Below are positions 1 to 35,312 of a stretch of 35,312 nucleotides of DNA, one piece after another (positions within the stretch are counted from its first letter, which is position 1; the number at the start of each line of letters is the position of its first letter). Made by a program: the position numbers and the translations under genes. The stretch is from positions 1-35,312 of the forward strand of contig JAFQBN010000019.1 of assembly GCA_017416685.1 (NCBI GenBank), given 5' to 3'. The notes beneath the pieces were generated by a model that had not been told where the DNA came from, ran no database searches, and was given only the letters and a program-made list of their open reading frames with translations. Source of the stretch: Oscillospiraceae bacterium. GTDB lineage: Bacteria > Bacillota > Clostridia > Oscillospirales > Oscillospiraceae.

Positions 1-1678
1 CGTAGCACTTGGCCAGCACGTCCTTGCGCATGGCTTTCACGGTCTCCCGGGCGATGACCTTGCCGCCGATAGCGGCCTGAACGGGGACTTCGAACAGCTG
101 ACGGGGGATGTTTTCCTTCAGCTTTTCGCAGATGCGGCGGGCGCGGCCGTAGGCCTTCTCCCGGTGGGCGATAAAGCTCAGGGCATCCACCTGATCGCCG
201 TTGAGTAGCATATCCACCTTCACCAGATCGCTGGGGCGGTAGCTGTCCATCTCGTAGTCCAGAGAGGCGTAGCCCTTGGTGCGGGCCTTCAGAGCGTCGA
301 AGAAATCGTAGATGATCTCGCCGATGGGCATATAATAGTGCAGCTCCACCAGATTGGTGTCCAGATACTGCATATCCCGGAACTCACCCCGGCGGTCCTG
401 ACACATGGGCATGATGTTGCCCACATAGTCCGGGGGCGAGATGATGGATACCTTGGCGTAAGGCTCCCGAGCCTCCACAATGACGCCGGGATCGGGATAG
501 TTGTGGGGGTTGTCCACCCGGACCACGCTGCCGTCGGTCTTGGTGGCCTCGTAAATAACGGAGGGCAGGGTGGTGACCAGATCAAGATCAAATTCACGCT
601 CCAGCCGCTCCTGAATGATCTCCATATGCAGCATGCCCAAAAAGCCGCAGCGGAAGCCAAAGCCTAGAGCCACGGAGGACTCCGGCTCGAAGGACAGGGA
701 GGCATCGTTCAGCTGCAGCTTTTCCAGCGCGTCCCGCAGGTCGGGGTACTTGGAGCCGTCCTCGGTGTAGATGCCGCAATACACCATGGCCTGAGCCGGG
801 CGGTAGCCGGGCAGGGCCTGAGCCGTGGGGGTGTCGATCTGGGTGATGGTGTCGCCCACCCGGGTATCCTTCACGTTCTTGATGGAGGCGGTAAACCAGC
901 CAACCTCGCCGGCGGTCAGCTCCGGACAGGATTCCATGCCGATGGGCCGCAGGTAGCCGCAGTCCAGTACGTTATACTCTGCGCCGGAGGCCATCATCTT
1001 GACCCCCATACCCTTTTTCAGAGTGCCTTCCACCACGCGGAAGTAGACGATAACGCCCAGATAGGGGTCGTACTGGCTGTCGAAGATCAGGGCCTTCAGG
1101 GGGGCCTTGGGGTCGCCCTTGGGGGCGGGGACGTTGTGGACAATGTCCTCCAGCACGGCGGGGATGTTGATGCCCATCTTGGCGGAGATTTCCGGCGCAT
1201 CCATGGCGGGCAGGGCCAGCACGTTCTCCACCTCCTCCTTCACCCGCTTGGGGTCGGCGGCGGGCAGGTCGATCTTGTTGATGACAGGGAGGATTTCAAG
1301 GTCATGCTCCATGGCAAGGAAGGTGTTGGCAAGGGTCTGAGCCTCGATACCCTGACTGGCATCCACGATGAGTACCGCGCCTTCGCAGGCGGCCAGAGAG
1401 CGGGACACCTCGTAGTTGAAGTCCACGTGGCCCGGGGTGTCGATGAGGTTCAGATGGTAGGTCCGGCCGTCCTCGGCCGTGTATTCCATACGTACTGCCC
1501 GGGCCTTGATGGTGATGCCGCGCTCTTTCTCAAGGTCCATGTTGTCCAGCAGCTGGGACTCCATCTGCCGCTGCTCCACCGCGCCGCACAGCTCAATGAG
1601 CCGGTCGGACAGGGTGGATTTTCCATGGTCAATGTGCGCGATGATGGAAAAATTACGAATGTTGCTTTGGTCTGTCAT
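1..1678 (-). CDS. lepA: Elongation factor 4 (LepA), C-terminal end missing
   Basis: LepA is a ribosome-associated translational GTPase that back-translocates or remodels stalled ribosomes and is peripheral to the inner membrane. Reading from the ATG at 1678, the protein opens with the EF-G-like G1 motif AHIDHGKST, then the switch region [16 protein letters not shown] and NKIDLP. The far end reaches the LepA-specific C-terminal domain ([13 protein letters not shown]), where the window edge cuts it. About 559 codons are present of the usual ~600, so roughly 45 residues are missing. The start is backed by a GGAGG about 8 bases upstream. The XRE regulator gene lies immediately upstream on the same strand, with 25 bases between them and no obvious terminator, so the two are probably co-transcribed. 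Family assignment is secure. Confidence 0.97.
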
Positions 1679-1703
1679 ATTACGATACCTCCGCTTCGGC
1701 GGG

Positions 1704-2402
1704 TTATTTGTCGGTGCGGCCGTCGGTCAGGTGGTTGACCCGGGCGCCGGTGTGGTGAACGATCTGCAGCAGGGACTGGTGCAGCACCGGGTAGTCCCGG
1801 GCCAGATCGTCGTTGTTCATGGGGGGGAACTCGCCTTTGCTGCGGGCATGGGCCTCCAGCGCCTCTGCAAATTCCACCCGGCTGCAGCTCATATCCGCGT
1901 CGGTCAGCCCTGTGGAAAAGCGGGTGGCAGACACGGAGAAGAAGTCCGCATTGTTGGTGCCGGGGGCCTGATGGAGCAGGCGGAACAGGTTATAAACGGC
2001 GGCGGACAGATAGGCGCAGGCGGCCCGGATGACCCGGCGGCTGCCCACCTTGCCCAGCAGGTCAAACAGCAGGCCGACGGAGTTGACCAGCAGCTTCTTG
2101 TTCAGCATGGCAAGGACGCTGCCCCGCATGGAGGTATCCTTCTCGCTGCTGATGTCGTACAGATCGTCCGGCTCGATGATGGTGGTGCCGTCCCGGCTGA
2201 GGGTGCGGCCCAGCAGAAAATCGGCGGATACATTGTAATAGTCGCAGGCGCGGACCACGAAGGCAAGACCCGGCTCGCGGATACCCTTTTCGTAGTGGCT
2301 CAGCAGGGCCTGAGAAATGCCCAGCGCCTGAGCGGCGGCCCGCTGGCTCAGTCCCTTTTCCTGCCGCAGCAGGGACAGGGTGCGGCAAAATTCAGCATTC
2401 AT
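1704..2402 (-). CDS. XRE-family helix-turn-helix regulator
   Basis: This 232-residue protein has an N-terminal Cro/C1-type HTH at about residues 7-62. It shows the typical [18 protein letters not shown] scanning and recognition helices, LLSHYEKG, and the closing motif [13 protein letters not shown]. The remaining ~150 residues are mostly helical and resemble no effector domain I recognise. It probably binds DNA as a dimer. The gene sits directly upstream of lepA on the same strand, an arrangement that could couple it to lepA expression. An imperfect palindrome between its own -35 and -10 (see the promoter entry) would fit autoregulation. The HTH is seen directly; target genes and ligand are unknown. 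Confidence 0.85.
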
Positions 2403-2446
2403 CTATGTCACCTCAGGAAGAGATATGTGGAGAATACGGTTAGTAT

Positions 2447-2476
2447 AGTATAAAGGAAAACAATACTGTTTGTAAA
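2447..2476 (-). promoter_or_regulatory. Promoter of the XRE-lepA unit with internal palindrome
   Basis: On the minus strand a -35 TTTACA (2471-2476) is followed after 18 bases by a -10 TATACT (2447-2452). The spacer carries the imperfect palindrome AAACA-N4-TGTTT (2458-2471), placed where a repressor would block RNA polymerase. XRE proteins often bind such sites in their own promoters. The operator role is inference. Confidence 0.55.
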
Positions 2477-2511
2477 GTGTTTTTCACGAATTAAGTATGG
2501 GCCTGTGGCCC

Positions 2512-3393
2512 TCAGGAGAGAAACAGCTCCATATCCTCAATAGTCAGACCCGGCTGCAGGGCCAGATTGATGCCGAAGCCCACGACTTTGGATAGCTCCC
2601 CCACCCGGGCGTCGATGTCCCGGGGGGTGACCATCATGGTCTGGCTGTCGTCGGTGGGGCGGCTGCCGGTCAGGTCCATGGCCAGGGTTGCTCCGTCCAC
2701 CACGGTGGGGACACCCACGGCAATGACCGGCACGCCGAGGCTCTTCTTATTCAGGGCGGCGCGGTGGTTGCCCACCCCGGAGCCGGGGACGATGCCCGTG
2801 TCGGACAGCTGCACTGTGCGGCAGACCCGGTGGATGCTCCGGGCGGCCAGCGCGTCCACAGCGATGACACAGGCCGGGCGGATGGCACGGCACACGGAAG
2901 AAATCAGGTCGCCGCTCTCCACACCTGTAGTGCCAAGAACACCTGCGGAAAGGCCGGCTACCGGGCGGAAGGAGCCGAAATGCTCCGGCGATTGGGTCAC
3001 CAGATGGCGGGTGACGAGGGTGTTTTGATGGACCAGCGGGCCGATGGCGTCGGGGGTGATAGCCCGGTTGCCCAGACAGGCCACCAGCACCGGGGCTTTG
3101 GGCGCAAGGTGGGCTACGAAGGGGGCCAGCTGGTCTGCCACCGCCCACACCGCCCGGCGGAAGGCATCCTCCTCCCGCCGGGCAAGGCCGTCCAGAGTCA
3201 GGGTAACGTAGCTGCCCTCCGGCTTGCCCAAGGCCTGCGCACCCTGCTCATTTAGAATGCGTACCTTGTCTACTTCATAGCCTTGACAGCGGTTTGTTTC
3301 GGCCTCCACGCCCGGCAGCACATCGGCCGCCCGGGCGCCCTCCTGCCACAGTTCTTTTGCCTCCAAAGCGAGATCTGTGCGCTGTTCGAACAT
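2512..3393 (-). CDS. gpr: Germination protease (GPR), spore protease
   Basis: GPR degrades the small acid-soluble proteins coating spore DNA, releasing amino acids early in germination; it is made as a zymogen in the forespore. The predicted protein (293 residues) begins MFEQRTDLALEAKEL, matching the RTDLA...E motif around the family's processing region. It continues with conserved segments YVTLTLDGL, LGNRAITPDAIGP, the HLVTQSP region and VIAVDALAARS, and ends in the ELSKVVGFGINLALQPGL block. It is shorter than the 371-residue Bacillus subtilis enzyme but in the usual clostridial range. The ATG at 3393 is preferred because GGAGAGG lies nine bases upstream; an in-frame ATG at 3402 would abut that Shine-Dalgarno. 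It marks the host as an endospore former, at least by ancestry. Confidence 0.93.
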   Translation of the reverse strand: MFEQRTDLALEAKELWQEGARAADVLPGVEAETNRCQGYEVDKVRILNEQGAQALGKPEGSYVTLTLDGLARREEDAFRRAVWAVADQLAPFVAHLAPKAPVLVACLGNRAITPDAIGPLVHQNTLVTRHLVTQSPEHFGSFRPVAGLSAGVLGTTGVESGDLISSVCRAIRPACVIAVDALAARSIHRVCRTVQLSDTGIVPGSGVGNHRAALNKKSLGVPVIAVGVPTVVDGATLAMDLTGSRPTDDSQTMMVTPRDIDARVGELSKVVGFGINLALQPGLTIEDMELFLS

Positions 3394-3504
3394 GATCGAC
3401 ATCCTCTCCGACCCAAGATATGGTGGCGCATAGCGCCCTGTGACCCTAGTCTTTGCGGCGGTGGAGAAACTATGCCGGCAACACAAAAAAACTGAAAAAA
3501 ACTG

Positions 3505-3533
3505 TTGATTTTTTTGACTTTCGGTGGTAGAAT
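3505..3533 (+). promoter_or_regulatory. Promoter of rpsT
   Basis: TTGATT (3505-3510), a 17-base spacer and TAGAAT (3528-3533) form a good sigma-A promoter about 60 bases upstream of the rpsT start. Confidence 0.7.
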
Positions 3534-3593
3534 ACATATCTGCACAGGCGTACTGTGCGCAAAATCTTAAATCATTCGGAGGAGGTGTTTGGT

Positions 3594-3857
3594 TTGCCGA
3601 ATATCAAGTCTGCCAAGAAGCGTGTGCTGGTCAACGAGACTAAGGCCGCTCAGAACAAGGCTGCTAAGTCCGCGCTGAAGACCGACATCAAGAAGTTTGA
3701 CGCCGCGGTGGCGGAAGGCAACCGCAGCGAGGCCGATGTCGCTTACAAGGTGGCTGTCAAGGCGGTGGATCAGGCTGCGGCCAAGGGTCTGCTGCACAAG
3801 AACAACGCTGCCAACAAGAAGAGTGCCATGACCCTGAAGCTGAACAAGCTGGGCTAA
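3594..3857 (+). CDS. rpsT: 30S ribosomal protein S20
   Basis: S20 is a primary 16S rRNA-binding protein of the small subunit. The 87-residue product begins (M)PNIKSAKKRVLVNETK and ends KKSAMTLKLNKLG. It is lysine- and alanine-rich, helical, and of standard S20 length. The start is a TTG at 3594, chosen because GGAGGAGG lies the right distance upstream and the family begins with PNIKSAKKR; the longer ATG start at 3555 would add 13 non-homologous residues. Bacterial rpsT often uses a non-ATG start that weakens translation and allows feedback, which fits here. It has its own promoter and a strong terminator, so it is probably monocistronic. Confidence 0.97.
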   Translation: MPNIKSAKKRVLVNETKAAQNKAAKSALKTDIKKFDAAVAEGNRSEADVAYKVAVKAVDQAAAKGLLHKNNAANKKSAMTLKLNKLG

Positions 3858-3872
3858 GCAATCCGAGAAATC

Positions 3873-3905
3873 ACCCGTCTGCACCCCGCAGGCGGGTTTT
3901 TCTTA
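3873..3905 (+). terminator. Terminator of rpsT
   Basis: A GC hairpin (CCCGTCTGC / GCAGGCGGG) followed by five T lies 15 bases after the rpsT stop. Confidence 0.85.
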
Positions 3906-3941
3906 TCAAACGACAAAATTCGGCAGAAAGGAGCGGATCAC

Positions 3942-4796
3942 GTGAGCTGGCTTAAAGGCGCCCGGGACTTTGTTCTGCGGGTGTGGCGGCTGTTCTCCCG
4001 GTATAATATTCCCCGGGCGGCTGCAGCCATGACCTATTTTTTCCTGTTGTCCCTGTTTCCTCTGCTGCTCTGCGTCAACGCCATCGTAGGCCGGTTCGAT
4101 GTGGATATGGCCCAGCTGCTGTCCATGCTTCACCGGGTGCTGCCCCATCAGGCGGTGGAACTGGTGGGAGATTACTTCCACTACCTGTCCGCTGTGCCGC
4201 CGGTGGGACTGTGGATCGGGATCCCCACGGTGCTGATCGCATCCTCTGCGGGTCTGCGGGTCCTGCTGGACACCATGAGCGAGCTGTACGGCCATCCCCG
4301 CAGCACCGGTGTACGGCGGCTGGCGGTCAGCCTGCTGTTCAGCCTGCTGTTTTTACTGACCCTGTGCCTTGCCGTTATCGTGGTGCTGACCGGTGAGCGG
4401 CCCCTGCAGTTTGTGGCCGGGCTGCTGGCCCGGCTTCTGGGGCAGAATTCCCATATACTGCTGCAGGTGGCGGCGGTGTCCCGCCTGTGGGCGTGGCTGC
4501 GCTATCTGCTGCTGTTCTGTTTTGTGGCGGTGCTGGTGCTGACGGTCTACCGGCTCGGTCTGCCCCGGCGGCAGGCCAAGGCATGGTCGGTGACGGTCAG
4601 CGCCCTGCTCAGCGCCACCACTATGGTGCTGGTATCCGGCCTGTTCTCCCGGTTTATCGACATGTCCGCCAACTACTCCCTGCTGTACGGGTCGCTGGCA
4701 TCCATCATCGTGCTGCTGCTGTGGCTGTACCTGTGCGGTACTATCCTGCTGCTGGGCGCGGTGGTCAACCGGGCGTGGACGGGGAAAATACTGTAA
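3942..4796 (+). CDS. YihY/BrkB family integral membrane protein
   Basis: This 284-residue polytopic membrane protein begins with a GTG behind AAAGGAG. The YihY/UPF0761 pattern is clear: an amphipathic start (VWRLFSRYNIPRAAAAMTYFFLLSLFPLLL), about six membrane helices, the internal helix pair LAVSLLFSLLFLLTLCLAVI, the NYSLLYGSLASIIVLLLWLY segment, and a final helix ending VVNRAW. The family was once called ribonuclease BN in error; its molecular role is unknown, though transport or envelope functions have been suggested. It converges with degV, and both end at one shared hairpin. Confidence 0.9.
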   Translation: MSWLKGARDFVLRVWRLFSRYNIPRAAAAMTYFFLLSLFPLLLCVNAIVGRFDVDMAQLLSMLHRVLPHQAVELVGDYFHYLSAVPPVGLWIGIPTVLIASSAGLRVLLDTMSELYGHPRSTGVRRLAVSLLFSLLFLLTLCLAVIVVLTGERPLQFVAGLLARLLGQNSHILLQVAAVSRLWAWLRYLLLFCFVAVLVLTVYRLGLPRRQAKAWSVTVSALLSATTMVLVSGLFSRFIDMSANYSLLYGSLASIIVLLLWLYLCGTILLLGAVVNRAWTGKIL

Positions 4797-4801
4797 TACA
4801 C

Positions 4802-4838
4802 AAAAAACAGCCTGCTGCATACGCAGCAGGCTGTTTTT
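4802..4838. terminator. Bidirectional terminator between yihY-like gene and degV
   Basis: AAAAAACAGCCTGCTGC pairs with GCAGCAGGCTGTTTTT around a short ATAC-type loop. T-runs occur in both directions, so it serves the two convergent genes. Confidence 0.9.
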
Positions 4839-4843
4839 ATGTC

Positions 4844-5701
4844 TTATTCGTCGAAATCTGCCAGCACGGCGGCGCCCAGCGCGCCGGGACCCACGTGACA
4901 GCCGATGCTCAGGGGCAGAGGGTCACTCATAAAGGGATAGCCGGGGAAGGTCTCCTGCACCGTCTTTGCCCAGGCAAGGCCGGCTTCCCGGTCGCCGGAG
5001 TAGGCGGCGGCGATGATGACCTTTTTGCCGGCGAACTCGCCGTTCAGGTCCTCTCGGATGGCATCCAGCATGGTCTGGCAGGCCTGTTTGGTTCCCCGGA
5101 CCTTGCGGTGCATGTCCAGCTTGCCGTCCAGAATTTTCATCACGGGCTTAATGTTCAGCACCGTACCCACCGCAGCTACGGCAGGGGTGATGCGGCCGCC
5201 CTTTTTCAGATAGTTCAAATCCTCCACGCTGATATAGATGTGGGACTGGCCGCCCTTTTCCTCCAGCCGCTGGGCAACTTCTGCCGCAGACAGGCCGGTT
5301 TTACACAGGCGGGCCGCCTCCAGCACGGACTGCTTCAGGGGGACGGAAATGCGGTGGTTATCCACCACGATGACCCGGCCATCGTAATCCTCGGCCAGAG
5401 CGCGGGCGGTGGCGCAGGAGCTGCTCAATCCGCTGGTCATGGGGATGTAGAGCAGGCTGTCATATTCCTCCAAAGCCTTGTCCCACATGGACAGCAGGTC
5501 TGCGGGGGCGGGCTGGGAGGAGAAGATGTCCGCCCCGCCGGTCTGCAGGGAGTAAAACTCCTCATGGGTCAGGTCCACGTATTCAAAACAGGGGCGGCCG
5601 TCCACAGTAAAGGGCATGGCCAGCAGGAAAATGCCCGCCTGACGGGCCTCTTCCGGGGAGATGCCGCTGTTGGTGTCGGTCATCACCGCGATACGCTCCA
5701 T
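4844..5701 (-). CDS. DegV family fatty-acid-binding protein
   Basis: DegV/FakB proteins hold a fatty acid and present it to the kinase FakA for phospholipid synthesis. The 285-residue product has the family layout: N-terminal VMTDTNSGIS, a central YIPMTSGLSSS lipid-headgroup motif near residue 87, VIVVDNHRIS, then the second-domain signature YLKKGGRI and LNIKPVMKILDGKL. The start ATG at 5701 has AGGAGG seven bases upstream. No fakA-like gene is in the window, so it is presumably encoded elsewhere. The gene is divergent from the EamA transporter gene, and each has its own strong promoter. Confidence 0.93.
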   Translation of the reverse strand: MERIAVMTDTNSGISPEEARQAGIFLLAMPFTVDGRPCFEYVDLTHEEFYSLQTGGADIFSSQPAPADLLSMWDKALEEYDSLLYIPMTSGLSSSCATARALAEDYDGRVIVVDNHRISVPLKQSVLEAARLCKTGLSAAEVAQRLEEKGGQSHIYISVEDLNYLKKGGRITPAVAAVGTVLNIKPVMKILDGKLDMHRKVRGTKQACQTMLDAIREDLNGEFAGKKVIIAAAYSGDREAGLAWAKTVQETFPGYPFMSDPLPLSIGCHVGPGALGAAVLADFDE

Positions 5702-5730
5702 GTTATGTTCCTCCTAATAATAGTTCTACC

Positions 5731-5759
5731 ATTGTAGTCCATTTTTGTCCGGCTGTCAA
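5731..5759 (-). promoter_or_regulatory. Promoter of degV
   Basis: Minus-strand TTGACA (5754-5759), a 17-base spacer and TACAAT (5731-5736), about 30 bases before the start codon. Confidence 0.8.
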
Positions 5760-5783
5760 CCGCGCAGGGCGGCGCAATTTCGG

Positions 5784-5812
5784 TTGACGGAGTCGAAAAA
5801 GGGCGGTATAAT
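5784..5812 (+). promoter_or_regulatory. Promoter of the EamA transporter gene
   Basis: TTGACG (5784-5789), a 17-base spacer and a consensus TATAAT (5807-5812), 44 bases before the start. Confidence 0.8.
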
Positions 5813-5856
5813 GGGCAGCAGCCGTCAGCAAGACGGCGGACAGAGAGGGAAAACGT

Positions 5857-6732
5857 ATGAAAAAAATCATAAATCCCCGGATGATGCTGATCGTGTCCAT
5901 GGTCATATTCGGTACCATCGGTTTGTTCAAGCGCAACGTGGCGGTCTCCTCCGGTGAGCTGGCCTTGTATCGGGCCGTCATGGGTGCGGCGCTGCTGGCC
6001 CTGTTTCTGCTGGTGACCAGACAGCCGATCCCGTTTGCACAGCTGAAAAAGGAAATTCCGCTGCTGCTTCTGTCCGGTGCGGCTATGGGTGTGAACTGGA
6101 TATTGCTGTTTGAGGCCTTTGAATATACCTCCATTTCCGCCGCCACCCTGAGCTATTATTTTGCCCCGGTGCTGGTCACCCTGATTTGCCCGTTCCTGTT
6201 CCGGGAACGGCTGGGGGCAAAGCAGATCATTTGCTTTGTTATGTCCACGGTAGGCATCGTGCTGATCACCGGCTCGGTGAGTGTTGCCGGCGGACGGGAC
6301 CTTATCGGCATCCTGTTCGGGCTGGGCGCGGCGGTATTTTACGCCACGGTCATCCTGCTGAACAAATACATTAAAAATGTGCAGGGACTGCACCGTACCT
6401 TTTTGCAGTTTCTTGCGGCCATTATCGTGCTGGTACCCTACGTGGCTCTGACCGGCGGAGTGACCCTGGGCGGCCTGGACGGTGCCGGCTGGATCAATCT
6501 GCTCGTTGTGGGCCTTGTCCACACGGGGTTTGCCTACTGCCTGTATTTCTCCTCTTTGAAAGAGCTGCCCGGACAGGAGGCGGCCATCCTCAGCTATGTG
6601 GACCCCCTGGTGGCGGTGCTGCTGTCTGTGGCGGTGCTGCATGAACCCATGTCCCTGTGGCAGTGGGTGGGCGGCGCGCTGATCCTGGGCTTTACCATCT
6701 GGAATGAATTTCCGGCCAGAGGCAACAAATGA
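5857..6732 (+). CDS. EamA/DMT-family transporter
   Basis: This 291-residue protein shows ten hydrophobic helices in two EamA repeats, the architecture of drug/metabolite-superfamily exporters. Repeat 1 carries GELALYRAVMGAALLALF and SAATLSYYFAPVLVTLICPFLFRERL. Repeat 2 carries VGLVHTGFAYCLYFSSLKELPGQEAAILSYVDPLVAVLLS and ends EPMSLWQWVGGALILGF. Members move small metabolites, amino acids or drugs; the substrate here cannot be told. The ATG at 5857 follows AGAGAGGGA. It ends at a hairpin shared with the convergent M23 peptidase gene. Confidence 0.9.
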   Translation: MKKIINPRMMLIVSMVIFGTIGLFKRNVAVSSGELALYRAVMGAALLALFLLVTRQPIPFAQLKKEIPLLLLSGAAMGVNWILLFEAFEYTSISAATLSYYFAPVLVTLICPFLFRERLGAKQIICFVMSTVGIVLITGSVSVAGGRDLIGILFGLGAAVFYATVILLNKYIKNVQGLHRTFLQFLAAIIVLVPYVALTGGVTLGGLDGAGWINLLVVGLVHTGFAYCLYFSSLKELPGQEAAILSYVDPLVAVLLSVAVLHEPMSLWQWVGGALILGFTIWNEFPARGNK

Positions 6733-6733
6733 G

Positions 6734-6772
6734 AAAAAAGCTTCACCAAATGTTATTTGGTGAAGCTTTTTT
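6734..6772. terminator. Bidirectional terminator, EamA gene and M23 peptidase gene
   Basis: A long hairpin (AAGCTTCACCAAAT / ATTTGGTGAAGCTT) is flanked by A6 and T6, and its right end touches the M23 stop codon. Confidence 0.9.
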
Positions 6773-8324
6773 ATGGCAAATAGTTCAGCGGGTTGACGGA
6801 GGAACCCCGGATGCGGACCTCGAAGTGGCAGTGGTTGCCGGTAGACCGGCCTGTGCTGCCCATCTTGGCGATGACCTGACCCTGATAGACCCGCTGTCCC
6901 ACGGAGACCAGATTGCTGGAATTGTGGCCGTAATAGGTCTGGGTACCGTTGTCGTGGGTGATGATGACCAGATAGCCGTAGGCGCCCTTGTAACCGGCAA
7001 AGGTGACCTTGCCGCCGTCGGCGGCCTTGATGGAAGAGCCGTAGCTGCCCGCGATGTCGATACCGGAGTGGTAGCTGCGGGAGCCGAAGATCTTGCGGTA
7101 GCCGAAGTAAGAGGTGATCTTGCCTCTGGTGGGCCAGATATAGTAGCCGTTGGAGGCGGTCTTGGGCTTGGGCTTGGTACCCACAGCCTTGATGGTGGTG
7201 GTAGGCTCGGACAGGGTGGTGTACTCCACCACAGTGCGTTCCTTTTCCACGCCGTTGACCCGGGTGATGTCGGCGGTGACTTCCGCCTGCCCCTCTACGC
7301 CCTTGACCAGGATCTTGGACGAGCCGACGTAGATGCTGGCATCGTCCTGAGTGACCACAGGACACTCGATAGGCTCAAGATAGGTGGCGCGCTCGGTGGT
7401 GCGCACGGACAGGCGGGGGATCAGCTCCCGCACGTTGATGACCTGACCGATGGAGAGCTTGTTGATGTTGACGTCGGGGTTCAGGGCCTTCAGCTCGCTG
7501 ACCGACATATCGTTGCGGTAGGCGATGCCGCCGAAGGTGTCGCCCTTGACGATGGTATAGGTGGTCTCGCCGGAGGTGCTTTCCGTCAGCAGACGGCGCA
7601 TCTCCTCCGGGTCTGCTACCTGGGCAGAGGCGAACACGGGGTTGAGTTCGATCTCCTCCACAAACTCGGCGGTGACGGTATTTTCGTTGATGTAGGCATT
7701 GCGGATGTCCTGCAGAATGGCGTTAAAGGCGGACTTGCTGTCGATCACGCCGACAAACTGACCGCCCACCACCACGGAGTACTGGCGCAGACCCTCGTCC
7801 TCGCCGCTGTCCAGATGAGAGGAGAAGTAGTCCTCGAACACACCCTTGTCATCCAGATCGGTGCGGCGGGAAACGCCCAGCCGGTAGGAGATCGCATTAT
7901 CAATGGTATAGTCGTAACCCAGCAGACTGCGGCTGGACTGCTCCACTGAGGAGATGGCGGCGGCCACCGTGTCCCGGTCGGCCACCGTACCCACGTTTTC
8001 GCCGTCCACGTACACCGCGTAGCTGACGGAGTAGAGGGTGGTGCAGATAAGCACCAGACCTGCGACGCAGGATGCGGACAGGAAGGAGACCGGGGCGGCG
8101 TACCGGCGGCCGGCTACGGCCTCGTGACAGATCAGGAAGATGCGGCGGCCCTTCAGCCGCAGCCACTCGCTTTTTTCCGTCAGCCATTCGCCCTTTGCGC
8201 GGAAGAACCGGGCCATCTGCTGACGGTCGGGGCAGCGTGTAGCCAAGCGGCGCACGGGGGGGAGAATGATTTGCTTCAGCTTTTCCCACGCCTTCACAGG
8301 GCGCAGGCGCTTGGGTTGCTCCAT
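6771..8324 (-). CDS. M23 peptidoglycan endopeptidase with LysM and G5 domains
   Basis: This 517-residue envelope protein is predicted to cut peptidoglycan cross-bridges. A basic cytoplasmic N-terminus (1-76) leads to one membrane helix (about 77-103) and an extracellular linker (to ~250). Then come a LysM domain (about 255-298; YTIVKGDTFGGIAYRNDMSV), a G5 domain (about 305-384; VNGVEKERTVVEYTTL) and a C-terminal M23/LytM domain (about 394-516). The zinc ligands of M23 are all present: H419 and D423 in HSGID, and H498 and H500 in HCHFE, so it should be active. The start at 8324 follows GGAGGTGA. Similar clostridial proteins act in growth, division or spore-cortex processing; nothing here decides among these. 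Confidence 0.93.
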   Translation of the reverse strand: MEQPKRLRPVKAWEKLKQIILPPVRRLATRCPDRQQMARFFRAKGEWLTEKSEWLRLKGRRIFLICHEAVAGRRYAAPVSFLSASCVAGLVLICTTLYSVSYAVYVDGENVGTVADRDTVAAAISSVEQSSRSLLGYDYTIDNAISYRLGVSRRTDLDDKGVFEDYFSSHLDSGEDEGLRQYSVVVGGQFVGVIDSKSAFNAILQDIRNAYINENTVTAEFVEEIELNPVFASAQVADPEEMRRLLTESTSGETTYTIVKGDTFGGIAYRNDMSVSELKALNPDVNINKLSIGQVINVRELIPRLSVRTTERATYLEPIECPVVTQDDASIYVGSSKILVKGVEGQAEVTADITRVNGVEKERTVVEYTTLSEPTTTIKAVGTKPKPKTASNGYYIWPTRGKITSYFGYRKIFGSRSYHSGIDIAGSYGSSIKAADGGKVTFAGYKGAYGYLVIITHDNGTQTYYGHNSSNLVSVGQRVYQGQVIAKMGSTGRSTGNHCHFEVRIRGSSVNPLNYLP

Positions 8325-8391
8325 GGGCGTGGGTCACCTCCGGAATAAAAGTAACAAAAAAAGAAAAAAGTTACAAAACAATTACAAAAGC

Positions 8392-8420
8392 ATCATACAC
8401 GATTTTTGCGTCCCTGTCAA
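8392..8420 (-). promoter_or_regulatory. Promoter of the M23 peptidase gene
   Basis: Minus-strand TTGACA (8415-8420), a 17-base spacer and TATGAT (8392-8397), near consensus. Confidence 0.8.
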
Positions 8421-8464
8421 CCCTTTCTCCCGGCCCATATATTTTGGGGTCGTATCGGATGTTT

Positions 8465-8512
8465 CAGCAAGATATTGTGGAAAACTATGTGCAGAATGTC
8501 GATATCTTGTGT
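8465..8512. promoter_or_regulatory. Pair of NrdR-like boxes in the M23-pta intergenic region
   Basis: Two near-palindromes, CAAGATATTG (8468-8477) and CGATATCTTG (8500-8509), match the NrdR core C-w-A-t-A-T-a-T-w-G at nine and eight of ten positions. Their cores start exactly 32 bases apart, the spacing of tandem NrdR boxes (about three helix turns). The first shares 17 identical bases (CAAGATATTGTGGAAAA) with the reverse complement of the box region upstream of nrdD (33245-33261). The rest of this 354-base gap (8325-8678) holds the M23 promoter and the small ORF at 8611; nothing else is recognised. Confidence 0.5.
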
Positions 8513-8610
8513 AAAGAGGGGACAGTTGTGGAAAATGTGGAAAGAACGGCGCTGCGGGGAGGGAAAATGGGTGGGGTATGCTCTTGAAATTTTGGCCCGG
8601 AGGTGTTACC

Positions 8611-8694
8611 ATGAGAGGGAAAATAGGGCAAAAGGGGCGTTTGCCCCGGCCTGCCTGTAAAAATCGGAGGAATGCAATATGTTTACCAAACTGA
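8611..8694 (+). CDS. Possible 27-residue leader ORF overlapping the pta start
   Basis: A strong Shine-Dalgarno (GGAGGTG, five bases before ATG) precedes a 27-codon reading frame beginning MRGKIGQKGRLPRP. It runs through the pta ribosome binding site and stops 16 bases inside pta in another frame. The product is basic and matches nothing I know. It may be a leader peptide coupling translation to pta, or chance. Only the ribosome binding site and overlap support it. Confidence 0.3.
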   Translation: MRGKIGQKGRLPRPACKNRRNAICLPN

Positions 8695-9692
8695 TCGAGA
8701 CCCTGAAGCAGAATCCCCGCAAGATCGTCTTTACCGAGGGCACCGATGCCCGTATTCTGGAGGCGGCTGCCCGCCTGCTGAAGGAGGGCTTCCTGTCCGT
8801 GCTGCTGGTTGGCAATGTGGACGAGGTGAAGGCCGCTGCCGCCAAGGGCGGTTTTGACATCGCCGGTGCCGAGATCCTGGATCCCGCCACTTACGAGGGG
8901 ATGGACGCCATGGTGGAGACCATGGTGGCTCTGCGCAAGGGCAAGATGACCGCCGAGGAGTGCCGCGAGCTGCTGGCCAAGGGCAACTACTTCGGCACCA
9001 TGCTGGTGAAGATGGGTGTGGCCGACTGTTTGCTGGGCGGCGCTACCTACTCCACCGCCGACACCGTGCGTCCCGCGCTGCAGCTGGTCAAGACCAAGCC
9101 CGGCGCCAACCTGGTGTCCTCCTGCTTCATTATGTGCCGCGAGGGCGGCGACCCCGCCCTGCAGAAGATCTGCATGGCCGACTGTGCCATCAACCTGTCC
9201 TATGAGGACAGTGTGGATAAGGAAGGCAACGTCACCGTGTCCGGCGCCCAGAAGCTGGCTGAGGTGGCTGTGGAGTCCGCCCGCACCGCCGCCATCTTCG
9301 GCATTGACCCCAAGGTCGCTATGCTGAGCTTCTCCACCAAGGGCAGCGGCAAGGGCGGCACTGTGGCCCTGTCTGCCGAGGCCACCAAGATCGCCCAGCA
9401 GCTGGCTCCCGATCTGGCCATCGACGGCGAGATGCAGTTCGACGCCGCCGTGTCCCCCACCGTGGGTCAGCTGAAGTTCCCCGGCTCCAAGGTCGCCGGC
9501 TACGCCAACACCTTCGTATTCCCCCTGATCGAGGCGGGCAACATCGGCTACAAGATCGCCCAGCGTCTGGGCGGCTACGATGCCTACGGCCCCATCCTGC
9601 AGGGTCTGAACGCCCCCATCAACGACCTGTCCCGCGGCTGCAACGCCGAGGAGGTCTACTCCATGGCTATCATCACCGCCGCTCTGGCCTAA
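8679..9692 (+). CDS. pta: Phosphate acetyltransferase
   Basis: Pta interconverts acetyl-CoA and acetyl phosphate, the first step of ATP-yielding acetate formation in fermenting anaerobes. The 337-residue length fits the short (single-domain) Pta class. Family blocks are present: KIVFTEGTDARILEAAARL, ADCLLGGATYSTADTVRPAL, ISFSTKGSGKG-like LSFSTKGSGKGG, DGEMQFDAAVSP, KVAGYANTFVFPLIEAGNIGYKIAQRLGG and the closing GPILQGLNAPINDLSRGC. GGAGG lies nine bases upstream of the ATG. Phosphotransbutyrylase is the main alternative, but the DGE(M/L)QFDAA and NTFVFP motifs favour Pta. The acetate kinase gene is not in the window. The intergenic region upstream is unusual (NrdR-like boxes, small ORF). Confidence 0.93.
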   Translation: MFTKLIETLKQNPRKIVFTEGTDARILEAAARLLKEGFLSVLLVGNVDEVKAAAAKGGFDIAGAEILDPATYEGMDAMVETMVALRKGKMTAEECRELLAKGNYFGTMLVKMGVADCLLGGATYSTADTVRPALQLVKTKPGANLVSSCFIMCREGGDPALQKICMADCAINLSYEDSVDKEGNVTVSGAQKLAEVAVESARTAAIFGIDPKVAMLSFSTKGSGKGGTVALSAEATKIAQQLAPDLAIDGEMQFDAAVSPTVGQLKFPGSKVAGYANTFVFPLIEAGNIGYKIAQRLGGYDAYGPILQGLNAPINDLSRGCNAEEVYSMAIITAALA

Positions 9693-9704
9693 ATTGAACA
9701 CACA

Positions 9705-9736
9705 AAAGGGCCGCATCCAATCGGATGCGGCCCTTT
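9705..9736 (+). terminator. Terminator of pta
   Basis: Hairpin GGGCCGCATCC / GGATGCGGCCC followed by TTTCATTTT. Confidence 0.85.
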
Positions 9737-9777
9737 CATTTTGGCGCAAAAGAGAGAAAATGGAGCCAAAGCAAAAG

Positions 9778-9806
9778 TTGAAAGAAACCCGTCTGCGTGA
9801 TATGCT
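9778..9806 (+). promoter_or_regulatory. Promoter of the duplicated-domain protein gene
   Basis: TTGAAA (9778-9783), a 17-base spacer and TATGCT (9801-9806), about 50 bases before the next start codon. Confidence 0.6.
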
Positions 9807-9854
9807 GTTGACAGAGCAAAATGCTGCAAAATTGAGGAAAAGAGGCAGATTGTC

Positions 9855-10841
9855 ATGATTTCCTGTACTGAGTTTATCCCCCTTTACAGCGAGTTTTTCC
9901 GGTTTCTGGAGGAGCGGGAGGGCCGCGATGCGGTCATGCGCTACTGGCACTATATCTCCGGCCGCAACGTGGGCAACCGGACCAATCCCAACAGCCTGAT
10001 CTCCCATTTGGAGCAGCACAGGGACAACCCCATGCTGGGTGCATGGGAGTACTGGCGCCGCACTCTGGCTGAGGAGGCCAGCGACACCATCCGCCTTTAC
10101 AACAGCAAGGAGAACTATACCATCAGTCACATGCGCCACTGCCCCTCCCGGGGCCGACTGAACGCCCTGGAGCATATCGAGCCTTATTATGACTACTGCG
10201 AACACTGCAGTGTGGTGTACGCCCCCGTTCTGGAGCAGTACGGCCTGACCTCCGAGCGGGACCACTCCAAGGTCGCCAATGCCGAGTGCAGGTCCCTGAT
10301 GTATGTGAAGGGCCACCGGCCCGACATCGACCTTGCCTCCATCACCGACGACGATATGCGCCGCATGGCTCAGGAGGAAGGCGTGGAGCTGATCGACCTG
10401 CAGGCCGAGGACAACAAGTACCTGCACCGGGGCTTCCACCTCAGCAGCGACACCGCCCTGCGCTTCTGCGGCGAGAACTACGGTGACGAGGTGGTGCGCC
10501 AGTTTGTGGCCGATTTCACCAAGCGCTACTATGCCCCCCAGATTGAGGATTGCAAGGCACGGGGGTTGGTTGCCATTCGCGAGTGGCTGGAGGCGGTCTA
10601 TGCCGCCGAGGAAGCCAGCGAGGTTCTGCACACCGACCTTTCTGACAACGAGCTGACCGTCCGCATTGACCACTGCCCCGCCATCGCCTATATGCGCAGC
10701 GTCAACCGTGAACCCTCCCCCTGGTACATCGAGCAGACCCGCACCCTGTACGCCGCCTTTGCCGAAGGGGCCGGGCTGGACTTCAAGCTGGACTATTTCG
10801 AGGACGACGGCAAGACGCAGTTCCATTTCATCAAAAAATAA
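9855..10841 (+). CDS. Unknown protein with two tandem homologous halves (L-2-amino-thiazoline-4-carboxylate hydrolase-like?)
   Basis: This soluble 328-residue protein has no signal or membrane segment. Its two halves resemble each other. Residues ~20-150 contain EYW..TLAEEASDTIRLYN, a HCPS motif at 95-98 and a CEHC pair (C115, C118). Residues ~208-328 contain EWLEAVYAAEEASEVLHTD and HCPA at 273-276, but have YIEQ where the Cys pair stands in the first half. The layout of one Cys-rich half and one Cys-poor half recalls proteins annotated as ATC hydrolase-like, but I cannot confirm this. The gene has its own promoter and shares a terminator with the convergent M16 peptidase gene, so it is a one-gene unit. 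Function unknown. Confidence 0.8.
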   Translation: MISCTEFIPLYSEFFRFLEEREGRDAVMRYWHYISGRNVGNRTNPNSLISHLEQHRDNPMLGAWEYWRRTLAEEASDTIRLYNSKENYTISHMRHCPSRGRLNALEHIEPYYDYCEHCSVVYAPVLEQYGLTSERDHSKVANAECRSLMYVKGHRPDIDLASITDDDMRRMAQEEGVELIDLQAEDNKYLHRGFHLSSDTALRFCGENYGDEVVRQFVADFTKRYYAPQIEDCKARGLVAIREWLEAVYAAEEASEVLHTDLSDNELTVRIDHCPAIAYMRSVNREPSPWYIEQTRTLYAAFAEGAGLDFKLDYFEDDGKTQFHFIKK

Positions 10842-10842
10842 G

Positions 10843-10877
10843 AAAAAGCTGTCCTGCATGCGCAGGACAGCTTTTTT
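10843..10877. terminator. Bidirectional terminator
   Basis: AAAAAGCTGTCCTGC / GCAGGACAGCTTTTTT hairpin between the unknown gene and the M16 peptidase gene, with T-runs both ways. Confidence 0.9.
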
Positions 10878-10879
10878 GT

Positions 10880-12136
10880 TCAGAGAAATCGCGCCAGGTT
10901 GGATTGATAGTCTTCCCCCGTGCGCACCCGGCCAACGGCGGATACGCTGGCCCGGCTGAAATCCAGCACTTCGCCCGCCAAGTCCCGAAGCTGATGGGCG
11001 GTGACGGCATCGTAGGCGGCCAAAATCTCGTCCGGGGAGGACACCTTGCCCCGCAGCAGCATGGAGTTGCCCGCGTGGCTCATGCGGGCCTGGGTGGACT
11101 CCAGACCCATGAGTACGTTGGCCTTGGCCTGCTCCCTTGCCCGGTCCAGCTCGTCGGCGGTGGGGCCGTGTTCGGCCATCTCCGCCGCCACCCGGCACAT
11201 GGTGGACAGGGCCTTGTCCTCGGTCTGAGGGGACAGGGCGGTGTACAGGCCCAACAGGCCCGTGTCCTCGTGGTCGGAGATGTAAGAGTAGACGGTATAG
11301 CAAAGGCCCTGCTGCTCCCGCACCTGCTGGAACAGGCGGGAGGATACGCCGCCGCCCAAAATGGAGGACAACAGGGTCATCTGGTAGCGGCGGTCGTCCA
11401 AAAAGGACGGGGCGGGGAAGCCTATAATGATGTGGTTTTGCTCAATGGCCTTGCGGCGGACCGTGACTGCCGGGCAGTACTGAGCGGCCCTGACCCGGGG
11501 TTCTTTGCCGGGAGTGAGGGTGGAAAACAGGTTTTTGAGCTGCTCCACATCGCTCTGGGTGAAGCTGCCGGCCAGAGAAATGACGATTTTGTGGGGCAGA
11601 TAGTGGCTGCGGCGGTAGTCCCGGAGCCACGCACCCGTCATGGCAGACAGGGTGCGCCGGGTACCCAGAATGGGCCGGGCCAGGCTGTGGCCCTTGTAGA
11701 CCGCGGCGTTCAAAAGCTCGTTGACCAGGTCCTCCGGCGTGTCCCGGTACATGCCGATCTCCTCCAGGATCACGCCCCGCTCGGTATCCACTTCTTCATC
11801 CAGAAACGCGCCGCACAGCAGCATATCCCCCAGAAGCTCGATGGCCCGGGGCAGGTGCAGGTCGAGACAGCGGGTGTAGAAGCAGGTGGACTCCTTGGTG
11901 GTGTAGGCGTTCATCTGCCCGCCGATGGAGTCGATGTCCATGGCCAGCCGGTCGGTGGAGCGGTTCAGAGTGCTTTTGAAGGCCATATGTTCCAAAAAGT
12001 GGGCCGCGCCGCTCTGCCCGGCGGACTCGTGCCGGGAGCCGGTACCCACGAAAACGCCCACCGCCGCCGTGCGTACCGCCGGGACAGGCTGGGTCAGAAT
12101 GCGCACGCCGTTGGGCAATGTTATCATTTCGTACAT
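10880..12136 (-). CDS. M16 family (processing-peptidase-like) zinc protease
   Basis: The 418-residue product begins MYEMITLPNGVRILTQPVP and carries the inverted zinc motif HFLEH (H46, E49, H50) after GSRHE...G.AHFLEHMAFK. The distal acidic ligand lies in ERGVILEEI, and the C-terminal half has the typical ILGGGVSSRLFQQVREQQGLCYTVYS block. All active-site residues are present, so this is the active subunit type. Clostridial YmxG/PepR-like members are usually cytoplasmic and of unknown substrate. The ATG at 12136 is chosen because GAGAGG precedes it and the family starts there; a longer frame to 12211 has no support. It is divergent from the HAD phosphatase gene. Confidence 0.93.
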   Translation of the reverse strand: MYEMITLPNGVRILTQPVPAVRTAAVGVFVGTGSRHESAGQSGAAHFLEHMAFKSTLNRSTDRLAMDIDSIGGQMNAYTTKESTCFYTRCLDLHLPRAIELLGDMLLCGAFLDEEVDTERGVILEEIGMYRDTPEDLVNELLNAAVYKGHSLARPILGTRRTLSAMTGAWLRDYRRSHYLPHKIVISLAGSFTQSDVEQLKNLFSTLTPGKEPRVRAAQYCPAVTVRRKAIEQNHIIIGFPAPSFLDDRRYQMTLLSSILGGGVSSRLFQQVREQQGLCYTVYSYISDHEDTGLLGLYTALSPQTEDKALSTMCRVAAEMAEHGPTADELDRAREQAKANVLMGLESTQARMSHAGNSMLLRGKVSSPDEILAAYDAVTAHQLRDLAGEVLDFSRASVSAVGRVRTGEDYQSNLARFL

Positions 12137-12307
12137 GAAGAAACCTCTCTTTTTACAGGTTTCCCTCAGTTTACCACAACTTTCGACCCCGCTCAATGGA
12201 AATTTCCCCAAGGCGGAAAAATTTGCTTTTCTTGCGGTCGAGGGTGTGGTAGAATGGCGTTGTGGATAAGAATAAAAGAAGAAAAGAACAAAAAGAGAGG
12301 TTGCTTT

Positions 12308-13093
12308 ATGGAAAAGCTGCTAGCGAAAAAAGGATTTATCTGCGATATGGACGGTGTCATCTACCACGGCAGCCAGCTGCTGCCCGGGGTGCAGGAGTTC
12401 GTCAACTGGCTCTATCGCGAAAACAAAGAATTTCTGTTCCTGACCAACAACAGCGGCAAGACTCCCCGGGAACTGAAAGAGAAGCTGGCCCGCATGGGTC
12501 TGGACGTGGACGAGAGCCACTTCTACACGGCCGGTCTTGCCACTGCCAGTTTTATTGCCAATCAGACCCCCGGCGCCCGTGTGTTCGCCATCGGCGACCC
12601 CGGTCTGACCCACGCCCTGTACCAAAAAGGGCTGAGTCTGGACGATGTGTCCCCGGACTACGTGGTCATCGGTGAAACTGCGAATTATAATTACGACGCC
12701 ATCTGCAAGGCGGTTCAGCTGGTGCGCAAGGGCGCCCGGCTCATCGGCACCAACTTCGACATGACCGGCCCGGCGGAGAACAACACCATCATCCCCGCCT
12801 GCCGCGCCCTGATGGCCCCGGTGGAGCTGGCCTCGGGCAAAACGGCCTACTACGTGGGCAAACCCAACCCCCTGATGATGCGCACCGGCCTTGACCTGCT
12901 GGGTGTCCACTCTCAGGAGGCGGCCATGATCGGCGACCGCATGGATACCGACATTCAGGGCGGCATCGAGTGCGGCCTTGATACGGTGCTGGTGCTGTCC
13001 GGCGTGTCCGACCGGCAGACCGCGGCCTCCTTCCCCTACCGTCCCCGCCTGATTCTGAACGGCGTGGGCGACATCCCTGCCGCGGCAGGTTGA
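12308..13093 (+). CDS. HAD-IIA family (NagD-like) phosphatase
   Basis: The 261-residue protein has all HAD motifs: the catalytic DMDGVIYHG (nucleophile D13, acid D15), motif II FLTNNSGKTPRE, the lysine of KPNPLMM, and motif IV IGDRMDTDI. The C2-type cap between motifs II and III defines subclass IIA (NagD, 4-nitrophenylphosphatase, ribonucleotide or sugar phosphate phosphatases). The exact substrate is not readable from sequence. The ATG at 12308 follows AGAGAGG. The large in-frame extension upstream crosses the M16 gene on the other strand and is artefactual. It ends at a hairpin shared with the island that follows. Confidence 0.92.
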   Translation: MEKLLAKKGFICDMDGVIYHGSQLLPGVQEFVNWLYRENKEFLFLTNNSGKTPRELKEKLARMGLDVDESHFYTAGLATASFIANQTPGARVFAIGDPGLTHALYQKGLSLDDVSPDYVVIGETANYNYDAICKAVQLVRKGARLIGTNFDMTGPAENNTIIPACRALMAPVELASGKTAYYVGKPNPLMMRTGLDLLGVHSQEAAMIGDRMDTDIQGGIECGLDTVLVLSGVSDRQTAASFPYRPRLILNGVGDIPAAAG

Positions 13094-13103
13094 TAAAAGA
13101 ATG

Positions 13104-13136
13104 AAAACCGCCCTCCCAGATGGGAGGGCGGTTTTG
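13104..13136. terminator. Bidirectional terminator
   Basis: AACCGCCCTCCCA / TGGGAGGGCGGTTTT hairpin separating the HAD gene from the convergent immunity-like gene. Confidence 0.88.
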
Positions 13137-13138
13137 CG

Positions 13139-13615
13139 TTATGCGTCAACTTCCACGGCACAGAACAGGCCGCTGTCCAAATCAAAGGCGGCGGCGTAGT
13201 AGTCGAATGCCTCTCCGGGAGCGGGAAACTCGTCAATTTCAAGATTCCAAAGTACCCCGTGGCGTTTTACCGGTTCAAACAGCACGTCGATGTTATCGGC
13301 GGGAGCCAGCAATTCACGAGCCGTATCGGCATAAAATCCCGGAGCAATGCCGTGATCGGCCATCTGCATGGAAAAAGAATATATATATTCAGGTGAAATC
13401 TGTGCCACCACGACATAGATTCCTTTCGAGCGAAAAAAGCCCTTGTGGGTGTCCGTCTGCTGCAAAATCTCTGTGTTCGGGGGGAAATCGCCGAACGATG
13501 GCGGGGCGTTCGTACACCAAACGGCGTAGATACAAACACAACACAGAAGAATTGCTGGCAAAAAGCAGAGAAAACCGAAGGCGCAAATGCCAGCTTTTTT
13601 TGAAAATAATTTCAT
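13139..13615 (-). CDS. Second membrane-anchored immunity-like protein
   Basis: This 158-residue protein has an N-terminal membrane helix (about 12-33, GFLCFLPAILLCCVCIYAVW) and a ~120-residue domain likely outside the membrane. It is a paralogue of the protein at 13946-14419: shared are ILQQTDTHKGFFRSKG, the VVVAQISPEY segment and the C-terminal FDLDSGLFCAVEVDA. Overall identity looks like about one third by eye. Its ATG lies five bases after the stop of the orphan toxin-tip reading frame, exactly as the other copy follows the full-length toxin gene. Context suggests an immunity protein for a variant toxin; this is inference. Base composition is lower in GC than the flanking housekeeping genes. 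Confidence 0.75.
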   Translation of the reverse strand: MKLFSKKAGICAFGFLCFLPAILLCCVCIYAVWCTNAPPSFGDFPPNTEILQQTDTHKGFFRSKGIYVVVAQISPEYIYSFSMQMADHGIAPGFYADTARELLAPADNIDVLFEPVKRHGVLWNLEIDEFPAPGEAFDYYAAAFDLDSGLFCAVEVDA

Positions 13616-13620
13616 TTGGA

Positions 13621-13965
13621 TTATCCCTTCAAATCAAAGGTTTTGCTGAACTGGATATGGATACCATACGTGTTGATCACACCGTTGGCCTGCGAAAGCA
13701 GGCCGGCATCGTTTGCTAAAGGTCCGGGGTTAATATTGAGCATAATGTAGTGTCCCTCATCTCCGTAGACCACCCTGAAGTTGTCGAAATCGTACGTGTC
13801 CTCTAAAACAAAGGTTACGTATACCTTCGAAGGGCCGCGGACGCAGGGGTATTTGATTTTGACTTCCTCGATTCCGTAGTACAGGTCGGTGTCACCGGAA
13901 GCTTGATAATTATTCCTCCATGCAAGTGATATCAACGATATTTTGTTAGGAGTCGTATTCCACAC
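13621..13965 (-). pseudogene. Orphan C-terminal toxin tip (truncated duplicate)
   Basis: About 89 codons reproduce the last 89 residues of the 564-residue protein at 14425-16119 (about 75 of 89 identical by eye), including TDLYYGI, LEDTYDFDNFRVVYGDEG and LANDAGLLSQANGVINTY. The large N-terminal part is absent. The open frame begins with a GTG inside the end of the upstream immunity-like gene (20-base overlap), and the first ~20 residues have no counterpart, so I doubt it is translated from there. Orphan tips of this kind, each followed by an immunity gene, are typical of polymorphic toxin loci, where they serve as a reservoir for tip replacement by recombination. Confidence 0.75.
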
Positions 13966-14419
13966 AGCAGAGCAAGCCGGAGTCCAAGTCGAACACCGCG
14001 GTGAAATAGTCCGACCAAAGCTCGTCGATAAAAGCGATGGTCTCTCCTCGATATAGTACCAGGGCGTTGGTTGACTCTAAAATAGGCTCGATATTGCTTA
14101 TGCCTTTTAGACGCTCGCGGGTGCTGTTGGTCAATCCCCCCCAATAATAATCAAATCCCCTGCTTCGCAGGCATCTGGCAAATTCATCTGTGTGTTCGGG
14201 AGGAACTTGAGCGACCATAATAGCAACGCCTTTTGTGCGGAAAAAACCTGTGTGGCTATCCGTTTGCTGCAGAATCTGTGTGTCGGGAGGGAGTGAAATC
14301 CCGATTGAGGAGGGCGCGTTAGCATTCCAGCAAATGTAAAGAATAGCGCTGGCAAATATGAGGAGAAACGTTGCTGCACCAAGAGCGCCGATGCCAAGGA
14401 ATTTTAGAAATGCTTTCAT
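13946..14419 (-). CDS. Membrane-anchored immunity-like protein
   Basis: This 157-residue protein has a strong N-terminal membrane helix (about 9-31, GALGAATFLLIFASAILYICW) and a soluble domain predicted to face outward. That domain carries ILQQTDSHTGFFRTKG, VAQVPPEHTDEF and a C-terminal FDLDSGLLCCVEYDS. The ATG sits five bases after the toxin stop codon, and the ribosome binding site (GGAAGGG) lies inside the toxin's last codons, so the two are translationally coupled. Small membrane-tethered partners directly downstream of a toxin gene are the pattern for immunity to toxins acting at the membrane or wall (compare TipC with TelC, or Cmi with colicin M). I do not recognise a named family. Role is inferred from context. 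Confidence 0.78.
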   Translation of the reverse strand: MKAFLKFLGIGALGAATFLLIFASAILYICWNANAPSSIGISLPPDTQILQQTDSHTGFFRTKGVAIMVAQVPPEHTDEFARCLRSRGFDYYWGGLTNSTRERLKGISNIEPILESTNALVLYRGETIAFIDELWSDYFTAVFDLDSGLLCCVEYDS

Positions 14420-14424
14420 CTGAA

Positions 14425-16119
14425 TTACCCTTCCAAATCAATGGTTTTGCTAAACCGGATGTGGATGTCATACGTATTGATTACGCCGTTGGCTTGGGAA
14501 AGCAGGCCGGCATCATTTGCTAAAGGGCCGGGATCAATATTGAGTATGATGTAGTGCCCCTCATCTCCGTAGACCACTCTAAAGTTGTCGAAATCGTACG
14601 TGTCTTCTAAAACAAAGGCTACGTATACCTTCGAAGGGCTGTGGACACAGGCGTATTTGATTTCGGCCTTTCCGATTCCGTAATACAAGTCGGTTTCGTT
14701 GGTTTCTTGAAAATTAACGGTAAATGTACCCGTGTTATCATACGAACTGGAGTTTTTTCGAATAAGCTCTTTTACCGCGGAGAACCCCCGTGAAAAAGCC
14801 TCGCTCTCCATAACTTTTTGAGTGACCCAGTGGGTCTGGGTAAAGTAGAGCTTGCTGGGGGACGATTCCAGTGAGTGCTCTAGCAGTAGAGCAGCAACAT
14901 CATATCCTTTGGGTCGCAAATAATATTCAGCACCCAACTTCCAAATAGCACGCACAATGTCGGCGGCAAAGCGCTCTTGCAGTTGGTGTGTTGCCCAGTT
15001 TAGAATCGGTCGTCCCTTGGGGATTCCCTCCAAGATATGCAAAAGGTCAAAAAAGCGACTAAGTTTGCGCATCTTATCGGGGTCGGTTAAAAATTCAGCG
15101 ATTCGATTGGTTATCTTACTGATGCCGTGTTCTGTTTCTTCGCCAAGGACTCCATCTTCCTCCAGATGGAGCGTTGGGTCCAAATCGTTTGCGCTGCGCT
15201 GCAGATCACGGATTTTGGCCGGATCGCCGCCCACATACCACGCCAGCTTATCGATCTTGCCGGTCAGGCCCATGGTGGAAGCGCCGCAGTGGTCCAGGTC
15301 ATCTACCACGTCCCGCAGAATATCGGCAGTGCCGTCGGTGATATAATCCCCCTCCCGCTGGGCATCGTCCAGATCGTGTTCCAGCTGGCGGGCAATGGAA
15401 TTCAGGTCCTCCCGCAGCAGGGCGGCGTAATCGGCAGTGCCGAACATGCCGGACAGGGTGCGGCCAAAGATCTGCTCCTCAAAATGCTCCCGATAGGCGT
15501 GGCTGCCTACCTCATAGCCGCAGCGGCCCTCGTGCCGGGGAGGGTCGGTCTGCTGCTGGTACTCCTCGGCCACGGAGGTCAAAAAGCTGCTGCTATGGTC
15601 CAGATCGGCGATGGTCTGCAGAAGCAGGCGCGTTTTCTCGTCCCGTCCGGCGGCGGAGTTCACGCCCCAATGCCCTGCTTCCAGCAGCAGAGCCACCCTG
15701 TCACGGGTGGAAAAGGGGGACAGTTTGATGGCCTCTATCGCCTTTTCCACGGCCCGCGGGTCCGGGATGTCGCGGCTCCATGGGGACATAAAACTCAGGG
15801 ACAGGCCCTGTATGCAATCGTCGGCCCGGTGGGCAGATACACCACCCATCTTACAAACATCATACAGCGACTGCACCTGTTTTGCAAGGGCGTTTCGGTC
15901 CTCCGACGGCAGGAAACGTATTTTCCCCGCCAGTTCATTCAGGTCGTTGTAAATGGCATCGATAGCATTGCTTGCCCGGTGTCCAAGGCGGGTCAGGGCC
16001 ATTCGATAGTCAGGTCTTCGGGTGGTTACATCGGAAAACAGGGTGTCGTGATTGAGTTTTTCCCAGTAGTCGCTGCTGCCGAGAATGGTGCCGGACCAGC
16101 TGGAAGCTTCTTTGCTCAT
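14425..16119 (-). CDS. Putative polymorphic toxin with exchangeable C-terminal domain
   Basis: This 564-residue protein has no signal peptide or membrane helix. Residues 1-300 are mostly helical. Residues ~303-345 weakly resemble a peptidoglycan-binding repeat (DLQRSANDLDP...EEDGVLGEETEHGI). The last ~95 residues (about 470-564) form a beta-rich tip with TDLYYGI, LEDTYDFDNFR and LANDAGLLSQANGVI. That tip alone is repeated downstream as an orphan, which identifies it as the exchangeable module. D506-x-Y508-D509 resembles the D-x-Y-D of colicin M-type lipid II phosphatases, but the following H-R pair is not clearly placed. GC content falls from the N-terminal to the C-terminal half. AGGGAGGAACC precedes the ATG. 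No secretion system or LXG motif is seen, so the export route is unknown. Confidence 0.7.
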   Translation of the reverse strand: MSKEASSWSGTILGSSDYWEKLNHDTLFSDVTTRRPDYRMALTRLGHRASNAIDAIYNDLNELAGKIRFLPSEDRNALAKQVQSLYDVCKMGGVSAHRADDCIQGLSLSFMSPWSRDIPDPRAVEKAIEAIKLSPFSTRDRVALLLEAGHWGVNSAAGRDEKTRLLLQTIADLDHSSSFLTSVAEEYQQQTDPPRHEGRCGYEVGSHAYREHFEEQIFGRTLSGMFGTADYAALLREDLNSIARQLEHDLDDAQREGDYITDGTADILRDVVDDLDHCGASTMGLTGKIDKLAWYVGGDPAKIRDLQRSANDLDPTLHLEEDGVLGEETEHGISKITNRIAEFLTDPDKMRKLSRFFDLLHILEGIPKGRPILNWATHQLQERFAADIVRAIWKLGAEYYLRPKGYDVAALLLEHSLESSPSKLYFTQTHWVTQKVMESEAFSRGFSAVKELIRKNSSSYDNTGTFTVNFQETNETDLYYGIGKAEIKYACVHSPSKVYVAFVLEDTYDFDNFRVVYGDEGHYIILNIDPGPLANDAGLLSQANGVINTYDIHIRFSKTIDLEG

Positions 16120-16170
16120 ATAGGTTCCTCCCTTAAAAAGATTTTCATTTATGGGAGGAAAGGAGGTAAT

Positions 16171-16190
16171 TGTGTACGATCAAGTACACA
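16171..16190. promoter_or_regulatory. Palindrome upstream of the toxin-like gene
   Basis: TGTGTAC-N6-GTACACA is a perfect seven-base inverted repeat about 50 bases before the toxin start. It could be an operator or a small hairpin in the leader; no clear promoter was found around it. Confidence 0.35.
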
Positions 16191-16197
16191 TAGCGTG

Positions 16198-16235
16198 AAA
16201 AAAGGCTGCGGAACTTTCGTTCCGCAGCCTTTTTG
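16198..16235 (-). terminator. Hairpin terminator between symporter and toxin genes
   Basis: AAGGCTGCGGAAC / GTTCCGCAGCCTT with A6 and T5 flanks. It lies upstream of the symporter stop in plus coordinates, so it mainly ends the minus-strand symporter transcript. Confidence 0.85.
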
Positions 16236-16252
16236 TGTGGTTTGAGTGAGAC

Positions 16253-17473
16253 TTACAGCTCCACCTGAGCGACGCTTTCCTCTTCGATGTTGTGCTTTTT
16301 GGCATAGCCGGTCAGCATCAGGGTCAGGGCGCCGTCGCCGGTGACGTTGCAGGCGGTGCCGAAGCTGTCCTGCAGGGCGAAGATGGTCAGCATCAGGCCG
16401 GTGCCGGTGGCATCAAAGCCCAGCACGGAGACGATCAGACCCAAAGAGGCCATGACCGTACCACCGGGGACACCGGGGGCGCCGATGGCGAACACGCCCA
16501 GCAGCAGGCAGAACAGGATCATGGAGCCGATGGAGGGCAGGGTGCCGTACAGGATCTTGGACACCACCATGACGAAGAACACCTCGGTCAGAACGGAGCC
16601 GCACAGGTGGATGTTGGCAAACAGGGGGATGCCGAAGTCCACCATGTCACGGCGCAGGGTCTTGGACTTGTGGGCGCAGGTCAGGGCCACGGACAGAGTG
16701 GCGGCAGAGCTCATGGTACCCACGGCGGTGATATAGGCCGGGCCGTAGTGGCGGACGACCTCGATGGGATTGGTCTTGGTGTAGATGCCGGCGGCACCGT
16801 ACAGCACGCCCAGCCAAATGTAGTGGCCGACCATGACGATCAGAATGACGATGACGAACACGGGCAGCTGCTTGGTGATGGTGCCGTCATAGGCAAGGCA
16901 GGCGAAGGTGGTGCCGATGAAGAAAGGCAGCACGGGGATGACCACCTTGGACACGATCTGCAGCACGATGCGCTGAATTTCGTCCAGCAGGCGGATCATG
17001 GTGGAAGCTTTGGTCCACACGGCGGCCAGACCCAGCAGCACGGACAGCACCAGAGCGCTCATCACGGGCATGATCTGGGGGATGTTCAGCTCAAACGCTA
17101 CACCGGGCAGCTCCTTCAGGGCGTCCACCTGGCTGGCGATGGGCAGGCTGGGAATGATGCCGTAACCGGCGCCCATGGACATGAAGGCGGCCAGAATGGA
17201 GGACACGTAAGCCAAAATCAGGGCCACAGTCAGCATCCGGCTGGCACTGGCGCCCAGCTTGGTGATGGACGGGGCAATAAAGCCGATGACGATCAGGGGC
17301 ACGCAGAAGGTGATCAGCTGACCCATGATGTACTTGGCGGTGACTACCACGGTCATAACAGGACCCATGACAGCGGGCAGCTGCGCCTCGAAGCTGCTGG
17401 CCAGCAGACCGACGACCATACCGATGAGCAGGCCGATGAGCAGCTTTGCGGGGAGACTCTTAAAGAATTTCAT
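16253..17473 (-). CDS. Dicarboxylate/amino acid:cation symporter (DAACS family)
   Basis: This 406-residue membrane protein belongs to the GltP/DctA/SstT superfamily, which imports C4-dicarboxylates, glutamate, aspartate or serine/threonine with Na+ or H+. Diagnostic parts are the serine-rich re-entrant loop GTMSSAATLSVAL, the second hairpin loop GAPGVPGGTVMAS, and the substrate/cation helix DSFGTACNVTGDGAL. About eight membrane helices are visible. The DAACS Arg/Asp specificity residue cannot be assigned with confidence, so the substrate stays open. The next gene downstream of its promoter region is malic enzyme, which would suit malate or other dicarboxylate uptake, but the two are separate transcripts. 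The start ATG at 17473 follows AAGGAGGG. Confidence 0.92.
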   Translation of the reverse strand: MKFFKSLPAKLLIGLLIGMVVGLLASSFEAQLPAVMGPVMTVVVTAKYIMGQLITFCVPLIVIGFIAPSITKLGASASRMLTVALILAYVSSILAAFMSMGAGYGIIPSLPIASQVDALKELPGVAFELNIPQIMPVMSALVLSVLLGLAAVWTKASTMIRLLDEIQRIVLQIVSKVVIPVLPFFIGTTFACLAYDGTITKQLPVFVIVILIVMVGHYIWLGVLYGAAGIYTKTNPIEVVRHYGPAYITAVGTMSSAATLSVALTCAHKSKTLRRDMVDFGIPLFANIHLCGSVLTEVFFVMVVSKILYGTLPSIGSMILFCLLLGVFAIGAPGVPGGTVMASLGLIVSVLGFDATGTGLMLTIFALQDSFGTACNVTGDGALTLMLTGYAKKHNIEEESVAQVEL

Positions 17474-17527
17474 ATTTACCCTCCTTAACAGGCGGTGCCG
17501 GCCTTTGGCAAAGCACCGATTACTGAC

Positions 17528-17556
17528 ATTATACTAAACAACCGCAGGAATTACAA
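17528..17556 (-). promoter_or_regulatory. Promoter of the symporter gene
   Basis: Minus-strand TTGTAA (17551-17556), a 17-base spacer and TATAAT (17528-17533). Confidence 0.7.
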
Positions 17557-17569
17557 CAATTTTATAGGA

Positions 17570-17604
17570 ATAAAAGGGAGGGTGCCGCATTGCGGCACCC
17601 TCCC
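17570..17604 (-). terminator. Terminator of the malic enzyme gene
   Basis: Minus-strand hairpin GGGAGGGTGCCGC / GCGGCACCCTCCC followed by TTTTAT. Confidence 0.8.
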
Positions 17605-17616
17605 GGGTCGGATCGT

Positions 17617-18789
17617 TCAGATGCGGGCCACGCCGGTGCGGCGGGCGGCCTCGGCTACGGCTTTTGCCACCGCGGGACCCACACGGGGGTCGAAGGCCTT
17701 GGGGATGATATAGTCGGCGCTCAGCTCCTCGTCGGTGATGAGTTCGGCCAGAGCGGTGGCGGCAGCCATCTTCATCTCCTCGTTGATGTCGCTGGCGCGC
17801 ACGTCAAAGGTGCCGCGGAACACGCCGGGGAAGGCCAGCACGTTGTTGACCTGATTGGGGAAGTCGCTGCGGCCGGTGGCAATGACGGCGGCGCCGCCTG
17901 CCTTGGCCTCGTCGGGGAAGATCTCGGGGGTGGGGTTGGCGCAGGCAAAGACGATGGCGTCCTTGTTCATCGTCTTGACCATCTCGGTGGTGACGGTGCC
18001 GGGGGCGGACACACCGATAAACACGTCGGCGCCCACCAGCATATCGGCCAGAGAGCCGGACTTCTTCTCCAGGTTGGTCACCTGAGCCATCTCTTCCTTG
18101 ATCCAGTTCAGACCGTCCCGACCGGCGTAAATAGCGCCCTTGCGGTCGCACATGATAACGTTCCTGATGCCGGCGGACATGATGAGCTTGACGATGGAGA
18201 TGGCGGCGGCGCCGGCGCCGGAGGTGACCACCTTGACCTCTTCTTTTTTCTTGCCAACCACCTTCAGGGCGTTGAGCAGACCCGCAAGGGTGATGATGGC
18301 GGTGCCGTGCTGGTCGTCGTGAAAGATGGGAATGTCGCACTTTTCTTTCAGCTTGCGCTCGATCTCGAAGCAACGGGGGGCGGCGATGTCCTCCAGATTG
18401 ATGCCGCCGAAGGAGCCGGAGATGTTGTACACGGTCTGCACGATCTCGTCTACGTCCTTGCTCTTGACGCACAGGGGGAAGGCATCCACGTCGCCAAAGG
18501 CCTTGAACAGAACGCATTTGCCCTCCATAACAGGCATGCCGGCCTCGGGGCCGATGTCGCCCAGACCCAGAACGGCCGTGCCGTCGGTGATGACCGCGCA
18601 CAGGTTGTGGCGGCGGGTCAGGTCATAGCTGCGCTCGACGTTCTCCTGAATGGCGAGGCACGGCTCGGCCACGCCGGGGGTATAGGCCAGGGACAGATCC
18701 TCCTTGGTGGCTACGGGGACGGTGGCCACCACCTCAATCTTGCCCTTCCACTGGCTGTGCAGGCGCAGAGACTCTTTTGCGTAATCCAT
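17617..18789 (-). CDS. Malic enzyme, short bacterial form
   Basis: Malic enzyme oxidatively decarboxylates malate to pyruvate with NAD(P)+. The 390-residue length is that of the short bacterial type without the fused phosphotransacetylase-like domain. Conserved blocks are SLAYTPGVAEPCLAI, the NLCAVITDGTAVLGLGDIGPEAGMPVMEGK segment, the metal-binding GGINLEDIAAPRCFEIE, IPIFHDDQHGTAI, and a Rossmann GAGAAAISIVKL. Cofactor preference is not decidable by eye. GGGAGG precedes the ATG. Only 34 bases separate it from tRNA-Arg on the same strand, and no separate promoter is visible, so the enzyme may be transcribed through from the tRNA promoter that carries a Rex operator. Redox control would suit the reaction. 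Confidence 0.93.
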   Translation of the reverse strand: MDYAKESLRLHSQWKGKIEVVATVPVATKEDLSLAYTPGVAEPCLAIQENVERSYDLTRRHNLCAVITDGTAVLGLGDIGPEAGMPVMEGKCVLFKAFGDVDAFPLCVKSKDVDEIVQTVYNISGSFGGINLEDIAAPRCFEIERKLKEKCDIPIFHDDQHGTAIITLAGLLNALKVVGKKKEEVKVVTSGAGAAAISIVKLIMSAGIRNVIMCDRKGAIYAGRDGLNWIKEEMAQVTNLEKKSGSLADMLVGADVFIGVSAPGTVTTEMVKTMNKDAIVFACANPTPEIFPDEAKAGGAAVIATGRSDFPNQVNNVLAFPGVFRGTFDVRASDINEEMKMAAATALAELITDEELSADYIIPKAFDPRVGPAVAKAVAEAARRTGVARI

Positions 18790-18823
18790 AATTAAGTTCC
18801 TCCCGTGGGACGATGATTTTGAG

Positions 18824-18900
18824 TGGCACCCCGGAGAGGATTCTAACCTCCGACCTTCCGCTTAGGAGGCGGACGCTCTATACAGCTGAGCTACCGGGGC
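18824..18900 (-). tRNA. tRNA-Arg (anticodon CCU)
   Basis: A 77-base cloverleaf with encoded CCA. The acceptor GCCCCGG pairs with CCGGGGT, the D arm is GTAGCTCAGCTGTATAGAGC, and the anticodon stem CCGC/GCGG encloses loop CTCCTAA, giving anticodon CCU for codon AGG. The T-arm is GGAGG/CCTCT with loop TTAGAAT. All stems close; one G-U ends the acceptor. Confidence 0.96.
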
Positions 18901-18907
18901 ATATAAA

Positions 18908-18940
18908 ATTGTACGCCAAAATTTGTGAAAATTTTCACAA
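18908..18940 (-). promoter_or_regulatory. Rex-type operator overlapping the tRNA-Arg/malic enzyme promoter
   Basis: TTGTGAA-AATT-TTCACAA (18923-18940) is a perfect match to the Rex operator form TTGTGAA-N4-TTCACAA, and sits within a perfect 22-base palindrome (18921-18942). A -10 TACAAT lies at 18908-18913 and the expected -35 position falls inside the palindrome, so binding would block transcription of the tRNA and possibly of the malic enzyme gene behind it. Rex is the NADH/NAD+-sensing repressor of Gram-positive anaerobes. Match is seen; function is inferred. Confidence 0.6.
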
Positions 18941-19002
18941 ATCTGCGCGGAACATAACATATTTTACCCCCGCAACCTCTGTCTGTCAACCGCCGCAAAC
19001 AA

Positions 19003-19037
19003 GAAAAATGCCCGACAGAATGGGAAATTCTGTCGGG
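19003..19037 (-). terminator. Terminator of the dnaD-dnaC unit
   Basis: Minus-strand hairpin GCCCGACAGAA / TTCTGTCGGGC followed by ATTTTTC. Confidence 0.85.
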
Positions 19038-19046
19038 CGGAGGGAG

Positions 19047-20039
19047 TCAGAACTGATTTTTCTTCAACAGGCGGATATCGTCGCCAAAGAAGTGCAGCAC
19101 GTGGTACTCGCCGGCAAGGCGGGAGGCGATCTGGGGAGAGTAGCGGCGGGACACCTCGTCCATGGACAGGTTGGAGGAGATCACCGTGTGCAGGCCGGCG
19201 GCCAGACGGGTGTTGACCAGGGTGTACAGGGCGCTCTGGACGAACTGGGTGGTCAGCTCGCACCCCAAATCGTCCAAAATCAGCAGGTCGCAGTTAAGGT
19301 AACGGCGGGTCTCGTCCTTTGCCTCGGTGTCACGGGCAAATTTCTGCTCCTCAAACCGGGAGAAAACGTTGCCCGCGGTGTCGTAGACCACAGAATGGCC
19401 CGCCTCGGACACCGTCCGGGCGATGCAGGCGGACAGGAAGGTCTTGCCCAGCCCGGGCGCACCGGACAGAAACAGGTTGCGGAAGTAGAATTTGCCGAAT
19501 TTGCCGGCGTAATTTTGGCACACGTCCAGCACGAACTCCATGTTTTCCCGGGGACTGATACCGGTGGAGGGGTGGGGCTGGGTGCTGTAATAGTCCATGC
19601 GGAAGCGGTCAAAGGATTGCTCGCCCAGATTCAGCAGGCTGGACAGGTCACGGATCTGTTCCTGGGTACACAGGGAGCGCAGACAGTCGCACATGGTGGC
19701 GCCGTGCCATCCTGTGTCGCCGCACACCGGGCAGGCGGGGGCGTCGTCCAGCTCGTCCGGGCCGAGACCCAGCTGGCCCAGAATATCCCGCCGCTCCAGC
19801 TGCAGGTCGAGATTTTTCTCCCGCAGCTGGGCGAGTGCCGGACCGGGGTCCTGACCCTGCCGCAGGGCGGCGGTCATCACGCCGGTCATGGTGGCGCGCA
19901 GCTCTTTATCAATTTCCGCAAGGCGGGGGTTGCTGGAATATACCTGCTGGCGGCGCTGCTCGATCTGCTGGGCCCGCTGACGGCGGGACTGCTCCAGCCG
20001 CTCGGCGGCGCGGCGCAGTACGTTGGGATCAAATGACAT
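19047..20039 (-). CDS. dnaC: DnaC/DnaI-type helicase loader ATPase
   Basis: This 330-residue AAA+ protein is expected to load the replicative helicase at oriC or restart forks. A coiled N-terminal region (1-95) precedes a four-cysteine zinc motif (C103, C106, C117, C119; CPVCGDTG...MCDC). Then follow Walker A GAPGLGKT (193-200), Walker B LLILDDLG (252-259) and sensor I SSN (288-290). This is the clostridial DnaI/DnaC layout with an N-terminal helicase-binding part. The ATG at 20039 lies four bases after the dnaD-like stop, so the two proteins are co-made; such pairs form the primosome helicase-loading system in Firmicutes. IstB-like transposase helpers are the alternative, but no transposase is nearby. 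Confidence 0.9.
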   Translation of the reverse strand: MSFDPNVLRRAAERLEQSRRQRAQQIEQRRQQVYSSNPRLAEIDKELRATMTGVMTAALRQGQDPGPALAQLREKNLDLQLERRDILGQLGLGPDELDDAPACPVCGDTGWHGATMCDCLRSLCTQEQIRDLSSLLNLGEQSFDRFRMDYYSTQPHPSTGISPRENMEFVLDVCQNYAGKFGKFYFRNLFLSGAPGLGKTFLSACIARTVSEAGHSVVYDTAGNVFSRFEEQKFARDTEAKDETRRYLNCDLLILDDLGCELTTQFVQSALYTLVNTRLAAGLHTVISSNLSMDEVSRRYSPQIASRLAGEYHVLHFFGDDIRLLKKNQF

Positions 20040-20043
20040 GGGG

Positions 20044-20997
20044 TCAACCTCCCTGTTCCTGTTTCATCTGCTGCATCAGCCGGCGCATGCGCTCCATATC
20101 CTCCCGGGCCTGACGGTCGGGGGACTGGTCAATGGGTCTGCCGGCCTGCGGGCTGCTTTTGGCGGGCCGGTTCTCGTTTTGGATCTGGGCCACGGTGTGC
20201 AGACCCTTTTCATGCCAGCGGCGCAGGATGCCGTTCATGTACCGCCAGTCCATGCTCTTGCTGGCGGTGCCCATGACGGTTTTTTCGTAAGCAAGGCGCA
20301 AGGCCTCGTTATCAAAGCCCATCTCAGTCCATGCGGCCAGATATTTTTGCTCCCGCTCCACAAGGGGGCGGTTGGGCAGGTCCAGCAGCCGGGCCAGCTC
20401 ACCCTCCCGGGTGCGGGCAGACAGCAATTTTTTCAGGTGAGCTTCCGCGGCCTCGGCGGTGTCCACGCCGTCCCGGGCCCAGCGGAACGCCTCCCGCCGG
20501 ATCTGGGACAGGAAGGGCTTGCGGCCGGGGCCGTATTTGCGCTCCACCTCCCGCATGCACCAGCCCACGATGAGCAGGATGACCTCCGGGGGCAGGGCAA
20601 GGTGGTCGTACAGGGTGAACAGCGTTTTAAGGTCGGGGGTGGACAATTTTTTGCCCAGACGGCGCTCCACCTCGTCTGCCAAAGCGGAGAAGGACTGCTC
20701 CCCGGCCAAAGCGGCGGTGATGTCGGCCAGGGAATATTCCGGGGGCAGCGCCTCCGGCTCCTGCGCGGGAGCGGGGGCGGAAGCGGTCACGGGGCTGCTG
20801 ATAAGCTTTGCGCCCAGCAGCCTGTCCCCGGCGGCGCGGATGCGGGCCTCGTTCCAGCCGGGTACGGCGGTGCTGCCCCGGCGCAGAATGTGCAGGTACA
20901 GCAGGGCGGCATCCCCGTCTCCAAGGGATAACAATCGGTCGGCGGCCTTGCCGCTGAGGGACAAAATGCTGTCGGGCAGCAGGTCAAACTGACTCAC
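20044..20997 (-). CDS. DnaD-domain replication initiation protein
   Basis: The 317-residue protein has two DnaB_2/DnaD (DDBH2-type) regions. One is around LFTLYDHLALPPEVILLIVGWC...REAFRWARDGVDTAEAA; the second, near the C-terminus, is YLAAWTEMGFDNEALRLAYEKT...WRYMNGILRRWHEKG, the family's Y-x-x-x-I-L-x-x-W ending. The N-terminus is winged-helix-like. DnaD/DnaB-type proteins remodel origin DNA and recruit the helicase loader. The start is a GTG at 20997 with AGGAGG seven bases upstream; a longer frame reaching 21195 lacks support and crosses the promoter. It overlaps functionally and physically with the downstream dnaC. Confidence 0.9.
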   Translation of the reverse strand: MSQFDLLPDSILSLSGKAADRLLSLGDGDAALLYLHILRRGSTAVPGWNEARIRAAGDRLLGAKLISSPVTASAPAPAQEPEALPPEYSLADITAALAGEQSFSALADEVERRLGKKLSTPDLKTLFTLYDHLALPPEVILLIVGWCMREVERKYGPGRKPFLSQIRREAFRWARDGVDTAEAAEAHLKKLLSARTREGELARLLDLPNRPLVEREQKYLAAWTEMGFDNEALRLAYEKTVMGTASKSMDWRYMNGILRRWHEKGLHTVAQIQNENRPAKSSPQAGRPIDQSPDRQAREDMERMRRLMQQMKQEQGG

Positions 20998-21038
20998 GAG
21001 GCCGCCTCCTTTCCGTTTGTGTGATGAATGTAACACCC

Positions 21039-21067
21039 ATTTTACTCTAAATTTCGCCCCGCGTAAA
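21039..21067 (-). promoter_or_regulatory. Promoter of the dnaD-dnaC unit
   Basis: Minus-strand TTTACG (21062-21067), a 17-base spacer and TAAAAT (21039-21044). Confidence 0.65.
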
Positions 21068-21148
21068 CACAAAATCTGCCCTGAGGATAAAAATATCTTA
21101 AAAAATTGTAAAAAAGCAGAATATGATGTTTTTCTACGGCGGAAAGTG

Positions 21149-21157
21149 TGATATAAT
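21149..21157 (+). promoter_or_regulatory. Extended -10 promoter of zapA
   Basis: TG-A-TATAAT is an extended -10 element (21149-21157). The -35 position (TTTTTC) is weak, as is common when the TG extension is present. Confidence 0.6.
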
Positions 21158-21216
21158 ACAGAGGAAAATAAAACCGGGCAACAGGGCCCGGACAAACAGA
21201 TACGGAGGGGTCAAAC

Positions 21217-21531
21217 ATGAACAACAAAGTGACCGTTACCATTGCCGGCCAGCAGTTCACTCTGGTGGGTGCCGAGGAAGAGGCCTACGTCCTGCGCGTT
21301 GCCGCCCATGTGGACGAGCAGGTGCGCAAGGTGGCTGCCGACAGCCGCATGTCCGTGGTGGACAGCGCCGTGCTGGCCGCGGTGAACATCACCGACCAGC
21401 TGTTCCGGGAGCAGGAGTCCGGCGAGAACCTGCGCCGCCAGATCCAGCAGGCCCTGGAAGAGGCCGCCAAGCTGAAGCTGGAGCTGTCCGAGGCCAAGCG
21501 CGAGATCTTCAAGCTGCAGAACAAGCGCTGA
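21217..21531 (+). CDS. zapA: Cell division protein ZapA
   Basis: ZapA bundles FtsZ protofilaments and stabilises the Z ring. The 104-residue product opens with the ZapA fold NNKVTVTIAGQQFTLVGAEEE, followed by YVLRVAAHVDEQVR, the helix AVLAAVNITDQLF, and a long C-terminal coiled coil (about residues 65-104) for dimerisation. Length and order fit the family. AGGAGG-like ACGGAGGGG precedes the ATG. The reading frame ends in a TGA that is part of a 17-base direct repeat (see the repeat entry), so its 3' end may have been altered by insertion. Confidence 0.92.
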   Translation: MNNKVTVTIAGQQFTLVGAEEEAYVLRVAAHVDEQVRKVAADSRMSVVDSAVLAAVNITDQLFREQESGENLRRQIQQALEEAAKLKLELSEAKREIFKLQNKR

Positions 21532-21678
21532 GCCGTCGCGAACAGCGCGGATGGACCGGAGCGAGGGCGAGAAACCGAAGAATTGCGGAGCAATTCTGTT
21601 TCGAACCCGAGATGGAGGGAAGCCGCGCGTCGAGAGCAGGCGAAGCGTGACGACGAAGCGAGCTGAGCCGTCGCGAAC
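21527..21678. repeat. Direct repeats flanking a 118-base segment after zapA
   Basis: GCTGAGCCGTCGCGAAC occurs at 21527-21543 (spanning the zapA stop) and again at 21662-21678. Between the copies lies a non-coding, hairpin-rich segment with GAATTGC...GCAATTC and TTCGAACCCGAG. It resembles a small inserted repeat that duplicated its target, similar in style to the insertion after glyS. Confidence 0.6.
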
Positions 21679-21694
21679 TGAAATGAAGGAACAC

Positions 21695-21729
21695 GACCCA
21701 AAGCCGGGGGGATATCTCCCGGCTTTGGT
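21695..21729 (+). other. Stable hairpin without T-run
   Basis: AAAGCCGGG / CCCGGCTTT stem between zapA and the U32 gene. It lacks a T-run, so it is either a weak terminator or an mRNA processing or stability element. Confidence 0.4.
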
Positions 21730-21755
21730 CGCTGTGAAGACAAGGAGGAACGCCC

Positions 21756-23840
21756 ATGCTGGAGCTGCTTGCCCCCGCCGGGTCGCAGCAGGCGCTGGTA
21801 GCCGCCGTGCAGAGCGGGGCCGATGCCGTATATCTGGGATTTGGTGACTTCAATGCCCGCCGCAATGCAAAGAACTTCTCGGCTGAGGAGGTTGCGGCGG
21901 CGGTTTCTTATTGCCATTTACGGGGGACAAAGGTCTTTCTGACCCTGAACACCCTGCTGACCGACCGGGAACTGCCCGGGGCAGCCGAGGTGGCCGCCCA
22001 GGCCAGCGACATGGGCATTGATGCCGTGCTGGTGCAGGATCTGGGTGTGCTGCGCATGCTGCGCCAGACTGTACCCGACCTGCCCGTCCACGCCTCTACT
22101 CAGATGACCGTCCACAGTCTGGACGGCGTGAAGCTGTGCGCCGACCTTGGTATGAGCCGGGTGGTGCTCAGCCGGGAACTGGACAGAAAGCAGATCGAGC
22201 ATATCTGCCTGCATTCCCCCATCGAAATTGAGGTGTTCGCCCACGGCGCCCTGTGTATGTGCTACTCCGGACAGTGCTTTTTCTCCTCTGTCATCGGCGG
22301 GCGCAGCGGAAACCGCGGCCTGTGCGCCCAGCCCTGCCGCCTGAAGTACGGCTGGAACGGGCGGGCGGACGACAACCCTCTGTCCCTGAAGGATATGTCC
22401 CTTGCAGGTCATTTGGATGAGCTGCGCAAGATGGGCGTGACCTGCGTGAAGCTGGAGGGCCGCATGAAGCGGCCGGAGTATGTGGCCATTGTCACCGGGG
22501 TCTACTCCCGGGCCATAAAGGAGGGCCGCGAACCCACGGCAGAGGAGCTGGAAATGCTGCGGCAGGCCTTCTCCCGGGACGGTTTTACCGACGGCTACTT
22601 CCTGAATAAGAAGGGTCCCGATATGTTCGGCGTGCGGCAGGACGAGGAGGAACCCAAAGAGCTGTTTGCGCAGGTGCGTGCCGGGTATGAGTCCGGCGAG
22701 AACCGCAAGGATCCGGTGCGCATGTTCGCCATGGTGCGAAAGGGCGAGCCGGTGCAGGTGGGCGTGCAGGACGCTCAGGAGCGGGTGGCCACTGTCACCG
22801 GCCCCGTACCCGAGGCGGCCATCAACGTACCCCTGACGGCGGATAAGGTGGAGAGCCAGCTGCAGCGTACCGGCGGCACGCCCTATGCCTGTGAAAAGGT
22901 GACTGCCCTTGTGGAGCCGGGCCTGGCCCTGCCCCTGTCCGTGCTGAACGGCCTGCGCCGTGACGTGCTGGACAAGCTCAGTGAGCAGCGGGTGGTGCTG
23001 CCCCGGCGGCGAAAGACCGAATTCAAGCCCGGTGTGCGCTACGAAAACCGCCGCACGCCTCCGGCCATCAACGTGTCCGTGCGCACCGCCGACCAGATCA
23101 GCGCCGATATGCTGGCCATGAAGCCGGAAATTCTGTACATTCCCGCCGACGAGGGGGCGGCCCACCCGGACAAGGTGACGGCGGCCATACAGGCGGGCAT
23201 CACCGTATGCGCCGTGCTGCCCCGTGTGTTCTGGGACCGAGAGCGGGAGGCGGTGAAACGCGACCTGCAGAATATGCAGGAATTGGGCGTAAAAGAAGCG
23301 CTGGTCGCCACCCCCGGCGCCATCCGTCTGGCGTGGGAGATGGGGTTTGCCCTGCGGGCAGACTACGGCCTTGGAGTGTTCAACAGCCAGACCCAAAAGG
23401 AACTCAAGCGGCTGGGCTTTATCTCCGCCACCGCTTCGTTTGAGCTGAATTTTGCCCAGATCCGCGACCTGTCCAAGTCGGTCGACACCGAAATCCTGGC
23501 CTATGGACGCCTGCCGCTGATGCTCACAGAAAACTGTATCGTCCACAATCACAGCGGCCAGCACACCTGCGGCAACGTCAATCTGCTGACCGACCGCAAG
23601 GGCGAGCGGTTCCCGGTGGTCAAGGCCTACGGCTGCCGCAACGAGATCCTGAACTCCAAAAAGCTCTTTTTGGCCGACAAAAAGGCCGATTGGGCCAAGT
23701 TGGGCCTGTGGGCGGCGCGGCTGCACTTTACCACCGAAAACGCCATGGAGTGTGTGCAGGTCATGGAGCGCTACATGGGTCAAGGCCGCTTCGAACCAAA
23801 TGAAATTACCCGCGGACTTTATTACCGGGCAGTGGAATAA
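21756..23840 (+). CDS. U32 family peptidase / RlhA-like 23S rRNA hydroxylation protein
   Basis: This 694-residue protein has the N-terminal LELLAPAGS and GADAVYLGFG start of U32 proteins and the signature EVFAHGALCMCYSGQC (E159 to C174). Extra conserved cysteines C190 and C194 fit an iron-sulfur site. The C-terminal ~300 residues form the DUF3656-type extension found in long U32 members. Escherichia coli RlhA of this family hydroxylates C2501 of 23S rRNA; others were called collagenases or are tRNA ho5U enzymes. For this length class the RNA-modification role is the better guess. The ATG at 21756 follows AAGGAGG. It heads a co-directional run through dut, maf and mre genes. Confidence 0.88.
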   Translation: MLELLAPAGSQQALVAAVQSGADAVYLGFGDFNARRNAKNFSAEEVAAAVSYCHLRGTKVFLTLNTLLTDRELPGAAEVAAQASDMGIDAVLVQDLGVLRMLRQTVPDLPVHASTQMTVHSLDGVKLCADLGMSRVVLSRELDRKQIEHICLHSPIEIEVFAHGALCMCYSGQCFFSSVIGGRSGNRGLCAQPCRLKYGWNGRADDNPLSLKDMSLAGHLDELRKMGVTCVKLEGRMKRPEYVAIVTGVYSRAIKEGREPTAEELEMLRQAFSRDGFTDGYFLNKKGPDMFGVRQDEEEPKELFAQVRAGYESGENRKDPVRMFAMVRKGEPVQVGVQDAQERVATVTGPVPEAAINVPLTADKVESQLQRTGGTPYACEKVTALVEPGLALPLSVLNGLRRDVLDKLSEQRVVLPRRRKTEFKPGVRYENRRTPPAINVSVRTADQISADMLAMKPEILYIPADEGAAHPDKVTAAIQAGITVCAVLPRVFWDREREAVKRDLQNMQELGVKEALVATPGAIRLAWEMGFALRADYGLGVFNSQTQKELKRLGFISATASFELNFAQIRDLSKSVDTEILAYGRLPLMLTENCIVHNHSGQHTCGNVNLLTDRKGERFPVVKAYGCRNEILNSKKLFLADKKADWAKLGLWAARLHFTTENAMECVQVMERYMGQGRFEPNEITRGLYYRAVE

Positions 23841-23897
23841 GCGCAAATCGACCCCATTTGCAATCCGTTTGTGAAACAATGACAGGAGCTGTTTGAG

Positions 23898-24347
23898 ATG
23901 CAACTGAAAGTCAAAGCCGTGTCCCCCCGCATCGGGGCGGACATCCCCGCACCTTTCTATGCCAGCGCCGGTGCAGCCGCCATGGACCTGCACGCCTGCG
24001 TGGACGAGGCGGTGGTCATTCCCGCCGGTGGGCGGCGGGTCATTCCCACCGGAATTGCCATCGCCCTGCCCTCGGCCGACTACGTGGCCCTGATTTTCGC
24101 CCGCAGCGGTCTGGGCATCAAGCACGGCATCGCTCCGGCCAATTGCGTGGGTGTGATCGACAGCGACTACCGCGGCGAGATCATGGTGGGCCTGCACAAT
24201 GCAGGGGATACCGATTACACCGTTCAGCCTGCCGACCGCATCGCCCAGATGATGATCACCCCCGTGGTGCAGGCGCAGGTGGAACTGGTGGACGAACTGG
24301 ACGACACCGACCGGGGCAACCGCGGGTTTGGTTCCACCGGCAAGTAA
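23898..24347 (+). CDS. dut: dUTP diphosphatase
   Basis: Dut hydrolyses dUTP to dUMP and pyrophosphate, keeping uracil out of DNA and feeding dTMP synthesis. The 149-residue trimeric-type enzyme shows all five motifs in order: I AAAMDLHACVD, II ARSGLGIKHGI, III NCVGVIDSDYRGEI with the catalytic Asp, IV DRIAQMMI, and V RGNRGFGSTG. Length is normal. GGAGC precedes the ATG. It lies 57 bases after the U32 gene and 21 before maf, with no terminator, so co-transcription is likely; maf next door makes this a nucleotide-sanitation pair. Confidence 0.96.
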   Translation: MQLKVKAVSPRIGADIPAPFYASAGAAAMDLHACVDEAVVIPAGGRRVIPTGIAIALPSADYVALIFARSGLGIKHGIAPANCVGVIDSDYRGEIMVGLHNAGDTDYTVQPADRIAQMMITPVVQAQVELVDELDDTDRGNRGFGSTGK

Positions 24348-24368
24348 ACAAAACGCAAGGAGCAAGCC

Positions 24369-24950
24369 ATGAAGATCGTATTGGCCTCCCAGTCCCCCCG
24401 CCGCCGGGAACTGCTGGCGCGGATGGGCGTGGAGGAGTTTGAAATCTGTCCGTCCGCCGACGAAGAGCTGGCCCCCGGGGGCCTGACCCCCGACGGACTG
24501 GTGGAATATCTGTCTGCCGAAAAGGCCCGCCAGGTGGCGGGTCGTTTTGGCCCGGAGGACATTATCATTGCCGCCGATACGGTGGTGGCGGTGGATGACC
24601 GGGTGCTGGGCAAACCGCACTCCCGCCGGGAAGCGGTGGAGATGCTGACCATGCTGTCCGGCCGCAGCCACGCGGTCTACACGGGCGTGACCGTGTGCCG
24701 GGGCGGTGCGGCTTACACCGAGCATGAATGCACCCGGGTGACGTTCCGGCCCCTGACCGGGGCGGAGATCTCGGCCTACGTGGATACCGGAGAGCCTATG
24801 GACAAAGCGGGAAGCTACGGCATTCAGGGCCTTGGCTGCCTGCTGGTGGAGGGCATCGAGGGAGACTATTACAACGTGATGGGCCTGCCGGTGTGCCGAC
24901 TGGGACAGATGCTGCGCCGGGTGGGACTTGACCTGTTGGATCGGAAGTGA
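24369..24950 (+). CDS. maf: Maf family nucleoside triphosphate pyrophosphatase
   Basis: The 193-residue protein begins with the Maf signature IVLASQSPRRRELL and contains the catalytic-region motifs SAEKAR, IIAADTVVAVDDRVLGKP, LSGRSHAVYTGV, the AYVDTGEPMDKAGSYGIQG loop and YYNVMGLPVCRL. Maf proteins hydrolyse dTTP, UTP or modified nucleotides. When overproduced in Bacillus subtilis, Maf blocks septation, and the gene commonly sits next to mreBCD as here. AAGGAG precedes the ATG. The mreC start follows the maf stop within a few bases. Confidence 0.95.
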   Translation: MKIVLASQSPRRRELLARMGVEEFEICPSADEELAPGGLTPDGLVEYLSAEKARQVAGRFGPEDIIIAADTVVAVDDRVLGKPHSRREAVEMLTMLSGRSHAVYTGVTVCRGGAAYTEHECTRVTFRPLTGAEISAYVDTGEPMDKAGSYGIQGLGCLLVEGIEGDYYNVMGLPVCRLGQMLRRVGLDLLDRK

Positions 24951-24954
24951 TAGT

Positions 24955-25797
24955 TTGAAAAAATTCTTTCGGGAAAACGGCGTGCTGCTGCTGATCGCGG
25001 CGGTGCTACTGAGCGTGCTGATCACCCTGTGCGGCAACCTGTTCGGGACGAAGATCGACCCGCTGGGCAATATACTCAATACCCTTGCTACCCCTGTGCG
25101 CGGCGGGATCAATGCCGTGGCCGGCTGGGTGGAGGGGGTCTATGACTATATTTTCCGCTACGAGCAGATGGACGACGAGCTGACCCAGCTGCGCCGCCGT
25201 GTGGCACAGATGGAGGATGAGCTGCGGCAGGCCAGGTACGAAAGTCAGGAGAACAAGCGCCTGCGCCAGCTGCTGGAGCTGCGGGAAAAGCGCCGGGATT
25301 TTGTTTTTGAATCGGCCCGGATCAGCGCCCGGGGAAGCCGGGGCTGGGACGACACGCTGACCCTGTCCAAAGGCAGCAACTGCGGCATCGCGGCGGGCGA
25401 CTGCGTCATCTCAGAGACCGGCGTGCTGGTGGGCGTGGTCAGTCAGGTGGGCCTGAACTGGGCCACTGTGGACACAGTGCTTAGCCCCAATACGGAACTG
25501 GGCGGACAGACGGTCCGCACCGGCCTTGCGGGTATCCTGTCCGGAGAGCTGGACCTGCTGCAGGAGGGCCTGCTGAAGCTGGGCTATCTGCCCCTTGACC
25601 ATGGTCTGATCAAGGGGGATCAGGTGATCACCTCCGGCCGCAGCGGGGCGTACCCGGCGGACCTTGTGGTGGGTACGGTCACCGAAACCGGTACGGACGA
25701 GGCGGGGCTGAGCGGTTACGCGCTGATCAGGCCGGCGGTTCGGCTGGATAAGCTGTCTCAGGTATTTGTTATCAAAGAATTCGACATTGTGGAGTGA
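24955..25797 (+). CDS. mreC: Rod shape-determining protein MreC
   Basis: MreC is the bitopic scaffold linking cytoskeletal MreB to wall synthases. The 280-residue product has a short cytoplasmic start (KKFFREN), one membrane helix (GVLLLIAAVLLSVLITL), a coiled coil (about residues 75-110, MDDELTQLRRRVAQMEDELRQ) and the beta-rich MreC domain (LTLSKGSNCGIAAGDCVIS, GYLPLDHGLIKGDQVITSG, YPADLVVGTV). The start is a TTG at 24955, chosen because it is preceded by GGAAGTGA and begins the hydrophobic N-terminus directly; the ATG at 24928 overlaps maf. No mreB is adjacent. Confidence 0.93.
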   Translation: MKKFFRENGVLLLIAAVLLSVLITLCGNLFGTKIDPLGNILNTLATPVRGGINAVAGWVEGVYDYIFRYEQMDDELTQLRRRVAQMEDELRQARYESQENKRLRQLLELREKRRDFVFESARISARGSRGWDDTLTLSKGSNCGIAAGDCVISETGVLVGVVSQVGLNWATVDTVLSPNTELGGQTVRTGLAGILSGELDLLQEGLLKLGYLPLDHGLIKGDQVITSGRSGAYPADLVVGTVTETGTDEAGLSGYALIRPAVRLDKLSQVFVIKEFDIVE

Positions 25798-25804
25798 GTT
25801 GTAA

Positions 25805-26317
25805 GTGGCCAGACAGGATTGGATACACAAATGGCTGTGCTACGCCGGGGCGCTGCTGCCGGTGTGGTGGCTGGATGCATATATCCTGACCCGGTTTCCT
25901 GTGTTCGGCATTACCCCGCTGCTGCTGCCCGTGGCGGTGACGGCGGTGGCGGTGCTGGAGGGCGTGTCCGGCGGTGCGGGCTTTGGTCTGGCCACCGGAC
26001 TGCTGTGGGCCACGGCCTACGCAGGCGGTGCGGGCGGCCGGGTGCTGCTGCTGACTCTGGTGGGGATGTTCGTGGGGGCGTTGGCCCGCTACGCACTGGC
26101 CCGATCTCTGACCGGGTGCATGATTTGTTCTGCCGGTGCACTGACAGCGCTGCTGACGGTGCGCGGCGTGGCCGATCTGTTTTTCATGCGGGCAAGCCTG
26201 TGGCAGCTGCTGCGGGTAGCGGTTCCCCAGCTGATCTGGTCGCTGGTGTGGACACCCCTGGTGTACGGTGTGTTCTATCGGGTCTATCAGCGGGTGGGCG
26301 GCGACAAGCTGGTCTGA
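25805..26317 (+). CDS. mreD: Rod shape-determining protein MreD
   Basis: The 170-residue integral membrane protein has about five helices and the family's pattern of small clostridial MreD: PVWWLDAYILTRFPVFGITPLLLPVAVTAVAVLEG, a glycine-rich second helix, VLLLTLVGMFVGALARYAL, and a C-terminal VWTPLVYGVFYRVYQRV. MreD works with MreC in the elongasome. The start is a GTG at 25805, seven bases after the mreC stop, with GGAGTGAG as ribosome binding site inside the mreC end. Sequence alone is weakly conserved; position between mreC and mrdA makes the call firm. Confidence 0.88.
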   Translation: MARQDWIHKWLCYAGALLPVWWLDAYILTRFPVFGITPLLLPVAVTAVAVLEGVSGGAGFGLATGLLWATAYAGGAGGRVLLLTLVGMFVGALARYALARSLTGCMICSAGALTALLTVRGVADLFFMRASLWQLLRVAVPQLIWSLVWTPLVYGVFYRVYQRVGGDKLV

Positions 26318-26351
26318 CCCAACGCAAATAACGCAGAAAGGTGGTGTGGAT

Positions 26352-28463
26352 ATGGACGGACGGCAGTTTCATGTGCGCAGCTGGGCCCTGAGCGGCCTGC
26401 TGATACTGCTTTTGCTGGCGCTGGGCGTTGGTCTGTACCGCACCCAGATCGTGGATGGGGCCTATTACGCCGAGCTGTCCCGCCACTCAATTGCCAATTT
26501 GGAGACCATCGAGGCCGGCCGCGGCATCATCACCGATACCAACGGTCAGCCCCTGGTCACCAACCGAGTCAGCTATCAGGTAACATTGGATACCTCCCGG
26601 ATGGGGGACAAGGGGCAGCGGGCCCATATTCTGCGGCAGCTGCTGGACATCTGCACCGACTGCGGCGTGGAATGGACCGACACTCTGCCCATTACAAAAG
26701 AAGCGCCCTTCCAATTCACCGAAAAAGAACCGTTCAACTACCGGACCGAGGATGAAACGGGCCGCACCACGTGGAAGCAGACCCGCCTGTTCCGGCTGGC
26801 CAAGGCCATGAAGTGGATCCGCACCAGCGACGGGCCGATGGAGCTGCCCACTGCGGAACAGCTGCTGGACATCATCTGCCGGGATCAGGAGATCCCGGTG
26901 GGAGACAGGGAGCAGGCCCGACAGGTCGCGGGTGTGCTGTACGAACTGTATCTGCGGTCCAAGGACGTTTACCGCACCCCCTACATTTTTGCCCGGGACG
27001 TGGACATCGACTTCATTTCACGGGTGAAGGAACGGGGGCTTGCCGGGGTGAACATCACGCCCACGTCCGTGCGCCAGTACGACACCCCCTACGCCGCCCA
27101 TCTGCTGGGTCGAGTGGGCCTGATGGATGCGGAAGAGTGGGCGGAATATAGAGAAAAAGACATTGACGGCGACGGAAACGCCGACTATGAAATGGATGAC
27201 AGCGTGGGCAAAGAGGGCGTGGAGAAGGTATTTGAGGACTGGCTCCGGGGCCGCACGGGTCTGCGCAGTGTGGAGCTGAATACCAACGGCAAGGTGGTCA
27301 GTCAGGAGTGGATCAAGGAGCCGGTGGCCGGCGGCACGGTGGAGCTGACCCTGGACATCGGCCTGCAGCAGGCGGTGGAAGAGTCGCTGGCCCGCCGTAT
27401 CCCCAACCTGTCCGGCAACGCCCAGGGCGCGGCGGCGGTGGTCATCGACGTGAAAAACGGCGGTTTGAAAGCCAGCGCATCGTACCCGACCTTTGACCTG
27501 TCCCGGTATTCCGCCGATTACAACGAAAATGCGGCAAATCCGCTCAAACCCCTGTACAACCGCGCTCTGCTGGGTACGTACGCTCCCGGCTCCACGTTCA
27601 AAATGGTCACCGGCATTGCCGGTCTGGAGGAGGGGATCATCACCCCCAGCACCCAGATCCTGGACACCGGTGTGTACCGCTACTATACGAATGACGGCCC
27701 CCGCTGCTGGATCTACAACCAGAGCGGCGGCACCCACGGCCAGCAGACCGTGGCCGATGCCATCAAAAACTCCTGCAACATCTTTTTCTACGACGTAGGT
27801 CGGCGGCTGGGCATTGAGCGGCTTCAGACCTATGCCGCCATGTTCGGCCTTGGGCAAAAGACCGGGCTGGAGCTGGGTGAGCGGGCAGGCGTCATGGCCG
27901 GCCCGGAGTACACCGAGTCTATGGGCGGCACGTGGTATCCCGGCAATACCCTGTCCGTGTCCATCGGACAGGAGAGCAGTCAGTTCACCCCCATTCAGCT
28001 TGCCAACTATGTGGCCACGCTGGTCAACGGCGGGACACGATACCGAACCCACCTGATGAACAGAGTGATCGGGGCGGACGGCTCGGTACTGCATGAATAC
28101 GAGCCGGAGGTGCTGGACACACTGGAGCTGAAACAGGCCAATCTGAATGCGGTCAAGGCGGGCATGCTGGCCCTGACTCAGGAGGGTTCTCTGGCCCGAT
28201 ATTTTACCGACATCCCCGTGAAGGTAGGAGCCAAGACCGGCTCGGCTCAGGTCAGCGCCAGTTCCCGGGAGTCCAACGCTGTGCTGGTTTGCTTTGCGCC
28301 CTTTGACGACCCGGAGATCGCCCTTGCCATCGTGGCAGAGCGGGGCGGCGGCGGCTCGGAGCTGGGCGCGGTGGCCGCCGACATCTTCCGGTGGTACTTC
28401 CGCGAGGAGATCGCGGCCCAAAACCCTGTGCCGGAAAATCCCGTTGAAACCGAAATACCATGA
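26352..28463 (+). CDS. mrdA: Penicillin-binding protein 2 (elongasome D,D-transpeptidase)
   Basis: This class B PBP cross-links lateral-wall peptidoglycan with RodA and MreCD. The 703-residue protein has an N-terminal membrane anchor (about 10-28, LSGLLILLLLALGVGLY), a PBP dimerisation region with RGIITDTNGQPLVTNRVSYQ, and the transpeptidase domain. Its active-site triads are S414-T-F-K417, S474-C-N476 and K628-T-G-S. The ATG at 26352 follows AAAGGTGG; an upstream in-frame ATG lies inside mreD and is rejected. An insert of about 110 residues after the dimerisation region (ICTDCGVEWTD... to PTSVRQYDTPYAAHLLGRVG) is common in clostridial PBP2. The order mreC-mreD-mrdA is the classic rod-shape cluster. 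Confidence 0.95.
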   Translation: MDGRQFHVRSWALSGLLILLLLALGVGLYRTQIVDGAYYAELSRHSIANLETIEAGRGIITDTNGQPLVTNRVSYQVTLDTSRMGDKGQRAHILRQLLDICTDCGVEWTDTLPITKEAPFQFTEKEPFNYRTEDETGRTTWKQTRLFRLAKAMKWIRTSDGPMELPTAEQLLDIICRDQEIPVGDREQARQVAGVLYELYLRSKDVYRTPYIFARDVDIDFISRVKERGLAGVNITPTSVRQYDTPYAAHLLGRVGLMDAEEWAEYREKDIDGDGNADYEMDDSVGKEGVEKVFEDWLRGRTGLRSVELNTNGKVVSQEWIKEPVAGGTVELTLDIGLQQAVEESLARRIPNLSGNAQGAAAVVIDVKNGGLKASASYPTFDLSRYSADYNENAANPLKPLYNRALLGTYAPGSTFKMVTGIAGLEEGIITPSTQILDTGVYRYYTNDGPRCWIYNQSGGTHGQQTVADAIKNSCNIFFYDVGRRLGIERLQTYAAMFGLGQKTGLELGERAGVMAGPEYTESMGGTWYPGNTLSVSIGQESSQFTPIQLANYVATLVNGGTRYRTHLMNRVIGADGSVLHEYEPEVLDTLELKQANLNAVKAGMLALTQEGSLARYFTDIPVKVGAKTGSAQVSASSRESNAVLVCFAPFDDPEIALAIVAERGGGGSELGAVAADIFRWYFREEIAAQNPVPENPVETEIP

Positions 28464-28498
28464 ACGCACTTGCGCTCTATAAATAAGGAGAGATCACT

Positions 28499-29326
28499 AT
28501 GGCAGAAAATTGTACCCATGATTGTTCCACCTGCAGTGCCAACTGCGGGGAACGCACCGAACCTCAGGACCTGCGGGCGCCCGCCAACGCCGGCTCCCGG
28601 GTGAAGAAGGTCATCGCCGTTGTCAGCGGCAAGGGCGGCGTCGGCAAGAGTACCGTTACCGCGGGCCTTGCGGTGGCTATGGCCCGCCGGGGCAAAAAGG
28701 TGGGCGTGCTGGATGCCGATATCACCGGCCCGTCCATCCCCAAGGCCTTTGGCATCCATGGCCCGCTGGTGGGCGATGACGGCGGCATGATCCCCGCCGA
28801 GACCCGCACCGGCATCAAGGTGGTGTCCGTCAACCTGCTGACCGAAAATGAGACCGACCCCGTTATCTGGCGCGGCCCGGTTATCGCCGGTCTGGTCACC
28901 CAGTTCTGGTCCGACACCGTGTGGGGCGACGTGGACTATATGTTCGTTGACATGCCTCCCGGTACCGGCGACGTGCCTCTGACCGTGTTCCAGTCCCTGC
29001 CCGTGGACGGCATCGTGGTGGTCACCTCTCCCCAGGAGCTGGTGGGCATGATCGTGGCCAAGGCGGTCAACATGGCCAAGCTGATGAACATTCCCATTCT
29101 GGGTCTGGTGGAGAACTACAGCTGGTTTGAATGCCCCGACTGCGGCAAGCGCCACGCCATCTATGGCGAGAGCCGTCTGGACGATGTTGCGCTGGAGCTG
29201 GGTCTGCCCGTGCTGGCCCGCCTGCCCATCGACCCCACCCTTGCCAAGGCCTGCGACAGCGGCCGGGTGGAGGAAGTGGTCCACAACTATCTGGAAGAAG
29301 TGGCCGAGCGGCTGGACGAGAAGTAA
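28499..29326 (+). CDS. mrp: Mrp/NBP35-family iron-sulfur carrier ATPase
   Basis: Mrp/ApbC proteins bind and transfer 4Fe-4S clusters to apoproteins. The 275-residue product has a cysteine-rich N-terminal tail (C5, C9, C12, C16), the deviant Walker A GKGGVGKS (44-51), DADITGPSIPK, the switch segment YMFVDMPPGTGD, and the cluster-binding C212-P-D-C215. The double Cys region is typical for NBP35-like clostridial members. GGAG precedes the ATG. It follows mrdA by 35 bases, so it may be the last gene of the long run, ending at a strong hairpin. Such a carrier would serve the U32, NrdG and other Fe-S enzymes of the window, which is inference. Confidence 0.94.
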   Translation: MAENCTHDCSTCSANCGERTEPQDLRAPANAGSRVKKVIAVVSGKGGVGKSTVTAGLAVAMARRGKKVGVLDADITGPSIPKAFGIHGPLVGDDGGMIPAETRTGIKVVSVNLLTENETDPVIWRGPVIAGLVTQFWSDTVWGDVDYMFVDMPPGTGDVPLTVFQSLPVDGIVVVTSPQELVGMIVAKAVNMAKLMNIPILGLVENYSWFECPDCGKRHAIYGESRLDDVALELGLPVLARLPIDPTLAKACDSGRVEEVVHNYLEEVAERLDEK

Positions 29327-29327
29327 C

Positions 29328-29360
29328 AAAAAAGCGCACTGCTTATGCAGTGCGCTTTTT
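29328..29360 (+). terminator. Terminator of the U32-mrp run
   Basis: AAGCGCACTGC / GCAGTGCGCTTTTT hairpin directly after the mrp stop, with T-run. Confidence 0.88.
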
Positions 29361-29408
29361 GCTTGCCGGGGAAAAGAAAGGAAAAGCAAACAATGAACAC
29401 AAATCAAA

Positions 29409-29663
29409 TCAGCCAAACAACACCTGTGCCGTGAAGACCAGGGTCATCACGATGACACCAAAGCTGGCGCAATGCTCCAGCAGGCCGCCCAGACCGGCGG
29501 TGCGGGGGGCGGCGGTCTGTACCGGCGCATCGTCGCAGTCCGCGGCGAAGTCCATGGTCTGCTCCTGCCGGACCCGGGCCAGACGGCGGCGGTACTCGGT
29601 CAGGTCGACCACGTTGTCGGTATGGCGGATGAAATTACGGGTGGTGTAATACATAGTCTGCAT
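29409..29663 (-). CDS. LexA-controlled small membrane protein, candidate SOS division inhibitor
   Basis: The 84-residue product begins MQTMYYTTRNFIRHTDN. It has a charged, helical N-terminal half (VDLTEYRRRLARVRQEQ), a short variable linker with Ala/Pro/Thr, and one hydrophobic C-terminal segment (about 66-83, SFGVIVMTLVFTAQVLFG) that should anchor it with the N-terminus in the cytosol. AGGAGG lies eight bases before the ATG at 29663, ruling out the longer frame to 29717. Its promoter carries LexA-type boxes (next entry). Small SOS-induced membrane proteins in Gram-positives (YneA, SidA, ChiZ types) delay division, but this one has no LysM domain and no similarity I can name. SOS control is well supported by sequence; the division role is a guess. 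Confidence 0.75.
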   Translation of the reverse strand: MQTMYYTTRNFIRHTDNVVDLTEYRRRLARVRQEQTMDFAADCDDAPVQTAAPRTAGLGGLLEHCASFGVIVMTLVFTAQVLFG

Positions 29664-29760
29664 AAGGAGTACCTCCTGTTCGTTGTTATCTGCAGTATAT
29701 CGCGGCGCAAGTCCCAAAAACCGGACTTTTACGTGCGGATTTGGACTGCCATCGAGAAAC

Positions 29761-29831
29761 AGAACGATTGTTCGAGTTAAATTTACAACATATGTTCGAT
29801 TTTGTCAAGGGGTTTTTCGAACATTTTTTCG
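29761..29831 (-). promoter_or_regulatory. SOS promoter with three LexA-type boxes
   Basis: The minus strand shows -35 TTGACA (29803-29808), a 17-base spacer and -10 TAAATT (29780-29785). CGAACATATGTTGT (29785-29798) fills the spacer, CGAACAATCGTTCT (29761-29774) lies just downstream, and CGAAAAAATGTTCG (29818-29831) just upstream. The Firmicute LexA/DinR consensus is CGAAC-N4-GTTCG; each site departs from it at one or two positions. This is the arrangement of a LexA-repressed damage-inducible promoter. Confidence 0.75.
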
Positions 29832-29892
29832 AATTTTTGTCTTTCTGCCCAAAATGGTTGCGAAAAACGGAGAAAATAGCGCAAAATGGCTC

Positions 29893-29921
29893 TTGACGGG
29901 AGCGGTTGAGTATAGTAGAAT
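29893..29921 (+). promoter_or_regulatory. Promoter of the T-box/glyS transcript
   Basis: TTGACG (29893-29898), a 17-base spacer and TAGAAT (29916-29921), placing transcription start just ahead of the T-box stem I. Confidence 0.8.
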
Positions 29922-29929
29922 AGCCGCAA

Positions 29930-30160
29930 AGCTTAGCAGAGAACAGTACCCGTGCGGCAGGCTTCAGAGAGAGGGCGGTTGGTGAAAGCCCTTCGAAGCC
30001 GCGTGGCGAAGGCGCTCTGTCGCCGCGGACAGGAAATGGTCCGCCGGCCCCGCCGTTACCGGGAACGAAGTGCGCATCAGCCAGATGCGAATTCAGGTGG
30101 AACCACGGACAGATTTGTTCGCCCTGAGCCGAAAATTTGCGGCTTTGGGCGCTTTTTTAT
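29930..30160 (+). ncRNA. Glycine T-box leader (specifier GGC)
   Basis: T-box riboswitches sense uncharged tRNA and allow read-through when it accumulates. Stem I closes with CAGAG (near 29938) and CTCTG (30015-30019). The loop E halves AGTA and GAA flank the specifier GGC (30011-30013), a glycine codon. The conserved GGTGAAAGCCC segment follows the AGAGAG bulge. The T-box sequence AGGTGGAACCACGG lies at 30095-30108; its UGGA would pair with the U-CCA end expected for tRNA-Gly. A terminator hairpin (CGCCC...GGGCG then T6) at 30120-30159 competes with the antiterminator. All parts agree with control of glyS. Confidence 0.92.
30120..30160 (+). terminator. T-box-controlled terminator
   Basis: CGCCCTGAGCCG pairs with CGGCTTTGGGCG, followed by CTTTTTT. 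It should form when charged tRNA-Gly is abundant. Confidence 0.85.
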
Positions 30161-30222
30161 GCCCTGAGCCAATGAGGCTTCCCCCCTGAGGGGGGAGGCA
30201 AAAAGGAAAGGAGTTTTGTATC

Positions 30223-31644
30223 ATGAAAAACACTGAAAAGACCATGGAAAAAATCGTTGCCCTGTGTAAGGGCCGCGGCTTCGTCTTCGCCGGCAGTGAG
30301 ATCTACGGCGGCCTGGCCAACACCTGGGACTACGGCCCTCTGGGCGTTGAGCTGAAGAACAACGTCAAAAAGGCCTGGTGGAAGAAGTTTGTTCAGGAGA
30401 ATCCCTATAATGTGGGCCTGGACGCCGCCATCCTGATGAATCCTCAGGTGTGGGTCGCCTCCGGTCACGTGGGCGGTTTCTCTGACCCTCTGATGGACTG
30501 TAAGGAGTGCAAGGAGCGTTTCCGCGCCGACAAGGTTATTGAGGACTGGTGCAAGGAGAACGATTTCACCCTGCCCAAGCCTGTGGATGCCTTCTCCCAG
30601 GACGAAATGAAGGCCTTCGTGGAGGAGCATAACATCCCCTGCCCCACCTGCGGCCAGCACAACTGGACCGACATCCGTCAGTTCAACCTGATGTTCAAGA
30701 CCTTCCAGGGTGTTACCGAGGACGCCCGCAACACCGTGTATCTGCGTCCCGAGACCGCTCAGGGTATCTTCGTCAACTTCCAGAACGTTCAGCGCACCAC
30801 CCGCCGCAAGCTGCCCTTCGGTGTGTGCCAGGTTGGTAAGTCCTTCCGCAACGAGATCACCCCCGGCAACTTCACCTTCCGCACCCGTGAGTTTGAGCAG
30901 ATGGAGCTGGAGTTCTTCTGCAAGCCCGGCACCGAGCTGGAGTGGTTCGCCTACTGGAAGAATTTCTGCAAGCAGTGGCTGCTGGATCTGGGCATGAAGG
31001 AGGAGAACCTGCGCCTGCGTGACCACGATCCCGAGGAGCTGAGCCACTACTCCAACGCCACCACCGACTTTGAGTTCGTCTTCCCCTTTGGCTGGGGCGA
31101 GCTGTGGGGCGTTGCCTCCCGCACCAACTTCGACCTGAACGCCCACCAGACCACCTCCGGCAAGGATCAGACCTACTTCGATCAGGAGGCCAACGAGCAT
31201 TACATCCCCTACGTTGTCGAACCCTCTCTGGGTGCTGACCGCGTGACCCTGGCCTTCCTGTGCGAGGCCTATGACGAGGAAGTTGTGGATGCCGAGAAGA
31301 ACGATGTGCGCGTGGTTCTGCGCCTGCACCCCGCTCTGGCTCCCTTCAAGGTTGCCGTTCTGCCCCTGTCCAAGAAGCTGGGCGACAAGGGCCGCGAGAT
31401 CCAGGCCGAGCTGTCCAAGTACTTCATGGTGGACTATGACGATGCCGGCTCCATCGGCAAGCGTTACCGCCGTCAGGACGAGATCGGTACTCCCTACTGC
31501 GTTACCGTGGACTTCGAGACCGTGGGCGACGAAAATACTCCTGCCGACAACTGCGTTACCGTCCGTGACCGTGATACCATGGAGCAGGTTCGTATGCCCA
31601 TCAGCGAGCTGAAAGCTTGGCTGGAGGAGAAGATGGCGTTCTGA
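30223..31644 (+). CDS. glyS: Glycyl-tRNA synthetase (homodimeric type)
   Basis: This class II synthetase charges tRNA-Gly. The 473-residue product has the alpha2-type layout: [25 protein letters not shown] (motif 1 region), a Zn-like [13 protein letters not shown], motif 2 as [12 protein letters not shown] and [25 protein letters not shown], and motif 3 with [17 protein letters not shown], then a C-terminal anticodon-binding domain ([15 protein letters not shown]...). AAAGGAG precedes the ATG. It is controlled by the glycine T-box. Its last 16 codons ([16 protein letters not shown]) occur again 205 bases downstream, so the present TGA stop was probably created by an insertion while the ancestral TAA stop survives in the second copy. 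Confidence 0.96.
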
Positions 31645-31847
31645 TGCCGCACCTTCCCACCTGCTCCATGCCGCCTTGGCGGCGAACAAAATTCGACCGG
31701 AGGGAGAATTTCCGCAAGGGCGAATTCATTTCGCCCGAGGATTTCAATAATTTCGGGGTCCCACAAAAAGCATGCTTTTTGTGGGAATGCAGGTGCGTAT
31801 GCCCATCAGCGAGCTGAAAGCTTGGCTGGAGGAGAAGATGGCGTTCT
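31584..31847. repeat. 59-base direct repeat of the glyS 3' end flanking an inserted repeat
   Basis: 31584-31642 and 31789-31847 are identical but for one base (31590 versus 31795). The first copy is the current end of glyS (stop TGA); the second still ends in TAA and is followed by the ordinary glyS terminator. The 146 bases between them are non-coding and include a perfect palindrome of about 28 bases (31759-31786, half-site TCCCACAAAAAGCA). I see no ORF here. Confidence 0.85.
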
Positions 31848-31877
31848 AAGCCATCGGCGCAATATTTATAATGTAGA

Positions 31878-31912
31878 AAGCGGAGGATGCATGGCATCCT
31901 CCGCTTTTTGTT
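31878..31912 (+). terminator. Terminator of glyS
   Basis: AAGCGGAGGATGC / GCATCCTCCGCTTTTT hairpin with T-run, 30 bases after the second copy of the glyS end. Confidence 0.88.
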
Positions 31913-31924
31913 TTGGGGGGAGTT

Positions 31925-32416
31925 CCGCCCTCGGGCGGGTGTCTTTTGTAACGCCACAAAAGACACGAAAAAGGCGCTAAGAAACCCATGGTTTCTTAGA
32001 ATTTCCTTTGGGTGGTATCCGTGGGGTCACACCCACACGTCCGGCGGACACCTCTGACCCGTTCAGCGCCGATTAGGCTGCCGCACCTTGTGCCTTCTAT
32101 AAGTCTATCTGTCTATCGACCTCCCGCCGGCTTGCACAGCAGGAACGAAACACCCACCGCAGCAGGCGCCTTTGTGTGGTAGGAGTGAAACCCGATTGTT
32201 GCTTGGCAGGGCGGCAGCCTAAAGAAGCAACGTGGTGTCGTCATCGGTGCGCCGGACGCAAGGAACATCTGCCGCTTACGAGCCGTTCCCTTTGGGGTCC
32301 GGGGTGCAGCGTGTATGAGATGCAGGCGCGAAGCGGCCAATCTCATCCCACGCCAACCCCGGTGGCGCTTTGCCTACTTTGCCGCCGGGGGCAAAGTAGG
32401 TCGCCCCGCAGGGCGA
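31925..32416. repeat. Non-coding MITE-like element with hairpin-forming inverted ends
   Basis: The ~490-base stretch between glyS and nrdG has no credible gene. Each end carries a small GC hairpin outside and a larger hairpin inside. Left: CCGCCC..GGGCGG (31925-31938), then GTGTCTTTTGT / ACAAAAGACAC (31939-31966). Right: CCTACTTTGCC / GGCAAAGTAGG (32373-32400), then TCGCCC..GGGCGA (32401-32416). Read inward, the two ends share the order GCCC-loop-GGGC, hairpin, then A-rich plus GGCGCT/GCGCC, so they form imperfect terminal inverted repeats. A further palindrome, CTAAGAAAC/GTTTCTTAG, lies near 31977-31999. Confidence 0.55.
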
Positions 32417-32422
32417 AATCCC

Positions 32423-32451
32423 TTGCGTACAAAATCGGCTTATGCTACAAT
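32423..32451 (+). promoter_or_regulatory. Promoter of nrdG
   Basis: TTGCGT (32423-32428), a 17-base spacer and TACAAT (32446-32451), starting seven bases after the repeat element ends. Confidence 0.65.
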
Positions 32452-32483
32452 GCGTATATAAATAAGGAAACGAGGTGATGGCC

Positions 32484-33185
32484 ATGAAGCTGGCCGGACT
32501 GCAAAAACTGACACTGCTGGACTACCCCGGCCGGGTGGCCTGCACCGTATTCACCGCCGGATGCAACCTGCGCTGTCCCTTCTGCCACAACAGCGAGCTG
32601 GTATTGCCCGAGCGCAACCCCTATCTGCTGGACGTGGAGGAATTCTTCTCCTTCCTGAATAAGCGGCAGGGCGTTCTGGAGGGTGTGTGCGTCACCGGCG
32701 GCGAGCCGCTGCTGCAAAAGGATATTGAACAGTTCCTGCGCCGCATTAAGGAGATGGGTTTTGCGGTCAAGCTGGATACCAACGGCTGCTTCCCCGACCG
32801 ATTGAAGGCGCTGGTGGGGTCGGGTCTGGTAGACTTTGTGGCAATGGACATCAAGAACTGCCCGGATCGCTACGCCGTTACCGCGGGGATTCCGGCGTTG
32901 GACATCACCGCCGTGCAGGAGAGTGTAGCCTTCCTGCTGTCCGGCGCGGTGGACTACGAGTTCCGCACCACCGTGGCCGCCCAGCTCCACGACGAGGACT
33001 GCTTCCGGGCCATTGGTCCGTGGCTGAAGGGGGCCAAAACATACGCCATTCAGAATTTCCGGGACTCCGGCGATGTGTTATCCGGTGGTTTGACCCCATG
33101 TACACCACAACAGATTGTGTCCTTTGCGGAAATTGTAAAACCTTTCGTACAACAGGTTGTAACCCGCGGCGACGTTGAACCGTAA
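32484..33185 (+). CDS. nrdG: Anaerobic ribonucleotide reductase activating protein (radical SAM)
   Basis: This 233-residue radical SAM protein generates the glycyl radical on NrdD. The 4Fe-4S/SAM motif is C27-N-L-R-C31-P-F-C34, preceded by KLTLLDYPGRVACTVFTAGC. TGGEP (71-75) and a VKLDTNG strand follow. It belongs to the longer activase subfamily common in Clostridia and Archaea rather than the ~155-residue E. coli type. ATG at 32484 is preferred (GAGGTGA five bases upstream); 32475 (GTG) and 32478 (ATG) are in frame and possible. It precedes nrdD but is separated from it by a terminator and has its own promoter without NrdR boxes. Confidence 0.9.
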   Translation: MKLAGLQKLTLLDYPGRVACTVFTAGCNLRCPFCHNSELVLPERNPYLLDVEEFFSFLNKRQGVLEGVCVTGGEPLLQKDIEQFLRRIKEMGFAVKLDTNGCFPDRLKALVGSGLVDFVAMDIKNCPDRYAVTAGIPALDITAVQESVAFLLSGAVDYEFRTTVAAQLHDEDCFRAIGPWLKGAKTYAIQNFRDSGDVLSGGLTPCTPQQIVSFAEIVKPFVQQVVTRGDVEP

Positions 33186-33207
33186 GGCTTTGCGCGGATT
33201 TTGTCGA

Positions 33208-33238
33208 AGAACCGCCCCAAACTGGGGCGGTTCTTTTT
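33208..33238 (+). terminator. Terminator of nrdG
   Basis: AGAACCGCCCC / GGGGCGGTTCTTTTT hairpin with T-run. Confidence 0.9.
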
Positions 33239-33250
33239 GCTCGTTTTTCC

Positions 33251-33333
33251 ACAATATCTTGTGTTTGTGTGAAAAAATTTTTTCAACATCTTGGTTTTTA
33301 CCCTTGACAGGCAGACACAAGATATGGTATAGT
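33251..33333 (+). promoter_or_regulatory. nrdD promoter with NrdR boxes
   Basis: The promoter is TTGACA (33304-33309), an 18-base spacer and TATAGT (33328-33333). ACAATATCTTGTGT (33251-33264) and ACACAAGATATGGT (33315-33328) match the NrdR box; the second lies in the spacer where it would block polymerase. A weaker match, CAACATCTTG (33284-33293), sits 32 bases after the first core. NrdR is the ATP/dATP-sensing repressor of ribonucleotide reductase genes. The perfect palindrome TGAAAAAATTTTTTCA (33270-33285) lies between the boxes. Confidence 0.8.
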
Positions 33334-33426
33334 GTGCAAGCAAACCCTCAATATGCCCCCAAGATAGGCTGAAAAGGGGGATATTGTTGTATCGTAGGAA
33401 CGGAGAGACAGAAAGGAGATTTTACT

Positions 33427-35312
33427 ATGTACATGGTAACCAAGCGCGACGGCGCCAAGGCTGCCTTTGACGTCAGCAAGATCAGCGCCGCCATCACCAA
33501 GGCCTTTGAGGCCCAGCAGAAGCAGTATCACCCCACCATCATCGACATGCTGGCCCTGCGTGTCACCGCCGAGTTCGAGCCTAAGATCCGCGATGGTCTG
33601 ATCGCAGTGGAAGACATTCAGGACTGCGTGGAGAAGGTCCTGTCCGAGGCCGGCTACGCCGACGTGGCCAAGGCCTACATCCTGTACCGTAAGCAGCGCG
33701 AGAAGGTCCGCAACCTGAACTCCACCCTGCTGGACTACCGTGATCTGGTGGACAACTACCTGCAGATCAACGACTGGCGCGTGAAGGAGAACTCCACCGT
33801 CACCTACTCCGTGGGCGGTCTGATCCTGTCCAACTCCGGCGCTATCACCGCCAACTACTGGCTGAGCGAAATCTACGACGAGGAGATCGCTGAGGCCCAT
33901 CGCCGGGCCGATATCCACATCCACGACCTTTCCATGCTGACCGGTTACTGCGCCGGCTGGTCTCTGCGCCAGCTGATTCAGGAGGGTCTGGGCGGCATCC
34001 CCGGCAAGATCACCTCTTCCCCCGCCGGTCACCTGTCCACCCTGTGCAATCAGATGGTCAACTTCCTGGGCATCATGCAGAACGAGTGGGCCGGCGCTCA
34101 GGCGTTCAGCTCCTTCGACACATATCTTGCTCCCTTCGTCAGAGTGGACAACCTGACCCAGAAGGAAGTCAAGCAGTGCATCCAGTCCTTCGTCTACGGT
34201 GTCAACACCCCCAGCCGCTGGGGTACTCAGGCGCCCTTCTCCAACATCACCCTGGACTGGGTGGTGCCTGCCGACCTGAAGGACCAGCCCGCCATCGTCG
34301 GCGGCAAGGAGATGGACTTCACCTACGGCGACTGCAAGCGCGAAATGGACATGGTCAACAAGGCCTTCATCGAGATCATGATCGAGGGCGATGCCAACGG
34401 CCGCGGCTTCCAGTATCCTATCCCCACCTACTCCATTACCAGCAACTTCGACTGGTCCGAGACCGAGAACAATAAGCTGCTGTTCGAGATGACCGCCAAG
34501 TACGGCACTCCCTACTTCTCCAACTATATCAACTCCGATATGGAGCCTTCCGACGTGCGCTCCATGTGCTGCCGTCTGCGTCTGGACCTGCGTGAGCTGC
34601 GCAAGAAGTCGGGCGGCTTCTTCGGCTCCGGTGAGTCCACCGGCTCTGTGGGCGTGGTCACCATCAACCTGCCCCGTATCGCCTTCCTGGCCAGTGACGA
34701 GGGCGACTTCTACAAGCGTCTGGACAAGCTGATGGACATCTCCGCCCGCAGCCTGAAGACCAAGCGCACCGTCATCACGAAGCTCTTGGACAACGGTCTG
34801 TACCCCTACACCAAGCGTTACCTCGGCACCTTTGCCAACCACTTCTCCACCATCGGCCTGATCGGCATGAACGAGGTGGGTCTGAACGCCAAGTGGCTGC
34901 GGGCCGACCTGACCAACGAGAAGGTCCAGCAGTTTGCCAAGGACGTGCTGAATCATATGCGCGAGCGTTTGAGCGACTATCAGGAGCAGTACGGCGACCT
35001 GTACAACCTGGAGGCCACTCCCGCCGAGTCCACCACCTACCGCTTTGCCAAGCATGACAAGGAGCACTATCCCGACATCATCACCGCCAACGAGAACGGC
35101 ACCCCCTACTACACCAATTCCTCCCACCTGCCCGTGGACTTCACCGAGGACATTTTCACCGCCCTGGAGATCCAGGACGAGCTCCAGACCCGCTACACCT
35201 CCGGTACCGTCTTCCACGCCTTCCTGGGCGAGAAGCTGCCCGACTGGAAGGCGGCGGCTTCCCTGGTGCGCAAGATCGCAGAGAATCACAAGCTGCCCTA
35301 CTACACCATGAG
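33427..35312 (+). CDS. nrdD: Anaerobic ribonucleoside-triphosphate reductase, 3' end missing
   Basis: Class III RNR reduces ribonucleoside triphosphates to dNTPs using an oxygen-sensitive glycyl radical made by NrdG. About 628 codons are present. The N-terminal ~95 residues are an ATP-cone (MVTKRDGAKAAFDVSKI...), the allosteric activity switch. The catalytic part shows NSTVTYSVGGLILSNSGA, the DIHIHDLSMLTGYCAGWSL block, FVYGVNTPSRWGTQAPFSN and RSMCCRLRLDL. The C-terminal zinc site and glycyl-radical loop lie beyond the right edge. AAAGGAG precedes the ATG. The promoter carries NrdR boxes. Codon usage is biased toward frequent codons, as in the nearby glyS and pta, suggesting high expression. 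Confidence 0.95.
   Translation, partial: MYMVTKRDGAKAAFDVSKISAAITKAFEAQQKQYHPTIIDMLALRVTAEFEPKIRDGLIAVEDIQDCVEKVLSEAGYADVAKAYILYRKQREKVRNLNSTLLDYRDLVDNYLQINDWRVKENSTVTYSVGGLILSNSGAITANYWLSEIYDEEIAEAHRRADIHIHDLSMLTGYCAGWSLRQLIQEGLGGIPGKITSSPAGHLSTLCNQMVNFLGIMQNEWAGAQAFSSFDTYLAPFVRVDNLTQKEVKQCIQSFVYGVNTPSRWGTQAPFSNITLDWVVPADLKDQPAIVGGKEMDFTYGDCKREMDMVNKAFIEIMIEGDANGRGFQYPIPTYSITSNFDWSETENNKLLFEMTAKYGTPYFSNYINSDMEPSDVRSMCCRLRLDLRELRKKSGGFFGSGESTGSVGVVTINLPRIAFLASDEGDFYKRLDKLMDISARSLKTKRTVITKLLDNGLYPYTKRYLGTFANHFSTIGLIGMNEVGLNAKWLRADLTNEKVQQFAKDVLNHMRERLSDYQEQYGDLYNLEATPAESTTYRFAKHDKEHYPDIITANENGTPYYTNSSHLPVDFTEDIFTALEIQDELQTRYTSGTVFHAFLGEKLPDWKAAASLVRKIAENHKLPYYTM

Follow-up and report, generated by a model that had tools for sequence, protein, structure and literature searches.

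An Oscillospiraceae locus predicted to encode a polymorphic toxin, a membrane-anchored immunity partner and a partial copy of the toxin tip

In the available parts of PMC3150448, CDI/Rhs polymorphic toxins are described as having a constant N-terminal part, a variable C-terminal toxin (CT) and an adjoining immunity gene, and start-less orphan CTs are described that precede an orphan immunity gene. In that account most orphan cdiA-CT genes are devoid of start signals, though their toxin activity can be intact, and in E. coli EC93 the orphan CT and its immunity protein are 76% and 35% identical to the UPEC536 pair. LXG toxins of T7SSb, such as the glycine-zipper proteins TelE and EsxX, are likewise polymorphic toxins of Gram-positive bacteria (parts of PMC10434224 and PMC12744356). 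Lineage-confined globular N-domains with exchanged toxin tips are known as MafB-N and Microscilla-N (PMC3482391, in part). Colicin M, a toxin acting outside the cytoplasm, is met by several unrelated membrane-associated immunity families, a situation called surprising in the sections seen of a ColM review (PMC5821083).

Both CDI/Rhs arrangements recur at a locus in the window analysed here, a 35,312-nucleotide stretch of Oscillospiraceae DNA. Four reading frames, all on the minus strand, encode a toxin-like protein, a partner, a copy of the toxin tip and a second partner. The features are as follows.

14425..16119, minus strand: P0001, a polymorphic toxin-like protein of 564 residues; open frame with the Shine-Dalgarno-like AAGGGAGG, its N-terminal part common to proteins with other C-termini
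15085..16119, minus strand: N-module, residues 1-345 of P0001, the presumed delivery part, common to 18 loci
15085..15231, minus strand: peptidoglycan-binding-like segment, IRxLQxxLN..L.EDGVxGxxT, with profile similarity to endolysin 7rum
14425..14997, minus strand: C-terminal toxin domain (CTD), about residues 375-564 of P0001; homologous CTDs stand behind Rhs cores and signal-peptide-like N-termini
13946..14419, minus strand: P0002, a 157-residue partner with one N-terminal membrane anchor, predicted from position and hydropathy to be an immunity protein
13621..~13914, minus strand: orphan tip, duplicating the second half of the CTD, about 80% identical to P0001 residues 468-564
13139..13615, minus strand: P0004, a 158-residue second partner and predicted orphan immunity protein, 41-42% identical to P0002, with a Shine-Dalgarno-like GAAGGGA
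13104..13135, minus strand: terminator-like hairpin 3' of P0004, with a 14-bp stem, a 4-nt loop and a T-rich tail
16199..16234, plus strand: terminator-like hairpin with a 16-bp stem

A sequence-only reading of this DNA had described a 564-residue gene followed at five bases by a gene for a small membrane-anchored protein, and a diverged paralogue of the latter five bases past a truncated toxin tip. Both pairs of frames are present, and the gaps from P0001 to P0002 and from the orphan tip to P0004 are 5 nt each. The tip copy was also confirmed, at a matching stretch of 96-97 residues (468-564) and not the roughly 89 first given. Within this one locus the orphan and main pairs are about 80% (tip) and 41-42% (partner) identical, against 76% and 35% between EC93 and UPEC536 (PMC3150448, in part). 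The locus differs from CDI/Rhs systems in that family searches place the N-module with neither CdiA nor Rhs, and in that its orphan copy is missing the first half of the CTD.

We consider it probable that this is a polymorphic toxin-immunity locus, composed of a constant N-module, an exchangeable CTD, P0002 that would neutralise the CTD, and an orphan tip and P0004 that would form a displaced cassette. Exchange in both directions, the position and membrane type of the partner, a step in GC content and decayed tips ahead of second partner genes were all observed. The first 340-345 residues or so of P0001 recur in 18 Oscillospiraceae-type loci (G254 and L027 being counted as one), and behind this constant part the C-terminal domain is exchanged: 13 loci have a glycine-zipper-like tail, four have the CTD of the window and one is without assignment. 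Conversely, homologues of the CTD, which recur across Clostridia, are found behind unrelated N-terminal parts, namely an Rhs core in six CTD loci and signal-peptide-like sequence in others. The earlier proposal of a polymorphic toxin locus is supported: both sequence tests that it named, exchange of the C-terminus and homologous tips behind unrelated N-termini, had a favourable outcome. By sequence comparison the unit of exchange is about residues 375-564 of P0001, and so the orphan tip, proposed as a toxin tip, is indeed a copy of the toxin C-terminus but holds only the C-terminal half of the exchanged unit. GC content is 58.6% in the N-module and 46.8% over residues 346-564 of P0001, with flanks near 60%; in three of the seven glycine-zipper loci measured (L025, L026 and L029), GC falls hardly or not at all at the module boundary.

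The N-module consists of two similar helical-looking blocks, judged by eye, and a PG_binding_1-like segment. Profile comparison of this segment with solved structures (the A13 profile) gave endolysin 7rum at 6.4e-6, and weaker matches at 0.024 to the spore cortex-lytic enzyme 9h68 and the effector 4nso. For P0001, Pfam gave no match at E up to 10, with filters that remove most matches above about 0.1; PF01471 reached no better than E 0.13 in the relative L006, and neither Pfam nor NCBIfam placed an Rhs family on P0001. The NCBIfam model NF052665 (CC0731_fam) on residues 228-274 (E 3.3e-4; 20.5 bits where the cut-off is 130) was judged a chance match, and PHROGs tape-measure and lysin matches, down to 3.5e-9, lay on the glycine-rich tails of L006 and L008 and not on P0001. 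MafB-N and Microscilla-N resemble the N-module in being lineage-confined; they accompany a signal peptide, whereas the Oscillospiraceae N-module shows no hydrophobic start and carries the peptidoglycan-binding-like segment (PMC3482391, in part). Among recurrent neighbours of N-module loci within flanks of up to 6 kb (clusters of at least three loci), the plausible genes were toxins and partners only, the remainder being antisense or overlapping frames within the toxin gene.

The sister tail of the N-module shares a glycine-zipper-like stretch with EsxX (PMC10434224 and PMC12744356, in part). Unlike LXG toxins, P0001 has no LXG match, its CTD is a different domain, and none of 13 carriers, some of them incomplete assemblies, encodes the T7SSb ATPase EssC above the TIGR03928 cut-off of 778 bits, so that T7SSb delivery of N-module toxins was rejected. 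One ATPase stretch in each of the 13 carriers matched TIGR03928 at about 110-123 bits and was taken for FtsK/SpoIIIE. A tail sheath was found above cut-off in 11 of 13 carriers and in 44 of 150 family genomes, three of the carriers being among the 150 (Fisher p 1.3e-4, kinship ignored). The near-complete carrier G031 has no tail sheath, and no genetic link between a contractile tail and the N-module toxin was seen; delivery by a contractile tail is a lead only. It would be a bold proposal, and one we think improbable, that the N-module marks a non-T7SSb delivery route for antibacterial toxins of gut Oscillospiraceae, possibly by way of the compact contractile phage-like element that the carriers tend to have, and that some ten unrelated immunity families have been recruited against the CTD, which would be a new class of toxin acting in the wall or membrane zone.

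No Pfam or NCBIfam family lay above its curated cut-off for the toxin, the CTD or the partner, PHROGs and PADLOC gave nothing convincing for CTD or partner, and solved structures gave no trustworthy match for P0001, CTD or partner. Several weak matches were set aside as chance: TssO (3.8e-4) and MMPL (6.1e-4) on the signal-peptide or coiled part of L018, P5CR_dimer (0.22), Mcl1_mid (0.006), and PADLOC matches (0.0075-0.0079) on L030 and L006. Carriage on mobile elements was considered and dropped, as P0001, four CTDs and P0002 had no match in plasmids and two CTDs had none in phages; in viral contigs no relative of P0001 or of the CTD was confirmed. Searches of open-licence literature gave no publication with both 'Oscillibacter' and 'polymorphic toxin', and no description of tip, partner or N-module was found in the literature, of which part was available; one under another name may exist. 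The earlier suggestion was that the pair may be undescribed; the tip matches no named family in the libraries searched, but it is not confined to this locus, its CTD relatives extending across Clostridia. The system is of a known kind, and its toxin domain and presumed delivery module are unnamed. The locus offers a testable toxin-immunity pair of antibacterial type in a gut-type Oscillospiraceae bacterium, a toxin domain that recurs across Clostridia without a Pfam or NCBIfam family above cut-off, and a presumed delivery module for which a search of 13 carriers did not find the secretion system expected.

The partner genes point to where the toxin might act. P0002 has an N-terminal hydropathy peak of 2.24 at residue 12 and P0004 one of 2.68. 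A member of the P0002 family also stands 3' of the CTD in G034, and two do so in the metagenome-assembled genome SIG479. A gene whose product has an N-terminal hydrophobic segment, with a predicted immunity role, follows the CTD in 31 of 33 CTD loci, which suggests a site of action at the cytoplasmic membrane or beyond it. The 33 loci are not independent, nine partners forming one group in a single genus, several of them short (70, 83 and 138 residues). The count leaves out same-place duplicates (L017, L019, L020, L021, L022, L098), fragments (L074, L075, L076, L079, L080, L093, L094, L097, L104) and two likely chance matches (L023, L024). All partners fall into ten BLASTP groups, each membrane-type by a hydropathy cut-off chosen after the data had been viewed; a comparable situation for colicin M is the one its review calls surprising (PMC5821083, in part). 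The intact CTD gene of L018 has no partner frame of at least 60 residues within 450 nt. The expectation that the tip always stands beside this partner was upheld in Oscillospiraceae (five of five, the orphan included), and elsewhere the neighbour mostly belongs to another sequence group. On this model a single N-terminal helix would anchor P0002 in the cytoplasmic membrane, the globular part of P0002 would lie outside, and P0002 would neutralise the CTD; P0001 would join the constant N-module, with its peptidoglycan-binding-like segment, to an exchangeable toxin. Because the neutralising partner would face outward, the CTD would most likely act at the membrane or outside it, with the bilayer or a wall precursor as its target.

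One rival possibility, which we think less likely than not, is that the CTD is a membrane-active domain, pore-forming or depolarising, plugged or sequestered by membrane-resident partners. All ten partner groups are membrane-type by hydropathy, and in L099-L102 peaks near residues 25 and 59 suggest more than one helix; the CTD opens with the hydrophobic GYxxAAxLLEHSL, and no full catalytic set is invariant in its alignment. The CTD nevertheless differs from the sister tail in having neither a clear transmembrane hairpin nor a glycine zipper, and the second half of the CTD looks beta-rich by eye.

An unlikely alternative would make the CTD a ColM-like lipid II hydrolase, at work in the wall zone and neutralised by several unrelated membrane-associated immunity families. 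The partner logic is alike, since ColM also recruited unrelated membrane-associated immunity proteins (PMC5821083, in part), and close to the C-terminus of most CTDs is the motif D-x-[YF]-[DN]-F, which resembles the DXYD part of the colicin M signature DXYDX5HR. However, no HR follows the motif, N replaces the second D in several members and the first D in L015, and PF14859 matched none of nine CTD members at E up to 10, under filters that remove weak matches. Membership of the CTD in the ColM family was rejected on these two counts, the missing PF14859 match and the departure from the signature.

Under the preferred reading, the orphan tip and P0004 would together be a CTD/immunity cassette, either older or incoming, that has been moved downstream; its tip would be decaying from the 5' end while the immunity gene persists, and P0004 would then give protection from kin in which that tip survives. 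The end of P0001 and the orphan tip form a repeat of 300 nt at 83% identity and a spacing of 804, far beyond chance; over 96 codons the proteins are 79-81% identical with no stop or frameshift, dN being 0.096, dS 0.57 and dN/dS 0.17. The orphan frame is open from a GTG at 13965, and by eye a GGAGG lies 5' of the tip with no in-frame ATG, GTG or TTG after it. Remnants of a tip also stand ahead of the second partner gene in two sister loci, 35 residues beside stops in L027 and 21 in L034. As half of the CTD and a good start are missing and such remnants recur, the orphan tip is best read, from its sequence, as a decayed displaced cassette and is probably not an expressed toxin. Immunity retention after toxin loss is unsupported in the genus with the group of nine partners, because broken toxins there often have a truncated or missing partner. 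With its intact frame and dN/dS of 0.17, the orphan tip could still do something. That it works as a short accessory or regulatory protein, and is not debris, seems unlikely to us: the same frame and ratio would favour it, but it lacks an adequate start and a half that is conserved elsewhere, and the sister remnants are far shorter. Orphan cdiA-CT genes are also mostly start-less, though their activity can be intact (PMC3150448, in part). I read the low ratio as divergence from a time when both tips belonged to working toxins. Very improbable is the reading with no toxin system, in which P0001 would be a structural protein associated with the wall, or a spore protein, and P0002 would serve as a membrane receptor; the peptidoglycan-binding-like segment and the predicted status of CTD toxicity would allow it, but it leaves the two-way C-terminal exchange, the Rhs fusions, the tandem partner genes and the GC steps without reason.

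Shine-Dalgarno-like purine runs were read by eye upstream of P0001, P0002 and P0004. The region has five terminator-like hits against a shuffle mean of 4.2 and, as this total is near that mean, it is only by their long stems that the hairpins at 13104-13135 and 16199-16234 stand out.

The toxin-like gene P0001, its partner gene P0002, a partial toxin copy and a second partner gene, P0004, occupy one strand, laid out as follows.

ends at about 13093, forward strand: HAD-type phosphatase frame on one flank, name read from the translation
13139-13615, reverse strand: P0004, second membrane-anchored partner, open frame in translation
13621 to about 13914, reverse strand: tip copy (orphan tip), frame resembling the P0001 C-terminus
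13946-14419, reverse strand: P0002, first membrane-anchored partner, open frame in translation
14425-16119, reverse strand: P0001, open frame in translation
16253-17473, reverse strand: dicarboxylate-symporter-like gene on the other flank, name read from the translation

The halves of the locus are joined by a 300-nt repeat of 83% identity, and P0001/P0002 and tip/P0004 are each separated by 5 nt. The orphan tip comprises only the C-terminal half of the toxin domain (CTD) and lacks an adequate start.

The CTD begins at about GYxxAAxLLEHSL and ends after a stretch with many beta-like patterns; a DL pair, the D and F of a D-x-[YF]-[DN]-F motif and an N are near-invariant. No Pfam or NCBIfam family matched it above cut-off. 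Profile searches, each counting the window's or centre's own genome, found the CTD in 2 of 394 genomes of the order, 10 of 381 of the class and 9 of 398 of the phylum (at E 0.01, two likely by chance), and in 8/13 genomes of the family of G828, 1/10 of the order of G708 and 5/24 of the order of G878. The sequence-only reading had proposed a polymorphic toxin, and CTD homologues were indeed found behind unrelated N-termini: Rhs cores above cut-off (L015 and five of nine proteins of a further scanned set), signal-peptide-like hydrophobic starts (L018, L065-L067, L099-L101) and unassigned regions, with no N-terminal family matched for L064, L072, L087 and L099.

The C-terminus is likewise exchanged among P0001 homologues. 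A P0001 search of 300 family genomes gave six carriers, the window's own genome included, and a scan of genome contigs with the conserved N-terminal part gave 11 loci (10 labelled Oscillibacter or Oscillospiraceae; L029, 'uncultured bacterium'). Together these made 18 distinct loci of the N-module, P0001 residues 1-345 (window, L005, L006, L008, L009, L010, L013, L025-L035). Four end in the CTD (window, L005, L030, L032) and 13 in a glycine-zipper-like tail, 10 of which keep V/I-x-DIT-like terminal residues; several genes with this tail are broken, as is the N-module gene of L028, the one locus without an assigned C-terminal type. No hydrophobic start was apparent at the N-module in P0001, L030 or L032, and a profile of residues ~297-345 matched, among solved structures, the endolysin 7rum (6.4e-6) and, weakly, other peptidoglycan-binding proteins. 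Three N-module toxins (L006, L010, L013) lie in a single genome (G291:C1, ~2,629,982-2,670,671), two in close tandem with differing C-terminal parts and partners, and at least one is broken. GC falls from 58.6% in the window's N-module to 46.8% in the C-terminal part (flanks ~60%), and from 54.5 to 40.0%, 53.5 to 37.9% and 53.8 to 40.9% in the other three N-module loci with the CTD, the pattern expected of imported cassettes. Among seven glycine-zipper loci with both parts measured, L027, L031 and L034 show the step, L033 has a small one, and L025, L026 and L029 have a tiny one or none.

Of the 33 distinct CTD loci, 31 are followed on the same strand by a frame, starting at a distance of -32 to +76 nt, whose N-terminus includes a hydrophobic stretch (hydropathy peak at least 1.55, beginning by residue 25); such a neighbour is missing at L018 and the broken L067. 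Some of these are short frames, probably truncated ones (L070, 83 aa; L078, 70 aa; L088, 73 aa), and four are lipobox-like by a simple pattern (L015, L087, L096, L092), L081 being similar by eye. Such an N-terminus occurred in 4 of 32 mechanically picked window frames, a background that includes P0002 and several spurious frames and from which P0004 was displaced by an antisense frame. As an internal control, the 15 partners listed for the glycine-zipper-like tail (14 distinct, L007 = L027) all lacked one (maximum 0.94). These tail partners (L006-L010, L013, L026-L028, L031, L033-L035) look soluble, measure ~200-256 aa and form several sequence groups; those of L006 and L007 matched nothing in Pfam or NCBIfam at E up to 1. 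The CTD partners cluster into 10 BLASTP groups at E 1e-3, one of which holds nine partners from one genus, so the 31 cases are far from independent; counted by group, partners are membrane-type in 10/10. The P0002 group contains both window copies, L005, L030, L032, L065, L066 and L086, and E-values of 2.5e-5 to 2.9e-4 suggest a modest link outside Oscillospiraceae. The locus is a system of known kind, and its CTD, partners and N-module are new relative to the libraries searched.

Likeness within the duplicated block is uneven. Between 13574-13873 and 14378-14677 the tip and first partner bases are far more alike than the remaining partner gene, the fall in identity coming within some tens of bases of the partner's start. 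Tip against tip, 96 codons gave dN 0.096 and dS 0.57 (ratio 0.17); P0002 against P0004 gave dN 0.51 with silent sites saturated. Among Oscillospiraceae loci, CTDs are 49-52% and first partners 34-37% alike (28-30% for the second partner of G034); by this standard, the window pair (tip ~80%, partner 41-42%) has either an unusually similar tip or an unusually diverged partner. PMC3150448 gives a comparable lopsidedness for the orphan module of E. coli EC93 against the UPEC536 pair (76% and 35%). The uneven likeness inside the window's duplicated block is suggestive of tip gene conversion or of fast partner divergence.

Remnants also occur at sister loci. L027, with the other tail, has toxin, immunity gene, a 35-aa tip remnant similar to the L025 tail and a second partner of the L025 partner group; three-frame reading found N-module scraps interrupted by stops beside the remnant, so this appears to be a second toxin with an internal deletion. 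At L034 a remnant of 21 aa precedes a second, related partner; L005 and L033 have tandem partners, L033 also an upstream tail remnant on the opposite strand, and L031 has another N-module start downstream. These arrangements would be explained if toxins were displaced and decayed while the partner gene stayed behind; an argument against generalising this is that, in the genus of G828, the partners of broken CTD genes are often truncated or absent. Several CTD genes of genus g388 (L067, L069, L070, L071, L078) carry stops or frameshifts, their neighbours being full-length in one case (L069), 138 aa in one, truncated in two and missing in one.

Most likely, the CTD would damage the cell envelope from outside and P0002 would block it there; the data favour neither a pore-like nor an enzymatic action. 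The best analogy is colicin M, for which PMC5821083 describes a single toxin domain countered by several membrane-associated immunity families that are unrelated to one another. Membership tests did not place the CTD within the colicin M family.

As to delivery, the T7SSb ATPase EssC was above cut-off in none of 13 carriers; each of them scored ~110-123 bits over a single ATPase stretch, taken to be FtsK/SpoIIIE. Of the 13 carriers, 11 had a tail-sheath match over the cut-off, compared with 44 of 150 family genomes (Fisher 1.3e-4, kinship among carriers ignored). This enrichment is a lead to delivery, weakened by kinship and by two sheath-less carriers, including the near-complete G031, whose own N-module gene is split over two frames. 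Two genomes carry a compact phage-like element, roughly 12-13 kb long (L082, G000:C27:1-20000, 1939-14366; L084, G1044:C37:22000-41999, ~3668-16436), flanked by hemW-like and D-alanyl-D-alanine-carboxypeptidase-like genes (names from translations). PHROGs identified terminase, portal, major head, sheath and baseplate in L082; in L084 terminase alone was tested. No lysogeny gene was incidentally noticed. Possibly this is a PBSX- or GTA-like element retained by vertical inheritance. In L083 (G291:C1:1018000-1037999, 3484-10531) lie the terminase and sheath genes of a comparable element, whose flanks seem to differ.
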